From: Saccharibacillus brassicae
GTDB taxonomy: Bacteria > Bacillota > Bacilli > Paenibacillales > Paenibacillaceae
NCBI RefSeq assembly: GCF_006542275.1
Contig: NZ_CP041217.1
Coordinates: 2,217,501-2,281,500 of the forward strand
DNA: 64,000 bases
Direction of reading: 5' to 3'
Positions 1 to 64,000 of this stretch are shown piece after piece (the stretch's first letter is position 1; each line of letters starts with the position of its first letter). The notes under the pieces were generated by a model. That model did no database searches and had not been told where the DNA came from. It saw only the letters and a list, made by a program, of their open reading frames with translations. A program made the translations under genes and the position numbers.

Positions 1-165
1 GGCAAGTTCGCCGTATCCGGCGCGCAGCCGGACGAAGTGTTCGATCAGGCGCTGACCCGCGCCTGGGGCGAACGTTCGCCGCTGACCGTGCTCGGCGCGG
101 ACGACGGCGATGCCGAAGGCTGCTCGGACGGTTCGTGCGCGGTGCCGCAGGCCAAGTCGGAGTAA
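1..165 (+). CDS. DsbA-family oxidoreductase, C-terminal fragment
   Basis: The window opens inside a reading frame whose last 54 residues are visible. They start GKFAVSGAQPDEVF and end in a short Cys-containing tail (GCSDGSCAVP). The 'VSGAQP..F..AL' motif followed by a short acidic tail is typical of the C-terminus of DsbA/FrnE-type thioredoxin-fold oxidoreductases, cytosolic proteins thought to act on disulfides or thiol adducts. The catalytic CxxC region would lie upstream, outside the window. A bidirectional terminator follows about 110 bp after the stop codon. Family assignment rests on a short stretch, so it is moderately sure. Confidence 0.6.
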   Translation, partial: GKFAVSGAQPDEVFDQALTRAWGERSPLTVLGADDGDAEGCSDGSCAVPQAKSE

Positions 166-274
166 GCCCGCTTGCAGGCGTGCTGACGGTCCGGGCCAGG
201 CAGGCTCAGGCGTTCCGTTTACGGAGCCGGATGCCTGACTGGCTGCCTGCCGCGCGGCGCCGCATAAGCCAGAC

Positions 275-315
275 AAAAGCCCCGATGACCGCAGCTGCGG
301 TCATCGGGGCTTTTT
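275..315. terminator. Bidirectional rho-independent terminator
   Basis: A long perfect inverted repeat (arms AAAAGCCCCGATGACCGC and its complement, centred near 295) is flanked by A and T runs. It sits between the plus-strand oxidoreductase and the end of the minus-strand response regulator, so it can serve both. Confidence 0.9.
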
Positions 316-332
316 GGGGTGCGTCGCGATAT

Positions 333-1487
333 TCAGCTTCGGATCCGCTCGTACAGACGTTCCGTCTGCGACTCCGGCCTGACGCCGAGTTCTTCCTGCA
401 GCAGGCGCTCCAGCGACAGATAATGTTCGCGCGCCTGCCGCTTGTCTCCGGCCGCCTCGCAGGACCGCATCAGCTCCCGGCAGACGTCTTCGGCGAACGG
501 TTCCTCGCCCTGAAGCGCGCTCAGGCGGCGGATCGCTTCCTGCGGACTGCCGCTTTCCCGCTCCCGTTCGGCCAGCTCCAGCGTCAGGCGCAGACGCAGC
601 CTCTTCAACTCGTCGGCCCGGTTCTCGGCCCAGCCGTAGTCGTGCTGCTCCAGGTATCCGCCGCGCCACATGGCGAGCAGCCGCTGCAGGCCGGACATTC
701 GCCCGGCCGCGTCGCGGGGCAGTTGTTCGCTGCCGCGCTCGAACAGCTCGGCGTCGGACGACGCCCCGCCGCGCAGCAGGCGGTAACTCTCCTGCCGGTA
801 TTCCAGCTGCAGCCGGGGATTCCACTCTTTGAGCATCTTGCGCAGCTGGTAGACGGACGTGTGCAGATACGCCGCCGATTTATCGATCGGGGCGTCCGGC
901 CAGAGCAGGTCGATCAGCTCGTCGCGCCGCACCCATTGCTCGCCTTGATGCAGCAGGTAGGCGAAAAGTTCCTGCGCCTTCGCCGTGCGCCATTTGATCG
1001 CACGAACGTCGCCGGACTCGGGATCGACCAGTTCCAGGCGGCGAAAAGTCAGGATGTCCGCAGGCGGCCGCTCTTCGTCCGCCGCCGAAGAGACGGGCGC
1101 CGAAGGGACACCGGCGGCCTGTCTGGCTTGAACGGAAGGCACGATCCGGTCAATCGCTTTTTGCAGGCGCGGCGTGCCGATCGGCTTGAGCAGGTAATCG
1201 ATCGCCTGCAGATCGAACGCTTCCACCGCGTAATCGGAATAGGCGGTCACGAAGATGATCGCGATGCCGGGGCGGGCCTGCTGGATATACTCCGCCGCTT
1301 CGAGGCCGTTCATCTCGGGCATACCGATATCCAGAAAAACGGCATCTACCGCTTCCTGTTCCAGCCGTTCGAGCCCTTCGCGCGCCGACGTGCACAGAAC
1401 GGCCGGCTCGATCCGTCCGTCTGTTCGCAACAGGCGCTCCAAGTGCATCAAAGCCGGCTTTTCGTCGTCGATCAGCATTGCCCGCAT
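333..1487 (-). CDS. Response regulator with winged-helix and BTAD output domains
   Basis: 384 residues. Residues 1-125 form a receiver domain with the acidic pair D7/D8, phospho-acceptor D53 (VFLDIGMPE), T in FVTAYS and K in LLKP. Residues about 165-245 form an OmpR/SARP-type winged helix (KWRTAKAQELFAYLLHQGE), and the rest is a helical BTAD domain (bacterial transcriptional activation domain). Such proteins bind DNA after phosphorylation. The start has a good ribosome site (AGGAGTG). It is the last gene of a minus-strand operon: dual-kinase sensor, receiver-only regulator, this protein. It is a close architectural paralogue of the regulator at 7307-8269. Target genes cannot be read from the sequence. 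Confidence 0.85.
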   Translation of the reverse strand: MRAMLIDDEKPALMHLERLLRTDGRIEPAVLCTSAREGLERLEQEAVDAVFLDIGMPEMNGLEAAEYIQQARPGIAIIFVTAYSDYAVEAFDLQAIDYLLKPIGTPRLQKAIDRIVPSVQARQAAGVPSAPVSSAADEERPPADILTFRRLELVDPESGDVRAIKWRTAKAQELFAYLLHQGEQWVRRDELIDLLWPDAPIDKSAAYLHTSVYQLRKMLKEWNPRLQLEYRQESYRLLRGGASSDAELFERGSEQLPRDAAGRMSGLQRLLAMWRGGYLEQHDYGWAENRADELKRLRLRLTLELAERERESGSPQEAIRRLSALQGEEPFAEDVCRELMRSCEAAGDKRQAREHYLSLERLLQEELGVRPESQTERLYERIRS

Positions 1488-1533
1488 GCCTACTCACTCC
1501 TGTTGTGTATGACTTGTCTATATCCGCGAACGC

Positions 1534-1920
1534 CTAGTCTTCCTGGCGCCACAAAGCGTTTTCGCAGGAATGCCGCAGCCGGACAACCGTCCGCGCCAGC
1601 CTTTCTCGCGTCAGGGGTTTGATCAAATAGTCGAAGGCCCGCTGCTCGAACGCTTCGACCGCGTACTCCCGGCTGGCCGTCACGTAGACGACGCGCAGGC
1701 GGGGGAACTCGCGCAGCAGCCGTTCGGAAGCCGCAAGCCCGGAGATGCAGCCGAGCTTCGTGTCGATGAATACGGCATCGGGCTCAAGCCGGGCGACTTC
1801 CTGCAATCCCGGGGACGCGTCTCCCGAACAGCCGAGCAGGTCGATGTCGGTATATTCTTCCAACATTCGGGCGGTCAGCAGGGAGGACCTTTCGTCGCTG
1901 TCCAATATATAGATCCGCAA
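1534..1920 (-). CDS. Single-domain response regulator (receiver only)
   Basis: 128 residues if translation starts at the TTG at 1920, which has AAAGGG upstream; an open frame continues to 2004 but the extra residues are not receiver-like. The whole protein is one CheY-like receiver with every key residue: D7/D9, D53 (VFIDTK), T81 and K101 (LIKP). There is no output domain, so it probably acts as a phospho-relay or by protein contact. It lies between the dual-kinase sensor gene and the BTAD regulator gene, so a phosphorelay from the kinase through this protein is a reasonable inference. The TTG start is an inference from the ribosome site. Confidence 0.75.
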   Translation of the reverse strand: MRIYILDSDERSSLLTARMLEEYTDIDLLGCSGDASPGLQEVARLEPDAVFIDTKLGCISGLAASERLLREFPRLRVVYVTASREYAVEAFEQRAFDYLIKPLTRERLARTVVRLRHSCENALWRQED

Positions 1921-2018
1921 ATTTCTCAGCCCTTTCCCGGGAACGCGGACGTATCCGTCCGCTGCAACCAGCATAACGGACAGGGCTGAACATTTTCTGA
2001 ACAAGCCGGAATCCGGCC

Positions 2019-5000
2019 TTAGAGCCCGGCATCCTTCGGCAGTTCGAAGCCGATCGCGGTGCCTTCGCGGCCGGCAGGCCGCTCTTCCAGGTGCAGTGAA
2101 GCGCCGTGCAGCGCGGAGAGCCGGCGATGGATATTGCGCAGGCCGACGCCGCCCCGGCGTCCGGCCATGATCTCGCCGAACGCCTCCGGCCCGAGTCCCA
2201 CGCCGTTGTCTTCGACGCGGACGGAGACCGACCGGCCGTTGTCGCGAATCTCCAGGCGGACGACGCCGCCCGCGGCGCGCTGCATGATGCCGTGGCGGAC
2301 GGCGTTCTCGACCAGCGGCTGAATGCTCAGCGGCGGCACGAACACGCCGACGAGATCGTCGGTCTCGCAGACGAACGACAGCCGTTCTTCGAAGCGGGCC
2401 TGCTCCAGCGCGATATACGAATGGACCAGTTCCAGTTCCTTGTGCAGCGGAACGAGATGGTCCCGATTGCGGAAATCGAAGCTGCCGCGCAAATACTGGC
2501 TCAGCTCGATCAGCAGCTCGGTCGCCTTGTCGGGATCGACCGGGCAGGTGGCGATAATGACGTTAAGCGCATTGTACAGGAAATGCGGCTTGATTTGGGC
2601 TTGCAAAAAAGCCATTTCCGTTCGGACCGCTTCTTCGGCCGCGCGGCGCATGCCGATCAGCGTGCGCACTCTGGCGCGCAGCTCGCCGGCGTCGACCGGC
2701 TTGCCGAGAAAATCGCTCGCGCCCGCGTCGAAGCCGGCCCGCACGTCTTCCGGAAGCCCGCGCGCGGTCAGCAGCAGAATCGGCAGTTCGGCCAGCGAAC
2801 GGCGGCTGCGCAGCTCCCGGCTGAGCTCAAGCCCGGACATGCCGGGCATCATCCAGTCGGTGACGACCAGCTCGATATCGGGATGGACGTCGAGAAAAGC
2901 GAGCGCTTCGGCGCCGCCGGATACGGCCGAGACGTCGCAGCCGACCGTCGCCAGCAGGTTGAGCAGCACGCGCCGGTTCACCGGATCGTCGTCGACGATC
3001 AGAATCCGGCCCGCGTCGCCGACCGGCGCAGCCGCTTCGTCCGGTTGATCCGCGCCGGTCGTGCCGGATGCTTCGGCCGTTTCGGACCGGCCAGACAGCC
3101 CGGAGAATGCCGACGTTTCGGGCCGCGCCCGCGGCGAACGGAACCGGTCAAGCGGGTCCGGTATGACGGACTGCGCTTCGAGGCCGCTTCCCGCTCTCAC
3201 CAGACGGTCTTCTTCGCCGCTATCCGGCGTCTCGGCCGAGATCGGCAGCGTGAAGAAGAAGGTCGTGCCCGCGCCGGGCTCCGATTCCAACCAGATCCGG
3301 CCTCCGCCGAGTTCCACCAGTTCCCGCGTAATGCTCAAGCCGAGACCGGCTCCCCGCAGCCCTTCCGTCTCTTCCGCCCGTTCGAACCGGCGGAAAATGT
3401 CCGGCCAGCGCTTGCGCTCGATACCGACGCCTGTGTCGGACACCTCGACCGTCACCCAATCGCCCGACGCCGACGCGCGGACGCAGATCTCGCCCCGCTC
3501 CGTGTATTTCACGGCGTTGCCGAGCAAATTGTACAAAATTTGCCGCAGCCGGTCTTCGTCCATGCGCACGCACGGCAGATCGTCCGGGCATTCCTGCCGA
3601 ACCGAGATCGGCTTGCCGTCCAGCGTGTAGGCGACGACCTCCATGACCGACTGTACGACGGAAGACAGGTACAGCGGGCGGGCGGCCAGGCGGATTCGGC
3701 CTTCTTTGAGGCGGGAGAAATCCAGCAGGTCGTCGACGAGCCGCGATAACCGCTGCCCCGTCGTCATGATGATCGCCAGATTTTCTTTTTGCTTGCTCGA
3801 AGCCGGTCCCGCCGCACCTTCCAGCATCGACCTCGCGATATTGATAATGCCGTGCAGCGGCGTTCTCAGCTCGTGCGACGTATCGGCCATGAACTCGTCC
3901 TTGAGCCCGTCCAGCGTGAGCAGCCGTTTCGACAGCCGCTCGACGTCGGCAAACGCGCGGACGAACCGGCGAATGATCAGCACCGTCTGCGCAAGCACGA
4001 ACAGCACCAATTCGTAGATCGCCAAGCGGCTGATGTCCAGCCCCGTCACCTGTCCGATGACCATCATCAGGATGAACATGGAGATGGCCAACAGGCCGAG
4101 CCCGACCAGATTCGCATCTTCCGGCTGCCGGCTGACCCAGCGGAACGTGACGAGCATCGTATAGGCGATGCTGATCAGCGCGGCCGTGAACAGCGTCGCC
4201 TCGACGTGCGAGAAGATCGCCATCGGCAGCACGAGCGCCGCGAACGCGCCGCCGAACGACAGCACCGCGTAAGCCCGCAGCATCGTTCGGTGCACCGTGC
4301 CGGGCATGAGTACGTACATGTAGGCCACCAGCATGAGATAGATGAGGTTGGCCGAGACCGCCTGCAGCTTCATGACGGCCGCGTAAGGCAGTTCCGGCAG
4401 CAGAAAACCGATCATTTTCTCGCCGTGGGTCAAAATGTACAGCACCGCCAGCATGCAGAACAACCCGAGAAAAAGTTGGGGCAGCTCTCTTTTATGGAGC
4501 ACGTACAGCAGCAGAAACAGCAGGCCGGGCAGCAAAAATCCGCACAATACGACGAAGTCCCGAATCCAGTCGCTCTGCTCTTCGCGCAGGATGACGTTCT
4601 CGGGCCCGAAATCGATCGTATCGACGATTCCGCCCGAGGCGTAACTGAAATTCGCGGCCTGCACGATCAGTTCCGCCTGCGAACCGTAGAGACGCGTGAA
4701 TCCGGTATACGGCAGATTGGCCTGAATGCCCGCCTCCGGCGTCGCGGCCGGTACGCCGCTCGAACCGATCTCTTCGCCGTTCAGGTAAGTCCGGCTCGCC
4801 ATGCGCACGTTGGCGACGCGCAGGCCGTAATCCTCGTTCGTCTCGCGGCCCAGCTCGACGACCAGCCGGTAAGTGCCGATCCCGATCGCCCCGCCGGGCA
4901 TGGCCCGATTCCAGGCAGACGGAACGCGCAGGATCGTCCGCCCGGCTTCGGTGCCCGAAAAATCGCCGGGACCCAGCAGGACGCCGGGGTAAAATTCCCA

Positions 5001-5177
5001 TTCGCCGCTTAACGAGACGGCTCCGCGGGACGCGTAATCCCAGCCGCTCAGATCGAGCCTGCCGTCCGACGCTTCCGGCGCGCCCTGCTGCGCCGAAATC
5101 GTGTTGAACAGGCCGATCGCCGGCACGATCAGGACCAAAAAGGAGCCAAGAAGCAGGATCAACCATTTTTTTAGCAT
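2019..5177 (-). CDS. Hybrid sensor kinase with two different histidine-kinase modules
   Basis: 1052 residues. In order: signal peptide (1-30); periplasmic 7TMR-DISM extracellular sensor domain (about 40-195, jelly-roll-like, GTYRLVVEL); seven membrane helices (about 205-405); HisKA dimerisation helix with phospho-site H435 (SHELRTPLHG); HATPase domain (to about 645); a linker; a receiver domain (724-840, phospho-acceptor D774 in VTDWMMPG); then a second, LytS/YesM-type His_kinase module with H865 (QIKPHFLYN) and its own HATPase (about 950-1046, GVGLRNIHRRL). Both kinase cores keep their ATP-binding motifs. It heads a minus-strand operon with two response regulators, separated from them by short gaps. 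The ligand is unknown; DISM domains usually bind carbohydrates or other small molecules. Confidence 0.88.
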   Translation of the reverse strand: MLKKWLILLLGSFLVLIVPAIGLFNTISAQQGAPEASDGRLDLSGWDYASRGAVSLSGEWEFYPGVLLGPGDFSGTEAGRTILRVPSAWNRAMPGGAIGIGTYRLVVELGRETNEDYGLRVANVRMASRTYLNGEEIGSSGVPAATPEAGIQANLPYTGFTRLYGSQAELIVQAANFSYASGGIVDTIDFGPENVILREEQSDWIRDFVVLCGFLLPGLLFLLLYVLHKRELPQLFLGLFCMLAVLYILTHGEKMIGFLLPELPYAAVMKLQAVSANLIYLMLVAYMYVLMPGTVHRTMLRAYAVLSFGGAFAALVLPMAIFSHVEATLFTAALISIAYTMLVTFRWVSRQPEDANLVGLGLLAISMFILMMVIGQVTGLDISRLAIYELVLFVLAQTVLIIRRFVRAFADVERLSKRLLTLDGLKDEFMADTSHELRTPLHGIINIARSMLEGAAGPASSKQKENLAIIMTTGQRLSRLVDDLLDFSRLKEGRIRLAARPLYLSSVVQSVMEVVAYTLDGKPISVRQECPDDLPCVRMDEDRLRQILYNLLGNAVKYTERGEICVRASASGDWVTVEVSDTGVGIERKRWPDIFRRFERAEETEGLRGAGLGLSITRELVELGGGRIWLESEPGAGTTFFFTLPISAETPDSGEEDRLVRAGSGLEAQSVIPDPLDRFRSPRARPETSAFSGLSGRSETAEASGTTGADQPDEAAAPVGDAGRILIVDDDPVNRRVLLNLLATVGCDVSAVSGGAEALAFLDVHPDIELVVTDWMMPGMSGLELSRELRSRRSLAELPILLLTARGLPEDVRAGFDAGASDFLGKPVDAGELRARVRTLIGMRRAAEEAVRTEMAFLQAQIKPHFLYNALNVIIATCPVDPDKATELLIELSQYLRGSFDFRNRDHLVPLHKELELVHSYIALEQARFEERLSFVCETDDLVGVFVPPLSIQPLVENAVRHGIMQRAAGGVVRLEIRDNGRSVSVRVEDNGVGLGPEAFGEIMAGRRGGVGLRNIHRRLSALHGASLHLEERPAGREGTAIGFELPKDAGL

Positions 5178-5411
5178 GTATTCGTTCTCTTTTCCTTGCG
5201 GAACGGCGCTGAAGGTCCGGACCGTTATTTAAAAAACGTCTGTTTCCCTTTTTTCGGAAGCGGGGCTTTTTTTGTGAATACCCCGGCGAAAATTCGTTGG
5301 GGCCGCTGCGATTTCCCCGTGTTCGTCCGGCGTCCGCGCGCCGGATTGCGGAGCGGCAGACGACCTGCTAGGCTAAATGCAGCGAAGATTCGGGCCCTAA
5401 GGAGGAACGGC

Positions 5412-5996
5412 ATGAGAGAAAATCCGAGAAAAAAACAAATTGTCGAAGCCGCGGCGCGGGCCATGGCGAGCCGGGGCTATTCGGACGCGTCGATCAAGGA
5501 GATCGCGGCGGAAGCCGGATTGGCCGCGCCCGGATTGGTTCATTACTATTTTAAGACCAAAGAAGAAATTCTGCACGAAGTCGTGCGCGAAAGCTGCCGG
5601 CGGTACGAAGCGGAATTCGGAGGGCTGTCCGCCGAGCGGGACGCCGGGCCGGACGCCGCCGCGCCGCCGCTGCCGGAGACCGGCGAAGACGCGGACGCGC
5701 ATCGGCCGGAATGGTACAAGCTGCGCTACGAGCTGTTCGCGCTGGGGCTGCGCAGCCCCGAGCTTGCCGGAGAGATCGCGGAGCTGCTGCGGGTCGGGCA
5801 GGGCGGCATCTCCGGCGTGCTGCAGGCCGCGCTCCCCGTCATCGAGGCGGAAGAACGCGAAGCGCTGTCCGCGGTTCTGCTCGCCTGCTTCGACGGCTTG
5901 GCGCTCCAGAAAATGCTTAGGCCGGAGCTGGATCTGGAAAAAGCGTACGCGCTGCTGGAATCGATGATCGTGGAGCGCTTCCCGGCCGCGGAATGA
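5412..5996 (+). CDS. TetR/AcrR-family transcriptional regulator
   Basis: 194 residues from the ATG at 5412, which follows a strong TAAGGAGGA; an open frame extends further upstream but lacks a ribosome site. Residues 5-55 form the TetR helix-turn-helix (IVEAAARAMASRGYSDASIK, then YYFKTKEEIL). The C-terminal half is a helical ligand/dimerisation domain with no specific signature. It is divergent from the hybrid kinase gene and is followed by a long bidirectional terminator, so it is monocistronic. TetR proteins usually repress a neighbouring gene, but neither neighbour is an obvious efflux or degradation gene. Ligand and target are unknown. Confidence 0.85.
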   Translation: MRENPRKKQIVEAAARAMASRGYSDASIKEIAAEAGLAAPGLVHYYFKTKEEILHEVVRESCRRYEAEFGGLSAERDAGPDAAAPPLPETGEDADAHRPEWYKLRYELFALGLRSPELAGEIAELLRVGQGGISGVLQAALPVIEAEEREALSAVLLACFDGLALQKMLRPELDLEKAYALLESMIVERFPAAE

Positions 5997-6037
5997 AGGC
6001 GGATCGGAGCCGCGTTCAAGCTGTTCCGATCCAAGAA

Positions 6038-6095
6038 GCGGGATCAAAAAAGCGAACGGCGCGATCTTCGCGGCCGTTCGCTTTTTTGATCCCGC
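6038..6095. terminator. Long bidirectional rho-independent terminator
   Basis: Two perfectly complementary 23-nt arms (6038-6060 and 6073-6095) include A6/T6 runs, with a 12-nt loop. It lies between the convergent TetR and WYL regulator genes. An extra 8-bp inverted repeat (GGATCGGA at 6001, TCCGATCC at 6025) lies just before it. Confidence 0.92.
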
Positions 6096-6116
6096 ATCGC
6101 TTCGCAGGGCTCTCGC

Positions 6117-7079
6117 TCAGTATCGCTTCAGCATGGATCGAAGTTCTTCGCGCAGCCGCTCTCTCAGCTCCGGCGGTTCGATCACTTCGGCGGAAGATCC
6201 GAGCGAGAGCAGCAGCGGCAGCAGATCCTCGTTCCGGCGCATACGAAAATGCAGCCGCCAATCCGCTCCGTCGGCTTCGGCGCTCTCCAGGTAATACGGC
6301 CGCTGCTCCCGCACCATCCGGGCCGCCGCGGCGTTCGCCCGGACGATAGCCCGCATCGAGCGATCATCCGGTGCCCGGTAATCGGACAGCCGAAAATCGT
6401 CGGGCAGGCGGAACGTTTCGTCGAGCGCGGCCAGCCGCTCCATCCGCGACACGCGAAAATGCCGGATCGCTTCGCGCGCATGGCAGTAGGCGATCAGCAT
6501 CCAGGCGCCCCGCATCCAGACCAGACCGTAGGGGGACACAGTACGCGAAGCGGATGCGGATGCCGCTTCCGCGGCTGTCGGCGCTTCGTCTCCCACTTTG
6601 GTGTAGCCGAACCGGACGTTGCGCCGCTCCAGCACCGCCCGGCGCAGCAGCTCCGTCCGTTCGAATTCTTCTTCGTCCGCCGCCGAGACGTTTTCGATCA
6701 GGAGCCGCGTCGTTTCGCGCAGCTGCTCCACGTCGCGGCGCAGGTCCGGCGGCAGCACGGCTTCGATCTTTTCGCGAAAAGAACCCGAACCGAGACGCAC
6801 GCGTCCGCCAAAATGCCGCGCGGTGAAGTCGGCGCCGATCAGCGCGGCCAGCGCTTCGTCCGCAGTCAGCATCACCGGCGGCAGGAAATATCCTTCCATT
6901 AACGAGTAGCCGCTGCCGGGCGTGCCCAGCAGCGGAACGCCCGCCTCGCTCAAAGCCTGCATATCGCGATAAATCGTTCTGACGCTCGTCTCGAACGTTT
7001 CGGCCAGATCTTCCGCCCTCAGCGTTCCGCTGCGCTGCAGCCGCAGCAGGATCGCCAGCATGCGATCGGTCTTGTTCAC
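6117..7079 (-). CDS. YafY-type transcriptional regulator with HTH and WYL domains
   Basis: 320 residues, starting at the GTG at 7079 behind AAGGAGGAA; longer in-frame extensions to 7166 run through an intergenic repeat and are unlikely. Residues 1-55 hold an HTH_11/DeoR-like winged helix (NKTDRMLAILLRLQRSG, TSVRTIYRDMQALSEAG). Residues about 150-225 form the WYL domain (RGAWMLIAYCHAREAIRHFR), and a WCX-like C-terminal extension follows. Members bind DNA and sense ligands through the WYL domain; some respond to single-stranded DNA or nucleotides. It is transcribed alone. Its upstream region carries an 11-bp periodic repeat (7111-7173). Target genes are unknown. Confidence 0.85.
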   Translation of the reverse strand: MNKTDRMLAILLRLQRSGTLRAEDLAETFETSVRTIYRDMQALSEAGVPLLGTPGSGYSLMEGYFLPPVMLTADEALAALIGADFTARHFGGRVRLGSGSFREKIEAVLPPDLRRDVEQLRETTRLLIENVSAADEEEFERTELLRRAVLERRNVRFGYTKVGDEAPTAAEAASASASRTVSPYGLVWMRGAWMLIAYCHAREAIRHFRVSRMERLAALDETFRLPDDFRLSDYRAPDDRSMRAIVRANAAAARMVREQRPYYLESAEADGADWRLHFRMRRNEDLLPLLLSLGSSAEVIEPPELRERLREELRSMLKRY

Positions 7080-7110
7080 ACAGGGTTCCTCCTTCGCCAA
7101 GCCGAAAATG

Positions 7111-7173
7111 TCACGATCGGGCCTTGATCGCATCTCAATCACACCTTGATCAGACCTCGATCGCACCTCAATC
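7111..7173. repeat. Degenerate 11-bp tandem repeat array (array 1)
   Basis: From 7122 the sequence runs in 11-bp units: CCTTGATCGCA, TCTCAATCACA, CCTTGATCAGA, CCTCGATCGCA, CCTCAATC. A weaker unit precedes at 7111. Units start at 7122, 7133, 7144, 7155 and 7166 with no drift in spacing. The array lies directly upstream of the WYL regulator gene and downstream of the BTAD regulator at 7307. Confidence 0.75.
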
Positions 7174-7306
7174 CGGCAGCTTGCCTTCCCTGTCTGTTAT
7201 ACCCGATTGCGCCCAAAAGGGCGAGCGCCAAAAATCGGCGCCGCCCTTATCCCCCTTATGCCCTTATCCTGTTCGGCCTGTCCGCCGGAACCCCGGGCGC
7301 GACCGG

Positions 7307-8269
7307 CTATTTGAAGCGGTGCAGCCGATGCGCGACCGCTTCTTCTTCGCTGCGCATCCGCTGCGCGCGATAGAACTGGCTTAACTGCCGCGCATGCGCC
7401 ATCCAGAGCCGCCGCAGCCGCTCGCGCTCGCTGTTCGCCCACGCGTAATCCAGTTCGGCCAGATAATCGCCCGTGTAGCCGCGCAGAGACGCTTCGTGCA
7501 GCCCGACCGTCTCCGGCCCGATCGGCGGCAGGGCCGCAAGCCCTTCTTCCCAGTCTTCGACGTCGAGTTTCACCGGGCCCGTCTCCAGCCGGTAGCCTGC
7601 CGCCGGACCGCCTTTGGACAGCGTAAGGTCAAGTCCTTCGTCCTTGAGCACCGCGCGGACGGTATAGATCGTATTGTACAGTTGGGACGCCGCCCGTTCC
7701 GGCTCGAATCCCTGCCACAGCAGTTCGAACAGCGTGTCCCGGCCGACCATCCGTCCCCGGTTGTGCAGCAGGTAAGCGAACAGTTCCTGCGCTTTGGTCG
7801 TTCGCCATTTCGGGTAACCCGATCCGCGCCCGGGGCGGTTGACCTGAAGCGGCCCCAGGCAGCGCAGTCCGGGCTGCCCGGCCTCGTCGGTCCCTTCGCG
7901 GATCTCCGCCGTCAAACGATGCCGGGCCCGGTCGAGCGTTCGGCTGAGCCGCTGGCGGTCGATCGGTTTTCTCATATAATCCAGCGGATAATATTCGTAC
8001 GCTTCGACCGCATGCCGGACGGAGCCGCTTGTGAACACGATATCGACCGAAGCGTCCGCGGCCCGAATCCGGGAAGCCAATTCCAATCCGTCGATTTCGG
8101 GCATGCCGATATCGAGAAAGACGATATCCGGGGCCGTTTCCCGTATCCCTTCCAGAGCCTGGCTGCCATCGCTGAACACGCCGGCGATCCGCACCCCTTC
8201 CTCCTGCTCCAGCATGCTTTTCAACCGCAGCAGCGCCAATCTTTCGTCGTCGACCAGCAGCGCTTTCAT
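7307..8269 (-). CDS. Response regulator with winged-helix and BTAD output domains (second copy)
   Basis: 320 residues with the same architecture as the protein at 333-1487. The receiver (1-120) has D7/D8, D53 (VFLDIGMPE), S/T in FTSGS and K in MRKP. The winged helix is at about 145-230 (YPKWRTTKAQELFAYLLHN), followed by a BTAD helical domain. A clear AAAGGAAG ribosome site precedes the ATG. No histidine kinase gene is adjacent, so it is an orphan unless it takes phosphate from the dual kinase at 2019-5177. The promoter must lie in the 85 bp before the SLH gene, a space shared with that gene's terminator. Confidence 0.82.
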   Translation of the reverse strand: MKALLVDDERLALLRLKSMLEQEEGVRIAGVFSDGSQALEGIRETAPDIVFLDIGMPEIDGLELASRIRAADASVDIVFTSGSVRHAVEAYEYYPLDYMRKPIDRQRLSRTLDRARHRLTAEIREGTDEAGQPGLRCLGPLQVNRPGRGSGYPKWRTTKAQELFAYLLHNRGRMVGRDTLFELLWQGFEPERAASQLYNTIYTVRAVLKDEGLDLTLSKGGPAAGYRLETGPVKLDVEDWEEGLAALPPIGPETVGLHEASLRGYTGDYLAELDYAWANSERERLRRLWMAHARQLSQFYRAQRMRSEEEAVAHRLHRFK

Positions 8270-8312
8270 ATGACCGCTTCCTTTCTTTCGTTTCCTGATG
8301 TCGGATTTGTTA

Positions 8313-8347
8313 AAAAGACCCTGCCCGGAAAGTTCCGGACAGGGTCG
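8313..8347 (-). terminator. Rho-independent terminator of the large SLH gene
   Basis: Read on the minus strand, the stem GACCCTGTCCGGAA pairs with TTCCGGGCAGGGTC and is followed by TTTTT. It is just beyond the stop codon of the SLH gene and before the response regulator start. Confidence 0.85.
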
Positions 8348-8354
8348 TCAATCT

Positions 8355-11300
8355 TCAGTCGGCAGCCACCCAATCTTCGCCTCCGCCGCTGCGCTTGGCA
8401 TAATCGTGATCCAGCGAAGCTTCCATCAGATCGCCGTAAGCCCAGTGCGCAGCCGATACGTCCGGCCATGTCGCGCCTTCCGCGCCGTGCAGCGGTCCGC
8501 GGTCGAACAGCCGGTTCAAGATCGTGACCGCTTCGGCCCGCGTCAGCGCCTGCTGCGGACGGAACGTGCCGTCCGGGTAGCCGGACATCAGACCTTCGCT
8601 CTGTACGGCGGCGATGAGGCCGCCGGACCAGCCGTTCGCCCGGACATCCGGGAACCCGCCGGTCGAACTGCCTGCCTTCAAGCCCAAGTAGTTGAACGCG
8701 ATCGAAGCCATTTCTTCGCGGGTAATCGCGCCGTCCGGCTTGAAGCTGCCGTCCGTGTACCCTTTCATCCAGCCTGCTGCCGTGACCTGACCGACGTAAT
8801 CGCCGGCCCAATAGCCGCTCCGCAGATCGGAGAAGGCGGCCGCTTGCGTACCGGAGGCCGCTTGCAGTTGGCCCAGACGGCTCAGCATCGCCGCCATCTC
8901 GGCCCGGATCACGCCTTGATCCGGACGCAGCGTGCCGTCGGTATACCCCTGGATATACGCGTCATGGTGCGCCGCTTCGGCCAGATGCACAATCGTGAAC
9001 GTGCTGAACTTCTGGATACCGAAGCGCAGGCCGAGCTTGCCGCCCGCCGCCGCGTCCATCGTCACGACTTCGCCGCGTACCACTTCCTTGGTGCCGTCGC
9101 TGTGTTCGATATACACGCCCAGTTCCCGCAGGAAGTCGGCGCGCTGCGCCGCGTTCTCCGGCAGTTTTGCCGCGTCCAGCGGCAGTACGAGCGTCACCGG
9201 ACGGCTCGACAGATTGGTCTCGATCGTCATCGGACGCGAGGCAACCGTTGCCGCTTTGTTGCCGCTCAGCTCGCGCACGACCTGTTCGGTCACGGCGCGA
9301 TTCTCGACCTGCTGCCGCTGCTGCGGCTGCTTGATCGGTACGAGGCGGAAGTACAGGTCGCCGGACACCCCTTCGAGCGAAGAGGCCGGTACGACGACCG
9401 TGCCGTTCGGGTTGTGGATCTCCAGATTCACGCCGCTGCGGGTCAGCAGCGCGATCGTTGCCTGCGGCAGATTGACGTTGACTTCGCCGATCGCGTCGGT
9501 CGGATCGGGAATAAGAATCCGCGCGGTCGGATCGTTTTTGGCCAGCGCTTTGCCGATCGCTTCCTGCGCTTTGGCCGGCGTGAACGTCACCTGGTCGCTC
9601 AGCGACCCGTCCGCGTTCGTCGTGCGTTCCAGCTCGACCCGCGTCAGATCCGTCAGCCCTTCCGAGCCGGCCGCCACGTCTACCGAGATAATCTGCTTGT
9701 TCGGCGCCGCAGGTACCGGCGGCGGCGAAGACGGAATCGGGACGGACGGCGGCGGCGTAACCGGAGTAGTCGGGTTGGTCGGGTTCGTCGGCTCGACCGG
9801 CACAAGCGTCAGCCCCGAGCGAGCCGCGTTCAGACGGTTCAGCGCGGCATCGATCCGGGCCTGCGTCGCCGTCTTGTCGCCCAGGACCTGCGCCGCTTCA
9901 TCCAGCGCGCCCTGCAGTTCGTTCCACGTCGAAGGCGTGTAGGCCGAACCCTTCAGATCCTCGCCGATGATGATGTCACGGCGCTGCTGAAGCGCCGTTT
10001 TGTCGACGACTGTGAACGTGCGGGTCTTCACCGCGACCTGCCCGTTCTTCTTCGCGGTCACTTCAACCGTGTACGTGCCCGGCGGCAGCGACTGCTTCGA
10101 AGCCAGGTTCCAGGCGCCGGTCGACGGGTCGATAACCGCCGCACCGCCTGCGCCGGTGACGATTTGGCCCTGCGCGTCGCGAACGACGACGTCGAGCGAT
10201 TCCGTTCCCGGCTCGGTCATGCCGCCGAAGGTCGGCTCGTCGCCGTAGACGACACCCGTTACGGTATCCGGCTGCGCGATCGTCAGCGCCGCGCCGAATC
10301 CGCTGTGGGCCGGTTCATTGAAGCTGCCGACCGTTCCGCCGTTCAGCCCTTTCAGGCTGCCCGTCGCCGAGTCGTAAGCCACGCCGACCGTGTCGACGTT
10401 CGACAGGTCGAGATCGGCCGGCAGGTTGATGCGTACCCGCGTCGGGTCCTGCGGATCGACGCTGATATTCGACGGCAGAAGCGGCACGTCGGTGCTGCCG
10501 ACACGGACCGTGAAGCCGGCCGGTACCTGGCCGCCGAACGTCACGCCGCGATCAAGCGTCACCGTCACGCTGGAACCGGAAGATCCTTTTTCCAGCACCG
10601 CCCGGTCAAACGAGGCTGCCTGAAGCTTCAGGCCGTCGTAGGCGTCGGACAATGCTTTGAGCGCCTGGTCGATTTGAGCCTGCGAAGCGAGCGGGTTGCC
10701 GAGTTGAAGCTTCGCCGCGGCCTGCTTATTCACCAGATCGGACCAGCTTGCCGGCGTATAATCGTTCTCTTTGAGCTTGCCTGCGGTCAATTCGCCGTCG
10801 ATCAGAGACACTCTGGCGTCCAGCGCCGTCTTGTCGACATGGGCGAACGTGAAGAACTCTCCGTCGGCCAGTTTATCGCTGCCGAGCGTGAGGCTTCCCG
10901 ACGCATCCAGAGGCAGGAATCTCGGGTTCTGCAAATCTTCCCGGGAGCTGACGACCAGATAATGCTGTTCCGGCTGCGCGGCATTGCGCGGCGCAAGATC
11001 GAGCTGCAGCGTGACCGCTTGATTGCCCCAGTTGGTCGTATCCGCTTTGTGGATACGCTCCATCCGCTTCAACGAGACATCCTGCGTCTGGGCAATGGTC
11101 TGCGTGTAGTTCGCGTCGGTGCCGTTATCGCCGAAAATGAAAAATGACAAGTCCGCGGCGAATTCGTTGAGGTTAGCCGAGTTGGTCTCCTGAACGGCCG
11201 TGCCCAGCGCCGCCGTTACGACCGCGCCCGCTTCCTGCGCTTTGGCCTGCTTCTGCTTCAGGCCGCTGCCCGAATCGCTGCCGATGCTCGTGATTCGGTG

Positions 11301-12266
11301 CGTGTACGAGCCGTTGAGTACGGAGTCCCACACTTTATTTTCGCCGGAATCGAGGTAGGAAGCGTCGTAAGTGTCCCCCGGACTGATTGTATATCCGTTC
11401 TTGATCGCCAGGTAAGTGCTCACCTTTTGGCGCTCCAGATCCGTCAGGGCGCGATCGTATACGATGATATCGAGGATCTTGCCGTCCCAATACCCTTCGG
11501 CTTGACCTTCCGGAATGACTTTGCCGATGGCCGCACCGTGCGTGTCGGTCGTATTCCACATCTTGGGCACGATTTGCCCGAATCCGTTCGGCTTATTCTC
11601 TTCGACAGGTTTCATTTTGCTGTATAATCTGGCAATGTTATCGTTTCCGCTTTCTCCGCCGGTCCAAGTCAGGAACTGCTCATGCGGAAATTCAACGTTA
11701 GCCAGATTGTCGACGGAATACATCGTTTGGGTGCGGTCCGTCGAAGAGTTCATCGGAGTCAGTCCCAATTTGCTTCCGTTTCTCAGCATGCCCGCGGCCG
11801 TATTGACGCTGTTGGCCGTTCCCCACGCAATCACATAGCAGATCCCGGACAACGTATCGGTTTTGGCCGCGATCGCGACCGTTCTGGCCTTTTTGCCAAG
11901 CGGCAGCGTATTGATGCCAAGCGACAAAAAGTCCCGATCAAAATCCAGCACCGGATTGAAGTTGATATTGTGCGCCGAATCATTCCAATACGTCGGCTGT
12001 GACGCCGCCGCGGTCTGAGCCGCATTATTGGCCGACGCGCTCTGATCTTTCCAGGACGCCACGGATTCTCCGTTCATCGAACCGGCGTCCATATCCGATC
12101 TCATCCACAACACCGGTCCGGCCACGCCGCCCGGATTGATCGTGACCGCGGCATGAGCCGTGCCCATCGCTCCGAAAGCCCCTTCGGCCGTACCGATCAC
12201 GACGGCCACCACCAGCAGCGAACGGAAGCCCCGTTTCACGCCGTAACCCCACTTTTTGAATTCCAT
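8355..12266 (-). CDS. Large secreted SLH-domain surface protein
   Basis: 1303 residues from the ATG at 12266 (GTGGGGGA upstream). In order: signal peptide ending near AHA (residue about 38); a concanavalin/LamG-like region with the motif 'DGKILDIIVYDRAL...YLAIKNGY' (about 60-300); two helical FIVAR-type modules (one ending near 'LKALSDAYDGL', the other containing 'SAYTPSTWNELQGALDEA'); Big-like beta domains between them; a Pro-rich linker (PPPSVPIPSSPPPVP); a conserved domain often seen before SLH repeats; then three SLH repeats (about 1100-1135, 1146-1195, 1206-1256) and a partial fourth. SLH domains anchor proteins to pyruvylated secondary cell-wall polymer. The mix suggests a carbohydrate- or matrix-binding surface protein; no catalytic domain is visible. 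Confidence 0.85.
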   Translation of the reverse strand: MEFKKWGYGVKRGFRSLLVVAVVIGTAEGAFGAMGTAHAAVTINPGGVAGPVLWMRSDMDAGSMNGESVASWKDQSASANNAAQTAAASQPTYWNDSAHNINFNPVLDFDRDFLSLGINTLPLGKKARTVAIAAKTDTLSGICYVIAWGTANSVNTAAGMLRNGSKLGLTPMNSSTDRTQTMYSVDNLANVEFPHEQFLTWTGGESGNDNIARLYSKMKPVEENKPNGFGQIVPKMWNTTDTHGAAIGKVIPEGQAEGYWDGKILDIIVYDRALTDLERQKVSTYLAIKNGYTISPGDTYDASYLDSGENKVWDSVLNGSYTHRITSIGSDSGSGLKQKQAKAQEAGAVVTAALGTAVQETNSANLNEFAADLSFFIFGDNGTDANYTQTIAQTQDVSLKRMERIHKADTTNWGNQAVTLQLDLAPRNAAQPEQHYLVVSSREDLQNPRFLPLDASGSLTLGSDKLADGEFFTFAHVDKTALDARVSLIDGELTAGKLKENDYTPASWSDLVNKQAAAKLQLGNPLASQAQIDQALKALSDAYDGLKLQAASFDRAVLEKGSSGSSVTVTLDRGVTFGGQVPAGFTVRVGSTDVPLLPSNISVDPQDPTRVRINLPADLDLSNVDTVGVAYDSATGSLKGLNGGTVGSFNEPAHSGFGAALTIAQPDTVTGVVYGDEPTFGGMTEPGTESLDVVVRDAQGQIVTGAGGAAVIDPSTGAWNLASKQSLPPGTYTVEVTAKKNGQVAVKTRTFTVVDKTALQQRRDIIIGEDLKGSAYTPSTWNELQGALDEAAQVLGDKTATQARIDAALNRLNAARSGLTLVPVEPTNPTNPTTPVTPPPSVPIPSSPPPVPAAPNKQIISVDVAAGSEGLTDLTRVELERTTNADGSLSDQVTFTPAKAQEAIGKALAKNDPTARILIPDPTDAIGEVNVNLPQATIALLTRSGVNLEIHNPNGTVVVPASSLEGVSGDLYFRLVPIKQPQQRQQVENRAVTEQVVRELSGNKAATVASRPMTIETNLSSRPVTLVLPLDAAKLPENAAQRADFLRELGVYIEHSDGTKEVVRGEVVTMDAAAGGKLGLRFGIQKFSTFTIVHLAEAAHHDAYIQGYTDGTLRPDQGVIRAEMAAMLSRLGQLQAASGTQAAAFSDLRSGYWAGDYVGQVTAAGWMKGYTDGSFKPDGAITREEMASIAFNYLGLKAGSSTGGFPDVRANGWSGGLIAAVQSEGLMSGYPDGTFRPQQALTRAEAVTILNRLFDRGPLHGAEGATWPDVSAAHWAYGDLMEASLDHDYAKRSGGGEDWVAAD

Positions 12267-12524
12267 AATTCCCCCACTTTCCGATTTGAATAGCCATCCT
12301 CTATTTCCCCTCCAGCCTACCAAACGGACATGTACAAAAAATATACAAGTCCCGTATAGGTGCGCCGCAGACGGGTTCGGAAGGTTTTTTGGACGTCGGA
12401 AAAATCCCTATTTAAAAAAACCCTCTGTCTGCCGACATATATAGTAAATTTTATTCACTTTTATTCCGTGCATCCAATCGCTTGGAACGAAACCCGTGAT
12501 CGAACAGGAGGAATATCCGGCATC

Positions 12525-14576
12525 ATGTTAATCGGCGTATATCATCGTACCGACCCGTTCGAGGCCATTGGACGAGCGCGCATCGACGCGCTGCTCGCGG
12601 AAGCGGAGCGCCAGAACGTCTCGCTCTGCTTCTTCGGCCTGGACGGCATCGATCCCGAAAGGGAAACGATCAAGGCGCTTCACCCCCATCACGACCAATT
12701 CCACCTGCGCGAGACCCCTTATCCGGACGTCGTGCTGAACGAAGCTCCGGAGCTTGCCGCCAAGCGGCCCGAAGCGGAAAAAGCGCTGCGCCAAAAAGTT
12801 CCTTTTGCCGTTCACCTGATCGGAGACAAAGAGGCGGTGGCTTCGTCCCTTCAAGCGGAGTTTGCCGAGCTTCTGCTGCCGACGGAGCCGCTCGACTCGG
12901 CGCAGCGCGCCCTGGACATGCTGGCGCTCTACGGCGACGTCGTCATCAAGCCGGCCGCGGGGCGCCGCGGTCAGGGCCTGCTGCGCCTGCGCCGCGAAGC
13001 GGACCGCTACCGGCTGGACGAGAGCGGCGGCGCTTCGCGCCTGCTCGGCCCAAGCGCGCTGAACAAACGGCTGCGCCAAATCGTCTCCGGCCCGCGGCGC
13101 CATCTGGTCCAGGCCTGCCGGCCGACCTTGACGCCGCAGGGCGAACCGATCGATTACCGCGTGCACGTCCAGCGCGACGAGCACGGCGAGTTCCGCGTGA
13201 CCCGTACCTACCCGCGCGTCGGCCGGCCCGGGTCGTTCGTCAGCAATCTCGGAGCGGGCGGAACGAGCCCGGATCTCGAAGAGACGCTTCGATCCCTGCA
13301 CGGAGAAGACGCCGGAGCGCTGCGGATCAAGCTGGAACAGACGGCGCTGCGGCTGGCGGAAGCCGTCAATCGGCCGTATCCTTTTTTGTGCAACGAACTC
13401 GGGATCGACCTGCTGCTCGGCGAGCGCGGCGAGATCTTTTTCCTCGAAGCCAACGCTTCGCCCGAGACGCGCGACCACGAAGAGCTGCGCGCGGTGCGGC
13501 TGCTCGGCTTCTGCCGGCATATGCACGCCGTGCGGAGCGGGCAGATTCGCACGCGGCAGACGCTCGGCATGCTCGTGTCCGAAAGCGACAACGAAGTGCG
13601 GCTGCACGACGCCATGGCTTTTGCCAGCGCCGCGCACGATGCCGATTTCTTCTGGTTCCGTCCGGTCGACGCGGCGTTCGCTTCCCCGCTGCTCAAAGCG
13701 CAAGTGTTTGAACGCGGCCGCTGGACGGCGCAGTACCGGCGCCTGCCCGACGTCGTGTACGACCGGCTCAAGGAACGGGGGCTGCGGCGCTCGGAGCAGG
13801 CTTACCTCAGGCTCGAAGGCATCCCCAACACGCATTCGCGTCCGGCCGGCAGCTTCAGCAAGCTCAAAGCCTACGAACTGCTCTCGGGCGATCCCGAAGT
13901 CGCTCCCCATCTCATTCCGTACGCTGCGCTCGATTCCGCCGCGGCAGCGAAATCGTTTATCGACGACCACGGCCAGACCGTGATCAAGCCGAGCGGCGGG
14001 ACGAAAGGTTCCGCGATCATCGTCGTCCGGCGGGAAGGCGAGCATTATCGCGTCGACGATCCGCTGTACAGCCATCTGCTGCCCGAAGACCGGTTATCCG
14101 AGCTGCTCGGCGGATTGGCCGCAAGCAAAGAGATGGTCCTGCAAAAATTCGTCGACAGCGTGACTCCGGAAGGACTGCCTTTTCATATTCGCGTCCATCT
14201 GATCCGGGGCGACGACGACCGGTTCCACATTATCGGCCATATGCCGTATATCTCCACGCAGCAGCGCCACAAAGTCGTCAACCACCATACCAACCTGCGG
14301 GCCTTCACCCAATGGAGCTGGTTCCTGCCGTACCAGTTCCCGGGCCGCGAAGAAGAAATGGACGCCCGCGTCCGCCGTTTCGCTCTTGCCGCCGCAGATC
14401 GGCTCGAAGACCGGATGGAACACAAACTGTGGGAAATCGGGCTCGATCTCGGCATCGAACGCGACGGCTCGATCTGGCTGTACGAAGCCAACATGAACAA
14501 AGTCGGAGTCATCAGCCGCGAACTGGAAGCGTCCAAAATCCTGGTGCCTTCCTGCCTGCGGCTGATACGTCCGTAG
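12525..14576 (+). CDS. Tandem YheC/YheD-type ATP-grasp protein
   Basis: 683 residues from the ATG at 12525 (AGGAGGA 12 nt upstream). It contains two complete YheC/YheD modules in one chain. Module 1 (about 1-370) has the ATP-grasp P-loop region IKPAAGRRG (141-149), the DYRVHVQRD strand and metal-binding 'IFFLEANASPE'. Module 2 (about 400-683) has IKPSGGTKG (about 486), 'FHIRVHLIRG' and 'IWLYEANMNKVG'. In Bacillus subtilis YheC and YheD are separate spore-coat-associated proteins, each about half this length. ATP-grasp enzymes join a carboxylate to an amine or thiol using ATP; the substrate here is unknown. The stop codon lies inside an 8-bp tandem repeat. Followed by an SLH-type gene on the same strand. 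Confidence 0.85.
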   Translation: MLIGVYHRTDPFEAIGRARIDALLAEAERQNVSLCFFGLDGIDPERETIKALHPHHDQFHLRETPYPDVVLNEAPELAAKRPEAEKALRQKVPFAVHLIGDKEAVASSLQAEFAELLLPTEPLDSAQRALDMLALYGDVVIKPAAGRRGQGLLRLRREADRYRLDESGGASRLLGPSALNKRLRQIVSGPRRHLVQACRPTLTPQGEPIDYRVHVQRDEHGEFRVTRTYPRVGRPGSFVSNLGAGGTSPDLEETLRSLHGEDAGALRIKLEQTALRLAEAVNRPYPFLCNELGIDLLLGERGEIFFLEANASPETRDHEELRAVRLLGFCRHMHAVRSGQIRTRQTLGMLVSESDNEVRLHDAMAFASAAHDADFFWFRPVDAAFASPLLKAQVFERGRWTAQYRRLPDVVYDRLKERGLRRSEQAYLRLEGIPNTHSRPAGSFSKLKAYELLSGDPEVAPHLIPYAALDSAAAAKSFIDDHGQTVIKPSGGTKGSAIIVVRREGEHYRVDDPLYSHLLPEDRLSELLGGLAASKEMVLQKFVDSVTPEGLPFHIRVHLIRGDDDRFHIIGHMPYISTQQRHKVVNHHTNLRAFTQWSWFLPYQFPGREEEMDARVRRFALAAADRLEDRMEHKLWEIGLDLGIERDGSIWLYEANMNKVGVISRELEASKILVPSCLRLIRP

Positions 14577-14628
14577 ATCCGTAGATCCGTAGATCCATAG
14601 ATCCATAGATCCATAGATCCATAGATCC
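14573..14628. repeat. 8-bp tandem repeat, seven units, beginning in a stop codon
   Basis: Three units of GTAGATCC are followed by four of ATAGATCC with perfect 8-bp spacing. The TAG stop of the ATP-grasp gene (14574-14576) is inside the first unit, so unit number can change without altering that protein. The array lies 12 nt before the AGGAGCG ribosome site of the next gene. Confidence 0.95.
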
Positions 14629-14653
14629 TATTCGATAATCAGGAGCGTGCCTT

Positions 14654-16576
14654 ATGAACAACAAGAAGAATGCAGCCCGCAGCAAAAGCAAAAACAAAAC
14701 AAAGGTCATGCTCCGTTCCGCCGTGCTCACGACCGGCCTGACCGCTCAGCTGTTGAGCGGTTCCTCCGTCGCGGCCCACGCCGAGCCCGCAACTTACGAA
14801 GGCGATTCGTTCGCCTATCTCAGCCAGTACCTCGGCCTCGGCGCCGCTTACGCGGAACCTGCGGACGACACGCTCTCCGACCAACCGTTCGAAGCGCTGG
14901 GCGAATCGGGCGGCGACACGGGCGGCGGCAGCCCGGGCACCGAAATCCCCGAAGCCGACCTCGCCTGGCAGAGTCTGACGGCCGAATCCGGCGACCAATC
15001 GGCGACGCTTCGTTATACCAAGCCCCGGAACTTCGAAGACGGCCGCCTGGAAATTTCGGGAGACGACGGCATGAATTACGAAACGGTCAACCCGTCGAAC
15101 GTTTCGAACCTCACGGACACGTCGCTGACCGTCACGGGCCTCGTTAACGGGAAAACGTATTATTTCCGCTTCGCGATCAAAAGCCATTCGAACGTAGGCT
15201 ACTCCAACTTCGTATCGGCTACGCCGAAAGGCACGCTTCCGCCAGCGGAAACGCCGCCTCCGGTCGAGACTCCGCCTGCCGCTCCGGCACCGGCGCCTAC
15301 GTTCGAAGTCCCGGCACCGACGACCGCACCGACGACTGCACCGACTACCGCACCGACAACCCCGGCCGCAGGCGCGGAAGAATCGATCCAGGTGCTCGCC
15401 GTCTCGGCCGGCAACCTGACGACCCGTTCGGCCAGCCTGACCCGTTCCACGGCGGAGGACGGCTCGTCGCGCGCGGAACTCCGGCTGACTCCGCAAGGGA
15501 TCTCCCAGGCTTCCGAGCAGGCGGCACGCGGCGAGACGCTCGCTTATCGCCTGCCGCAGCTCAGCGGTACCGCCATGCAGATCCTGTTGGACGGCAGCAC
15601 GCTTGCGCCGCTGTCGAGCAAAGCGAATAAACTCTCGGTCAGCACGGCCGACGTCGGCATCACGTTCCCGGTCGAACGCCTGCGCCTGTCCGAAGCCGCG
15701 CAGCGCCTCGGCGTGACGTCGGATCAAGTCTCGATCCGGATCGAGATCGAGAAGACGCCCGTATCGACGACTCCGGGCGCCTGGACCAAAGCGGTCGGCG
15801 CCGTGCCGGTCGGCGACGCGTACGCGTTCCGCATGATCGCGAGCAGCGGCTCCAAATCGACTGACATTAACGGCTACGACCGCCGCTACGGCGAGCAGAC
15901 GATTCCTGTTCCCGCCGGTTCCGACCTCGCAAGCCTCGGCGCCGTCATGCTCGTCGACGGTAAATACGTGCCGATTCCGGTCACGTTCAAGGACGGCCAG
16001 GCGATCCTGCACACGACCGGCGGCAATCCGGTCCTGCTCGTTCGTTACGACAAACCGGCCGATTCCGGCAAATGGTTCGATAGCGCGGTCAGCGCGTCGA
16101 CGACCAAAGGCATTCTCGAAGGCCGCGAAGTCGCCGCGCCGCTGGACCGCGAAGCGTTCGCCCGCATGACGGTACGCGCGCTCGGCCTTGAGTCGTACGG
16201 CACGAACGCCGCTTCGTCGCTGGCCGCGCTGCGCAGCGCGGGCTTGTACGAAGGGCTGCCGGCCAGCGTCCAGTCCGACGGAGCGATCACCCGCGAAGAG
16301 ATGATCGCGATCCTCGTGAACGCCAGCCGCCAGTTCGACCTGCAGCTGAACGCCCTCGCCCCGGCTTCGACCACGGCGAAAAACGCGTTCGGCGATGCCG
16401 GCGACGTCTCCGAATGGGCCGATTCGTACGTCGAGACCGCGTACGCGGCGGGCCTGTTCCGCGGCGACAAAGGACAGATCATCGCCGCGCAGCGCCAGGG
16501 AACGGCCGGCGAAGCCGCCGCGCTGCTGGTCAACCTGCTGCGCAGCACGGGACTGGCCGATCCGGCCGGCAAATAA
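14654..16576 (+). CDS. Secreted surface protein with fibronectin III and SLH-like repeats
   Basis: 640 residues, ATG preceded by AGGAGCG. It has a basic N-terminus with signal peptide (1-45, cleaved near AHA), a fibronectin type III domain (about 98-195, [15 protein letters not shown]), a Pro/Thr linker with repeated TTAP units (about 205-235), a beta-rich domain resembling the pre-SLH domain of the protein at 8355-12266, and three degenerate SLH repeats (about 470-640, [18 protein letters not shown]). It is therefore probably anchored to the cell-wall polymer. It has no evident enzyme domain. It lies 77 bp after the ATP-grasp gene with the 8-bp repeat between; a shared transcript is possible. 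A strong terminator follows. Confidence 0.8.
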
Positions 16577-16668
16577 CATTATTTTGCAAGAAGCGATTTT
16601 TGGAGCAGCTCCATTGGAAAATCGCCTGCAAGCAGCGAGGTGCGCCAGCGCCGCGCAATCAGAACGGC

Positions 16669-16712
16669 AAAAAAGAAGCGGAAGGCCCCGGGGCCTCCCG
16701 CTTCTTTTTTTT
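16669..16712 (+). terminator. Rho-independent terminator after the SLH-type gene
   Basis: The stem AAGAAGCGG-AGGCCCC pairs with GGGGCCT-CCGCTTCTT and is followed by a run of eight T. It lies about 95 bp after the stop codon. Confidence 0.9.
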
Positions 16713-16820
16713 GGACTTGCCGCATGCCGCATCCGCCGCCGCGCCCGACAAAACCGGCACCCGAAAGGTCGGGCGGAGGCGGCCAAAATCCGGTATCTTG
16801 AAATCAAGGAGGGGAATGCG

Positions 16821-17804
16821 GTGAACTTACTGGAAAATATGAACGAAGCGATGGCTTATATCGAACAGCATCTCGGCGACGAGATCGACCTGAAGGCGGC
16901 TGCCCGGATCGCTTTGTGTTCGGAGACCCATTTCAGGCGGATGTTTTCGTTTCTCGCCGGGGTCACGCTGACCGAATACGTCCGGCGCAGACGACTGACG
17001 CTGGCGGCCTGGGAGCTGCAAAGCGGCGGCGCGAAGATCGTCGATCTCGCGCTCAAGTACGGATACGACTCGGCGGATTCGTTTGCGCGGGCGTTCCGGC
17101 AGCTGCACGGCGTGACGCCGTCCGAAGCGCGCCGCAGCGGCGCGAAGCTTCAGGCGTATCTGCCCATGACCTTCCGATTGACCGTTGAAGGAGGAGAGCG
17201 CATGAAAGTTCGTATCGTGGAAAAAGAAGCTTTTCGCATCGTCGGCATCATGAAGCGGGTTCCGATCGTGTTCTCGGGCGTGAACCCGGAGATCGCCGCG
17301 ATGTGGCACAGTCTGGACATGGACAAAATCGGCCTGATGAAAAAAGTATCGAATATCGAACCCGGCGGCCTCGTCAGCGCTTCGACCCGGTTCTCGGAAG
17401 AGCGGATGCAGGAAAAAGGCGGGCTCGACCATTACATCGGAGCCGCGACCACCCTCGCGGTTCCGGAAGGCTTCGCTTCGCTGGAAGTGGAAGCTTCGAG
17501 CTGGGCCGTGTTCGAAGCCGTCGGCAAATTCCCGGACGCGCTGCAGGAGACATGGGGCCGCATCTATTCGGAGTGGTTCCCTTCTGCCGGCTATGGGCAG
17601 GCGGAAGGGCCGGAGCTGCTGTGGAACGAGCAGCGCGACCAGAGCGCGCCGGATTACCGCAGCGAGATCTGGATTCCGGTCGGAAAGCGGAAGGACGGAA
17701 CGAAACCGGACAGAACGGAGCCGAACAGAACGGAGTCGAACACAACGGAGTCGAACACAACGGAGTCGAACACAACGGAGTCGAACACAACGGAGCAAGC
17801 TTGA
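16821..17804 (+). CDS. AraC-family regulator with GyrI-like ligand domain and repeat tail
   Basis: 327 residues, GTG start at 16821 behind AAGGAGGGG. Residues 8-108 are a double helix-turn-helix AraC domain at the N-terminus ([19 protein letters not shown], then RRSGAKLQ). Residues about 128-292 form a GyrI-like/effector-binding domain ([19 protein letters not shown], ending SEIWIPV). This Rob/BmrR-like layout suggests sensing of small hydrophobic compounds. After the domain ends, a tail of about 35 residues is built of repeated TESNT units from an in-frame 15-bp tandem repeat. Such a tail is not part of the family and is probably disordered. The gene is followed by a hairpin and transcribed alone; targets are unknown. 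Confidence 0.85.
17715..17800 (+). repeat. 15-bp in-frame tandem repeat at the 3' end of the AraC/GyrI gene
   Basis: Units of ACGGAGTCGAACACA start at 17730, 17745, 17760 and 17775. A variant unit precedes at 17715 and a truncated one follows at 17790. Because 15 is a multiple of three, unit gain or loss only lengthens or shortens the protein tail. Confidence 0.92.
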
Positions 17805-17805
17805 A

Positions 17806-17862
17806 AAAGACCCCGAACGGAAGCCGGGCCGCGAGGCCTGCGCTTTCGTTCGGGGTCTTCGA
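17806..17862. terminator. Terminator-like hairpin
   Basis: AAAAAGACCCCGAACG pairs with CGTTCGGGGTCTTC across a 29-nt loop. The T run is short on the plus strand and longer on the minus strand, so it may act in both directions between the convergent genes. Confidence 0.7.
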
Positions 17863-18094
17863 ATGTACGGTGAAATATAAGGATTGAAGTCATGGGGCTG
17901 CCGATGATAAAAAGGCATTAACGATCATAAAAAGGTTTTTTCCATGATTCCATACTGTATGAGCACTTATAGTATGAAATCTAACTATAATCCTTCTAAG
18001 AAAAATCGGAATTGTCCTGAGAACGGCGTGAAGTTCGCCCTCAAATTCCCGGCGGATGCGCGTCCGTTCCGAACGCGCATCCGCCGGTCCCCTG
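17863..18094. other. AT-rich convergent intergenic stretch with short repeats
   Basis: Between two convergent genes. It holds a direct repeat of GAT(G/C)ATAAAAAGG at 17903 and 17923 (20-bp spacing), a palindrome CATACTGTATG at 17951-17961 and a complementary AGTATG at 17971. I see no open reading frame with a ribosome site and no clear promoter. Confidence 0.5.
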
Positions 18095-18844
18095 TCAGTC
18101 GCGCCACTTCATAAAGCGGCGCTCGAACAGGTCGACCAGCGCGAACAAGACGAATCCGGCCGCGCTGAACAGCAGGATGCCGGCATACATTTCGGGGTAA
18201 TCCAGCCGCAGCCAGGCGTCCATGATGAAGTAGCCCAAGCCGTGCTCCGTGCCGTAGATTTCCGTGAAGAACAGGACGGAAAAAGCCGTACCAAGCGAGA
18301 TCCGCACCGTGCTGAGAATCGGCGACAACGCGCCGGGCAGCGTGACGTACGTGAAGCGCGCCAGGCGGCCGGCCCCGAGCGTGGTCAGCACGTCGTACGC
18401 GGCAGCCGGAATCGCTTTGACCCCGTCGCGTACGGAGATGATGACCTGGAAAACGAGAATAAGCACGATCATGGCGATCTTCGACGCTTCGCCGAGACCG
18501 AGAAACAGCATCGCCACCGGCAGCAGCGCGATCTTCGGAATCGGATACGTCAGGTACACGACCGGATCGAGCAGCCGGTTCCAGCGCGGCGAGCGGCCCA
18601 TGAGCAGGCCGAGCAGCAGCCCGCCGGCCAGCGCAAGCGCGAGGCCGGCGAAGACGCGGCCCAGACTCGTACCGACATGGAGCGCCATGTCGCTTCCGTC
18701 CAGCGCAAGCAGCGCGCGGTACACGGCGGCGGGAGACGGCAGCATCTCCCGCTTCAACAAGGCGGACAGCAGCGCCCACAGCCCGTGCAGCGCGGCGAAG
18801 ACGGCCAGCAGCCGCAGCAGCGGCTGCGCGTGGCGTCCGTTCAT
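18095..18844 (-). CDS. ABC transporter permease (nitrate/sulfonate/taurine family)
   Basis: 249 residues with about six membrane helices and the inner-membrane binding-protein-dependent transport signature (EASKIAMIVLILVFQ...GVKAIPAAAYDVLTTLGA). It resembles SsuC/TauC/ThiX-type permeases. Its ATG overlaps the stop of the upstream ATPase gene by 4 bp (ATGA), so the two are translationally coupled. It is the last gene of a three-gene minus-strand operon: binding protein, ATPase, permease. The substrate cannot be deduced; sulfonates, nitrate, or thiamine precursors are all carried by this family. Confidence 0.85.
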   Translation of the reverse strand: MNGRHAQPLLRLLAVFAALHGLWALLSALLKREMLPSPAAVYRALLALDGSDMALHVGTSLGRVFAGLALALAGGLLLGLLMGRSPRWNRLLDPVVYLTYPIPKIALLPVAMLFLGLGEASKIAMIVLILVFQVIISVRDGVKAIPAAAYDVLTTLGAGRLARFTYVTLPGALSPILSTVRISLGTAFSVLFFTEIYGTEHGLGYFIMDAWLRLDYPEMYAGILLFSAAGFVLFALVDLFERRFMKWRD

Positions 18845-19872
18845 GGGGCGCTCACCGCCCCGTCGCCCAACATCCGGCGCAGCGTGCGAACCTGCGCATA
18901 GAAGCGGTCATCGTCGCGCCGGCTGTCAAACGGCAGCGAGCAGATCGCTTCGTTGTCGATCACGCGCACGCCGGCAGGCGAAGCGCCGGCGGACACGCTG
19001 GCGGGCGCGGCGCCGGAAGTTCCGGCCGCGGTGCCCGAAGACGCCGGGGCCGGACGCTTCGCTGCCGCCAGCAGCACGATCTTCCGGCCGAGCAGGACGG
19101 CTTCTTCCACGTCGTGCGTGACGAACAGCATCGTCGACGGCTGCGCGAGCCAGCTGCCAAGCAGCAGGCGCTGCAGCCCTTCGCGCGTCGCCGCGTCGAG
19201 CGCGGAGAACGGCTCGTCCAGCAGGAGCAGGTCCGGCCGCACCGCGAAGGCGCGTGCGATCGCCACGCGCTGCTGCTGCCCGCCGCTCAGCGCGCGCGGA
19301 TAGCGGCGTTCCAGGCCGCCCAGGCCCATGAGGCCGAGCCAGCGGAGCGCGGCCTCTTCGCGCTGCGCGCGAGGCTCCGCCGGACGCGCGATGCGCAGCG
19401 CGGTCCGGACGTTCGCGAGCGCCGTCTGCCACGGCAGCAGGCCATAGTCCTGCGGCACGAAGCCGACGCGCACCGCCGGTCCTTCGGATCCGGCGGCGCC
19501 GGCCGCGCGCCCGCCGCCGAGCGGGCGGCTGCCCAGGGCGAGACGGCCGCCGAAGCCCGGCAGCAGTCCCGCGGCCGCCCGCAGCAGCGTCGATTTGCCG
19601 CTGCCCGATAAGCCCAGTACGGTATAGATGCCGGGCTCCGGCAGATCCAGGTCGAGCGGACCGAGGACCGGCACGCCGCCGTAGTCGACGCGCAGCCCCC
19701 GCGCGGCGAAGCCTCCGCCGCCCAAAGCGTCAGCCGCAGGCGCATTCGATCGGGGCGAACGCTTCTCCCGATCGAACGCTTTGCGGCCCGGTTCGCTTCC
19801 GGCCGCATGCCTGCCGGCCGCGGGATCTTCCGCTTGGCGGCTATATCCGCCAAGCGCCTGTTCGTCTTCCAT
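18841..19872 (-). CDS. ABC transporter ATP-binding protein (SsuB/TauB-like)
   Basis: 343 residues. A polar N-terminal extension of about 50 residues precedes the ABC domain. Walker A is GLSGSGKST, the Q-loop is VPQDYGLLPWQ, the signature is LSGGQQQRVAIARA, Walker B is LLLLDEPFSALD and the switch His is in FVTHDVEEA. It energises import by the permease encoded just downstream. An Ala/Gly-rich insert lies near the end (ASSGTAAGTSGAAPASVSAG), probably a disordered linker. RBS GGAGGGAAG. It is separated from the binding-protein gene by about 150 bp, so expression may be uneven. Confidence 0.88.
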   Translation of the reverse strand: MEDEQALGGYSRQAEDPAAGRHAAGSEPGRKAFDREKRSPRSNAPAADALGGGGFAARGLRVDYGGVPVLGPLDLDLPEPGIYTVLGLSGSGKSTLLRAAAGLLPGFGGRLALGSRPLGGGRAAGAAGSEGPAVRVGFVPQDYGLLPWQTALANVRTALRIARPAEPRAQREEAALRWLGLMGLGGLERRYPRALSGGQQQRVAIARAFAVRPDLLLLDEPFSALDAATREGLQRLLLGSWLAQPSTMLFVTHDVEEAVLLGRKIVLLAAAKRPAPASSGTAAGTSGAAPASVSAGASPAGVRVIDNEAICSLPFDSRRDDDRFYAQVRTLRRMLGDGAVSAP

Positions 19873-20025
19873 CTTCTTCCCTCCTCCTGGTGGGTCGCCC
19901 CGGTCCTGTTCGCGTGCTTTCCATCATGTTCCTTCCATATAGAGCATCGAAACCGGGGATCGGGGAATGTCTGCCTGCCTGCCCGGACGTGGGCGCCCTG
20001 CTACCTCTTCCCCTCATCCGGCCTT

Positions 20026-21027
20026 CTATTTGAACCGCACGTCCGACATGACGTCCGCGGCTTGAAGGTCCCGCGTCAGCAGCCCTTTGTCCCGTGCCCA
20101 ATCCAGGGCGGAATCCACCTGCGCCGGATCGGCCTGAACGGCCGGCCCGTAATCCGGTACGTCGATCTGTTCTTTGAGCGTCTCCGGATACCCGACCTTT
20201 TCGATAATGAGATCGAGGTAGTCGGATTGCTCGCGGCCGTGCATGTAATCCACCGCCTGGTCGTACGCGGCGTACATGCCGCGAATCGCGTCGGCCTTGT
20301 CGTCGATGACGCGCTGCGGGAAAGCGAGCACGAACGGATTGATCTTCGCCGTATGCGTCGAGCCCAGCACTTCGAGCCCCGCTGCCGTGCCCATCGTCAC
20401 GAACGGCTGCGGCAGTACCGCCGCGTCGGCTTTGCCGTTCTTGAGCAGCTCAAGGCGCGTCGGGATCTGCGGCACTTCGGTAATGGTAATGTCGGCTTCC
20501 GTCAGTCCGGCCTGCTTGAGCATCATCGCCATCGTGTATTCGGTCAACGTGTTTTTGGACAGAATGACCGTTTTGCCTTTGAGGTCCGATACGCTGCGGA
20601 TGTCCGCGTTCCCGGTCAGCAGATCGAATTCGCCGAACGTCGTGCTCGTGATTTTCACGTCCTGGCCCGCTTCGTTATAGATCGAGATCGCGACCAGATC
20701 GGCGCTGAGCCCTTCGACCTGCCCCGCCTGAAAAGCGACGTCGCGGTCTTTGGCGCTTTTGAACGTGCGAATATCGAGCGTCACCCCGTTCTCGGCATCG
20801 AAGCCCTGCTCGTGCGCCACGATAAAAGGAATAGCGTCGATCGACGGCAGCAGTCCCAGCGTGATCGTCTCTGCGGCCGGCTTCCCCGCGGCGGCCGCTC
20901 CGGCCGCGCCATCGCCGGGCGAAGCGCCGCAGCCGGCCAGCGCCGCGCCGATCGCGGCCGCAAGCAGCAGCAGTCCCGCCCGGCCTTTCGCGCGACCTTT
21001 TTTTCCGTGCACATGCTCGTTCCCCAT
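20026..21027 (-). CDS. ABC transporter substrate-binding lipoprotein (SsuA/NMT1-like)
   Basis: 333 residues from the ATG at 21027 (AGGGGTTGGGG upstream). The longer frame to 21198 lacks a ribosome site and crosses a palindrome. It has a lipoprotein signal with Cys at residue 33 (AALAGC), then a type II periplasmic-binding fold of the NMT1/SsuA kind (ITLGLLPSIDAIPFIVAHEQG, FGEFDLLTG, NGKADAAVLPQPFV). It delivers substrate to the permease/ATPase pair downstream. A perfect 8-bp inverted repeat at 21070-21095 in its leader is a likely operator. Substrate unknown. Confidence 0.85.
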   Translation of the reverse strand: MGNEHVHGKKGRAKGRAGLLLLAAAIGAALAGCGASPGDGAAGAAAAGKPAAETITLGLLPSIDAIPFIVAHEQGFDAENGVTLDIRTFKSAKDRDVAFQAGQVEGLSADLVAISIYNEAGQDVKITSTTFGEFDLLTGNADIRSVSDLKGKTVILSKNTLTEYTMAMMLKQAGLTEADITITEVPQIPTRLELLKNGKADAAVLPQPFVTMGTAAGLEVLGSTHTAKINPFVLAFPQRVIDDKADAIRGMYAAYDQAVDYMHGREQSDYLDLIIEKVGYPETLKEQIDVPDYGPAVQADPAQVDSALDWARDKGLLTRDLQAADVMSDVRFK

Positions 21028-21069
21028 TTTCCCCAACCCCTGTTCCTGGTATGCGTCTCTTTTCGGCTC

Positions 21070-21095
21070 TACATTGTTAATTAATTCACAATGTA
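21070..21095. promoter_or_regulatory. Palindromic candidate operator upstream of the ABC importer
   Basis: TACATTGT and ACAATGTA form perfect 8-bp arms with a 10-bp AT-rich spacer. It lies 43 bp upstream of the binding-protein start codon, in the probable leader, which suits a repressor. Confidence 0.55.
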
Positions 21096-21169
21096 TGCCG
21101 GACGTCCTCATTCTACTCTTCTCCGCGCATTTTGTATATTCAAAAATTGAGATAAATACGGCGGCAATA

Positions 21170-21205
21170 TGACATTTGTCATCTGTGTCATCTGACATTT
21201 ATGAC
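21170..21205 (+). promoter_or_regulatory. Candidate DesR-binding region of the desaturase promoter
   Basis: Contains TGACA-TT-TGTCA (21170-21181) and TGTCA-TC-TGACA (21186-21197), plus GTCATCTG twice with 9-bp spacing. It is just upstream of a promoter with a good -10 (TATACT, 21229-21234) but no recognisable -35, as expected for an activator-dependent promoter. DesR is encoded downstream. Confidence 0.6.
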
Positions 21206-21284
21206 TGTGGCAACGCTTCGATCCCCGTTATACTTGGGTACAAGAGAGGCGTTCCAAGGAACGTCCGCGAAAGGGGAGTCATTC

Positions 21285-22358
21285 ATGACCGCGTCCCGTG
21301 CCCACAATCCAATTACGGAACTCAAGCAGCACATGAAACCATACGAAAAAGCAGATACCAAAGCCAGCGTTTTTCAGCTGTTGAATACGATTATCCCGCT
21401 CATCCTGTTCTGGGTCGGAGGTTATCTGGCCATGTCGATCTCTTATTGGCTGGCCCTTCCGCTCCTGCTCGTCGCTTCCGGCTTCGTGATCCGGACGTTC
21501 ATCATTTTCCACGACTGCACGCACGGTTCTTTTTTCAAAAACAAAAAAGCCAATGACATCGTCGGCACGATCACCGGCGTCATTACGATCATGCCGTACC
21601 GCAAATGGAAATACAGCCATACGATGCACCATGCGACAAGCAGCAACCTCGACAAGCGCGGCGAAGGCGACATGTGGCTGCTGACGACCGAGGAGTATGA
21701 ACAAGCTTCCTTCTGGACGCGCCTGGCTTACCGGTTCTACCGCAACCCGCTCGTCATGTTCGGAATCGGACCGATCTTCGTCTTCCTGATTCAAGGCCGC
21801 TTCAACCGCAAAGGCGCCAAAGCTCTGGAACGCCGCAACACGCACCTGACGACGATCCTGATCGTGCTGCTGTACGCGGGTCTGGTATGGGCAATGGGCT
21901 GGCAGGCCTTCCTGCTCGTGCAAGGTCCGGTCTTCTTCTTCTCCGGCATGCTCGGCATCTGGTTGTTCTACGTGCAGCATCAATTCGAAGATTCGTACTT
22001 CGAACACGAAGAAGAATGGAACTACGTGAACGCGGCCGTCGAAGGCAGCTCGTACTACAAACTGCCTAAGCCGCTTCAGTGGATTACCGGCAACATCGGC
22101 TTCCACCACGTGCATCACCTGAGTCCGAAAGTGCCGAACTACAATCTGGAAAAAGCGCATGATTCGTCGATTCCGCTGCAAAAAGCGACGACGATCACGC
22201 TGAAAACCAGCCTGCAATCGCTCAAGTTCCGCCTGTGGGACGAAGAAACCAAAACGTTCACCGGCTACAGCCGGAAAGTTCGCAGCGGACTTCCGAAAAA
22301 CGCGGTCCAGACCGTATCCCGCGAACTGAACAAAAAGACGGCTCTTCCCCACGATTGA
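21285..22358 (+). CDS. des: Membrane phospholipid/fatty-acid desaturase
   Basis: 357 residues from the ATG at 21285 (AAGGGGAG upstream). Membrane-bound di-iron desaturase with the three histidine boxes HDCTH (76-80), HTMHH (112-116) and HHVHH (274-278). Hydrophobic segments lie at about 33-70, 92-105, 160-172 and 188-232. It introduces double bonds into membrane lipid acyl chains to keep membranes fluid in the cold. The genes for DesK and DesR follow, as in B. subtilis, and a DesR-like site precedes it, so cold-induced control is a strong inference. A hairpin terminator separates it from desK. Confidence 0.92.
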   Translation: MTASRAHNPITELKQHMKPYEKADTKASVFQLLNTIIPLILFWVGGYLAMSISYWLALPLLLVASGFVIRTFIIFHDCTHGSFFKNKKANDIVGTITGVITIMPYRKWKYSHTMHHATSSNLDKRGEGDMWLLTTEEYEQASFWTRLAYRFYRNPLVMFGIGPIFVFLIQGRFNRKGAKALERRNTHLTTILIVLLYAGLVWAMGWQAFLLVQGPVFFFSGMLGIWLFYVQHQFEDSYFEHEEEWNYVNAAVEGSSYYKLPKPLQWITGNIGFHHVHHLSPKVPNYNLEKAHDSSIPLQKATTITLKTSLQSLKFRLWDEETKTFTGYSRKVRSGLPKNAVQTVSRELNKKTALPHD

Positions 22359-22411
22359 TCGATTGTACGCCGCTTGATCGATCAGGGATAGCTTCACGGA
22401 TCCAATCATCC

Positions 22412-22442
22412 GACCCCGGCATTCCGCATTCCGGGGTCTTTG
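22412..22442 (+). terminator. Terminator between des and desK
   Basis: GACCCCGG pairs with CCGGGGTC across an 11-nt loop and is followed by TTTG. The T run is short. Confidence 0.7.
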
Positions 22443-22530
22443 CTTTGCCGAAAACAGAACGAAAAAGCCGCTTGAGTCGGCGATTTCGCCATTACGACCG
22501 ATTCCGCGCGCAGCCCGCGACGGGGTCGGT

Positions 22531-22560
22531 TTGGGAAAAAAGGGGGCCCCGGGTTATAAT
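22531..22560 (+). promoter_or_regulatory. Predicted SigA promoter for desK-desR
   Basis: TTGGGA, an 18-bp spacer and a perfect TATAAT lie 77 bp upstream of the desK start codon. This gives the two-component genes their own promoter, separate from des. Confidence 0.6.
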
Positions 22561-22636
22561 GATCACAAAAAATCAGGTCGTGCGCAGACCCGCGGCGGTC
22601 GTGCCGCCGGCATCGCTTTATAGGGGGCAGTCGATC

Positions 22637-23866
22637 ATGCAGAAGTGGTACCAAATCTTCCAGCGCAGCACCGGCCTCAATCCGTACGTATGGGTCGTTT
22701 TCTATATCCTGCCGTTCTATTTCATCTTCCGCTCTTCGACCCCGTTCCATGTCGTCACCGGCATCTGCATGGTCATCGGATTCTTCGTCTGCTACCTGCT
22801 GGCGTTCGCTTCCAAAGGCCGCCTGCTCTATTTCTGGACCGTCATGCAGATCGTATTCTCGGTGTCGATGACGCTGATGTTCGGTTATATGTATTTTGCG
22901 GTGTTCCTCGCTTATTTCGTCGGGAATATTCGCAGCAAAAGCGGCTTTTTCACCTTGTACTGGGTTCAGCTGGCCGCCGCGCTCGCTTCCGTCTACGTCG
23001 GTTACGTGCATCTGAATCCGCTGATGGTCAGCCAGTGGCCGTTCGTCGCCCTGACCGTGATCGCGGTCATCCTGCTGCCGGTCACGACGTACAACCGCAA
23101 CCGCAGCGAACGGCTCGAAGGCCAGCTCGAACATGCGAACAAACGCATCTCGGAACTGGTCGTCATGGAAGAACGGCAGCGGATCGCGCGGGATCTGCAC
23201 GATACGCTCGGGCAGAACCTGGCGCTGATCGGACTCAAAAGCGACCTCGCCGCCCGGCTCGTGAGCAAAGACCCGCAGCGCGCGGAGAACGAAATCCGCG
23301 ACGTGCAGCAGACCGCTCGCGTCGTGCTGAAGGAACTGCGGGAGCTCGTTACGCAGATGCGCGGCACCCACGTCGAAGACGAAGTGCACCGGCTGCGGCA
23401 GATTCTCAAGGCAGCCGAGATCGAGTTCACGCTGATCGGCGATCCGGCCGAGACGCGTACGTCGCTGCTGAACGAGAACGTCGTCAGCATGTGCCTCAAG
23501 GAAGCGGTGACGAATATCGTCAAGCACAGCGGCGCAAGCGCCTGTTCGATCGAGATCGAGCCGCTGCCGGCGGAACTGATCGTGCGCGTGTCCGATAACG
23601 GCAGCGGGCTCGGCCAGGGCGACGGGCAAAAGCGCGGCGACCGGCAGGGCAGCCGTTCGCGCGGCAGCGGGCTGCGCGGCATGCGCGAACGCCTCGAATT
23701 CGTGAACGGCCGCCTGGAGATCGCGGCGGCGCTGCCGGGCGAGAAGGGAACGACGCTCACGATGCGTATCCCGAACGTGCTGGCGCAGCAGGAGCCGGAG
23801 CCGGAAAGCCTTGCGCCGGAAGCATCTCCGCCCGCCGTCGGACGGGCGATCGACAAGGAGGGGTAA
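22637..23866 (+). CDS. desK: Membrane thermosensor histidine kinase DesK
   Basis: 409 residues from the ATG at 22637 (AGGGGG upstream). Four or five membrane helices fill residues 15-150. The HisKA_3 dimerisation domain follows, with phospho-His at 188 (RIARDLHDTLGQN), the same number as in B. subtilis DesK, which supports this start. The HATPase_c domain is at about 285-390 (ENVVSMCLKEAVTNIVKH, GSGLRGMRERL). A short Arg/Gly-rich insert lies between the ATPase motifs. DesK senses membrane order and controls the phosphorylation of DesR. The stop codon is 4 bp before desR. Confidence 0.92.
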   Translation: MQKWYQIFQRSTGLNPYVWVVFYILPFYFIFRSSTPFHVVTGICMVIGFFVCYLLAFASKGRLLYFWTVMQIVFSVSMTLMFGYMYFAVFLAYFVGNIRSKSGFFTLYWVQLAAALASVYVGYVHLNPLMVSQWPFVALTVIAVILLPVTTYNRNRSERLEGQLEHANKRISELVVMEERQRIARDLHDTLGQNLALIGLKSDLAARLVSKDPQRAENEIRDVQQTARVVLKELRELVTQMRGTHVEDEVHRLRQILKAAEIEFTLIGDPAETRTSLLNENVVSMCLKEAVTNIVKHSGASACSIEIEPLPAELIVRVSDNGSGLGQGDGQKRGDRQGSRSRGSGLRGMRERLEFVNGRLEIAAALPGEKGTTLTMRIPNVLAQQEPEPESLAPEASPPAVGRAIDKEG

Positions 23867-23870
23867 GACG

Positions 23871-24473
23871 ATGATCAGAATCGTTATCGCGGAAGACCAG
23901 CGCATGCTGCTCGGGGCGCTGGCTTCGCTGCTCGATCTGGAAGAAGACATGGAAGTGGTCGGCCGCGCGGGCGACGGCGAGGAACTGGTGCGCCTCGTTC
24001 GGCTGCACAAGCCGGACATCTGCGTCATGGACATCGAGATGCCGAAGAAAACGGGACTCGAAGCGGCCGAGGAGCTCAAAGGCTCCGGCTGCCGCGTGCT
24101 GATCCTGACGACGTTCGCGCGTTCCGGCTACTTCGAACGGGCGATCAAGGCCGGCGCGCACGGCTACCTGCTCAAGGACAGCCCGAGCGAGGATCTGGCC
24201 GAAGCGATCCGCAGCGTCATGTCCGGCCGGCGCATCTATGCGCCGGAACTGGTCGACGACGCGCCTTTTGCCGAAGAGAATCCGCTGACCGAACGGGAGA
24301 AGGAAGTGCTGCTGCTCATCTCGGAAGGCAAAAACACGAAAGAGATCGCAAGCGAGCTGTCGCTGACGAACGGCACGGTGCGCAACTACGTCTCGGTCAT
24401 CCTCGACAAGCTCGGCGTCGGCAACCGGATCGAAGCGATTACGCGCTTCAAGGAGAAAGGCTGGTTCAAGTGA
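23871..24473 (+). CDS. desR: NarL/LuxR-family response regulator DesR
   Basis: 200 residues, ATG behind AAGGAGGGG. The receiver domain (1-120) has E8/D9, phospho-acceptor D54 ([10 protein letters not shown]), T in LTTFA and K in LLKD. The LuxR-type helix-turn-helix is at about 136-195 ([20 protein letters not shown]). It is phosphorylated by DesK and activates the desaturase gene. A terminator hairpin overlaps its last codons. Confidence 0.92.
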
Positions 24474-24486
24474 ACCGGCTTTTTTG
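24460..24486 (+). terminator. Terminator overlapping the desR stop codon
   Basis: GCTGGTTCA pairs with TGAACCGGC (the TGA is the stop codon), followed by TTTTTT. Confidence 0.75.
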
Positions 24487-24600
24487 CGTTCTTTTCCCAA
24501 ATCGTCTTCACGCATAAAGTTCGGAACGTCTGTACAACCCCTCCCCTTTTGCGCTATGGTAAACAGAGAATTTTTTCAACGAGAAAGGTGTGCGTACACA

Positions 24601-25314
24601 TTGCGGATTAACAAATATATCGCCGAGTCCGGCTTCACGTCGAGACGCGGAGCGGACAAAATTATCGCCGAAGGCAAAGTGACGATCAACGGCGCGCCGG
24701 CCGACCTGGGCAGCCAGGTGGAACCGGGCGACGACGTGCGGGTCGGCGGCAAACGGATCAAAGAAAAAGCGGCGCAGGAAAACGTCTATATCGCGCTCAA
24801 CAAACCGGTCGGCATCACCAGCACGACCGAGCGCAGCGTCAAAGGCAACATCGTCGATTTTATCGGCCATTCGCAGCGGATCTTCCACGTCGGCCGGCTC
24901 GACAAAGACTCCGAAGGCCTGATCCTGCTCACGAACGACGGCGACATCGTCAACCAGATTCTGAGAGCGGAGAACCGGCACGAGAAAGAATACATCGTCA
25001 CGGTCGATCGTCCCCTCACCCCTGAGTTTATCCGGAAAATGGCGTCGGGCGTCGAGATTCTCGATACGAAGACGCTGCCGTGCGAAGTGGAGCAGCTGTC
25101 CAAATTCGTGTTCCAGATCACGCTGACCCAGGGCCTCAACCGCCAGATCCGCCGCATGTGCGAAGCGCTCGACTACAACGTCCGCGCGCTCAAGCGCACG
25201 CGGATCATGAACATCTACCTGAACAGTCTGCCGACCGGCAAATGGCGCGACCTGACGCCCAAAGAGCTGGACCGGCTGTTCAAGGATCTGGATTACACGC
25301 CGCGCAATACGTAG
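24601..25314 (+). CDS. rluF: 23S rRNA/tRNA pseudouridine synthase, RluF type
   Basis: 237 residues with a TTG start at 24601 (AAAGGTG upstream). An in-frame ATG at 24556 has no ribosome site and would add residues outside the fold. The S4 RNA-binding domain (1-60, [19 protein letters not shown]) is followed by the RsuA/RluB/E/F catalytic domain with catalytic Asp101 in [10 protein letters not shown] and the '[11 protein letters not shown]' motif. The '[10 protein letters not shown]' stretch fits RluF, which isomerises uridine in 23S rRNA. It is followed by its own terminator. Confidence 0.88.
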
Positions 25315-25328
25315 TCTGTTTGTCCGTT

Positions 25329-25358
25329 CAAAGCGAGCCCTTGAGGTTCGCTTTTTTA
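25329..25358 (+). terminator. Terminator after the pseudouridine synthase gene
   Basis: AAAGCGAGCC pairs with GGTTCGCTTT and is followed by a T run. Confidence 0.8.
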
Positions 25359-25373
25359 TATTACAAAAAGTAA

Positions 25374-25402
25374 TTGACGAACTTTAGTAAACCGATTATA
25401 TT
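25374..25402 (+). promoter_or_regulatory. SigA promoter of the doxX gene with flanking repeats
   Basis: TTGACG, 17 bp, TATATT. The motif TTAGTAAAC occurs twice, at 25384-25392 inside the spacer and at 25408-25416 just after the -10. A GTAAA...TTTAC inverted repeat follows. These positions suit a repressor operator. Confidence 0.65.
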
Positions 25403-25455
25403 ATGATTAGTAAACAACTTTAATTTACATAGAAACTTGCGAGGAGCAACTGACG

Positions 25456-25887
25456 ATGACGATGAAATGGACGGCAACGGCGATGCGGCTTTTATTGGGA
25501 ACGATCTTTTTGGCGCACGGCATTTCGAAATTGAGCGGAGGCATCGGCAATACGGCGGACTGGTTCGCAAGCGTGGGCCTGCCCGGTTTTCTCGCCTACA
25601 TGATCGCCATGCTGGAGTTGGTCTGCGGCACGATGATGATTCTCGGGCTGCTGACACGGGCGTCGGCCGCCGCCTTTATCGTCGTCATGATCGGCGCCAT
25701 CGTCACGGTCAAGCTTCCGGCGGGCCTGCTCGGCGCGGGCGGATCGTCGGGTTACGAACTGGATCTCGCGCTGATGGCGCTGGCCGCTTACTTCGCCGCT
25801 TCCAGAGAACCGGGATTCGGCATCGACAGCCTGCTGGCCGACCGGGAAGCGCGCGAGGAAGCGGCCGAAGCTGCGGCCTTGTCCTAA
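25456..25887 (+). CDS. DoxX-family membrane protein
   Basis: 143 residues, ATG behind GAGGAGC. Four hydrophobic segments (about 7-25, 45-65, 68-88, 98-118) and the DoxX motif 'RLLLGTIFLAHGISKL' at residues 11-26 place it in the DoxX family. These small membrane proteins are often induced by thiol, quinone or oxidative stress, and in some bacteria form a complex with oxidoreductases. The promoter is strong and carries repeat motifs that may bind a MarR- or HxlR-type repressor, which is not encoded nearby. Transcribed alone, with two terminators after it. Confidence 0.82.
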   Translation: MTMKWTATAMRLLLGTIFLAHGISKLSGGIGNTADWFASVGLPGFLAYMIAMLELVCGTMMILGLLTRASAAAFIVVMIGAIVTVKLPAGLLGAGGSSGYELDLALMALAAYFAASREPGFGIDSLLADREAREEAAEAAALS

Positions 25888-25892
25888 CATTC

Positions 25893-25926
25893 AAGCGAAC
25901 GGGGTTTGACCGAACCTTCGCTTTTT
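25893..25926 (+). terminator. Terminator after doxX
   Basis: AAGCGAA...GGTT pairs with GAACC..TTCGCTT and is followed by TTTTT. Confidence 0.75.
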
Positions 25927-25942
25927 CCATAGATGCAGTCTG

Positions 25943-25966
25943 CCCCTCCTGCCGGAGGGGTTTTTC
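25943..25966 (+). terminator. Second terminator after doxX
   Basis: CCCCTCC, a 4-nt loop TGCC, GGAGGGG, then TTTTT. Confidence 0.85.
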
Positions 25967-25984
25967 GCGTTTCTATATTTCTGT

Positions 25985-26061
25985 GCTTCCTCTCTGCTTC
26001 TTTCCCGCAGCTTCTCTTTATTTTTCCTGTACCTTCCCTTTATTTTCTCTTTATTGTCTGT
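25985..26061. repeat. Degenerate 11-bp pyrimidine-rich repeat array (array 3)
   Basis: Seven consecutive 11-bp units, for example GCTTCCTCTCT, GCTTCTTTCCC, GTACCTTCCCT, TTATTTTCTCT, keep the same period from 25985 to 26061. The match between units is loose but each ends in pyrimidines with C at position 10 in most. Non-coding; it lies between the doxX terminators and the Zur-controlled promoter. Confidence 0.5.
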
Positions 26062-26108
26062 GAACTGGGTGTTTCTTGACCAGACAACTATGTACGCTAT
26101 GACATAGC

Positions 26109-26137
26109 TTGTCAAAACGTAATCGTTACGATAAGAT
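26109..26137 (+). promoter_or_regulatory. SigA promoter of the metal/peptide ABC operon
   Basis: TTGTCA, 17-bp spacer, TAAGAT. The spacer contains a Zur-box-like palindrome, so a bound repressor would block RNA polymerase. Confidence 0.7.
26117..26131 (+). promoter_or_regulatory. Zur box 1 (candidate)
   Basis: ACGTAATCGTTACGA matches the B. subtilis Zur consensus TCGTAATNATTACGA at 12 of 14 defined positions and is a perfect CGTAA/TTACG palindrome. It lies between the -35 and -10 of the operon promoter. Confidence 0.75.
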
Positions 26138-26154
26138 GGACTTCGTCGTGTTAA

Positions 26155-26169
26155 TCATAATTATTACGA
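26155..26169 (+). promoter_or_regulatory. Zur box 2 (candidate)
   Basis: TCATAATTATTACGA differs from the Zur consensus TCGTAATNATTACGA at one position only. It is 38 bp from box 1, just downstream of the -10. Confidence 0.8.
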
Positions 26170-26213
26170 AATAGATAAATCAGACCCGAGAAATCAGAAA
26201 GAAGGTTTTCCTG

Positions 26214-27776
26214 TTGAATACAAAAATGCGGTTCTCCGCTCTGTTATCCCTCGCTTTGGGCGCCGGCCTGCTCAGCGCCTGCGGCTCTTCGTCCGAATCG
26301 ACTGCGTCCGCGCCGAACGCGGCCCAGGCTTCGACCGACAAAAACGTCCACTTCCTCTACAACTTCGCCACGAGCTCGCTCGATCCGCACGTCGATTCTA
26401 GCTACGTGCCGCTGCGCGCGGGCATCACGGAAACGCTCGTGCGGCTCGACGAAGACAACCTGACCGTCGCTCCGTGGCTCGCCGAGAGCTGGGACAGCAA
26501 AGACGGCCAACACTGGACGATCGACCTGCGCGACGACGTCAAATTCCAGAACGGCAAGCCGATGACCGGCGATTCCGTCAAAGCTTCGCTGGAACGCGCG
26601 CTGGAAGAAAACGTCGCGATCCAGAACGCGCTGAAGATCGAATCGATCGAAGCCGACGGCGACAAGCTCGCCATTACGACAACCCAGCCGTTTCCCGAAT
26701 TCGCGTCCGAACTGGTCAACCCGAACACCGCGATCATCGACGTGAGCGAGCCGGACATCGTCAACAAACCGATCGGCACGGGTCCGTTCGCGCTGGATAC
26801 GTTTACCCCGGGCAGCAAGCTTGAACTGAGCCGTTACGACGGCTACTGGGACGGCGTCTCGCCGCTCGACTCGATCACGTTCTCGTTCAACGAAGACGCC
26901 AACGCCAGGTCGCTCGCGCTCAAATCCGGCCAGGTCGATATCGTGTATCGTCCGGAAGTCGAAAGCCTCGATTCGCTCAAAGCGATTGCCGGCACGAAAG
27001 TCGAATCGACGTCGACGTTCCGCGTGCACCAGATGACGATGAACATGGAGCGAGACAGCATGAAGGACCTCAACGTGCGCAAAGCGATGGACGCGCTGAT
27101 CGACCGTCAGGGCATCGTGGACACGATTCTGCTCGGTTACGGCGAACCCGCGATCGGCCCGTTCCTGCCTTCGCTGCCGTTCGCGCCGAAATACGACAAC
27201 ACGGCGTCCGATACGGGCTCCGAAGCGGCCGTGAAGCATCTTCAAGCGGCCGGCTACAAGCTTGAGAACGGCGTCATGGCCAAGGACGGCAAGCCGCTTG
27301 CGCTCACGCTGCTGACCTACTCGGCCCGCGCCGACCTGCCGCTGATCGCGCAGGTGTTCCAATCCGACGCCAAGCAGATCGGCATCGACGTGGAGATCCG
27401 CCAGATCGATACGCCGGAAGAATATATGGCTTCGAACCGCGACTGGGACCTGGCGACGTACAGCAACCTGACCGCCCCGCGCGGCGACGCCGGCTACTAC
27501 CTGAACGCGACGTACCATCCGACGGGCGCGCTGAACTTCAGCGGTTCGGAAGATCCGGAATTGACCGCGATCATCGACGAACTGAACCTGACCGTCGCTC
27601 CCGAGAAGCGCGCCGAACTCGCCGAGCGGGCCGCAAACTACGTGCACGACAACGTGCTCAATTCGTTCGTCCTGCACCCGGGCACGATCGTGGCCTATAA
27701 CGGCAGCAAGGTCAAAAACTGGATCACGACGCGCAGCGAATACTACATGATCACGAATAAGCTGGACGTGATGTAA
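26214..27776 (+). CDS. ABC transporter substrate-binding lipoprotein (NikA/OppA family), probably zinc-related
   Basis: 520 residues with a TTG start at 26214 (AAGAAGG upstream). Lipoprotein signal with Cys23 (LLSACGSS), then the SBP_bac_5 fold (NFATSSLDPHVDSSYVPL, GTGPFALDTFTPG, DLNVRKAMDALIDRQGI). The family binds peptides, nickel complexes or metallophores. Two near-consensus Zur boxes in the promoter indicate repression by zinc, so uptake of zinc, probably as a complex with an organic chelator, is more likely than nickel or peptide import. It is the first of five overlapping genes; its stop codon overlaps the next start. No metallophore synthesis gene is in the window. Confidence 0.88.
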   Translation: MNTKMRFSALLSLALGAGLLSACGSSSESTASAPNAAQASTDKNVHFLYNFATSSLDPHVDSSYVPLRAGITETLVRLDEDNLTVAPWLAESWDSKDGQHWTIDLRDDVKFQNGKPMTGDSVKASLERALEENVAIQNALKIESIEADGDKLAITTTQPFPEFASELVNPNTAIIDVSEPDIVNKPIGTGPFALDTFTPGSKLELSRYDGYWDGVSPLDSITFSFNEDANARSLALKSGQVDIVYRPEVESLDSLKAIAGTKVESTSTFRVHQMTMNMERDSMKDLNVRKAMDALIDRQGIVDTILLGYGEPAIGPFLPSLPFAPKYDNTASDTGSEAAVKHLQAAGYKLENGVMAKDGKPLALTLLTYSARADLPLIAQVFQSDAKQIGIDVEIRQIDTPEEYMASNRDWDLATYSNLTAPRGDAGYYLNATYHPTGALNFSGSEDPELTAIIDELNLTVAPEKRAELAERAANYVHDNVLNSFVLHPGTIVAYNGSKVKNWITTRSEYYMITNKLDVM

Positions 27777-28723
27777 TGTTTCGCCTTTTGGTCCGCAAGT
27801 TTCTCGAAGTTTTTCTGTTCCTGCTGTTCATCATGTTCGTCAGCTTCCTGTTTATCCGCCTTGCGCCCGGCGATCCGGTCCTGACGATCCTGAACGTGGA
27901 CGAGCTGTCCGTCAGCCAGGAACAGGTGGACGACATGCGCGAAGAGATGGGCTTCAACGACCCGCTGCCGATCCAGTTCGGCAAGTGGCTGCTCGATTTT
28001 GTCCGGCTGGACTTCGGCACTTCGTATTCCACCGGCCAGCCGGTCATGCAGACACTGCTCAAGGCGCTGCCGGCGACGGCGGAACTGACGCTCGGCGCGC
28101 TGCTGGTCATGCTGCTCGTGGCGGTGCCGCTCGGCTCGCTCTCGGCGGTGTACCGCGGACGCTGGATCGATACGTTCAGCCGCATGCTGTCGATCGTCGG
28201 CGCGGCGGTGCCCAGCTTCTGGCTCGGCCTGATCCTGATTGACCTGCTGGGCGTCCGCTTCGGCAGCCTGCCGACGATGGGACGCGGCGGCTTCGCTTCG
28301 CTCATTCTGCCTTCTCTGACGCTGGGGCTTGCAATCTCCAGCGTCTACGTGCGTCTGCTGCGCTCCAGCCTGCTCGACTCGCTGAGCCAGGAGTTCGTCC
28401 GTTCCGCGCGGGCGCGCGGATTGTCCGAAGGGCGTATCTTCTGGCTGCATGCGCTGCGCCACAGCCTGCCTCCGGTCATCACCGTGTTCGGCGTCAGCCT
28501 CGGCAGCCTGATCGGCGGCGTCGTCGTGATCGAAGTGCTGTTCGCCTATCCGGGCATCGGCAAACTCGTCGTCGACGCGATTCGCCAGCGCGATTATCCG
28601 TTGATCCAGGGCTATATCCTGATCATGGCCGTCGTCGTCTTCGTCGTGAATACGGCGGTCGACCTGTCGTACCGGTATTTGAATCCCGAGATGAAACTCA
28701 AGGAAAAGGAGGCCCACCGATGA
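27776..28723 (+). CDS. ABC transporter permease, NikB/DppB type
   Basis: 315 residues, six membrane helices, with the N-terminal 'FLFIRLAPGDPV' of DppB/NikB permeases and the cytoplasmic EAA loop (QEFVRSARARGLSEGRIFWLH). It forms half of the membrane channel with the next gene product. Its ATG shares the last A of the upstream TAA stop, so translation is coupled. Confidence 0.9.
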   Translation: MFRLLVRKFLEVFLFLLFIMFVSFLFIRLAPGDPVLTILNVDELSVSQEQVDDMREEMGFNDPLPIQFGKWLLDFVRLDFGTSYSTGQPVMQTLLKALPATAELTLGALLVMLLVAVPLGSLSAVYRGRWIDTFSRMLSIVGAAVPSFWLGLILIDLLGVRFGSLPTMGRGGFASLILPSLTLGLAISSVYVRLLRSSLLDSLSQEFVRSARARGLSEGRIFWLHALRHSLPPVITVFGVSLGSLIGGVVVIEVLFAYPGIGKLVVDAIRQRDYPLIQGYILIMAVVVFVVNTAVDLSYRYLNPEMKLKEKEAHR

Positions 28724-29583
28724 TGCCCAAACCGGTCTCCCTGCGCTTATCCGGCGCACCGAAGTCGAAAAAGCACGGCTGGCAGGCAATCGCCGGCGCC
28801 TTGTTCGTGCTGCTCGTCCTGGCCGCCTCCGCCTATACGTTTCTGTACCTGAAGCACGATCCGACGCTGACCGACCTGCGCGGGCGCCTGCACGGCGCAA
28901 GCGCGTCGCACCCGCTCGGCACCGACCATCTGGGCCGCGACGTGCTCACGCGGCTGCTGCTCGGCGGCGGACAGACGATCGGCTACAGCCTGCTCGCGCT
29001 GGGCGCCGCACTCGTGATCGGTATTCCGTTCGGCCTGATCGCCGGCTACCGACGCGGCTGGGTCGACCGGTTGTTCATGCGGATCGCCGACGGCTTTCTC
29101 GCTTTTCCCGATACGATCGTCGCCATTGTGCTGAGCGGCCTGCTCGGCGCGGGCATCAGTAATCTGGTACTTGCGATCGTCATCGTCAAATGGGTCAACT
29201 ATGCCCGGCTCGTTCGCAGCACCGTTCTGGCCGAATCGCAAAAAGACTATATCCGGATCGCCCGCACGAACGGCCTGTCGGACGCGCGCATCATGACCAA
29301 GCATCTGCTGCCGCATATCGCGGGGCATGTGCTCGTGCTGGCCAGTCTCGATATCGGCAAAATCATCCTGCTGATCTCGTCGCTGTCCTATATCGGCCTG
29401 GGCGCGCAGCCGCCGACGCCGGAGTGGGGCGCCATGCTGAACGATTCGCGGCCGTACTTCCAGTCGCGTCCCGAACTGATGGTGTACCCGGGCCTCGCCA
29501 TCGTCTCGGTCGTGCTGATCGCGAACATGCTGGGCGACTACCTGCGAGACCGGTTCGACGTGAAAAAGGAGGTGCAGCCGTGA
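28720..29583 (+). CDS. ABC transporter permease, NikC/DppC type
   Basis: 287 residues. It has an N-terminal helix, the motif HPLGTDHLGRDVLTRLLLGG typical of DppC/NikC permeases, five further helices and the EAA loop (KDYIRIARTNGLSDARI). It pairs with the preceding permease. The start overlaps the previous stop by 4 bp (ATGA). Confidence 0.9.
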   Translation: MMPKPVSLRLSGAPKSKKHGWQAIAGALFVLLVLAASAYTFLYLKHDPTLTDLRGRLHGASASHPLGTDHLGRDVLTRLLLGGGQTIGYSLLALGAALVIGIPFGLIAGYRRGWVDRLFMRIADGFLAFPDTIVAIVLSGLLGAGISNLVLAIVIVKWVNYARLVRSTVLAESQKDYIRIARTNGLSDARIMTKHLLPHIAGHVLVLASLDIGKIILLISSLSYIGLGAQPPTPEWGAMLNDSRPYFQSRPELMVYPGLAIVSVVLIANMLGDYLRDRFDVKKEVQP

Positions 29584-30377
29584 TTCTCTCCATCGAGGAA
29601 TTGAGTATCGCCGGTCGGGATCGCACGCTTGTCGACAAGGTGTCGCTTGCCGTGCGCGAAGGCGAATTCATGGCGCTGGTCGGACAGAGCGGCAGCGGAA
29701 AAAGCCTGCTGTCGCAGGCGATCGGGCAGCTGCTGCCGCCCAATTTGCACGCGTCGGGACGGATGATGTTCGACGGAAGCAATCTGCTCGACCGCAAGCC
29801 GAAAGAGATGCGCGCCCTGAGGGGCAGCCGCATCTCGTATATTTTTCAGGACTATCAGGGCGCGTTCACCCCGTTTCGCAGTATCGGCGCGCACTTCGAC
29901 GAATACCAGAAAGTCCACGGGGAAAAATCCGCCGCCGTCCGCCGCTCCAAAGCGGCCGAAGCGCTGGAATCCGTCGGGCTCGACGCCAAGCTGCTGCGCC
30001 GCTATCCGTTCCAACTGAGCGGCGGACAGCTGCAGCGGGCTTCGATCGCGACCGCGCTGATGCTGTCGCCGCGCCTGCTGATCGCCGACGAAGTGACGAC
30101 CGCGCTCGACAGCGTGTCGGGCCACCGGGTGCTGGAACTGCTGGCGCGCAAACAGGCGGAGACCGGCTGCGCCATCTTGTTCATTACGCACGACTGGCGG
30201 CATGTCCGCCGCTACGCGAACCGCTTGTCCGTCATGAAGGAAGGCCGGATCGTCGAATCCGGCGGCAAGCACCGCATTCTCGACCATCCGCAGCACGATT
30301 ATACCCGCCAGCTGATCGCGGCCGCTCCCATCCTGAGCCGCTCGCTGAATTCGGGACTCGAGGAGGAACCGACTTGA
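29580..30377 (+). CDS. ABC transporter ATPase, NikD/DppD type
   Basis: 265 residues, GTG start at 29580 behind AAGGAGG and overlapping the previous stop by 4 bp. Walker A is GQSGSGKS (35-42), the Q-loop is FQDYQGAF, the signature is LSGGQLQRASI, Walker B is LLIADEVTTALD and the switch His is in FITHDWRHV. It lacks the long C-terminal oligopeptide-transport extension with the iron-sulfur Cys motif of DppD, in line with NikD-type proteins. Confidence 0.9.
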   Translation: MILSIEELSIAGRDRTLVDKVSLAVREGEFMALVGQSGSGKSLLSQAIGQLLPPNLHASGRMMFDGSNLLDRKPKEMRALRGSRISYIFQDYQGAFTPFRSIGAHFDEYQKVHGEKSAAVRRSKAAEALESVGLDAKLLRRYPFQLSGGQLQRASIATALMLSPRLLIADEVTTALDSVSGHRVLELLARKQAETGCAILFITHDWRHVRRYANRLSVMKEGRIVESGGKHRILDHPQHDYTRQLIAAAPILSRSLNSGLEEEPT

Positions 30378-31174
30378 TCCAACCGCTGCTGCCTCCCTCT
30401 TCAAGCGCCGTGCCCGTCCTGAGCGTGGACGGGCTTACCCGCACGTATGCCGGCGCGGAGCGTCCGGCCGTGCAGGACGTCGGCTTCGCCCTCGACCGCG
30501 GCGAATGCCTGGGCCTGGTCGGCGAGAGCGGCTGCGGCAAAAGCACGCTGGCCCGCTGCCTCATGCGGATCGAAGACGCCGATCGCGGCTCGATCCGGCT
30601 CGGCGGGCACGAGATCGCCCGCCTGAACGGCCGCAGGCTGCGGCCGCATCGCCGCAAGATCCAGATCGTGTTCCAGAACCCGACGGCCGCGCTGAATCCC
30701 AAACTGCGGATCGCGGATTCGCTGCTCGATCCGTATCAGCAGCTCGGCCAGGGCGCGAAGCTCACGCACTTCGCGTACACGTCGCGCGACGCCTATATCC
30801 GCCGGCTGCTCGAAGCCGTCGAGCTTCCGGCCGAACTCGCCGGCCGCTATCCGCACGAGCTGAGCGGCGGACAGCGCCAGCGCGTCACGATCGCGCGGGC
30901 GATCGGCATCGAGCCGGACGTCGTCGTGCTCGACGAGCCGACGGCCAGCCTCGACGTCATCTCGCAGGGCGCCGTCCTGGATCTGCTGGACGGCCTGCGC
31001 ACGTCGCTCGGCCTGTCGTACCTGTTCATCTCGCACGACCTTGCCGCCGTGCACCGGATGAGCCAGCGCGTCATGGTCATGCGGGGCGGCGAGATCATCG
31101 ACCGCTTCGCAGCGAACGAGTTGTTCGCGGAAGACCGCCATTTGTATACGAAAGAACTGATTTCGATTTTCTGA
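30374..31174 (+). CDS. ABC transporter ATPase, NikE/DppF type
   Basis: 266 residues, TTG start at 30374 behind GAGGAGGAA and overlapping the previous stop. Walker A is GESGCGKS, the Q-loop is VFQNPTAALNP, the signature is LSGGQRQRVTIARA, Walker B is VVVLDEPTASLD and the switch His is in FISHDLAAV. It is the second ATPase of the importer and the last gene of the Zur-box operon; a strong terminator follows directly. Confidence 0.9.
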   Translation: MIQPLLPPSSSAVPVLSVDGLTRTYAGAERPAVQDVGFALDRGECLGLVGESGCGKSTLARCLMRIEDADRGSIRLGGHEIARLNGRRLRPHRRKIQIVFQNPTAALNPKLRIADSLLDPYQQLGQGAKLTHFAYTSRDAYIRRLLEAVELPAELAGRYPHELSGGQRQRVTIARAIGIEPDVVVLDEPTASLDVISQGAVLDLLDGLRTSLGLSYLFISHDLAAVHRMSQRVMVMRGGEIIDRFAANELFAEDRHLYTKELISIF

Positions 31175-31180
31175 ACGTCG

Positions 31181-31218
31181 AAGCCGCCTCCGGGAAAGAT
31201 ACCGGAGGCGGCTTTTTG
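31181..31218 (+). terminator. Terminator of the metal/peptide ABC operon
   Basis: AAGCCGCCTCCGG pairs with CCGGAGGCGGCTT and is followed by TTT. Confidence 0.92.
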
Positions 31219-31330
31219 CGTACCATGCGCTTGCCCGGGTGGCGCATTGGAGCCGCGTAGGCCGGCTGCGGCGGACATTCGCGTCCGCGCCGATGCTGCT
31301 ACTGCGGCGGTCTATACCGGCTTCGACCGG

Positions 31331-31519
31331 CGCTAACGAATCCTTATCACGCTAAACAACCAGTTTCGCATGTTTCGCAAAACTAACGAATCGTCATATC
31401 GCTATTCCGTCTATTTTCCGCAAAAACACGCTTCAGATCGCATATAGCGTTATGTCGATTCGTTAAAATCGGAAAAAGCCCGAAAATAGCTTAATAGCGT
31501 TCTCTCGGTTCGTTAGCGT
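31331..31519. repeat. Nested inverted repeat built from a TAACGAATC...CGCTAT module
   Basis: The module TAACGAATC-N6-8-CGCTA(T/A) or close variants occurs four times: 31334 and 31384 in one orientation, and 31444-31465 and 31492-31516 in the other. The inner pair (31383-31404 and 31443-31465) is almost perfectly complementary over 22 nt, and the outer pair is looser. The whole could fold into a cruciform or large hairpin. No reading frame is present. Confidence 0.8.
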
Positions 31520-31572
31520 ACATGAAGATGCAGTTCATGCAGTGCACCGTTTTCCTTTCCGCCGTTCTCGCA

Positions 31573-31608
31573 CAAAAAAGCCCGGCATGATTCCCATGCC
31601 GGGCTTTT
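31573..31608. terminator. Bidirectional terminator downstream of the SDR gene
   Basis: AAAAAAGCCCGGCAT, a 7-nt loop, ATGCCGGGCTTTT. It lies about 125 bp after the SDR stop on the minus strand. Between 31622 and 31681 four loose 15-bp units beginning GCTTG or GCTG follow one another; I see no other function there. Confidence 0.85.
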
Positions 31609-31733
31609 CAGTAGACGTATCGCTTGCAGGCTCACTGCTTGCATGTACACCGCTTGCGTTCATGCCGCTGCTCTTCATGCCATGCAGCGCGGTCGCCCGG
31701 GCCTGCGCGCTTCCGATCGAAGATTTGCCCCGA

Positions 31734-32609
31734 TCAGCCCTTAAACACCGCTTCCACCGCGCTCTTCAGCGGCGTGTACGCGTCTCCGATCAGGTCGGTC
31801 AGGTCGGTCGAAGCGGAAGCGAATTCGCCCTTCTCGATCGCGGCGTCAACCACGTATACGAGGAAGCCGCCGGCTTCTTCCGGTACGCCGGCGGAGGCCA
31901 GCGCGGTTACGGCTTCGGGAGCCGGCAGCGCCTTGTGGGCAACCGGCTTGCCGGAGACTTCGGCCAGCACGGCGGCGTATTCGTCGTACGAGAACGGCTG
32001 CGGCGAAGTCAGCTCGTAGATGCGGTTGGCGTGGCCTTCGCCCGTCAGCACGACGGCTGCGGCGCGGGCCAGATTGTCGCGGGTCACGTAGTTCATCTTG
32101 CCGGTCGGCGCCGCGGAGATGACCGAACCTGCGGCCGCTACATGCGGGGTGCCTTCGTTCACGAGCAGGTCGACGTAGAACCCGTTGCGCAGGAACGTGT
32201 ACGCGATGCCTGTCGTGCGGAGCATATATTCCGTCGCCAAATGCACGTTCTCCAGACCTGTCGTCATCTGCTCGGGGAAAGCAATGCCCGTATAGGCGAT
32301 ATGCTGAACGCCGGCGTTGCGCGCCGCTTCGACGACCGCGGCATGCTGGCGAATGCGCAGCGTGTTGTCCATCGACGAGGCGGAGACGAACAGCAGCTTC
32401 TCGCCGCCTTCGAACGCCGCGGGCAGCGTAGAAGCATCGTCATAGTCGCCGTGGCGAAGCTCGACGCCGAGCTGCGCGATCTCCGATGCTTTGGCCTTGT
32501 CGCGCACGATTCCGACGATGTCTCCCGCCGGTGTGCCGAGATTGATCAGATGGCGGATTGCCGCCGTTCCCAGATGACCGGAAGCTCCGGTTACGATAAT
32601 TTTGCCCAT
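31734..32609 (-). CDS. NmrA-like SDR-family NAD(P)H oxidoreductase (QorB-like)
   Basis: 291 residues from the ATG at 32609 (AAGGAGC upstream). It has an N-terminal Rossmann fold with MGKIIVTGASGHLGTAAI (GxxGxxG), and 'GVQHIAYTGIAF' with the 'TFLRNGFYVDLL' motif in place of the classical YxxxK dyad, which places it among NmrA/QorB-type atypical SDRs. These reduce quinones or act as NADP(H)-sensing regulators. A near-perfect SigA promoter lies 56 bp upstream. It stands alone between two inverted-repeat elements. Confidence 0.85.
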   Translation of the reverse strand: MGKIIVTGASGHLGTAAIRHLINLGTPAGDIVGIVRDKAKASEIAQLGVELRHGDYDDASTLPAAFEGGEKLLFVSASSMDNTLRIRQHAAVVEAARNAGVQHIAYTGIAFPEQMTTGLENVHLATEYMLRTTGIAYTFLRNGFYVDLLVNEGTPHVAAAGSVISAAPTGKMNYVTRDNLARAAAVVLTGEGHANRIYELTSPQPFSYDEYAAVLAEVSGKPVAHKALPAPEAVTALASAGVPEEAGGFLVYVVDAAIEKGEFASASTDLTDLIGDAYTPLKSAVEAVFKG

Positions 32610-32664
32610 TTGTATTCGCTCCTTCAAAAATGAGGTGGGATGAATGAATCCATCAATTGTAACC

Positions 32665-32694
32665 ATTATAGTTTCAGGAACGAATCGTTGTCAA
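32665..32694 (-). promoter_or_regulatory. SigA promoter of the SDR gene
   Basis: On the minus strand: TTGACA (perfect -35), 18-bp spacer, TATAAT (perfect -10). It should be strong unless repressed. Confidence 0.85.
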
Positions 32695-32716
32695 CCGTAC
32701 CGATTTCTTTTCTCGC

Positions 32717-33850
32717 TTAACGGGTCTTCTCCACGCTTTCGAGCAGCGCGTCGACGATCGCCTGCGGCTGATACGCCGGCATCGAATGACCGCTGCCCTG
32801 CACGACGCGGACTTCCGATTCGGTCGACCAGGATTCGCCGAACTGCCGCTGCGTATCCATGCGTTCTTCGCTGATCTCGCCCAGATGGTCGGCCGCGAGA
32901 ATGATCATCGGGATGTCCAGCCGCTCTTTGCCCTGCACCACTTTGCGGGCGTTCGCGTGCATCTCCTGCATCTCGTCCGTGACGTTCTCGTTGTTCGCCA
33001 CGAGCAGCGTGGCGAGGCGGTCGCGCTCTTTCATGTCCGGCGACAGCAGCTTGAGCCCGTTGCGTCCCGCCGCTACCTTTTCCGCAAAACCGGGCACGTG
33101 ATACAGCGCCCGCACGGCGCCGGACTTGATCGCGATCCGCTGAAGCCGGGACTGGAACGCGCGCGATCGGAACGTCTCGTAAAACTCCGGCGAGCCGGTG
33201 TCGATCAGCACCAGCCCTTTGACTTCGCCCGGATACAGCTGCGCGAACCGGATCGACTCCAGCACGCCGAGCGAATGGGGCGCCAGCACGTAAGGCGGCG
33301 GCACGTCGGCGGCTTCCAGCGCTTCGTGCAGTTCTTCCGCGATCCGGTCGACGTCCCGATCGTCATCCGTCACGTCGCTGTAGCCGTACCCGAACCGCTC
33401 CACGACCGCGAACTGCGCTTTGCCGCGCAGGCCGTCATACAGCGGGGAGAAGTTCGCGTACGGATTCGGCGTCCCCCACCCCGCGATCAGCACCACCGTC
33501 GCTTCGTTTGCGCTTTTGCCCGCTTTTTCCTCCGTGTACACGTGCATCCGGTGTCCGTCCACTTCCACCATCTGTCCCGGAGGGACGAACGCCTGCCGGT
33601 CTTCGCGCTCGCCGAGCCATTGGTACACGAAGCCTGCCAGCACAAGAAGCAGTAAGGCGATCAAGATCCAGTTGAACGTGATCGCGAGCTTGCGCAGCGT
33701 ACCCCGCTTTTTCTTCTTCGGCCTCTCTTCCGGTCCGGTAGGCCCGTTCGGGCCGTCTGGCCCTGTCGGCGCCTCGGGCAGATGGGCATCCGCCTCGGAG
33801 ACGAGCTGCTCCATCGCCGCCCGCCTTTTTATTCGGTCTTCCGGTTCCAT
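32717..33850 (-). CDS. Membrane-anchored alpha/beta hydrolase
   Basis: 377 residues from the ATG at 33850 (AGGAAGGAG upstream); upstream in-frame extension runs into a hairpin. A cytoplasmic N-terminal tail carries a collagen-like GxP stretch (TGPDGPNGPTGP, 29-40) and a Lys/Arg patch. One membrane helix follows (about 60-78), then an extracytoplasmic alpha/beta-hydrolase domain (oxyanion region LIAGWGTPNP, nucleophile S193 in APHSLG, catalytic His in GSGHSMP near the end). The nucleophile elbow reads PHSLG, not GHSLG. The substrate is unknown; esterase or lipase-like activity is likely. Confidence 0.8.
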   Translation of the reverse strand: MEPEDRIKRRAAMEQLVSEADAHLPEAPTGPDGPNGPTGPEERPKKKKRGTLRKLAITFNWILIALLLLVLAGFVYQWLGEREDRQAFVPPGQMVEVDGHRMHVYTEEKAGKSANEATVVLIAGWGTPNPYANFSPLYDGLRGKAQFAVVERFGYGYSDVTDDDRDVDRIAEELHEALEAADVPPPYVLAPHSLGVLESIRFAQLYPGEVKGLVLIDTGSPEFYETFRSRAFQSRLQRIAIKSGAVRALYHVPGFAEKVAAGRNGLKLLSPDMKERDRLATLLVANNENVTDEMQEMHANARKVVQGKERLDIPMIILAADHLGEISEERMDTQRQFGESWSTESEVRVVQGSGHSMPAYQPQAIVDALLESVEKTR

Positions 33851-33875
33851 GGGCGTGAGTCTCCTTCCTAATAAC

Positions 33876-33964
33876 GAAAAGGCGCGCTTTCTGCGCGGGA
33901 TTTTGCCGATTCGCCCGCTTGTCGCGTACTGTCTGCAAATTCCCTCGCGAAAACGCGCCTTTTC
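33876..33964 (-). repeat. Long hairpin in the leader of the hydrolase gene
   Basis: Two 24-25-nt arms (33876-33900 and 33941-33964) pair almost fully, with GAAAAGGCGCG/CGCGCCTTTTC at the base and a 40-nt loop. It lies just before the hydrolase ribosome site and downstream of the small gene at 34088. It may end transcription from that gene or control hydrolase expression. A second imperfect inverted repeat spans 34030-34089. Confidence 0.6.
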
Positions 33965-34087
33965 CACATTTTCGTCACTTCATCGACGCCTGCGCGGCTT
34001 GCATCCCCTGCGCCCGGGCCGAAAGTTTTCCGTCTGCCGCCGCGCCGGGCATCGAACGCCGTGCCGATCGCGGCAGCTGTCGAAAAC

Positions 34088-34369
34088 TCAGTCTTCGTAA
34101 CCCGCCAGCCCTTTGTCGATCAGGTAGGCCATCTCGGCATCCAGCACGTTTTCGACTTCCAGCTCGTTGAGCTTGACGTCTTTACGCGCCATGACGTAAT
34201 CGACCAGTTCGTCGCCGTCCAGTTCGATCGTGTCGCCCGGCTTTTTGGCCGCGGCTGCGATAAAGTCCTGCTCGTGCTTCAGCACGTATTTGATGCCCGC
34301 TTCGCCGACTCCTGTTTTGTCCGCAATATAGGCGATCATTTCGCTCTCGTTGATAGGTTGTTCGCTCAT
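34088..34369 (-). CDS. Small acidic protein of unknown function
   Basis: 93 residues from the ATG at 34369 (AAGGATG upstream; an ATG three codons earlier is less well placed). Not recognised. It begins MSEQPINESEMIAYIADKTG, with a helical start that loosely recalls the HU-type 'IAEKTG' helix, and is rich in Asp/Glu and long helices. There are no cysteines and no membrane segment, so it is a soluble cytoplasmic protein. The usual coding bias and ribosome site support it as a real gene. Confidence 0.65.
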   Translation of the reverse strand: MSEQPINESEMIAYIADKTGVGEAGIKYVLKHEQDFIAAAAKKPGDTIELDGDELVDYVMARKDVKLNELEVENVLDAEMAYLIDKGLAGYED

Positions 34370-34743
34370 TTTCGTCATCCTTCCGCTTCTCGCATTGTGG
34401 TCAAGCTTTTGGGTTGGAACGTTCTCATTGTAGCATAGGAGACGCCCCGGAAAAATATTCCGCAGACGGCTCCCCCAACTTTCCGGATCTCCGCACCGTT
34501 CAAAAAAAGAAAAGGCTCCGATCGGAGTCCTGTTTATGATGCGGCTATGCGATTGCGGAATCATGCCCCTTCTTTTTCACCGAAAACCGCAATAAAAAAT
34601 CCGGCTTCCGCGGCAAGGTTTGCGCCCTTGTGCGAATGCCAGATCGGCGGAGTCGGGAAGTCATGGATGAGCGGAGTGGCGAAGACTTGACCGGAAAATA
34701 AAGCAGCGGGACGCTCCGATCTCCGCTCCATCAATCCGATCTT
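34370..34743. other. Gene-free stretch
   Basis: The upstream region of the 93-residue gene, with a possible TACAAT -10 on the minus strand near 34430, and a GGCTCC-GATC-GGAGTCC hairpin with A/T flanks near 34513-34530 that reads as a terminator on the minus strand. Nothing else is seen. Confidence 0.4.
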
Positions 34744-34929
34744 CTAATGATACTGAACCATTTTGATCCGGGCTTCTTCCTGATACGTGATCGGACTGCG
34801 AACTTCCGGCGTATGCAAGTGGCGCTCGACCGAAAATTCCAGTCGGCGATAGTCGTCGTCGCCAAGTACATGATCCGGGTGACGCAGGCCGGTGACCCAA
34901 TTTTTGAATTCTTTCAATGCCGCTGCCAT
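34744..34929 (-). CDS. Small protein of unknown function (61 residues), probable catabolite control
   Basis: 61 residues from the ATG at 34929, which has AAGGAGG at ideal spacing; a second ATG nine nt upstream is too close to the ribosome site. The sequence (MAAALKEFKNWVTGLRHPDH...) is not recognised. It is a basic/acidic mixed soluble protein with a C-terminal stretch EEARIKMVQYH. Its promoter region has TATAAT (minus strand, 35001-35006) directly overlapping a full-match cre site, so CcpA repression is likely. Confidence 0.6.
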   Translation of the reverse strand: MAAALKEFKNWVTGLRHPDHVLGDDDYRRLEFSVERHLHTPEVRSPITYQEEARIKMVQYH

Positions 34930-34987
34930 GTTGGCCATCCTCCTTGGATGATGAAACGGATAGAAATCCGGGGGTGGATTCGTTTTT

Positions 34988-35002
34988 TGTTTACGCTTAC
35001 AT
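34988..35002 (-). promoter_or_regulatory. cre (CcpA) site overlapping the -10 of the 61-residue gene
   Basis: Minus strand ATGTAAGCGTAAACA fits the consensus WTGNAANCGNWWNCA at every defined position. It overlaps the end of a TATAAT -10 box. Confidence 0.65.
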
Positions 35003-35160
35003 TATACCTCCGAGAAACACCTGCCGGATAGGGTCCGCGCCTCAAAAACAGCTTTGGGCCATGAACGTTTTGTGTCGGAAGGTTTTCGTACGTAAGCGGA
35101 GAGAACAGTGTCTCCATGGGGTGTACTTGTCTACAATTAGAAGCTTTCTGTGCAAACGCC

Positions 35161-35201
35161 AAAAAGCCGGGCAACCCCCAACGGGGTTGCCCGGCTTTTC
35201 C
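35161..35201. terminator. Terminator of the sugar-transport/GH2 operon
   Basis: AAAAAGCCGGGCAACCCC pairs with GGGGTTGCCCGGCTTTT across a 4-nt loop. It ends the minus-strand operon. Confidence 0.92.
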
Positions 35202-35233
35202 TTGTCGAATCCGGCGCTCTGCAATCTCTCCGC

Positions 35234-37066
35234 CTACTCTTCGCCCCGTACGACTCTGCGGATGTCCTCCACCGGCACTTTCGGCACCCGGTGGTAGGTC
35301 ACGAGCCCGTTGATCTCCTGCTCGACGTCGGTCAGCTGCGTGTAGCAGAAGCCCTGCACCACGCCGGAAACGGTCAGCGGGCGGATGACGGCGCCGAGGC
35401 GCGCCAGGAAGTCTTCGTCGCTGTCCGCGCCGGAATAGCCCCAGCCTTCCTGCTCGCTTTTGCGGTAGGCGATGCCGCCGAACTCGGTCACGAGAATCGG
35501 CTGGCCTTCGTACCGGCTGCCGCCGACGAAGATGCGCCGGTTGGCCGGCATGGCCTGCGTCGCCCGCTCCGCGGTCGCGTAGCGCTCGGTCAGCACGGGC
35601 TCGCGCCATTCGTAATCGTGGATCGCCGCGATATCGGTCGTCATCATCTCCCAGCCGTCGTTGTAGATGACCGGACGCGTCTCGTCGAGCGACTTCGTCA
35701 GATAGTACAGCGTCTGGCCGTGCTGCTGCTGGCGTATGTCGACCTGCACGTTCGGAATGCCCCAGCTTTCGTTCATCGGCACCCAGACGACGATGCACGG
35801 ATGGTTGTAGTCGCGGTCGACCGCTTCCTGCCATTCGCGGGTAAACCGGCGCACGTATTCCTCCGAATACGCGTAAGCATTCGCCGCTTCGCCCCAAACG
35901 AGCAGGCCCATCCGATCGCACCAGTGCAGGAAACGCGGATCTTCCATCTTCTGATGCTTGCGTACGCCGTCGAAGCCCATTTCTTTGGTCAGGCGGATGT
36001 CCCGCACAAAATCTTCGTCCGTCGGTGCCGTCAACACGCCGTCCGGGAAATAACCCTGATCCAGCACGAGGCGCATATAGGTCGGGCGGTTGTTCAGGCT
36101 CAGCCGTCCGTTCTCGATCGAAATTTTGCGCATGCCGAAATAGCTGCTTACCGCATCGATCGTCTGCCCGCCGCGCACCAGTTCGAACGTGACGTCGTAC
36201 AGATTCGGCTGCTCCGGCGTCCACCAGCGGCCGAGGCCGTGATCGTTGAAATCGTTCAGCCCGATCGCCCGCGATTCTTCGGCATTGCGCACAGGGAAAG
36301 ACTGTTCGGCAACCGGCTGCCCGGCAAAAGAAATCCGTACGACGGCCGTAACCGGCTCGGCGGCTTCGGTCACGGAACTCGTCTCCCGCGAAAAGGTCTC
36401 CCGGGAAAAGAATAGGCGCATCCGTACTTCGCCGCGATCGATGTCAGGCGTCAGCTTTACTTTTTCCAGTCGCGCTTCATGCATCGGTTCCAGCCAGACG
36501 GTCTGCCAGATTCCGGTCGTCCGGGTGTAGAAGATGCTCTGCGAGCCTTCCTGCCAGAACTGCTTGCCCCGGGGCAGCGTCACGTCGCGGCTGAAATCTT
36601 CGGCCCGCAAGACGAGCGTGTTGCCGCCTTCCGCGTTCAGCAGGTCGGTAATGTCCGCGCCAAAAGGCGTATGGCCGCCTTCGTGCGAAGCCGCCCAGCG
36701 GCCGTTGACCCAGACGGTGGACGCATAATCGCACGCGCCGATATTGAGGACGATCCGGCGGCCGGCCCACTCCTCGGGCACGTCGAACGCGCGGCGGTAC
36801 CAGACGAGATCATGGAAGCCGGGGTCGCCGATGCCGCTGAGCTTGCTTTGAAAAGCGAACGGGACGTTGATCCGGCGTTCGAACGCTCCGCGGCCGGATT
36901 CGTACCAGCGTTCGCGGTCGCCCCGGCGGTCGTCGTCGAACGCGAAGTCCCATTCCCCGTTCAGATTGAGCCACTGCGCGCGCTCGAACTGCGGACGGGG
37001 ATATTCGGGACGGGGCAGCGCGGTATTTTTTTGCAGGGATGAAGGTTCAGAAGATGGCGTAGGCAT
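35234..37066 (-). CDS. Glycoside hydrolase family 2 beta-glycosidase
   Basis: 610 residues, ATG behind AAGGAGGA. It has an N-terminal sugar-binding jelly roll (30-195, LNLNGEWDFAFDDD), an immunoglobulin-like domain (about 200-312) and a TIM barrel (315-600) with acid/base E433 (VPMNESWG) and nucleophile E528 (ILVTEFGG). There is no signal peptide, so it acts in the cytoplasm on imported oligosaccharides. It is 45 bp after the second permease gene and thus the last gene of the binding protein-permease-permease-GH2 operon. Activity could be beta-galactosidase, beta-glucuronidase or beta-mannosidase; the sequence alone does not decide. Confidence 0.88.
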   Translation of the reverse strand: MPTPSSEPSSLQKNTALPRPEYPRPQFERAQWLNLNGEWDFAFDDDRRGDRERWYESGRGAFERRINVPFAFQSKLSGIGDPGFHDLVWYRRAFDVPEEWAGRRIVLNIGACDYASTVWVNGRWAASHEGGHTPFGADITDLLNAEGGNTLVLRAEDFSRDVTLPRGKQFWQEGSQSIFYTRTTGIWQTVWLEPMHEARLEKVKLTPDIDRGEVRMRLFFSRETFSRETSSVTEAAEPVTAVVRISFAGQPVAEQSFPVRNAEESRAIGLNDFNDHGLGRWWTPEQPNLYDVTFELVRGGQTIDAVSSYFGMRKISIENGRLSLNNRPTYMRLVLDQGYFPDGVLTAPTDEDFVRDIRLTKEMGFDGVRKHQKMEDPRFLHWCDRMGLLVWGEAANAYAYSEEYVRRFTREWQEAVDRDYNHPCIVVWVPMNESWGIPNVQVDIRQQQHGQTLYYLTKSLDETRPVIYNDGWEMMTTDIAAIHDYEWREPVLTERYATAERATQAMPANRRIFVGGSRYEGQPILVTEFGGIAYRKSEQEGWGYSGADSDEDFLARLGAVIRPLTVSGVVQGFCYTQLTDVEQEINGLVTYHRVPKVPVEDIRRVVRGEE

Positions 37067-37111
37067 AAGTCCTCCTTGATGATCGGAAAATGGGTGTGGC
37101 CGAACGATTCG

Positions 37112-37924
37112 TTACATTTCTTTGCCGCCGGTGAACGCGATGCCTTTGATGATCTGTTTCTGGAAAATAAGGAACACGATCAGCACCGGAATGGCGGCGA
37201 GCGCATTGGCGGTCATCGGCAGCGCGTATTCCTGGTTGTACGAACTCTGGAACATCGGCAGGCCGAGCGTGATCGTCATGTACGCTTTGTCCGAAATGGA
37301 GATCAGCGGCCAGACGTAGTCGTTCCAGGCGCCGATAAAGGTGAAAATGCCGAGCGCGGCAAGCGCGGGACGCGACAGCGGCAGGAAGATGCGATACCAG
37401 ATTTTGAAGAAGCCGGCTCCGTCGATGCGCGCCGCTTCTTCCAGGTCTTTGGGCAGTCCGTCAAAAAACTGCTTCATGATGAAGATGCCCATCGGACCCG
37501 CGATCGCCGGCAGGATCAGCGATACGCGCGTACCGAGCAGGCCGGCGTCGCGCATCAGCAGGTACAGCGGGATCAGCGTCGCTTCGCCCGGAATCATCAT
37601 CGCCGACAGGAACAGGATGAACAGCACTTTGCTGCCGGGAAACCGAATACGGGAAAACGAATAGGCGGCCATCGACGCAAGCAGCAGCACGAGTGCCGTC
37701 GTGATCGACGACACAACCAGGCTGTTGCCCATCCAACCGAAGATCGGAGCCCGGTTCAGCACGGTGGCGTAGTTGTCGAACGAGACGTTGAAGCCTCCGG
37801 CGAACAGGCTGCCTCCTTCGGGCGTCAGCGAGAGCGACAGCATCCAGAGGATCGGCGTCAGAAACATGAGGGCCAGCAGAACGGCCGCGATCCGTACGAC
37901 ATAAGGGTAGATTCGATCGAGCAT
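37112..37924 (-). CDS. Carbohydrate ABC transporter permease (MalG type)
   Basis: 270 residues with six membrane helices and the CUT1 EAA loop (LEEAARIDGAGFFKIWYRIFL). It is the second permease of the importer, 21 bp after the first. It ends 45 bp before the GH2 gene. No ATPase gene is in the operon; Gram-positive CUT1 importers commonly share one MsmX-type ATPase encoded elsewhere. Confidence 0.9.
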   Translation of the reverse strand: MLDRIYPYVVRIAAVLLALMFLTPILWMLSLSLTPEGGSLFAGGFNVSFDNYATVLNRAPIFGWMGNSLVVSSITTALVLLLASMAAYSFSRIRFPGSKVLFILFLSAMMIPGEATLIPLYLLMRDAGLLGTRVSLILPAIAGPMGIFIMKQFFDGLPKDLEEAARIDGAGFFKIWYRIFLPLSRPALAALGIFTFIGAWNDYVWPLISISDKAYMTITLGLPMFQSSYNQEYALPMTANALAAIPVLIVFLIFQKQIIKGIAFTGGKEM

Positions 37925-37945
37925 CGTGCACTCCTCCTTGTGGGC

Positions 37946-38881
37946 TTATTCCCCGAATCTGCGCAGCAGCGTCGTCTGCAGCAGCGAGATGACCAGAATG
38001 ACCAGCATCAGCACGAACGCGATGGCCGAAGCGTAGCCCATCTGGAACGTCTGGAAGCCGTTTTCGTAAATCGAGAACACGACCGTCTTGGTCGCGCCCG
38101 CCGGCCCGCCGCCGGTAATCAGCTTGGACTGGCCGAAGATTTTGAACGAAGAGATCGTCTGCAGCACGACGACCAGCACCGTCACGCGCGACAGCGACGG
38201 GAACGTCACGTAGCGGAACGTCTGCCAGCGGCTCGCGCCTTCGAGTCCGGCCGCTTCGTAGAACGATTCCGGGATGTCCTGCAGTCCCGCGAGGAACAGC
38301 ACGAACACGAAGCCCATCGTCCACCACAGCGTCGCCATGATGATCGAAGCCCAGGCGAGCGTCGAATCGGACAGCCAGAAGATCTCGCTGTTGATCAAGC
38401 CGATTCCGCGCAGGATGCGGTTCAGCAGGCCGGTATACGGCTGGAGAAAAATAACCCAGATGCTGGAGATGACGGAGACGGACAGCACATAAGGCATGAA
38501 GAACGCGATACGCAGAAAGCCCTGTCCTTTGCGGATACTGTTGACGAGCACCGCCAGCAGCAGCCCGATCGCCGTAATGAGCGGCACGCTGATGACGGTG
38601 AACAGCACCGTGTTCAGCAGATTGGTACGGAATTCTTCGTCCTGCAGCAGATTCGTATAGTTCTGCAGCCCGATAAACGTTCGGTCGCCGAGCAGCGACC
38701 AGTCGTAGAAGCTGACGCCGAAGCCGTAGATGATCGGAATCATCGAGAACAGCAGGAAAAAGATCGTATACGGAAGCACCATCAGGACGCCGGTTACCCA
38801 GCCCTGCCGGCGCAGCGAGCTTCGCGGCGCGCGGGCGTTCGCTCCCGCGTCGTTGCGGTCGGACAATGTTTTGGAAGCCAT
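37946..38881 (-). CDS. Carbohydrate ABC transporter permease (MalF/UgpA type)
   Basis: 311 residues from the ATG at 38881 (AAAGGAG upstream); the longer frame to 39037 reads through the terminator hairpin. Six membrane helices, EAA loop (IPESFYEAAGLEGASRWQTF), and the typical 'TGGGPAGATKTVVFSIYENG' near the C-terminus. Pairs with the MalG-type permease. The hairpin upstream of it probably lowers its expression relative to the binding protein. Confidence 0.9.
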   Translation of the reverse strand: MASKTLSDRNDAGANARAPRSSLRRQGWVTGVLMVLPYTIFFLLFSMIPIIYGFGVSFYDWSLLGDRTFIGLQNYTNLLQDEEFRTNLLNTVLFTVISVPLITAIGLLLAVLVNSIRKGQGFLRIAFFMPYVLSVSVISSIWVIFLQPYTGLLNRILRGIGLINSEIFWLSDSTLAWASIIMATLWWTMGFVFVLFLAGLQDIPESFYEAAGLEGASRWQTFRYVTFPSLSRVTVLVVVLQTISSFKIFGQSKLITGGGPAGATKTVVFSIYENGFQTFQMGYASAIAFVLMLVILVISLLQTTLLRRFGE

Positions 38882-38907
38882 GGTTGCGGTCACTCCTTTC
38901 AGATTCA

Positions 38908-38953
38908 TAAAAAAAGGAAGCGGCGCGCGGCGGAATCGCCCCTGCCGCTTCCT
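38908..38953 (-). terminator. Internal terminator/attenuator between binding-protein and permease genes
   Basis: On the minus strand AAGGAAGCGGC pairs with GCCGCTTCCTT, followed by TTTTTT. It is located after the binding-protein stop and before the first permease gene, a common way to make more binding protein than permease. Confidence 0.8.
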
Positions 38954-38993
38954 TCTGCTTGAGGTCCGGCAAATTCCGGACCGGTCCGGGCGG

Positions 38994-40325
38994 TTACTTG
39001 CCGCTCGTCTTGTCGATGACGGCGTTCGCTTTTTCAAGCGTCGTCTTCGGGTCCTGTTTGCCGGCCATCATCTTCTCGAATTCCTTGATGACGTTATCGT
39101 TGATCTGGCCCTGTTTCTCGTTACGCGGCCAGTATTTGACGAAGTCGGCCGAGGCCGCGTAGTCGCTGCGGTACGGCATGTCTTTGAACGCCTGGGATTC
39201 AAGCACCCGCGTTACGCTCGGAATATGGCCGGCTTTGGCCCACAGCTCGCCGTTGTCCGCCAGCCACTTGGCGAACGTGAGCGCGGCTTTTTGCTTGACC
39301 GGATCTTCCGTGCCGTGCTTCGGCAGCGCCAGCGTATGCGAATCGCCCCACGTCGCCGGTTGGTCGTAGATTTGCGGCATCGGCACGGCGCCGAAGTTCA
39401 GGCCGTCGACGCTTTCGAACGCGCCGGTACTCCATACGCCCGTCGTCAGCACGGCGGCGCGCTTATCCTGGAACAGCTTGACCGCGTCGTTGATCTTCGG
39501 CGGAATAAGCTTGGACGTGTAGAGGCTATTGACGTACTCAAGCGCTTCGAGCGCCTGCGGGTTGTTGAGCGCGGCTTTGCCGCTCTCGTCGTAGAACTTG
39601 CCTCCGTCGGTGAGCTGGTTATAGAAGCCCCAGAACATCCAGTAGGAGTCGGTCCGCACGTCCGGCTGGGCCAGCGGCGCCACGTCGGCCGGCACGGCGG
39701 CTTTGATCTTGGTCAGGAATTCGGTGAAGCCTTCCGGCGTCTGGTCGAAGACCGGTTTGCCGTCTTCGCCGAGCACGCCGGCTTTCTCCAGATGGTCTTT
39801 GTTGTAGTACATGACGATCGCATGCGTATCGAGCGGGATCGAATAATGTTTGTCTTCATAGATCGTCGATTCCAGAATCGTCGGGTTGAACTCGCCCCAA
39901 TCGAGCTGGCTCTCCGCGGCCAGGTCGTCCAGCGGCGTTACGAAGCCGGCCGGAACGAACTGCGGCATGCGCGAGGAGTGCAGGACCATAAGGTCCGGCG
40001 CCTGGTCGGACGCAAGCGACGTCTGCAATTTCGTGTAATAATCGCCCGCCGGGTTCGCGAGCTGTTCCACGTGAATCTCCTGATTCTCCGCGTTGAACTT
40101 CTCGATCATCTGCGTCATGAACTCGCCGTCGCCGCCGCTGAACGGCGTCCAGAACGAAATGGTCGTCTTGCCGGCAGGCGCATCGCCGCCGCCTTCGCCT
40201 CCGGTGCCGGCCGTCGTGCCGCCGCCACTGCCGCTTGTGCCAGCTCCGCCGCCCGCACAGGCGCTAAGCAGCAGCATGAGCGTCAAAGCCAATGCCGCCG
40301 GTTTGAACAGGTTTCTTTTTCTCAT
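38994..40325 (-). CDS. Carbohydrate ABC transporter substrate-binding lipoprotein
   Basis: 443 residues from the ATG at 40325 (AGGGAGGC upstream). Lipoprotein signal with Cys23 (LLLSACAGG), a Gly/Thr-rich linker (25-52), then an SBP_bac_1 (CUT1) fold: TTISFWTPFSGGDGEF, YSIPLDTHAIVMYYNKDHL, MPQIYDQPATWGDSHTLALP. It captures an oligosaccharide for the two downstream permeases. It is closely related to the membrane-anchored protein at 44253-45575. A full-match cre site lies about 97 bp upstream of the start codon, next to a TATGAT -10. Confidence 0.9.
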   Translation of the reverse strand: MRKRNLFKPAALALTLMLLLSACAGGGAGTSGSGGGTTAGTGGEGGGDAPAGKTTISFWTPFSGGDGEFMTQMIEKFNAENQEIHVEQLANPAGDYYTKLQTSLASDQAPDLMVLHSSRMPQFVPAGFVTPLDDLAAESQLDWGEFNPTILESTIYEDKHYSIPLDTHAIVMYYNKDHLEKAGVLGEDGKPVFDQTPEGFTEFLTKIKAAVPADVAPLAQPDVRTDSYWMFWGFYNQLTDGGKFYDESGKAALNNPQALEALEYVNSLYTSKLIPPKINDAVKLFQDKRAAVLTTGVWSTGAFESVDGLNFGAVPMPQIYDQPATWGDSHTLALPKHGTEDPVKQKAALTFAKWLADNGELWAKAGHIPSVTRVLESQAFKDMPYRSDYAASADFVKYWPRNEKQGQINDNVIKEFEKMMAGKQDPKTTLEKANAVIDKTSGK

Positions 40326-40421
40326 CTTCGTGCCTCCCTTTCGGATAAACGGCCCGGTTGGACTTCTCGAAAAGTCTTCTCGAAGCAAACGGCCGTTTTC
40401 GTTAAACCCCGCGTTTTCTGT

Positions 40422-40436
40422 TGATTACGCTTACAA
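40422..40436 (-). promoter_or_regulatory. cre (CcpA) site before the sugar importer operon
   Basis: Minus strand TTGTAAGCGTAATCA fits WTGNAANCGNWWNCA at every defined position. A TATGAT -10 candidate is at 40441-40446, so the site begins just downstream of the -10. Confidence 0.65.
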
Positions 40437-40583
40437 ATCAATCATAAGGCCGACGGCCGCGCGGTAAAATGACGCTTCTTTAGGCGGAGTGGACATATAT
40501 TTGGGTTTAGCAGGCGGCGAATCAGAGCGCGAAGCCATAGAGCGGCGCGCCGTCGAGCCTGCTGCGGCGGCGGGGTGCCCAAC

Positions 40584-40612
40584 GCAAAAAAGCCGGAGGC
40601 AGGTTCCGGCTT
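40584..40612 (-). terminator. Terminator of the YesN regulator gene
   Basis: On the minus strand AAGCCGGA and TCCGGCTT pair across a 7-nt loop, followed by TTTTTTG. About 195 bp after the YesN stop codon. Confidence 0.8.
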
Positions 40613-40804
40613 GGAGCGGTTCGGCCTTCGGGCCGCGGCAGCGGCCGGGCGGCTCCCGAAGGAGGCGCCGCTGCCTTGGCTGCGGGCGGGAAGGTCGGAG
40701 ACGGTTTGTCGTTTGGCGGCCGTCCAACTTTTGACGGAGCGAGGCGACGCCTGGAAGCCGGTTTGCCCGCCGCCCATCTTCCCCTCCCCACATCCGCGCG
40801 CCTG

Positions 40805-42427
40805 TCAGGCATTCGCCCGGTCCGGGCGCAGCGTCTCGCGGAATTCTTTGGGCGTGCGGCCCGTCTCCGCCTTGAAGACGCGGTTGAAGTGCCGGATATT
40901 GGAGAAGCCCGTCCCGTAGGCGACGGAAGCGATTTTGTCGTCGGTATGCAGCAGCAGCCGGGACGCTTCGCGCACGCGCACTTCGGTCAGAATCTCGACG
41001 AACGAGCGGCCGAGCCGGATCTTGAACAGGCTGCTGAGGTAAGACGCGTTCAGGAAGACGAGTTCCGCCATGCTGCCGAGCGTGATCGGCTCGGCGTAAT
41101 GTTCTTCGATATGGCGGACGACGCGGTCTACCGCGTGCAGCCCTTCGCTCTCGTCCCCGCGGCGGACCAGCGCCTGAAGCGAGCGCAGCAGGCCCGCGCA
41201 GTAAGCGGCCAGCTCCGAGCGCGAGCTGAGCGCAAGCGCGCCCTGCAGCGCCGCGCCGATATCGCGGCCTTCCGGCCAATCGCCTTGGACGCCGCGGTCC
41301 ACGGCGAGGCCGTATGCTTCAAGCAGCATCCGGCACACCTGCTCGTGGATCACGGACGGACTCGCGCCGGAATCGCACAGCTGCCCGATGCCTTCGCGCA
41401 CCCGCTCGCCGAGGTCCCCGCCTTCGCCTTCGAGCAGCGCCTGCTCCAGATAGCCGCGCTGGGTCAGCGGCGTCCGCACCGCGCCCGGTTCCTGGCGCGG
41501 CGGGTCCTCGTACAGCAGGACCCGGTTGCCGCCGGAAGTCAGCCGATAGAGCAAAGCGATTCTCGCTTCGCCGTACGATTTGGAGATCTCCTCGACGCCG
41601 TGGACCCCGCCGCCGATTCCGATCGTGATCGTCAGGTTCGCTTCGCGCCGGATACGGCCCGCGATATGCCGGGCCAGTTCCGCGACGTCCGCCCGCGACG
41701 CGGCGGACGCTTCGGCGTCCAGCAGCGCGACGACGCCGGCGCCGCGCCGGAACACGAACCCTGTCCGCACGCCGGACAGCGCTTCTTCGATGAATTGGCG
41801 AATGTAGAGCGAGAACAATTCCGCTTCCTGCCGCTCGTAGCGGCTCGGCTCGACCGAGTCCTTGTCGAGCTCGGCGACGAGCACGTACACGCCCCGTTCG
41901 AACTCGATGCCGGCTTCGCGCAGCTCGCCCGGGCGCGCATGCGGCAGTTCGCCGCGCACGAGCCCGTCGAGCAGCCGGTCCCGCTCTTCCGCGAGCACGG
42001 CCGGCAGGCGCCGCTGCGGCAGCCGCTCGGCCCGCTGCAGCTCGGCCTGCACCAATTCGCGCTCCACCTGGCCGAGCACCCGGTACAGCTCCGCCTTGTC
42101 GATCGGCTTGAGCAGGTAATCCCGCGCGCCGAAGCGCAGCGAACTTTGCGCATAGCGAAAATCGTTATAGCCGCTCAGCACGAAGCAGCGAATCTCGGGG
42201 TAGCGCTCGCGCAGCTGTTCCTGCAGGCCGATCCCGTCGAGGCGCGGCATGCGGATGTCCGTAATGACGAGATCCGGCTTCGTGCGCTCGATTTCCTCCA
42301 GCGCTTCAAGGCCGTCTTTGGCTTCGCCGCACACTTCCCAAGGGGTGTCCGACGTTCCGATCAAATGGCGCAGTCCCCGGCGAAAGATCGCTTCGTCGTC
42401 GACGACCAGCACTTTGCGTTTATCCAT
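40805..42427 (-). CDS. YesN-type response regulator with AraC DNA-binding domain
   Basis: 540 residues from the ATG at 42427 (GGGAGAG upstream). The receiver domain (1-125) has D10/D11, D57 (VITDIRMPRLDG) and K in LLKP. A long central helical/GGDEF-like region follows (about 130-430). The C-terminal AraC double helix-turn-helix lies at about 440-535 (ITLGSMAELVFLNASYLSSL, SVAYGTGFSNIRHFNRVFK). The gene overlaps the YesM kinase gene by 8 bp. It most likely activates the sugar importer/GH2 operon and the GH43 gene nearby. Confidence 0.9.
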   Translation of the reverse strand: MDKRKVLVVDDEAIFRRGLRHLIGTSDTPWEVCGEAKDGLEALEEIERTKPDLVITDIRMPRLDGIGLQEQLRERYPEIRCFVLSGYNDFRYAQSSLRFGARDYLLKPIDKAELYRVLGQVERELVQAELQRAERLPQRRLPAVLAEERDRLLDGLVRGELPHARPGELREAGIEFERGVYVLVAELDKDSVEPSRYERQEAELFSLYIRQFIEEALSGVRTGFVFRRGAGVVALLDAEASAASRADVAELARHIAGRIRREANLTITIGIGGGVHGVEEISKSYGEARIALLYRLTSGGNRVLLYEDPPRQEPGAVRTPLTQRGYLEQALLEGEGGDLGERVREGIGQLCDSGASPSVIHEQVCRMLLEAYGLAVDRGVQGDWPEGRDIGAALQGALALSSRSELAAYCAGLLRSLQALVRRGDESEGLHAVDRVVRHIEEHYAEPITLGSMAELVFLNASYLSSLFKIRLGRSFVEILTEVRVREASRLLLHTDDKIASVAYGTGFSNIRHFNRVFKAETGRTPKEFRETLRPDRANA

Positions 42428-44249
42428 GGCGGTCTCTCCCTTCTTCCTCTTCGCGTTCCCGCAGGTCCGGCAGCCGGATCGAAGCCCGGATGCCGCCGGA
42501 CTCCGCCCGCTCCAGCCGGACGCCGAAGCCCGATCCGTACTTGAGCACCAGCCTGCGGTGCACATTGACCAGCCCGTGCCCGCCCGGCCCTTCCGGCAGC
42601 AGCCCTTCTTCCATCTTGGCGTTCTGGCGCCGCAGCTGTTCGTCGCTCATGCCCGGTCCGTCATCCGTCACGGAGATGAGGATACGCTCGCCGCTTAGTC
42701 CGATCGCGATGACGATGCCGACTTCGCCGATTCCGTGCTCCAGCCCGTGCACGATCGCGTTCTCCACGACCGGCTGCAGCGTCAGCCGAATGACCGGGCT
42801 GTCCATCAATCCCGGCTCCGCTTCGATCCGGTAGCGCAGCCGCTCTTCGTACCGGATGCCCTGAATCGCCAGATACCCGCGAATATGCTCGATCTCTTCG
42901 CGGACGGTCACTTCGTCGCGTCCCCCGCCCATGCTGTAGCGCAGCAGGGCGCTCAGATGGTTGGTCATGCTGACGACTTCCCGGTTGCCTTCGAGCTCGG
43001 CGTACATGCTGATCGAGCCGAGCGTATTATAGAGAAAATGCGGATTGATCTGGCTCTGCAGCGAAGCGATCTCCGCGTTTTTCTCCCGGATCTCCGTCTC
43101 GTACAGCCGATACGTCAGCGTGCCGAGCCGGGACACCATCAGATTGAACGTCCGGCTCAAATGGCCGATCTCGTCTTCGCTCTCGACCGGGATCGAGATG
43201 CCGAACTGCCCTTTCTCGACCAGCTTCATCGAATGGCGCAGCCGGCTGAGCGGGCGTGTGATCCGCAGCGCGTACAAGACCGAGACGAAGATCGAAGCGG
43301 CCAGACAGGCCAGGCCGACAAGCAGCATCTGCCGGTTGACCGTCTCCGCGTCCTTGAGCAGAATGCTCATCGGGACCGCCTGAAGCACGGTCCAGCCTGT
43401 CACCGGCGACGTCACGTACGTCATCAGCACCGAAGAACGCCCGCTGCCGAGCGTGACGGTGCCTTCGCCCCGATAAGCCGCGAGGCGGCCGGTCGAATCG
43501 GGAAAAGCGCCGCTCTCGTAGATCGGCTCGCCGCTTCCGCCGAGCACCGCCACCGAGCGCTCGCCGCTGCCCGACAGATTCGCGATCCGCTCGCGCAGGT
43601 CGCTCGACGGCACGTCGATTTTGAGAATGGCGAGCCGTTTCCCACTTTCGAGGCTGCGAATGACGCGGACCGCCGAGAAGACGCTGTACGTCGAGCCGTT
43701 GTCGGATTTCAGCGAATGCGGACCGACGAACACCGCTTCGCCGAACGCGGCCGCTTCGGCGAACGCGCTCAGGTCGGGATCGTCTTCCTCGGTGAACCGT
43801 CCGGGGCTGTCGGGCGGCTCGACGTACGAACGCACCTGCTGCGCCTGCAGCGTGATTCCGATCGTATCGACCCGCCCGTTCACCCGGATGCGCCGCATGA
43901 ATTCTTCCAGCAGCATCCGTTCTTCGTACACCGTCGCTTCGCCCGCGTCCCGGCGCTCCAGATAGTCGAGCAGGTCCGGCGTCTGGTAAGGCAGCACCGA
44001 CAGCAGCGCCAGTTCGTTCATATAGATGTCGAGGTTCGCGCTGAATTCGTGCACGGCGTCCGCCTGGTACGCGCCGACGTTGCGCTGGACCGCCCGGGAG
44101 TAGCCGATGCCGCTGAGCAGCGACGAGAGCAGCAGCGGCACGGCGATGAGGATCAGATTGATGCCGATCAGCTTGAATGCGAGGCTTCGGTTGGCGCGGC
44201 GCGCTTGTTTGCGGCTCCACAGACTGCGGTATTGCGCAAATTTGCCCAT
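42420..44249 (-). CDS. YesM-type membrane sensor histidine kinase
   Basis: 609 residues. TM1 is at about 25-48, followed by an extracellular dCache-like sensor (50-300), TM2 (about 305-327), a HAMP domain (about 328-378), the His_kinase domain with H404 (SQINPHFLYN) and HATPase_c (about 490-600, GGHGLVNVHRRL). A GGAGGAATAA ribosome site overlaps the stop of the upstream binding-protein gene, leaving a 3-bp gap, so production of the two proteins is coupled. Together with the anchored binding protein it probably senses an extracellular sugar. Confidence 0.9.
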   Translation of the reverse strand: MGKFAQYRSLWSRKQARRANRSLAFKLIGINLILIAVPLLLSSLLSGIGYSRAVQRNVGAYQADAVHEFSANLDIYMNELALLSVLPYQTPDLLDYLERRDAGEATVYEERMLLEEFMRRIRVNGRVDTIGITLQAQQVRSYVEPPDSPGRFTEEDDPDLSAFAEAAAFGEAVFVGPHSLKSDNGSTYSVFSAVRVIRSLESGKRLAILKIDVPSSDLRERIANLSGSGERSVAVLGGSGEPIYESGAFPDSTGRLAAYRGEGTVTLGSGRSSVLMTYVTSPVTGWTVLQAVPMSILLKDAETVNRQMLLVGLACLAASIFVSVLYALRITRPLSRLRHSMKLVEKGQFGISIPVESEDEIGHLSRTFNLMVSRLGTLTYRLYETEIREKNAEIASLQSQINPHFLYNTLGSISMYAELEGNREVVSMTNHLSALLRYSMGGGRDEVTVREEIEHIRGYLAIQGIRYEERLRYRIEAEPGLMDSPVIRLTLQPVVENAIVHGLEHGIGEVGIVIAIGLSGERILISVTDDGPGMSDEQLRRQNAKMEEGLLPEGPGGHGLVNVHRRLVLKYGSGFGVRLERAESGGIRASIRLPDLREREEEEGRDRHG

Positions 44250-44252
44250 CTG

Positions 44253-45575
44253 TTATTCCTCCAGAATCCGGTCGATTTTCGGCCCGATTCCCTTCAGCAT
44301 GCCGTCTACCGTCTGGCTGCCCGACCACAGCCGCTCCAGTTCGACGACCAGTTCGTCGCTGACCCGTCCCTGCTTCGGATGATCCGGGAAATAAGCGACG
44401 TCGTCGGCCGCTTCGGCGTAATCGCTCCGGCTCGGCAGCGCGAGAAAAGCTTGCGATTGCGCGGCCGCTTCATACGCCGGAATATGCCCGGCCTGCGCCC
44501 AGACGTCGCCGTGTCGGGTGAGCCAGGCGGCGAACTTCAGCGCCGCCCGGCGCTTCGCCGGATCGGCCTGCGCCTGCGCGGGCAGCGCCAGCGTATGCGC
44601 GTCGCCCCACGAGGCGGGGCGGTCGTAGATCTGCGGCAGCGGCATGACGCCGAAGTCGAGCCCTTCCGCCTGCTCGAACAGCCCGATCGACCAGACGCCA
44701 AGAAACAGCGTGGCCGCTTCGCCCCGCGCGAACTGGCTCGTCGCGTCGTTGATGTCCGGCGGAATCAGCCCTTCCCGGTACAGCGAATCGACGTAATCCA
44801 GCGAACGTTCCGCCGCTTTCATGTTCAATCCGGCGTGTTTGCCGTCCGCCGCGTAGAGCCGCCCGCCTCCGTCGATCTGGCTATACAGCGACCACCAGAG
44901 CCACAGCGAATCGATACGGATATTCGGCACGGCGAGCGGCGCCACGTTTTCGGGAACGTTCGCGCGGATCTTTTTGAGAAAATCGGTAAATCCCTGTTCG
45001 CCGGGCTCAAGGAGCACTTTGCCGTTTGCGTACAGCCCCGCCTGCTTCAGCCATTTTTTGTTGTAATACAGCACGCCGAAGTGGGCATCCAGCGGCACGC
45101 CGTAATGGTGGTCGCCCAGCACCGTTTTGCGCAGAATGTTTGGGTTGTACCCGTCCCAGTCCACCCCGGCCTCCGCCGCTTCTTCTCCCGCGATCGCCGT
45201 GACAAAATCCGCCGGAACGTACTGCGCGTACTTCGAAGCATGCACGATCGCCACGTCCGGCGCTTCGCCGGTCACGATCGCGGTCGACAATTTCGTATAA
45301 TAATCGTCCAGCTTGTTGTTGTTCATCCGCACGACGATCCCTTCGCCGTTCTCTTCGTTGTACCGCGCGACCAGACCGTTCATGAACGAGCTGTCCCCGC
45401 CGCTGAACGGCGTCCAGAACTCGATCGCCGTCTTCGTCTCCGCCGCGGCCGGCGTTTCGTATCCGCTTTCATAATTGTCCGTCAACCACAGCCCCAAAGT
45501 CAGCACCAGGGCGGCCAGCACGGGCACGAGCCAGAGCGGCGTTCTTTTTCCGTACCAAAAATCCGAGCGGCCCAT
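44253..45575 (-). CDS. Membrane-anchored sugar-binding protein, probable sensor subunit
   Basis: 440 residues from the ATG at 45575 (GAGGAGGAG upstream). Unlike usual binding proteins it has no lipobox Cys. An uncleaved N-terminal helix (about 12-31, LWLVPVLAALVLTLGLW) tethers an SBP_bac_1 domain to the outer face. It is a clear paralogue of the transport binding protein at 38994: both have EFWTPFSGGD or SFWTPFSGGD, 'GLIPP.IND', and 'MP.PQIYD.PA.WGD.HTLALP'. It is the first gene of an operon with YesM and YesN and is not adjacent to permease genes. The layout suggests it presents sugar to the kinase instead of to a transporter. Confidence 0.85.
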   Translation of the reverse strand: MGRSDFWYGKRTPLWLVPVLAALVLTLGLWLTDNYESGYETPAAAETKTAIEFWTPFSGGDSSFMNGLVARYNEENGEGIVVRMNNNKLDDYYTKLSTAIVTGEAPDVAIVHASKYAQYVPADFVTAIAGEEAAEAGVDWDGYNPNILRKTVLGDHHYGVPLDAHFGVLYYNKKWLKQAGLYANGKVLLEPGEQGFTDFLKKIRANVPENVAPLAVPNIRIDSLWLWWSLYSQIDGGGRLYAADGKHAGLNMKAAERSLDYVDSLYREGLIPPDINDATSQFARGEAATLFLGVWSIGLFEQAEGLDFGVMPLPQIYDRPASWGDAHTLALPAQAQADPAKRRAALKFAAWLTRHGDVWAQAGHIPAYEAAAQSQAFLALPSRSDYAEAADDVAYFPDHPKQGRVSDELVVELERLWSGSQTVDGMLKGIGPKIDRILEE

Positions 45576-45706
45576 CCCGCTTCTCCTCCTCGTTCCCGGC
45601 ATCCGGTCACCGTTATGTCCGTTTATTGTCCTTATACACGCCCTGCCTCTATTCTAAATCCGATCGCAGCGCAAACGCCGTTTTTCCTTCATTTTGCCAA
45701 AATTAC

Positions 45707-45731
45707 GTCCATACCTAAAAATAGGTCCATA
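45707..45731. promoter_or_regulatory. Candidate regulator site between the divergent sensor operon and GH43 gene
   Basis: GTCCATA occurs twice with 18-bp spacing (45707, 45725), and ACCTA-AAAA-TAGGT forms a palindrome between them (45713-45726). Position between divergent genes fits an operator for the YesN regulator, but this is only inferred. Confidence 0.4.
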
Positions 45732-45854
45732 TCTGCGCGACCGCAAGTCTTTTCCCAAAAAATAAGACCGTTCCCCCCAAAGATCCGTCCTGTTCGCCGC
45801 CGCGCGATTGCGTTAAGTTGTTCGTAACACTCAACCGAGGGGAGACAACACTGA

Positions 45855-47270
45855 ATGAACAGAAAAACATGGCTCAAAGGCGGCCTTGCGCTGATGCTGC
45901 TCGGCACGACGCTTAGCGGCGGAAGTTATGAGGCGGCACAGGCAGCTTCGGCTCAGACAAAAAACGATTTCTACAACGTCATCATGCAGGACGGCGCCGA
46001 TCCGTTCATGTACCGGCACGCGGACGGCTACTATTACTTCACGAAAACGACGGGCGGCAACGTGACGCTCTGGCGCTCCAAGACGATGACCGGCATCGAC
46101 GCGGCCGAGACGACGGTCGTCGAGACGGGCGGCCAGAACGTGTGGGCCCCGGAAATCCACCGGATCGACGGCGCCTGGTATATTTACTACGCCAAAGACG
46201 ACGGGGACAACGCCAACCACCGGATGTACGTCATGCAGAACAAGTCGCTCAATCCGCTCAAAGGCACCTGGGTCGACAAAGGCCCGATCGCCGATTCGAC
46301 CAACCGCTGGGCGATCGACGGGACGGTGTTCAAGGCGCGCGGCATCTCGTATTTTGTCTGGTCGGGCTGGGAAGGCACCGAGAACGTGCGGCAGGTGCTC
46401 TATATCGCGCGCATGAGCAATCCGTGGACGATCGATTCGCCGAGAGTCGAGATCGCGCGGCCGGAGTATCAGTGGGAGACGAACCATTCGCCGAACGTGA
46501 ACGAAGGCCCGCAGATTCTCGTCAAAGGCAATCAGATCAACATCGTCTACTCCGCCAGCGGCAGCTGGACCGACGATTATTCGCTCGGCCTGCTGACGGC
46601 CAAGAACAACAGCGACCTGCTGGACCCGGCTTCGTGGACCAAACGGCCGGATCAGGTGTTCAAGACAGGCGGCGGCGTCTACGGACCGGGTCATGCCAGC
46701 TTCACCGAGTCGCCGGACGGGCAGGAAGACTGGATCGTGTATCATGCGGCCAAAAGACAAGGTTCCGGCTGGGACCGCGAGATTCGCACGCAGCCGTTCA
46801 GCTGGAACGCGGACAAGACGCCGAACTTCGGCAGTCCGCTTGATCCCAACCAACCGATTCCATTGCCTTCGGGCGAACCGCAGCGCGACCGCTACGAAGC
46901 GGAAGACGGCCGGCTCGGCGGCACCGCCAAAGTGTCGCAGCACGCGGACAGTTCGGGCGGCGCGAAAGTCGGCTATATCGACACGCCCGAGAGCTACGTG
47001 GACATCGACGTCGACGTGGACAAAGGCGGCACGTACATCCTCTATGCGCGGACCGGCAACGGAACGGCGGGCGGCAATTGGTCGACGCTGAAGCTGTCCG
47101 TGGACGGCGGACCGGCCAGCGACTTCTTCGTGACGAACCAGGGCTGGGACAACTGGGGCACCTCGACACAGAAAATGACGCTGGACAAAGGCAAGCATAC
47201 GATCCGTTTCGCCAAAGGAGACGGCTACGCCGAAATCGACGGGTTCGACCTGTTCCGCGTCGGGAAATAG
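45855..47270 (+). CDS. Secreted glycoside hydrolase family 43 with C-terminal CBM
   Basis: 471 residues, ATG preceded by GAGGGGAG. Signal peptide (1-31, cleaved after QAA). Five-bladed GH43 propeller (about 38-335) with base D49 (GADPFMYRHADGYYY), D155 (RWAIDGTVF) and acid E217 (NVNEGPQIL). A CBM6/35-like beta-sandwich follows (about 345-471, RYEAEDGRLGG...IDGFDLF). GH43 enzymes release arabinose, xylose or galactose from plant polysaccharides such as arabinan, arabinoxylan or arabinogalactan. Outside the cell it would generate the oligosaccharides taken up by the adjacent importer. Divergent from the sensor operon. Confidence 0.88.
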   Translation: MNRKTWLKGGLALMLLGTTLSGGSYEAAQAASAQTKNDFYNVIMQDGADPFMYRHADGYYYFTKTTGGNVTLWRSKTMTGIDAAETTVVETGGQNVWAPEIHRIDGAWYIYYAKDDGDNANHRMYVMQNKSLNPLKGTWVDKGPIADSTNRWAIDGTVFKARGISYFVWSGWEGTENVRQVLYIARMSNPWTIDSPRVEIARPEYQWETNHSPNVNEGPQILVKGNQINIVYSASGSWTDDYSLGLLTAKNNSDLLDPASWTKRPDQVFKTGGGVYGPGHASFTESPDGQEDWIVYHAAKRQGSGWDREIRTQPFSWNADKTPNFGSPLDPNQPIPLPSGEPQRDRYEAEDGRLGGTAKVSQHADSSGGAKVGYIDTPESYVDIDVDVDKGGTYILYARTGNGTAGGNWSTLKLSVDGGPASDFFVTNQGWDNWGTSTQKMTLDKGKHTIRFAKGDGYAEIDGFDLFRVGK

Positions 47271-47321
47271 ACCGGGCGAACAGACGGAATAGGCGGCTTA
47301 GTAAAAAAACAGTTCGGACGC

Positions 47322-47362
47322 AAAGAAGCGAAGACCGGGTAGGCGGTCTTCGCTTCTTTTTT
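47322..47362. terminator. Terminator after the GH43 gene
   Basis: AAAGAAGCGAAGACCG pairs with CGGTCTTCGCTTCTTT and is followed by a T run. Short loop. Confidence 0.92.
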
Positions 47363-47426
47363 GAGCTTTAAGGCAGCGCGCGGCTCTGGCGCCGGGCGAA
47401 CGAACGCGCAGGCGCGCAGGCGGAAT

Positions 47427-48143
47427 CTACCGCCATTCCACCACTTCGCCAAGCGGCCGACGGGTCTTCTCCGTCGGTTCGCCCGCGCGGTAGCCGAAAG
47501 CGGCCATGCAGGCAAGGCCGAAATGCGCCGTGTCCAGCAGCCCTTCCTCGGCCAGCACGCGCTCCGTCTCAAGCTTGACGAAGCCTTCCATCGGGCAGGA
47601 ATCGATGCCGATCATCGCGGCGGCCGTCATCATGTTGCCGAGCGCCAGATACGTCTGGCGGCAGGACCATTCGAACATGGCGCGCTCGTTATCTTGCAGC
47701 GCGAAGCCCGTACGCAGAAACGCGTCGTACGTTTTGCGCTTCATGTCGGAGATCTCCTGCGGCAGGCGCTGCACGTCATCCAGCATGTACGAGATGTAGG
47801 CCGAATCCGCCGTCATATCGTGCGGCAGCCGGGCCAGCACGAGGATCACGTGGCTGGCCGAAGCCAGCTGGCGGCGAGCGCCGCCGGCATGCACCGCGAT
47901 CTTGCTCCGCAGCTCCGGATTCTGTACGACGACGAATTTCCACGGCTCGAAGCCGTACGAGCTCGGCGACAGCCGGCCGGCTTCCAGAATGAAGTCGAAA
48001 TCGTCCGCCGCTACCTGCCGCGCGGGATCGAAGTCCTTGACGGCGTGGCGGAACCGGTAAGCGTCCAGCAGTTGGCTTTTGGCGGCCGCGTAAGCGTCCG
48101 GCCCGGATGGGTCCGGGTGTGGGTCCGGGTGTTTGTCGTGCAT
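47427..48143 (-). CDS. NAD(P)H-dependent nitroreductase family protein
   Basis: 238 residues from the ATG at 48143 (AAGGAGGC upstream). FMN-dependent nitroreductase fold: YRFRHAVKDFDP near the N-terminus, LSPSSYGFEPWKFVVVQN (FMN/substrate site), and 'GLACMAAFGYRAGEP' near the C-terminus, as in NfsB/YfkO-type enzymes. It reduces nitro compounds or quinones, or acts as a dihydropteridine reductase-like enzyme. A His/Pro/Asp-rich N-terminal stretch (MHDKHPDPHPDPSGPD) is unusual. Monocistronic. Confidence 0.88.
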   Translation of the reverse strand: MHDKHPDPHPDPSGPDAYAAAKSQLLDAYRFRHAVKDFDPARQVAADDFDFILEAGRLSPSSYGFEPWKFVVVQNPELRSKIAVHAGGARRQLASASHVILVLARLPHDMTADSAYISYMLDDVQRLPQEISDMKRKTYDAFLRTGFALQDNERAMFEWSCRQTYLALGNMMTAAAMIGIDSCPMEGFVKLETERVLAEEGLLDTAHFGLACMAAFGYRAGEPTEKTRRPLGEVVEWR

Positions 48144-48191
48144 GGGAATGCCTCCTTCGTATCGTCGACTCTCCTCCATTTTAACGCACAT

Positions 48192-48857
48192 TCAGGCCCA
48201 GTCCACCTTCAGGCTTTCCGCTTCGATCCGCAGTTCGGTAAATCCTCCGTCTTCTTTTTGCAGCAGGACAAGCAGGGCGAACCCGGCCGGCACCAACTCG
48301 AATTCTTCGCCGTACCAATAAGCGCGCTCCAGATCGTCCGGAATCGTCGCGGCGCCCACGCCCGAGAAGACGAGGCGGTTCGGCGGCGCCGAGGCTTTGC
48401 CCATCGTCGACTCGTCGAACCGCAGCTCGATCACGCCGCCCGGCCGGCGTTCGCACGAGACGAACTGCGCGTCGTGCAGCGAACGTTCCCACAGTTCCCG
48501 GGCGGCCGGCGGCAGCTGCTCCTTGACCGATTCGTAAGCTTCCCGCGCGGCCCGGCCGAACTCCTGCTGCCGGCGATCGAAGTCTGCCCGCCAATCGGCG
48601 ATCCGTGCGGCCAGCTCCGGCGGCGCATACGGCTGATTGAGCGTACCGTCAAGCACGTACGGATGCAGCGCCGCCGGCAGCAGCGCAAGCAGCTCCTTGC
48701 GGTTATGGGCCAGGCTCACGTGGGCCTGCTCGACGTAATCGACTCCGATCTCGCGGCAGAACGCCAATTCTTCGTCCCACCCTTCCTTCGTCCTCGGCAC
48801 CGCGAGCAGACTGCTCAACTGCATTTCCCGATACAATCTTTCCGTAAAAAATCGCAT
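48192..48857 (-). CDS. DUF4085-like protein of unknown function
   Basis: 221 residues, ATG preceded by GAGGGGATC. It begins MRFFTERLYREMQ, which recalls the DUF4085 family start (YFT..WY...Q), with a helical first half and a beta-rich C-terminal half (IELRFDES, FELVPAGFALLVLLQKEDG). Soluble, with no signal peptide. It lies 9 bp after the DUF3999 gene stop on the same strand, so it is probably the third gene of the DUF2339-DUF3999 operon. The function is unknown. Confidence 0.6.
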   Translation of the reverse strand: MRFFTERLYREMQLSSLLAVPRTKEGWDEELAFCREIGVDYVEQAHVSLAHNRKELLALLPAALHPYVLDGTLNQPYAPPELAARIADWRADFDRRQQEFGRAAREAYESVKEQLPPAARELWERSLHDAQFVSCERRPGGVIELRFDESTMGKASAPPNRLVFSGVGAATIPDDLERAYWYGEEFELVPAGFALLVLLQKEDGGFTELRIEAESLKVDWA

Positions 48858-48866
48858 GCGATCCCC

Positions 48867-50315
48867 TCACTTTTTCCTCAATTTCCGGCTCACCAGCACG
48901 ATCAGCAGCAGAGCGACGCCGACCAGCACCACATTGAACAGAATTTGGAGCGAAGCGCCCGCGCCGATTTTGGGCGCGGGGTCGGCTCCGTCCGTGCCGG
49001 GAGCCGGCGGCACGAACCGGGCCGCATTCTCGGGGCCGAGCGCGGCTTCGGCCGGCTTCGAGCGTTCGATCTCGGTGCGGAACGCGGCGAGGTCGTACTG
49101 CGGCGGAGGCTGCCGCTCCGCCCCGTACACGAGGCGGTAAGGGCCGGCGCCGGTGTCTTCGAACACGAGCCGGTCGACGCGGTAGCCCACTTCGATCGAT
49201 TCGATGTTCAGCGGCAGATTGCCCGCGTTGTCGATCACGATCATCGGCTTCTCGTTGCGGATCGGTTCCGCCAGCCGGATCTCGGTATCGTCGACGCTCT
49301 CGCCGTCAAGTTCCAGCCGATTGAGCCGCGTCGGCGACAATACGCGCGTGTTGGCGCCGGTGCCTTTGGCCCGGTTCACGTAGAACAGCCGGCTGAAGCT
49401 GCTGGAGCCGTCCGACGCGGAAGCGTTCAACCGAATCCGGTCGATGCGCAGCTTGTCGGCGTTATAGAGCACGACTTCCGACATGCGCGCGGAAGGCTGC
49501 ACGTTGAACGGCAGTTCCGCGGTCCGGCGGAATCGTTCGCCGCTGACGGCCGCGCCGACGTCGGTCAGCGTCCCTTCGGTCAGCGCAAGCGGTTCTTCGC
49601 CGTTCGGCGCGATCAGGCGGTAATAGCCGTATTTGACCGGCTCTTCCAGTTCGATCACGTTGCGGAATATGCCTTCGCCGGTCGAATACAGTTCGCCTTC
49701 GGTCAAGTCTTCCCAGAGCTGCCCGTCGTAACTGCCCTGAACCCGTACTTTTTTGAGAAAAGAACTCTGCGACAGCGGGAACGTCAGCCGGCTGCCGCGC
49801 ACGTCTTCGCTGCCGGAAGCCGGGACGACGCGAAAATCGAACCGCGTCGCGCTTTTGCTCTTGGCGCGGTCGACCAGCTCCAGCGGATACTGGCGGTCGA
49901 GCCCCCGCTCGCCTTCTTCGCCCGAATCGGCGTAATACGGCACGAACCGGCCCGCCGAATCGACAATGCGCACGTCGTTCAAGTTCTCCTCGGCCCGCGC
50001 GTAGACGTCGGCATCGAGGAACAGCGCCTGGTACTGCGATCCCGGAGCAGCCTGGATCTCTTTGGCAAAGTTCCACGTGCCGGAATCCGCGTAGTCGTCT
50101 TCCGCCGGGCGAGCCTCGAACACAGCCGCCGTTTGGCGCCCGGCGGCCGTTTCGCCCGCAGCCCCGAACACGGCTGGGGCAGCGGCGGGCGCAGGCTGTT
50201 CCGCCCGGGCGTCCGCGCCGCCCGGGACTGCCGCCAGCAGCACGGCCGCGCCGAGCGCGGCGCCAAGCTTTTTTTTCGCCGCAGCCGGCTTGCCTTCAAT
50301 CTTCTTTTTCCGCAT
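48867..50315 (-). CDS. DUF3999-family envelope protein
   Basis: 482 residues. Signal peptide (15-38), a large extracytoplasmic beta-rich region with galactose-binding-like segments (FLKKVRVQGSYDGQLWEDLT, YYRLIAPNGEEPLAL) and one C-terminal membrane helix (about 457-477) followed by RKLRKK. This layout matches DUF3999, which is usually encoded next to DUF2339 membrane proteins. Its start overlaps the DUF2339 gene end by 20 bp, so the pair is co-expressed. The function of the pair is not established; a role in the cell envelope is likely. Confidence 0.75.
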   Translation of the reverse strand: MRKKKIEGKPAAAKKKLGAALGAAVLLAAVPGGADARAEQPAPAAAPAVFGAAGETAAGRQTAAVFEARPAEDDYADSGTWNFAKEIQAAPGSQYQALFLDADVYARAEENLNDVRIVDSAGRFVPYYADSGEEGERGLDRQYPLELVDRAKSKSATRFDFRVVPASGSEDVRGSRLTFPLSQSSFLKKVRVQGSYDGQLWEDLTEGELYSTGEGIFRNVIELEEPVKYGYYRLIAPNGEEPLALTEGTLTDVGAAVSGERFRRTAELPFNVQPSARMSEVVLYNADKLRIDRIRLNASASDGSSSFSRLFYVNRAKGTGANTRVLSPTRLNRLELDGESVDDTEIRLAEPIRNEKPMIVIDNAGNLPLNIESIEVGYRVDRLVFEDTGAGPYRLVYGAERQPPPQYDLAAFRTEIERSKPAEAALGPENAARFVPPAPGTDGADPAPKIGAGASLQILFNVVLVGVALLLIVLVSRKLRKK

Positions 50316-52896
50316 CGTCGTTAGGCTCCTTCCCTTCGTCCGCTTCCAGGCGGTTCGATACGCGCTGGTACAAATAAGAAATGCCGAGCAGGATAAATCC
50401 GGCCGCGAAATACGCCAGAATCCGGCTGCCCAGGCCGTTCAGCCCGAGATCGAAGATCAGCAGCTTGGCCGTGCACAGCAGCGTCAGGATCAGGCCGAGC
50501 CGGCGGATATGGACGTAGCGGCGGCGGAAGCCGTACAGAATGCAGCCCAGCGCGACCAGCAGGTAGGCCAGGCTGTACAGAAGACCGAAATCGTCGACAT
50601 GGAGCTGGACGCCGAGCAGGGCGGTGAGCATGACCAGCACGTAGGCCGCGATACCGACCGGATACCACTCCCCGGCCTGCGGATAGCGGCGCACGACGCT
50701 GCGCAGGCTGCGGTTGCCGCTCCAGAACACGGCGGCGTTGACGACAAGCAGCACCGCAAGCGCCGCGTAATCGTTCGCTCCGTTGAGATCGCTTCGCGCC
50801 GACAGTACCGGCATCGTCAGCATGAGCGCGATGCCGATGAAGCAGGCGATGCCGTACTGGATCAGCGCATACATGCGGGTGACTTCGTCCCGGATCAGCG
50901 TGAAGCGGGAGAGGCCGACCGAGAGCAGCGCCGTCACGGCGGCCGCGAGCAGCATTTTGTAGAACAGGTAATGGCTGCCGCCGTTCGGAAGCAGACGCTC
51001 GTAGACGTAGAACGTTTCGTACACCCCGTAGAACCAGACGTTCAGCAGCGCAGCGTACCGGAAGAACAGCAGCATGCGGCGCTCGTCCGGCGAATAGCGG
51101 ACGCGGCGTTCCGCTTCGGAAGAACGGTCTACGCCGTGGTTCCGGAATTCATCCCACGCATAGAACAGCGCGAGGCCGAGCGTGCCCAGCGTCAAGAGCG
51201 TGTATTTGACCATGAACACAGAGGAATTCTCGCCGCTGATCAGCAGGGTCAATCCGCCGAGCGGCAGATCGACCACTACGAAAGCGGCTATGCAGAGCAG
51301 CATGACGGCCCAGCCGCCGCGTTCCAGCCTCTTCGAACCGGCGCGGCGGCCGTATACGCTGAGCACGCATGCTTCGGCCAACCAGCCGAGCGACGTCCAC
51401 GCTTCGCCAAGTTGGAACGGCACGATCAGAATCGCGAAGACGAGCGCCGTGACATAGAACAGCAGCCGCGTATTTTTCTCCTCCGGTACGAGCCGTTCCG
51501 CCAGCAGCCCGAGTCCTACGTACAGCAGGCCGAACAGCAGCGCAAGCAGGCCCCGGAACTCGATCGCGCCCGACGATTGCAGCAGCGCGTACATGACGCC
51601 GCAGCCGACGAACGTATTGATGCCGAGCAGCGCGACGTCCCATTCGGACAGCTTGCGCTTGAAGCGCATCGGGTACGCAAGCGTCAGCGCCAGATACATG
51701 AGGAAAGTCGCGAAAGCATAGCCCGCGCCGATCCAGCGGCTGTCCGCCAGCCAGACGAGCACCAGCATAGCCGGCGTATTCAGCGCAAAGCCGATATACG
51801 CGACCACGGTCCAGCGCTTATGCAGCGAGACGAGCAGCAGCAGCAGGTTGAGCAGCAGCAGGTAGACCATGGCCGCATACACGGCAGGTCCCGACAGGCC
51901 CGAAGCGAGCCCGTACGACAGCAGCGGCAGATAGCCGCCGACGAGTCCCAGCGCGCAGATCGTCCGCGATTCGTAACGCAGCGCCAGCAGCACCGTGGTC
52001 AGCGTGACGAGCACCGACAGCAGCAGCGCCGCGCCCATTCCGATAATGCCGAGCAGGAAATAGCTGTAGAAAATCGAGCCGTACAGCACGGCCGTCCCGC
52101 CGCCGAGCAGCCCGAGCGCGAACGTGCGCCGGCCGCGCCGGTACAGCCATTCGCCGCCGCCGAGGAGAAGCGCGCCGAACAGGAAAAAGACGCTGCCGCG
52201 CACGTAATCGTTGAACCACGTCGAGTACGTGTAATTGAACGCCATGCCCACCGCGACCAGAATCAGCAGAATCGCCAGCTTGTTGATCCAGTTCAGGCCG
52301 ATCTTCATCTCGATCCGGTTCTGCCGCACCCGGCGCCGGATCGTGTCTTCGTCCACGCCTTCGTCTTCCAGCAGGCGATAGCCGTCGTCCAGCGATTCGC
52401 CCGCCTGCCGGTCCGCTTCTTCCTGCCAGCGGCGCTGGCGGTCCAGGCTGATCTCCAGCTGCTCCGACAGCTCTTCCAGCTTGAGGCGGAATTGCTGCTG
52501 TTCGCCGCCGTTCAGCCGGAGCGAAGCCGTCATCATCTTATGTATGCGTGTGCGCGCCTGTTCTTCGAATAGGCGCAGCCGGTTGATCCGCTGGACTTTG
52601 CTCCCGGCAAAATAAGTATCCATTTTGCTTCGGGACAAGCGCAAAATGTTCAGCTTCTCATCCAGAATCTGTTCCGTCAGCGACAGGCGCAGTTCGGCGT
52701 TCTGCTTGTTCAGCTTGAAGCTCTCGGCGCGGAGCGCGGCCAGCTCCCGCCTGTCTTCTTCCGACTGACGGCGGAGCTTCTCGTTCTCGTGAATCAAATC
52801 GCTCGATTCGTACTCTTCCAGCAGTGCCTGCGTTTCTTGCAGCAGATTGCGCTGGTTCTGCCTGATCGCGGACAGCCGGGATTTGAAATCGTTCAT
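50296..52896 (-). CDS. DUF2339 polytopic membrane protein with coiled-coil N-terminus
   Basis: 866 residues, ATG behind GAGGGAGGGG. Residues 1-165 are charged helices with coiled-coil character (NDFKSRLSAIRQNQ...LHENEKLRRQ), cytoplasmic. From about residue 226 to 850 there are some 20 or more closely spaced membrane helices (LAILLILVAVGMAFNYTYS, GSVFFLFGALLLGGGEWLYR), the hallmark of DUF2339. The short acidic tail ends EEKED. It is operonic with the DUF3999 gene. No catalytic motif is visible; a transport or envelope-assembly role is possible. Confidence 0.8.
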   Translation of the reverse strand: MNDFKSRLSAIRQNQRNLLQETQALLEEYESSDLIHENEKLRRQSEEDRRELAALRAESFKLNKQNAELRLSLTEQILDEKLNILRLSRSKMDTYFAGSKVQRINRLRLFEEQARTRIHKMMTASLRLNGGEQQQFRLKLEELSEQLEISLDRQRRWQEEADRQAGESLDDGYRLLEDEGVDEDTIRRRVRQNRIEMKIGLNWINKLAILLILVAVGMAFNYTYSTWFNDYVRGSVFFLFGALLLGGGEWLYRRGRRTFALGLLGGGTAVLYGSIFYSYFLLGIIGMGAALLLSVLVTLTTVLLALRYESRTICALGLVGGYLPLLSYGLASGLSGPAVYAAMVYLLLLNLLLLLVSLHKRWTVVAYIGFALNTPAMLVLVWLADSRWIGAGYAFATFLMYLALTLAYPMRFKRKLSEWDVALLGINTFVGCGVMYALLQSSGAIEFRGLLALLFGLLYVGLGLLAERLVPEEKNTRLLFYVTALVFAILIVPFQLGEAWTSLGWLAEACVLSVYGRRAGSKRLERGGWAVMLLCIAAFVVVDLPLGGLTLLISGENSSVFMVKYTLLTLGTLGLALFYAWDEFRNHGVDRSSEAERRVRYSPDERRMLLFFRYAALLNVWFYGVYETFYVYERLLPNGGSHYLFYKMLLAAAVTALLSVGLSRFTLIRDEVTRMYALIQYGIACFIGIALMLTMPVLSARSDLNGANDYAALAVLLVVNAAVFWSGNRSLRSVVRRYPQAGEWYPVGIAAYVLVMLTALLGVQLHVDDFGLLYSLAYLLVALGCILYGFRRRYVHIRRLGLILTLLCTAKLLIFDLGLNGLGSRILAYFAAGFILLGISYLYQRVSNRLEADEGKEPNDDAEKED

Positions 52897-53075
52897 GCGG
52901 ACCCCTCCCTCTTCTCTTTTTTCAAAATGTTAGTCTATGATCCTACTCTATAGGAAATGCTTAGTTAATAGGCATACTTTCTGTTACCCTTTTCCGCGCC
53001 GGCCTCTCACCTAAACAGCAAACAACCGCATTTACTTTGGCAAAAAAAAGGAGTATGCTGATCGAGCTGCAAAGG

Positions 53076-53088
53076 TTACAGTGTGTAA
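53076..53088 (+). promoter_or_regulatory. Candidate TetR operator before the MFS/TetR operon
   Basis: TTACA-GTG-TGTAA is a perfect 5-3-5 palindrome directly before a TATATA -10 candidate (53091-53096), 23 bp before the start codon. Suits autorepression by the TetR protein encoded downstream. Confidence 0.5.
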
Positions 53089-53110
53089 ACTATATAAAAG
53101 GAGTCCGATC

Positions 53111-54334
53111 ATGCCCGCTTCCCTGCCGGACGCTTCCGGAAAATCTTCGAACATCGGCCTGCCGATGTTCGTGCTCATGCTCAATTTGTTTATCGCGCTG
53201 CTCGGTCAGGGCATGGTCATTCCGATCCTGCCCGAGTACCTCAAGCAGTTCGATGCCGCGGGAACGGCCGCCGGCTATCTGGTCGCGGCTTTCGGCGCGG
53301 CGCAGTTCCTGTTCTCGCCGATCGGCGGACAGCTGTCGGACCGGCTCGGCCGCAAAAAGCTCATTATCGCCGGCCTGCTGTTCACCGTCGTCTCCGATTA
53401 CCTGTTCGCGGTCGGCCATACGCTGCCGCTGCTGTACGCCGCGCGCTTTATCGGCGGCATCGGGCTCGGCCTGATGGTCCCGTCCGTCATGGCGTACGTC
53501 GCCGACAGCACGACGCCCGCGACCCGTGCCAAAGGCATGGGTTACCTCGGCGCCGCGATGAATCTCGGCATGGTACTCGGGCCCGGACTGGGCGGCCTGA
53601 TCGCCGAATTCGGCATTCGCGTGCCTTACTACTGCGCGGCGGGTCTCAGCCTGCTGGCCGCCGGCTTGTCGCTGCTGCTGCGCGAGACGCTGACGCCGGA
53701 GCGCCGAGCCGCCGCCGGCGTGCACAAGCGGCAGCCGATCGCGCGGCAGGTCGCGGATTCGTTCCGCACGCCTTATTTTCGCTATCTGCTGCTCGTGTTT
53801 GTCATGACGTTCGGGCTCGTCAACTACGAGACGGTCTACGCGCTGTTCGTCGAGCAAAAATACGGCTTCGACGCGCGCAGCATCTCGATCGTCATCACGC
53901 TCGGCGCGGTGATCGGCATCGTCTGCCAGATCTGGCTGCTGGACCGCGCGGTGCGCCGGTTCGGCGAAATCAGGCTGATCCGGCTGTCGCTGATCCTGAC
54001 CGCCGCCGCCCTGGTGCTGATGCTGATCCGGTTCAATCTCGTCTATCTGCTGTTGATTTCGGCCATCTTCTTCGCGTTCAACTCGTTCCTGCGCCCGACC
54101 GTCGGCACGCTGATCGCCAACGCCGCCGGAGACCGGCAGGGCTATGCGGCGGGACTCAACACGACGTATATGAGCCTCGGCAGCATCGTCGGTCCGCTGC
54201 TCGCCGGATGGCTGTTTGACGTACAGATCAATCTGCCTTATGTGCTGGGGGCCGTCATTCTGCTGGCCGCGCTTGCCTTGACGGGCGGGCGCCAGGCGAA
54301 GCCGGCAGCCGAAGGAGGGGCCGGGCATGAGTGA
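53111..54334 (+). CDS. MFS drug/metabolite exporter (TetA/NorA-like)
   Basis: 407 residues from the ATG at 53111 (AAAAGGAG upstream). Twelve membrane helices, motif A between helices 2 and 3 (GGQLSDRLGRKKLI), and motif C in helix 5 (LGAAMNLGMVLGPGLGGLIA) typical of drug/H+ antiporters. It probably exports a toxic small molecule. The next gene, a TetR regulator, overlaps its end by 8 bp, and a palindrome covers the promoter, so the exporter is likely ligand-induced. Confidence 0.88.
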   Translation: MPASLPDASGKSSNIGLPMFVLMLNLFIALLGQGMVIPILPEYLKQFDAAGTAAGYLVAAFGAAQFLFSPIGGQLSDRLGRKKLIIAGLLFTVVSDYLFAVGHTLPLLYAARFIGGIGLGLMVPSVMAYVADSTTPATRAKGMGYLGAAMNLGMVLGPGLGGLIAEFGIRVPYYCAAGLSLLAAGLSLLLRETLTPERRAAAGVHKRQPIARQVADSFRTPYFRYLLLVFVMTFGLVNYETVYALFVEQKYGFDARSISIVITLGAVIGIVCQIWLLDRAVRRFGEIRLIRLSLILTAAALVLMLIRFNLVYLLLISAIFFAFNSFLRPTVGTLIANAAGDRQGYAAGLNTTYMSLGSIVGPLLAGWLFDVQINLPYVLGAVILLAALALTGGRQAKPAAEGGAGHE

Positions 54335-55178
54335 GACATGGCATCGGCAGCGCAAGCAGCACAACCGCGAAGAATTGATCGCCGCCGGACGGACGCTGTT
54401 TCTGAAGCGGGGCTTTGCCGCGGTGGCTGTCAAAGACATCTGCGAACAGGCCGGCGTCAGCCGCGTCACGTTCTACAAGCACTTCGAATCGATCGACGAA
54501 GTCGGCTTCGAAGTGCAGATGGAGGCGCTGGCGCAGATGGCCGAACAGGTCCGGGCGGCCGGCGAGCAGGCTGCGGCGGATTCGGGCGGCTCGGCCGGAC
54601 CCATCGGACCCGGCGGGCCCGGCGGGCCGGTGGAGGCTCTGCCGGGCGAGCGGTTATTGCCCGCGCCGACCGGCGCCGACCGTCTTCGGGCCATGCTGCT
54701 GGCCTGGGCGGCGTATGCCGATTGCAATCGGGACTCCATGAAGTTCATTCTGCTGTTCGACCTGCACTACGACGCGTATCCGCCCGGCGACAGGCTGCGC
54801 GAGCGGTACGGCGCTTTTATCGCCGAGCAGAAAGAGCGGCATTTCCTGAACGAAGCGCTGAGCGCCGGTATCGAAGACGGCTCGCTTCGCTTGGACCTTG
54901 ATCTGCGCGAGACCGGCGAGTTCATCTTCACCGCCATGATGGGCCTGCTCCAGAAGCTCAGCCTGTCCGCCGAAGATCCGTATTCGCCGGACTCCGGCAG
55001 CCGCAGAATCGCCGCGAGATTCATTGGGCTGATTCTCGGCTCGCTGCTTGGCGACGCGCCAGCCAAGGGCGCGGCGGCTTCGGCCGGCGACAGCCCGGCC
55101 GGGCAGCAGGGCGCGGCGCCGGAGCACCGCCGGGGCGAGTCCCGCGGCGGCTCGCGGAACGGACGCGGGGACGCCTGA
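54327..55178 (+). CDS. TetR-family regulator with collagen-like insert and long tail
   Basis: 283 residues, longer than the usual 190-220. The helix-turn-helix is at 12-58 (REELIAAGRTLFLKRGFAAV, then VTFYKHFESIDEV). A Gly/Pro stretch GPIGPGGPGGP (91-101) interrupts the ligand domain. The C-terminal 40 residues are Gly/Ala/Arg-rich low-complexity sequence. It overlaps the MFS gene and is likely its repressor. The insert and tail look like recent low-complexity growth of a GC-rich gene. Confidence 0.85.
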   Translation: MSETWHRQRKQHNREELIAAGRTLFLKRGFAAVAVKDICEQAGVSRVTFYKHFESIDEVGFEVQMEALAQMAEQVRAAGEQAAADSGGSAGPIGPGGPGGPVEALPGERLLPAPTGADRLRAMLLAWAAYADCNRDSMKFILLFDLHYDAYPPGDRLRERYGAFIAEQKERHFLNEALSAGIEDGSLRLDLDLRETGEFIFTAMMGLLQKLSLSAEDPYSPDSGSRRIAARFIGLILGSLLGDAPAKGAAASAGDSPAGQQGAAPEHRRGESRGGSRNGRGDA

Positions 55179-55319
55179 CGTCAGGGCCGAAGGCGCGAAG
55201 CGGCCACCGGCCTTTGACGATCCGGGAAGGCCGGTAAGGGAAAGTTGATACGCGAACGCCGACACAGGAACATCGATACCCGAACCCTAATCCGGCCCCG
55301 CCGATCCGGGAACGCCAGA

Positions 55320-55361
55320 AAGGCTGCCCGCTCTCCTCGGAGAGCGGGCAGCCTTTTTTTT
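55320..55361 (+). terminator. Terminator of the MFS/TetR operon
   Basis: GGCTGCCCGCTCTC pairs with GAGAGCGGGCAGCC across a 4-nt loop and is followed by T8. Confidence 0.95.
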
Positions 55362-55372
55362 ATACGCATACG

Positions 55373-55482
55373 GCTCTTGAACGGTTCTGGATCGCCTTCT
55401 GACCGCCTCTTAACGACTTCTTGACCTGCTATCGACCGCCTTTTCACCGCCTCTCAACCACCTCTCAACCCCCTCTCGGCAG
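55373..55482. repeat. Degenerate 11-bp tandem repeat array, ten units (array 2)
   Basis: Ten consecutive 11-bp units run without any slip from 55373 to 55482, for example GCTCTTGAACG, CCTTCTGACCG, CCTCTTAACGA, CTTCTTGACCT, CCTCTCAACCA, CCTCTCAACCC. Consensus CCTCTTGACCG. Re-phased, the core T(T/C)(G/A)A(T/C)CG matches array 1. Non-coding; located after the terminator. Confidence 0.85.
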
Positions 55483-55562
55483 CCCGCCGAACGCCGGCTT
55501 CCGCTTGCCCGGATACCGCTTTTTATGCGCGCCCGAACTTTTATTTTAAATTCATCGTATAT

Positions 55563-55578
55563 TGTGATATTTATCACA
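55563..55578 (+). promoter_or_regulatory. Fnr/CRP-type site upstream of the DoxX/DoxD-like gene
   Basis: TGTGA-N6-TCACA is a perfect palindrome (TGTGATA-TT-TATCACA), matching the Bacillus Fnr consensus. A TAAGAT -10 candidate is at 55600-55605, which places the site centre 41.5 bp before the expected transcription start, the position of a class II activator. A Rex site is the alternative. Confidence 0.6.
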
Positions 55579-55693
55579 TATTAAATTTTAGATTTAATTT
55601 AAGATAAGGACATGGAAGAGATGATCATCAACCAAACAAACAAAAAGAGCCGCTGAGACAGCGACCCAATAAACCCTTAGGAGAGTGGAACTA

Positions 55694-56233
55694 ATGAACA
55701 ACTGGCTGAGAACGAACAAAGTGGCAATGTGGCTGCTGACCGTACTGCGCGTGTACATCGGATACAAATGGATTACCGGAGGATGGGGCAAGCTGACCGG
55801 CGGAGGCTTTGACGCTTCGGGCTTCCTGCAGGGCGCGCTGGCTCAGTCGGGCGGCGACCATCCGGCCGTGCAGCCTCTGTGGGCAAGCTTCCTTGAACAC
55901 TTCGCCATCCCGAATGTCGGCCTGTTCAACGTCCTCGTCCCTATCGGCGAATTCGCGGTAGGCCTGGGCCTGATCCTCGGTACGTTCACCACCTTCGCCG
56001 CTCTGATGGGCATGGTCATGAACTTCGCCTTCCTCTTCTCGGGCACCGTCAGCACCAACCCGTACCTGATCCTGGCCGAGATCTTCATCGTCGTCGCTGC
56101 CCTGAACGCCGGCAAAATCGGTCTCGACCGTTGGGTCATCCCTTACCTCAGAGCACATGTCTGGGGCCGCAACAAAAAACAGGACGGCACAAACGGCAGC
56201 GCGACCGACAATCAGAAGATCAGCGCCGCCTAA
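55694..56233 (+). CDS. DoxX/DoxD-family membrane protein
   Basis: 179 residues from the ATG at 55694 (AGGAGAG upstream; a GTG nine nt earlier is too close). Four membrane helices and the motifs 'LLTVLRVYIGYKWITGGWGKL' (first 20 residues matter: R19, Y21, W25) and 'NVGLFNVLVPIGEFAVGLGL' of the DoxD/TQO-small-subunit group. Relatives are linked to thiosulfate or quinone redox chemistry or to redox stress, though most are unstudied. The Fnr-type site with class II spacing suggests induction when oxygen is low. The C-terminal tail is polar. Confidence 0.8.
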   Translation: MNNWLRTNKVAMWLLTVLRVYIGYKWITGGWGKLTGGGFDASGFLQGALAQSGGDHPAVQPLWASFLEHFAIPNVGLFNVLVPIGEFAVGLGLILGTFTTFAALMGMVMNFAFLFSGTVSTNPYLILAEIFIVVAALNAGKIGLDRWVIPYLRAHVWGRNKKQDGTNGSATDNQKISAA

Positions 56234-56312
56234 GCTTTCAGACCCCAAGTGATCGAGTCCGATCCGATTCAGTCCGATCCACTTCTTCCTTCGTGCACTT
56301 TACGCAAAAAAG

Positions 56313-56367
56313 AAAAAAAGCGCCGCCTCCCGCATTCCGTCGAATGCGAAGAGATCGGCGCTTTTTC
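56313..56367. terminator. Bidirectional terminator between the DoxX/DoxD gene and a hypothetical gene
   Basis: AAAAAGCGCCG pairs with CGGCGCTTTTT; an inner CGCATTC/GAATGCG stem adds a second hairpin. Confidence 0.85.
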
Positions 56368-56384
56368 CCGTGTCCGGCGATCAT

Positions 56385-57029
56385 TCAGCGGCGGGGACGG
56401 CGCCCCGGAGATCCGCCTGCCGCCCGCTTGCCGCCGGGCGGCACGTCTATGCCGTGGCTGCGCGCCAGGTCGATCAGGGCGGAAGCGCCGAAGCGGACCG
56501 CCATCAGCACGTCCGTACGCTCTTCGTCGCTGCGGTAAGCGGACTCTTCTTCGCGGTCCGCAAAATCCGGCGCGCCGCTTCCGTAGTACGGATGCCAGCC
56601 GATCGGCGGCGGGTACGGCGCCCCGGCCGGCTCTTTGCCCCCGTCCTGCCGCTTATCCGTTCCCGCCCCTTTCGCCGATACCGATACCGACACCGCCTCC
56701 TGCGCCGACCTTCGCTGCGTTTCGCCAAGCCGCGACATCTCTGGCCCTGCTACGCCGGGTTCCTTCTCCCCTTGCCCTGCCGCTTCGCACAGCTTGATCG
56801 CCGGCTCAAGCGCCGACGACGCGTCCGCGCCTTCTTCCGCGCACAGCATGAGCAGCTCCAGCAGTTCCGCCGCGCGCTCCGGATCGCGAAGACGCACCGG
56901 CTTCCCTTCTTCGCCCGCTTCTTCTCCCACCAGCTCGCTCAGCATCAGCCCTGCCCATTCCGCCACTTCCGTCGCTTCCTGCGGCAGCACCCGAATCCGA
57001 ATGACGTCTTCGCCCGTTCCGTATCGCAC
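56385..57029 (-). CDS. Hypothetical protein with low-complexity middle
   Basis: 214 residues with a GTG start at 57029 (GAGGAGG upstream). Not recognised. Residues 1-80 are predicted helical and acidic (PQEATEVAEWAGLMLSELVG). Residues 85-165 are a low-complexity Gly/Ala/Ser/Glu-rich linker containing a short aromatic patch (GWHPYYGSG). Residues 165-205 hold a second helix (DVLMAVRFGASALIDLARS). No signal peptide or membrane segment. Good ribosome site and flanking terminator support it as a gene. Confidence 0.55.
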   Translation of the reverse strand: MRYGTGEDVIRIRVLPQEATEVAEWAGLMLSELVGEEAGEEGKPVRLRDPERAAELLELLMLCAEEGADASSALEPAIKLCEAAGQGEKEPGVAGPEMSRLGETQRRSAQEAVSVSVSAKGAGTDKRQDGGKEPAGAPYPPPIGWHPYYGSGAPDFADREEESAYRSDEERTDVLMAVRFGASALIDLARSHGIDVPPGGKRAAGGSPGRRPRR

Positions 57030-57171
57030 GTTATTAGCCTCCTCTTCGATCGGTCTGATCGATCTTCTTACTCTTTATTGTAAAAGATAAAATAAGAAGA
57101 TAAAGAGAAGATACGCGGCGCGAAATTTCGTATTTTACGCAGCGTGCGGCCCAACCGCCGTGCAGCCTTCG

Positions 57172-57204
57172 CCGATTCCAATCCGCTTCCGATCCGGTTC
57201 AATC
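57172..57204. repeat. Short 11-bp repeat, three units (array 4)
   Basis: CCGATTCCAAT, CCGCTTCCGAT, CCGGTTCAATC follow each other with exact 11-bp spacing just beyond the GH18 stop codon. Confidence 0.55.
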
Positions 57205-57212
57205 GCGGCCCG

Positions 57213-58259
57213 TCACTTCAGTCCCGCCTGCAGCGCCGCCCAGAAGGTCTCGTCCTCCATGCCCAGCGCATACACGGACAAGCCGGCCAGCCGATACCTG
57301 ACCGCCAGCCGCGCCTTGAGCTTGATGCTGTACGCGTCTTCGTACCAGAGCACATGCTTGTCGCCGCCCGGCGCGGTGTAGGGCAGGCGCATGGACAGCG
57401 ACCGGGCGTCGCGCGTCCCGGGATTGCCCAGCATGCGGACGATGCGGCGCGCTTCCGTCCATTTCAGCATGGCGCCGCTCTCGTCTTGCGGATCGGACAG
57501 ATTCCAATCGTTGCCGTAAGCGGGAATGCCCGCAAGCAGCTTGGACGGCTCCACTTCCGAGACGGCAAATTTCAGCGAAGATTCCATCCACGCGAGGCCG
57601 GCCGACGAACCCGGTTCGCTCCACATTCCGTGTTCGTCGTACGTCATGACCTGGATCAGATCGGCTTCGCGTCCGAGCGCTTCGTAATCGAAAGCGCCGG
57701 ACCAGCCGTTACCGGGATCGTCTTCCGATTTGGCCGGCACGGACACCATCGTTTTTTTGCCGGATTTGCGCATCTCCCGGGCCGTGTCGCGCACGAAGCG
57801 GCTCAGCGCCGCCCGATCTTCCGGCCGCACCTCTTCGAAATCGATATTGATGCCGGCGTAATCGTGCGTGCGGACCGTCCGCAGCATATGGCGAATAAGC
57901 CGGATTTTGGCCTGCGGCTCGTTCAGCACGCGGCGGGCGATGTCCGCGTCCCAGCCGTTCTCGCCGTAATTCGAGACGAGCGCGTACGACTCCATGCCGG
58001 CGCGGTCCGCCCTCTCCAGCGCCCGCTCCGGCACGGACCCGACCAGATTGCCGGCCGCGTCCGCATTGAGCGTATCGGTGGCGAGCCGATTGAACCGGTC
58101 CGAATACTGCCGCAGCGATGCGTCCGAATCCGCCGTGTAATACGCCAGCACGATCGGCTGCGCCGGCGGCGAACCCGGATTCGCGAAGCCGGCGGTTCGG
58201 CTCTGCGCGAGCAGCAGGGCGGCAGTCAGCAGACCGGCGGCGATTTTTCGGTATCCCAT
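57213..58259 (-). CDS. Secreted GH18-family (YaaH-like) glycosidase
   Basis: 348 residues from the ATG at 58259 (AAGGAGGC upstream). Signal peptide (1-26), then a GH18 TIM barrel with the catalytic strand GINIDFEEV (D140, acid E142), 'VMTYDEHG' and a C-terminal 'YRLAGLSVYALGMED'. There are no LysM domains, unlike spore YaaH. GH18 proteins of this subgroup act on chitin-like or peptidoglycan-derived glycans, often in spore germination. Transcribed alone. Confidence 0.85.
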   Translation of the reverse strand: MGYRKIAAGLLTAALLLAQSRTAGFANPGSPPAQPIVLAYYTADSDASLRQYSDRFNRLATDTLNADAAGNLVGSVPERALERADRAGMESYALVSNYGENGWDADIARRVLNEPQAKIRLIRHMLRTVRTHDYAGINIDFEEVRPEDRAALSRFVRDTAREMRKSGKKTMVSVPAKSEDDPGNGWSGAFDYEALGREADLIQVMTYDEHGMWSEPGSSAGLAWMESSLKFAVSEVEPSKLLAGIPAYGNDWNLSDPQDESGAMLKWTEARRIVRMLGNPGTRDARSLSMRLPYTAPGGDKHVLWYEDAYSIKLKARLAVRYRLAGLSVYALGMEDETFWAALQAGLK

Positions 58260-58413
58260 ACGCGTGCCTCCTTCGCTTCGTTTTGTCTTTTTCTTTTCCC
58301 GGCAAAAAAACAAAAAGCGGCCATCGCCTCCAAGACGATTCCGCTTCATGCCGTTGACGCTAATCTATAGGTTTCGAGCCGAATTTCAGAACATGCGGTC
58401 ATGCAGGGCCGTC

Positions 58414-58785
58414 TCAACGAATGTCCGGCGATCCCAACCGGTTCACCGTACGGAATTGCTGGCCGTCGTCTTTGCGTCTGGCCCGTCTAGGACCGGTGCG
58501 AAGCTCGTTGGTCAGTTCCGTGAACCAGGCTTCGTCGCGAATCTGCAAGGCCAGGTCGATCAGGCTGCGAATCTCCTGCTCGCTTTTGCGCGGATTCTCC
58601 GACAATTTCTTCATGCCCCGATCCGATACGGCAATCTCCTTGCCCATCAACTCCTTGTTGTCGCTGTGGGTCACTTGCAGCAGAGCCGTCTGAATGGGCG
58701 CACTCGCCGCAATCAGATAACCGTGTACCAGAGCTCCGTCGTCGGTATATGCTTGAATCCAGTCTCCCGTCGTCCATTTACTCAT
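58414..58785 (-). CDS. IDEAL-domain protein
   Basis: 123 residues. Residues 1-60 form a small beta-rich region (GDWIQAYTDDGALVHGYLI). Residues about 73-93 match the IDEAL domain (SLIDLALQIRDEAWFTELT), a short helical motif found only in Firmicutes proteins such as YpiB and ComK-related regulators. The C-terminus is basic (RTGPRRARRKDDG). Soluble, cytoplasmic; the role is unknown, but the motif is thought to mediate protein contacts. Divergent from the Rrf2 gene. Confidence 0.75.
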   Translation of the reverse strand: MSKWTTGDWIQAYTDDGALVHGYLIAASAPIQTALLQVTHSDNKELMGKEIAVSDRGMKKLSENPRKSEQEIRSLIDLALQIRDEAWFTELTNELRTGPRRARRKDDGQQFRTVNRLGSPDIR

Positions 58786-58862
58786 GTTGATACACCTCTC
58801 TCTTCCCCGTTAAGAAGTTTGTTGTTTGCCAGATGCGGCTGAAAGAATTATACTTGGGTTAT

Positions 58863-58887
58863 AACTGTAATTATAAAGGATACAGTT
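58863..58887. promoter_or_regulatory. Inverted repeat in the IDEAL/Rrf2 divergent promoter region
   Basis: AACTGTA and TACAGTT, perfect 7-bp arms separated by 11 bp. A candidate operator for the Rrf2 protein. Confidence 0.55.
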
Positions 58888-58979
58888 CAAAAGGTCAAGA
58901 AAGGTGAACCGTTATTCATTCTCCGCACGGACCTTCGAATCTTATCCTTATATTAAATCAAGTGAGGGAGGGATAAACA

Positions 58980-59423
58980 ATGAATAGCGAATTTCCTGCC
59001 GCCGTGCACATTTTGGTCTATTTGGCCCACTCTCCTTCCCGGTCCGCCAACAGCGAGGAACTGGCCGCAAACGTCGGCATCCACCCTGCGCGAGTCCGCA
59101 AAACGATGGGCTGCCTGCGGGAACAAGGCTGGGTGCTTACGCGCGAAGGCATAGGCGGCGGTTACCGGCTGGCGGCCGAGCCTGCCGGCATCCGGCTGTC
59201 CGACGTGTACCGGGCGGCATGCTGCGGAGGACTTCGGCCGAAAAAGAATACCGGCAGCCCCGGCAGCGACTGCGTCGTCGCATCCGGGATCTCCGGCGCG
59301 ATGAGCGGCTACTTCGACGAAGCGGAGCGGCGCTATCTCGATTACTTCGACGGAGTGACCGTACAGGACGTGCTGAACCGGATCGTCGACGGTGAACTTC
59401 CGGGCGCGATGATGGCGGACTGA
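58980..59423 (+). CDS. Rrf2-family transcriptional regulator
   Basis: 147 residues, ATG behind GAGGGAGGG. It has a winged helix (1-70; AAVHILVYLAHSPSRSANSE, GGGYRLA), then a short domain with cysteines C81, C82 and C98, plus C45 in the DNA-binding part. The spacing differs from the three-Cys cluster of IscR, so an iron-sulfur cluster is uncertain; a thiol switch is possible, as in related YwnA-type proteins. Autoregulation through the AACTGTA repeat is likely. Confidence 0.85.
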   Translation: MNSEFPAAVHILVYLAHSPSRSANSEELAANVGIHPARVRKTMGCLREQGWVLTREGIGGGYRLAAEPAGIRLSDVYRAACCGGLRPKKNTGSPGSDCVVASGISGAMSGYFDEAERRYLDYFDGVTVQDVLNRIVDGELPGAMMAD

Positions 59424-59478
59424 GGCCTAGACGGCGCCTAGGCAGCCCCTGCCGCCCGCCTGAAGCGGCTTTGGCGGG

Positions 59479-60519
59479 TTACTCGGCGCCCGTGACGCTG
59501 CGCAGCACGTCGTCGATCATCCGGCTGTTGGCGACGGCGCCCGTGTACAGCCAGCTGCTGTCGCGGCCGAACTCGTACACCTGCCCCGCCTTTACGGCCG
59601 GGATATTCTGCCAGACCGGATCGGCCAGCACCTGTTCCTTGTCTTTGCCGCTTGCGTTAACGAGGAACACGTAGTCCGCGTCCAGGCCGGCCAGCAGCTC
59701 AAGCGATAGGCTGCTCCAGTTCGCTTCGCCGGCTTCCGAAGACTGCTTCACGAGATCCGGCACGGCCATGCCGAGATCGTTGTAGATCACGTCTCCGCTC
59801 GACAGGTTCATGTTCACGACGTAGACGTCTTTTTCCGTAACCCAGAGCGCCGCCGCTTTGTTCGCGCCCTTAGTGGCTGCGCCCAGCTTGCTTTTGGCAT
59901 CGGCCGCTTTGGCTTCGTATTCGTCCAGCACCCGCTGCGCGTCTTCCGGCTTGCCCAGCACTTCCCCGATCGTCAGCAGTTCCTGCCGCCAGTCGTTGTT
60001 CTGCGCATTGCCTACCACATAGGTCGGAGCAATCGCCGAATACTGCTTGTACTTGTCGCCCGCCACCAGTTCCGCGCTGTCCATCAGGATCAGGTCCGGC
60101 GCGTAGCTGGCTGTCACTTCGAGCGGCAGATCGGACGGAATGCCCGGAATGCCGGACAGCGAATCCTGCAAATAAGCTTGCAGCATATCTGTGCCGATCA
60201 TCCACTGCGCGACCGGCTTCACGCCGAGCGCGACCAGAGGATCTTCCAGATAGGAAGCGATGATCGCTTTCGGCTCGGCCGGGATCGTCACTTCATGCCC
60301 CATCGAGTCGGTCAGTACGCGTTCTTCCGCCGAAGAGGCCGCCTCGCCGGTGCCGCTGTCCGCCGTGTCTTCCGCCGTCCGACCGGCTGCCGGTTCGGTC
60401 GCCGCCGTGCCTTGGTCTGCCGCATTGTCTGTCGCCGCATCGCCCGAGCAGGCGCTTAGAGCAAGGGCCAGACCGCCGACCAGCGTAAAAGCCAGACTTT
60501 TGAACGTTCTTGTTGTCAT
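59479..60519 (-). CDS. Iron-siderophore ABC transporter substrate-binding lipoprotein
   Basis: 346 residues. Lipoprotein signal with Cys24 (ALSACSGD), an acidic Thr/Ala/Glu-rich linker (25-65), then a FecB/FhuD-type helical-backbone binding fold (VLTDSMGHEVTIPAEPKAII, APDLILMDS, YVFLVNASG). It binds ferric siderophore outside the membrane. A near-consensus Fur box lies in its promoter. No permease or ATPase genes are adjacent, so it must work with a transporter encoded elsewhere. Confidence 0.9.
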   Translation of the reverse strand: MTTRTFKSLAFTLVGGLALALSACSGDAATDNAADQGTAATEPAAGRTAEDTADSGTGEAASSAEERVLTDSMGHEVTIPAEPKAIIASYLEDPLVALGVKPVAQWMIGTDMLQAYLQDSLSGIPGIPSDLPLEVTASYAPDLILMDSAELVAGDKYKQYSAIAPTYVVGNAQNNDWRQELLTIGEVLGKPEDAQRVLDEYEAKAADAKSKLGAATKGANKAAALWVTEKDVYVVNMNLSSGDVIYNDLGMAVPDLVKQSSEAGEANWSSLSLELLAGLDADYVFLVNASGKDKEQVLADPVWQNIPAVKAGQVYEFGRDSSWLYTGAVANSRMIDDVLRSVTGAE

Positions 60520-60549
60520 GGAATCGTGAGCCTCCGTCCGAATTTTAAT

Positions 60550-60564
60550 TGATAATCATTCTCA
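60550..60564 (-). promoter_or_regulatory. Fur box
   Basis: TGATAATCATTCTCA differs from the 7-1-7 Fur consensus TGATAATNATTATCA at one position. It is 31 bp upstream of the siderophore-binding protein start codon. Confidence 0.85.
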
Positions 60565-60631
60565 TGAAAACAATATAACGGGATTCCGCCTTTTGCGCAA
60601 GCCCCGTTGAGTCGACGAAAGGAATGAGTAC

Positions 60632-61168
60632 ATGACTCTCCCGAATATTCAACAGCTCTACGACCTTTACGTGAAATCGAACCTCCCCAACCGTTTTACG
60701 GACGAGCAAATCCACGCCCGATTAACCGAAGTCTATTATGCTGAAAAAGTTGAACTGAGTCGTTTTTCCGAGTTGAGCGAAGATCCCCAGGCCGGCTTCG
60801 CCTATGCAAAAGGCGCTTATGTATTCGAAGATCCCCGCGGCATCGAAAAGTTAATGCAGCTAAATGCCGATTTTGATCCGGAAAAAGACGATGCCCATGC
60901 CTGGGTCATGAATTCTACGCAGGTCGGGATGTCCAATTTGCTGTCGTTGGAAATTGCGATTTTTCACGGCATCGACGACGAAGACAGAGAGCTAGGCAAC
61001 CCTGAATTCGAAGAGTATTTGATTATGCTTTACTTGGCCGGTTATCTTTCATTCGAAAACGATCCGCATATCGACCAAGTTCGCGATCGGTACAAACAAG
61101 GCTATTATCTTCGATATTTCGGCGCGCAGGACGGTACCGACCGTTTTTTGTATCCGTCAAAAAAGTAA
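60632..61168 (+). CDS. Protein of unknown function, lower GC than neighbours
   Basis: 178 residues, ATG behind AAAGGAATG. Not recognised. Soluble, acidic, mostly helical; begins MTLPNIQQLYDLYVKSNLPN and contains aromatic-rich 'YLIMLYLAGYLSFEND'. Codon use is visibly AT-richer than in neighbouring genes (frequent TTT, TTA, GAA, AAA), which may show recent acquisition. It is monocistronic with a bidirectional terminator after it. Possibly an immunity- or SMI1-like protein, but there is no firm motif. Confidence 0.65.
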   Translation: MTLPNIQQLYDLYVKSNLPNRFTDEQIHARLTEVYYAEKVELSRFSELSEDPQAGFAYAKGAYVFEDPRGIEKLMQLNADFDPEKDDAHAWVMNSTQVGMSNLLSLEIAIFHGIDDEDRELGNPEFEEYLIMLYLAGYLSFENDPHIDQVRDRYKQGYYLRYFGAQDGTDRFLYPSKK

Positions 61169-61210
61169 AAAAGACGCTCCCGCCCTACGAACAGGGAGAG
61201 AGCGTCTTTT
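61166..61210. terminator. Bidirectional terminator between the hypothetical gene and the ATPase gene
   Basis: AAAAGACGCTC pairs with GAGCGTCTTTT around an inner loop; both flanks have A/T runs. Confidence 0.88.
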
Positions 61211-61220
61211 GGCTGCGAAC

Positions 61221-63869
61221 TTAGTTTTTGGAACGTTCCATCCGCACCCGAATCACTTTGACGATCTCCATCAGCACGACCGCGCCGAGCGCAAGGCCGG
61301 CCGCGATCAGCCAGTCGTTCACGCCGAAATCGGCCGGGATCGAGAAGATGTCGCGCACGCCCGGCAGCAGCGTGACCGCATACAACGCGAAGCAGAACAG
61401 CACGGCGCCGAGCACATATTTGTTATCGAAGAAGCCGGCTCCGAACGCCGTCTGCGTCTGCGAACGCGCCGCGAACGTCTGCAGCGTGCGCGCCAGAATC
61501 AGCGTCGTGAACGCCATCGCCACGCTCAGCTCGGGCGACTCCTGCAGCCCGATATACTGCGAGACGATGACCGCGATCCCGATCAGCACGCCGCGCGTGA
61601 TGACGGTCTGGAGCGTGCCACCCGCGAAGATGCCTTCGTTGATGTCGCGCGGCTTGCGCCGCATGACTTCCGGTTCGGCTTTCTCCATGCCGAGCGCGAT
61701 CGCCGGCAGCGAATCGTTCAGCAGGTTGATGAACAGCAGCTGCAGCGCCGTGAACGGATTGATCCAGTCGAAGATCAGCGCGAACAGAATCGCGATGATC
61801 GCGCCCAGATTGCCCGAGAACAGGTAGGCGATCGATTTCTTGATATTGTCGAACACGGTGCGGCCGACTTCGACGGCGCTGACGATCGAGACGAAGTTAT
61901 CGTCTGTCAGGACCATCGCCGCGGAATTTTTGGCCACGTCCGTGCCGCTGCCCATCGCCACGCCGATATCGGCCTGCTTGAGCGCCGGGGCGTCGTTGAC
62001 GCCGTCGCCGGTCATGGCGGTGATCCGGCCTTTTTTCTGCCAGGCGCGGACGATGCGGATCTTGTTCTCCGGCGAGACGCGCGCGTACACGGCGATATGT
62101 TCCAGCCGGTTGTCCAGTTCGCTGTCGGACAGCGCGTCCAGCTCGCGGCCGGTCAGCGCTTCGTCGCCTTCTTCCATCAGCCCGATATCGCGGCCGATCG
62201 CCTGCGCCGTCGTCTTGTGGTCGCCCGTGATCATGACCGGGCGAATACCGGCGCTTCGCGCTTCCTTGATCGCGCCGTAGACCGCGTCGCGCGGCGGATC
62301 GATCATCGCCGTCAGACCGACGAACACCAATTCGTTCTCGTCGTCTTCGTCGACCGTGACGCCGGCGGCGATTTCTTTGTAACCGAAGGCCAGCACGCGC
62401 AGCGCACGGTCGGAGAACGATTCGTTCTGCGCCTGAATGCCGCGCAGCCATTCGTCCGTGAACTTCTCTTCGCGACCGTCGATCCGGATGCCGGTGCAGC
62501 GGTCGAGCAGCACGTCCGGTCCGCCTTTGACGAGCAGCAGGCGGCGGCCGTCGACCGTATGCACGGTCGACATCAGCTTGCGGTCGGAGTCGAACGGAAT
62601 CTCGCCTTCGCGTTCGTACGTGCCGCGCACTTCTTCGTGGCTGCGGTTTTTCTTGGAGCTGTAGGCGAGCAGCGCCGTCTCCGTCGGATCGCCGATCTCC
62701 TGTCCGTCTTCGTTGATGCGCGAGTCGTTGCACAATACCGCGATGCGCATCAGCCACTGCTCGGAATCCGTCCATTCGTTCGGATCGTCCGGCACCTGGC
62801 CTTCGCGGCCTTCCGGCACGAAGTCGTCGACGACGGTCATCTTGTTCTGCGTCAGCGTACCGGTCTTGTCGGTACAGATGACGCTCGTCGAACCGAGCGT
62901 CTCGACCGCCGGCAGGCGCCGGATGATGGCATGGCGCTTCGCCATCTTGTTCGTGCCGACCGCAAGCACGATCGTCACGATCGACGACAGCGCTTCGGGA
63001 ATCGCCGCGACCGCGACGGCTACGGCGAACATGAACGAGTTCAGGATCGCGCCCGTCATGTCTCCCGTATCGTTGGAGAACCATTCGCGTCCCGCTTCGA
63101 CGCCGAAGATGACGATGCAGAGAATAAGGATGAACAGACCGAGTTTCTTGCTGAAGCTCTCCAGCTTGCGCTGCAGCGGCGTCTGCTTCGCTTCGGCGCT
63201 CTCGATCAATCCGGCGATCTTGCCGATCTCCGAATTCGTGCCCGTGCCGGTGACGAGCATCGTCCCCCGGCCGTAGACCACGAGCGCGCCGCTGAACACC
63301 ATGTTGCGGCGGTCGCCGATCCCCGACTCTTCTTCGATCGTGTCGGTATGCTTCTCGGCCGGTTCCGATTCGCCGGTCAGCATGCCTTCGTCCGTCTTCA
63401 GCGAGCTGCTCTCCAGCAGCCGTCCGTCGGCCGGCACGTAATCGCCCGCTTCGAGCAGCACGATGTCGCCGGGCACCACTTCCCTCGCCTCGATCGTATG
63501 TACCTGTCCGCTGCGTTTGACTTTGGCGGCGGGCGCCGACATCTGCTTGAGCGCATCGAGCGAATTTTCCGCTTTGCGCGTCTGCACGACGCCGATCACC
63601 GAATTCATGATCAATACCGCGAAGATGATAATCGATTCGATGATCTCGCCGAGTGCGAGCTGCACGATGGCGGCCGCCAGCAGCACGATGACCATCGGAT
63701 CTTTGAACGATTCGAGAATCAGCTTCCAGATCGGATCTTTTTGCCGCTCCTTCAGTTCGTTGTAGCCGTGTTCCTCAAGCCGTCTGCCGGCTTCCCCCGT
63801 TTCCAGACCTTCCGGGCGGGACTTCAGTTCCTTCAAAGATTCTTCCCCGCTTGAGCGATAAAAATCCAC
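61221..63869 (-). CDS. Ca2+-type P-type ATPase (PacL/YloB-like)
   Basis: 882 residues, GTG start at 63869 behind AGAGGAGGG; an ATG at 63887 overlaps that ribosome site. N-terminal cation-ATPase domain (1-60), TM helices 1-2, actuator domain with TGES (165-168), TM3-4 with 'AAIPEAL' (289-294), phosphorylation site D334 (DKTGTLTQNK), nucleotide-binding domain, 'TGDGVNDAPALK' hinge motif and six C-terminal helices. This matches type IIA Ca2+ pumps such as B. subtilis YloB, which exports calcium and affects spores. Transcribed alone. Confidence 0.9.
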   Translation of the reverse strand: MDFYRSSGEESLKELKSRPEGLETGEAGRRLEEHGYNELKERQKDPIWKLILESFKDPMVIVLLAAAIVQLALGEIIESIIIFAVLIMNSVIGVVQTRKAENSLDALKQMSAPAAKVKRSGQVHTIEAREVVPGDIVLLEAGDYVPADGRLLESSSLKTDEGMLTGESEPAEKHTDTIEEESGIGDRRNMVFSGALVVYGRGTMLVTGTGTNSEIGKIAGLIESAEAKQTPLQRKLESFSKKLGLFILILCIVIFGVEAGREWFSNDTGDMTGAILNSFMFAVAVAVAAIPEALSSIVTIVLAVGTNKMAKRHAIIRRLPAVETLGSTSVICTDKTGTLTQNKMTVVDDFVPEGREGQVPDDPNEWTDSEQWLMRIAVLCNDSRINEDGQEIGDPTETALLAYSSKKNRSHEEVRGTYEREGEIPFDSDRKLMSTVHTVDGRRLLLVKGGPDVLLDRCTGIRIDGREEKFTDEWLRGIQAQNESFSDRALRVLAFGYKEIAAGVTVDEDDENELVFVGLTAMIDPPRDAVYGAIKEARSAGIRPVMITGDHKTTAQAIGRDIGLMEEGDEALTGRELDALSDSELDNRLEHIAVYARVSPENKIRIVRAWQKKGRITAMTGDGVNDAPALKQADIGVAMGSGTDVAKNSAAMVLTDDNFVSIVSAVEVGRTVFDNIKKSIAYLFSGNLGAIIAILFALIFDWINPFTALQLLFINLLNDSLPAIALGMEKAEPEVMRRKPRDINEGIFAGGTLQTVITRGVLIGIAVIVSQYIGLQESPELSVAMAFTTLILARTLQTFAARSQTQTAFGAGFFDNKYVLGAVLFCFALYAVTLLPGVRDIFSIPADFGVNDWLIAAGLALGAVVLMEIVKVIRVRMERSKN

Positions 63870-63968
63870 GCAATCCCTCCTCTTCATTCGGCGCGGGCCG
63901 GCATTCCGACGATCGAAACCTACATGCCGGCCGCTCTCTCTCCCTTTTACCCAGAAGGAGCGAAGAAG

Positions 63969-64000
63969 GTGACGGTTTTTCAGGTGTTTTTTCAGCAAAT
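63969..64000 (+). CDS. Possible start of a plus-strand gene cut by the window edge
   Basis: A GTG at 63969 follows AAGGAG at good spacing and opens a frame (VTVFQVFFQQ) that runs off the window. Ten codons are too few to identify it; it may be chance. Confidence 0.25.
   Translation, partial: MTVFQVFFQQ

Follow-up and report, generated by a model that had tools for sequence, protein, structure and literature searches.

A membrane-tethered binding protein as the probable sensor subunit of a YesM/YesN system in Saccharibacillus brassicae

The soil bacterium Saccharibacillus brassicae (Paenibacillaceae) very probably possesses a membrane-tethered three-component sugar sensor that would drive the expression of a neighboring importer operon and a GH43 glycosidase gene. 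We propose that a tethered binding protein would capture an extracellular oligosaccharide and dock onto the dCache-like ectodomain of a YesM-type histidine kinase. Judging from the protein families, the kinase would then phosphorylate a YesN-type response regulator, which might bind tandem 18-bp boxes, 21 bp apart and located by comparison, upstream of the importer operon as well as boxes upstream of the GH43 gene, thereby activating both targets. The importer would be served by its own paralogous lipoprotein, and a transmembrane helix would serve as the tether that substitutes for a lipid anchor in this genus. All coordinates refer to the window, the whole 64,000-nt stretch analyzed (assembly GCF_006542275.1, contig NZ_CP041217.1, positions 2,217,501-2,281,500, forward strand).

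The triad is encoded on the minus strand in the order binding protein (45575-44253), kinase (44249-42420) and regulator (42427-40805). The binding protein (440 aa; SBP_bac_1, E 9.6e-25) lacks a lipobox; its frame opens with an ATG at 45602, but AGGAGG precedes the ATG at 45575, where the coordinates given here start. The kinase (609 aa) carries His_kinase (1.8e-26) and HAMP (2.5e-12) domains and two transmembrane segments (residues 27-45 and 308-326), while the regulator joins a Response_reg domain to an HTH_18/AraC-type HTH. The original prediction had the binding-protein gene translationally coupled to the kinase gene; the 3-bp gap between them is as described, and it is this spacing that suggests the coupling. 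Kinase and regulator genes overlap by 8 bp. The triad contains no permease genes, as had been claimed; an importer operon nonetheless follows in the same orientation, beginning 0.48 kb downstream of the triad and past a terminator-like hairpin (40612-40590, minus strand; 81-nt fold z -2.41) that is weak evidence alone, since 1.4 such hairpins are expected by chance in that stretch. A promoter-like site for this operon (40441-40468, minus strand; TTTACC-16-TATGAT, 9/12) precedes the importer binding protein (38994-40325), a lipoprotein with an LSAC motif according to its domain profile and lipobox pattern. Two BPD_transp_1 permeases are encoded at 37946-39037 (E 2e-18; the frame opens at 39037 and the true start lies further in) and 37112-37924, and domain assignment places a GH2 glycosidase at 35234-37066, all on the minus strand, and a GH43 glycosidase with CBM6 at 45855-47270 on the plus strand.

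A dedicated sensor role for the first protein of the triad, as originally predicted, is strongly supported by comparison of gene neighborhoods. When the three-gene order was counted across 394 Paenibacillaceae genomes, the genes of all 72 kinase orthologues found (E<=1e-80) were immediately preceded by a same-subfamily binding-protein gene and followed by a YesN-type gene. Because the searches, which spanned 394 and 296 genomes, scored only a few top-ranking preliminary candidates in each genome, these orthologue totals are lower bounds, and related genomes do not provide independent loci. Outside the family, 28 kinases matched, and 25 of them have the binding-protein gene directly upstream. 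In 69 of the 72 family loci an importer that has a second binding protein to itself is visible (18 in clade A and 51 in clade C); in the remaining three the contig ends before an importer could show. In clade C the importer is a different one, distantly related to that of clade A, and the sensor binding protein is still kept. These observations make it very improbable that the anchored protein is a second delivery subunit of the adjacent importer with no part in signaling, since it adjoins the kinase and not the permeases in all 72 loci, persists beside a different importer, and accompanies importers that hold a binding protein of their own. What speaks for such a delivery role is similarity: the two binding proteins are indeed paralogues, as had been proposed (48% identity over 390 columns, E 2e-136), and sensor clade A preserves 61 of the 88 columns invariant among importer proteins. 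Sensor clade C preserves 65, and this retention counts in favor of the sensor reading as well. In addition, a PotD-like protein (named by eye) of the same genome has no lipobox, so that a missing lipobox does not by itself mark a sensor. In the alignment comparison, no column signature divided both sensor clades from both importer clades, and five columns divide clades A and C from clade B only.

The dedicated sensor presumably meets the kinase at its extracytoplasmic domain (43329-44114, minus strand). This region matches Pfam dCache_1 below the cut-off of 45 (28.6 bits, E 1.3e-6), and its predicted fold (pLDDT 77) resembles dCache domains in the PDB with Z up to 17.9; the ectodomain alignment omits L153, whose kinase is split over two frames. 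Binding proteins are also described as activating chemoreceptors with dCache domains (PMC6321045). With a dCache-like domain of its own, the kinase could conceivably sense the sugar directly, with the binding protein only sharpening or delivering the signal. This is in line with the Cua system, in which the kinase-regulator pair responds to cellobiose even when CuaD is missing (PMC10384115), and with L248, a locus outside the family where the kinase and regulator genes follow an importer that has just one binding protein, and a gene for a dedicated sensor is lacking. We nevertheless regard direct sensing as unlikely, given that the binding protein is retained beside 97 of the 100 kinases matched at E<=1e-80. 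As for the sugar captured by the tethered protein, a fold search with the binding protein scored many sugar binders and dinucleotide binders alike and gave no ligand call.

The triad appears to turn on the neighboring importer and GH43 genes, as suggested by conserved promoter elements. Conservation and a box model define two putative regulator boxes upstream of the importer operon (box 1, 40488-40505, and box 2, 40467-40484, minus strand, 21 bp apart) and three at the GH43 promoter (45696-45713, 45714-45731 and 45776-45793, plus strand, with scores of 9.9, 16.5 and 17.9). In the whole S. brassicae genome, the sole zero-mismatch match to the box-1 pattern is the importer promoter and the sole one-mismatch match is the GH43 promoter. 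In clade A the boxes are found on the GH43 side in 18/18 loci and toward the sensor operon in 0/18. The model was trained on 15 of the 18 clade-A importer promoters (L135, L136 and L137 have no exact anchor and were excluded), and the clade-C scan covered 51 loci, without L165, L196 and L211. The model scored >=8 upstream of the different importer in 48 of these 51 loci, the importer-promoter box being the top site of the entire locus in 41; three scored <8 and ten hold a better site elsewhere in the locus. A shuffled control gave 1/51, and none of 20 importer loci without this kinase reached a score of 8, these control importers (D) not being the closest kin of the clade-C importers. At five loci outside the family (L230, L231, L232, L242 and L254), the top box lies ahead of the sensor gene itself. 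The boxes were found through conservation only, and nothing but co-occurrence links them to the YesN-type regulator, so they might belong to another regulator while the triad controls something else. That, however, seems distinctly improbable, as the boxes accompany the triad whichever of the two importers is present and are missing in 20/20 importer loci without the kinase. If the assignment to the YesN-type regulator is right, the box may offer a handle for predicting its targets.

The N-terminal anchor is where this sensor departs from most of its relatives. Its hydrophobic stretch contains no Cys, while the importer paralogue carries LSAC, and a transmembrane helix is predicted at 45480-45536 (minus strand; 19 residues, mean hydropathy 2.18). 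A helix in place of a lipid anchor had been predicted, and the helix and the missing lipobox bear this out; that it stays uncleaved is suggested by the length of its hydrophobic core, with no cleavage site conserved. Cleavage, with release of the protein or its retention in the wall, would be favored by the PAAAE stretch that 8 of 10 Saccharibacillus sequences carry after the helix. We consider it quite unlikely, as PAAAE lies about 13 residues beyond the hydrophobic core, is not conserved in six P. dauci-group sequences, and relatives carry a lipid anchor at the same place. With the lipobox defined as a loose pattern ahead of the conserved domain and not as a predictor call, the tally over triads is 81 lipobox versus 16 helix, the helix being confined to the 16 genomes of this genus among triads found in and outside Paenibacillaceae. 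The anchored form, originally presented as the essence of the system, is thus its rarer variant. Within S. brassicae, 38 of 42 SBP_bac_8 matches have a lipobox-like site (one, STAC, by eye), one (2362560) is not classifiable, and the sensor protein and two others (G000 2194340 and 724476) have none. The nearest YesM-type kinase is 25 kb and 270 kb away from these two. A missing lipobox is thus rare and yet no proof of a sensor. We also considered the helix as a signaling element, as proposed for LevT. An ungapped comparison had suggested that the helix is more conserved than the ectodomain, and this reversed once the sequences were aligned, with conservation of 0.748 versus 0.824 in 10 Saccharibacillus sequences and 0.307 versus 0.774 in the six of the P. 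dauci group. A signaling role is thus not supported, since the P. dauci-group helices keep little beyond hydrophobicity.

Since the lipid-anchored triad is the commoner one, the helix looks like a later substitute, in this genus, for the lipid anchor. All 54 clade-C relatives carry a lipobox, as do 2/18 clade-A relatives (G153 and G167). A single lipid-to-helix exchange would be the simplest reading; it is unproven because the two trees place G153 and G167 differently. The first groups them with P. dauci-group sequences (72/83), and the second, denser tree sets them basally in clade A (forks 94/90 and 93/81, not starred). Of the kinases, 49 (18 clade A and 31 clade C) form one clade with an SH-aLRT of 99, separate from the 18 other YesM-type kinases of the S. 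brassicae genome, in a tree that omits L153. Twenty-two clade-C loci (L191-L212) enter the locus and box counts and are absent from this tree and the first binding-protein tree. By the tree analysis, the split between sensor and importer binding proteins predates both genus and family, which counts against the original idea of a transport protein duplicated into a sensor, and the trees disagree on the branching order of clades A, B and C and hence on the direction of duplication. The first tree, built without two long-branch importer rows and a distant importer group, joins the importers (B) to C (91/74; AU p 0.27 for A+B and 0.088 for A+C). The denser tree, built on a thinned set, places B beside A-like sensors (91/84), nested between two sensor-only clades. 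Tentatively, and contrary to the usual account, the sensor might be the kinase's older partner and the importer protein of this locus a recruit from a sensor, the helix having later replaced the lipid anchor with the pairing kept. If this is true, an exchange without loss of pairing would mean that tethering alone matters.

Dedicated sensing proteins of this kind have precedents. XylFII-LytS/YesN of Clostridium beijerinckii (reportedly described by Sun in 2015 and Li in 2017) likewise ties a dedicated sensor binding protein and a kinase to sugar import, and XylFII belongs to a different binding-protein family from our sensor. AraPST of Geobacillus stearothermophilus was reportedly described by Shulami in 2011. 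LytS is described as having a 4-helix module as its ectodomain (PMC9769921), where we predict a dCache fold, and AraPST resembles our locus in dividing sensing and uptake between two binding proteins (PMC10384115). A 2022 survey counts only about 10 characterized sensor kinases that are activated by a binding protein (PMC9602780).

The closest parallel is CuaDSR of Ruminiclostridium cellulolyticum, whose likeness speaks against the near-novelty originally suggested for the system. There (PMC10384115), one operon encodes a second family-1 binding protein, a two-transmembrane HAMP kinase and an AraC-type regulator beside an importer operon with its own binding protein, and in a two-hybrid assay the kinase CuaS was bound by CuaD and not by CuaA, the binding protein of the importer. 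Our locus shares the gene order, the two-transmembrane HAMP/His_kinase protein, the AraC-type regulator and the importer with a separate binding protein. There cuaDSR is described as constitutive; here no clade-A box faces the sensor operon. Unlike our sensor, with its helix and no Cys nearby, CuaD is predicted to be a lipoprotein; no domain is predicted, according to that report, in the ectodomain of CuaS, whereas ours is dCache-like; and cellobiose was measured as the Cua ligand, whereas for our triad an oligosaccharide is presumed. Membrane anchoring has a precedent in LevQRST of Streptococcus mutans, where membrane-anchored ABC-type sugar-binding proteins act as sensors and serve a kinase and not a transporter (PMC3043104). 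There are two such proteins, LevQ and LevT, where our triad has one; LevS has up to 5 predicted transmembrane segments and little extracellular part, in contrast to our two segments; no ABC importer is described nearby, whereas one adjoins our triad; and the N-terminal part of LevT was proposed to carry the signal, whereas P. dauci-group sequences show little conservation of our helix. The open-licence literature we searched yielded no description of a YesM kinase with a helix-anchored partner, nor any study of kinases in Saccharibacillus.

The principle is therefore already known from other bacteria, and the helix-for-lipid form is seen in one genus only. What the family offers is a natural experiment, in which one orthologous sensor triad occurs with two anchor types, two importers and apparently one operator, making it testable whether a sensor binding protein needs a tether. 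The system also lets one ask how the kinase avoids confusing its partner binding protein with the closely related paralogue of the importer, and what sugar the sensor responds to.

We propose that the anchored binding protein in this locus is the sensing subunit of a three-gene signaling system (triad). On the minus strand, its gene (45575-44253; the sensor) is followed by genes for a YesM-type kinase (44249-42420) and a YesN-type regulator (42427-40805) and, after a 0.48-kb gap containing a terminator-like hairpin, by an importer operon that begins with a lipoprotein binding protein (40325-38994) and continues with two permeases and a GH2 enzyme. On the plus strand, diverging from the sensor gene, lies a gene for a GH43 enzyme with a CBM6 domain (45855-47270). 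The originally predicted sensor start at 45575 is right, since AGGAGG precedes it. The sensor's N-terminus carries a 19-residue hydrophobic stretch that contains no cysteine; LSAC is present in the importer binding protein. Among named relatives, the closest to the anchored protein comes from S. qingshengii (90% identity). Elsewhere in the window, a second YesM-type His_kinase domain (2379-2621; G000:C1:2219879-2220121, minus strand) lies within a 1069-aa open frame, and 29190-31174 holds an adjoining pair of ABC ATPase genes, of oligopeptide type as judged by eye from translation only.

The arrangement and spacing of the genes, the type of anchor read from the sequence, the predicted folds and the conservation of both pairing and boxes are what was observed; around them the following sequence of events can be envisaged. 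The sensor would bind a sugar and dock on the dCache-like domain of the kinase, which might then pass phosphate to the regulator, leading to activation. The ligand is likely a plant cell-wall oligosaccharide, to go by GH43 and GH2 only. The kinase has two transmembrane segments, and its ectodomain scores 28.6 bits against Pfam dCache_1, below the curated cut-off of 45; its predicted fold is nevertheless dCache (pLDDT 77; top PDB match Z 17.9 over 233 residues). The binding-protein model (pLDDT 86) resembles solved two-lobed sugar binders and also dinucleotide binders in a fold search. Among 88 columns invariant in importer-type proteins, sensors of the window's clade (A) keep 61 and those of a second locus type (C) keep 65, which is compatible with, and no proof of, a retained sugar site.

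The locus is well conserved. GH43, sensor, kinase, regulator, importer binding protein, two permeases and GH2 occur in identical order in 13/13 named loci (nine Saccharibacillus, four Paenibacillus). With the kinase as query (E <= 1e-80), an orthologue was found in 72 of 394 Paenibacillaceae genomes, one per genome. All 72 loci were examined, those of nine same-genus genomes via their named loci, with agreeing positions; counted this way, the three-gene order of the original prediction held in 72/72, each kinase gene being immediately preceded by a binding-protein gene of one and the same subfamily and followed by a YesN-type gene. An order-level search of 296 genomes gave a kinase match in 67, of which 40 were family genomes already counted. 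The remaining 27, outside the family, held 28 kinase matches, and every locus was fetched: in 25 a binding-protein gene immediately precedes the kinase (in one case divided between two frames), and it is missing at two weaker matches, of about 275 bits. At locus L248 (genome G439; 3571-10202, reversed strand), kinase and regulator directly follow an importer that has just one binding protein, and a dedicated sensor gene is absent. That one lipoprotein branches close to the base of the importer clade in the denser of our two binding-protein trees, and the arrangement may be ancestral, with one protein in both uses, or may reflect a loss. At L153 (G251; 7909-9768), the clade-C kinase is split into two frames, with the binding-protein and regulator genes open. 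Taken as a whole, the observation is real, and it is highly likely that the anchored protein is a sensor, not a transport part.

Two locus types carry the triad. Clade A (18 loci) has the triad followed by an importer whose binding protein (set B) is closely paralogous to the sensor, whereas clade C (54 family loci) has, where the contig is long enough, an only distantly related importer (binding protein, two permeases), GH43 and then the triad. A tree of 49 of these kinases (18 A, 31 C) groups A and C in a single clade (SH-aLRT 99), outside which fall the 18 further YesM-type kinases encoded in the window's own genome. Related importers lacking this triad (set D, 20 loci) showed a weak kinase match at one locus and regulator matches at four. 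The binding proteins resolve into four clean clades, the sensors A and C and the importer sets B and D. The first tree joined B to C (91/74), with alternative orders not rejected; the denser tree joined B to A-like sensors (91/84), between two sensor clades. The original prediction derived the sensor from a transport protein by duplication. The paralogy stands (48% identity over 390 columns of the pairwise alignment of sensor and importer binding protein), but since the two trees disagree on how A, B and C branch, the direction from transporter to sensor is possible only.

The helical anchor has a narrow distribution. A helix without a lipobox (a loose pattern before the conserved domain) occurs in 16 of the 72 family triads, namely those of the 16 same-genus genomes searched (Saccharibacillus and the P. 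dauci group); a lipobox is present in the remaining 56 and in 25/25 triads outside the family (one read by eye). Two clade-A members outside the genus, Paenibacillus sp. P96 (G153) and G167, also have a lipobox, and they sit at the base of clade A in the denser tree (93/81), though not in the first (72/83). The simplest reading is one single lipid-to-helix exchange. Because the helix is less kept than the ectodomain (identity 0.748 versus 0.824 in Saccharibacillus) and poorly kept in the P. dauci group (0.307 versus 0.774), it would fit better as a tether than as a signaling helix. Across the window's own genome, a lipobox-like site is present in 38 of the 42 binding proteins that belong to the sensor's Pfam family. 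Two more binding proteins without a lipobox are encoded at G000:C1:2194340-2195128 and 724476-725336; one is PotD-like and the other stands beside a PhoH-like gene (both by eye), and the 4 kb read for the latter showed no permease.

Promoter alignment in clade A revealed two putative 18-bp regulator boxes, spaced by 21 bp, ahead of the importer operon. A weight matrix trained on 15 of the 18 clade-A importer promoters was tested on loci outside the training set, and scored at least 8 upstream of the clade-C importer in 48/51 loci, the site being the best of the entire locus on both strands in 41/51 and having a tandem partner at 21 bp in 35/51. Shuffled clade-C upstream regions reached this score in 1/51, and set D in 0/20, an imperfect control because its importers are not the closest kin of those of clade C. 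Boxes also occur on the GH43 side in 18/18 clade-A loci, including L138 (G167), although no GH43 gene is recognized there; the boxes at L138 are strong (scores 21 and 23) and lie upstream of the sensor gene, on the strand opposite to it. Boxes pointing to the sensor operon were found in none of the 18 clade-A loci, and upstream of the sensor gene in 1/54 of clade C. At five loci outside the family (L230, L231, L232, L242 and L254) the best box stands in front of the sensor gene itself, so self-induction of the sensor operon may occur there. The box-1 pattern has seven sites in the window's own genome at up to two mismatches (three for the reversed pattern), the sole perfect one at the importer promoter and the sole one-mismatch site at the GH43 promoter. 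This distribution, across loci and within the genome, argues for importer and GH43 as the triad's probable targets, and co-occurrence suggests the YesN-type regulator as the candidate binder.

Similar systems have been described. One report (PMC10384115) presents CuaDSR of Ruminiclostridium cellulolyticum, which shares the layout: next to the importer operon, a constitutive operon encodes a second binding protein together with a kinase and an AraC-type regulator; the predicted lipoprotein CuaD binds CuaS, whereas the importer protein CuaA does not. It also notes separate binding proteins for sensing and uptake in C. beijerinckii and G. stearothermophilus. For S. mutans, LevQ is described as a sugar-binding protein with a transmembrane-domain anchor and, like LevT, as a transport protein evolved into a sensor (PMC3043104). 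The three-part principle and membrane anchoring therefore both have precedents; in listings of open-licence papers we found no description of this helix-anchored triad. The helix-anchored triad is a genus-level variant of a kind already known, and what the locus adds is membrane anchoring combined with a YesM/YesN triad, together with an exchange of anchor inside one orthologous family.
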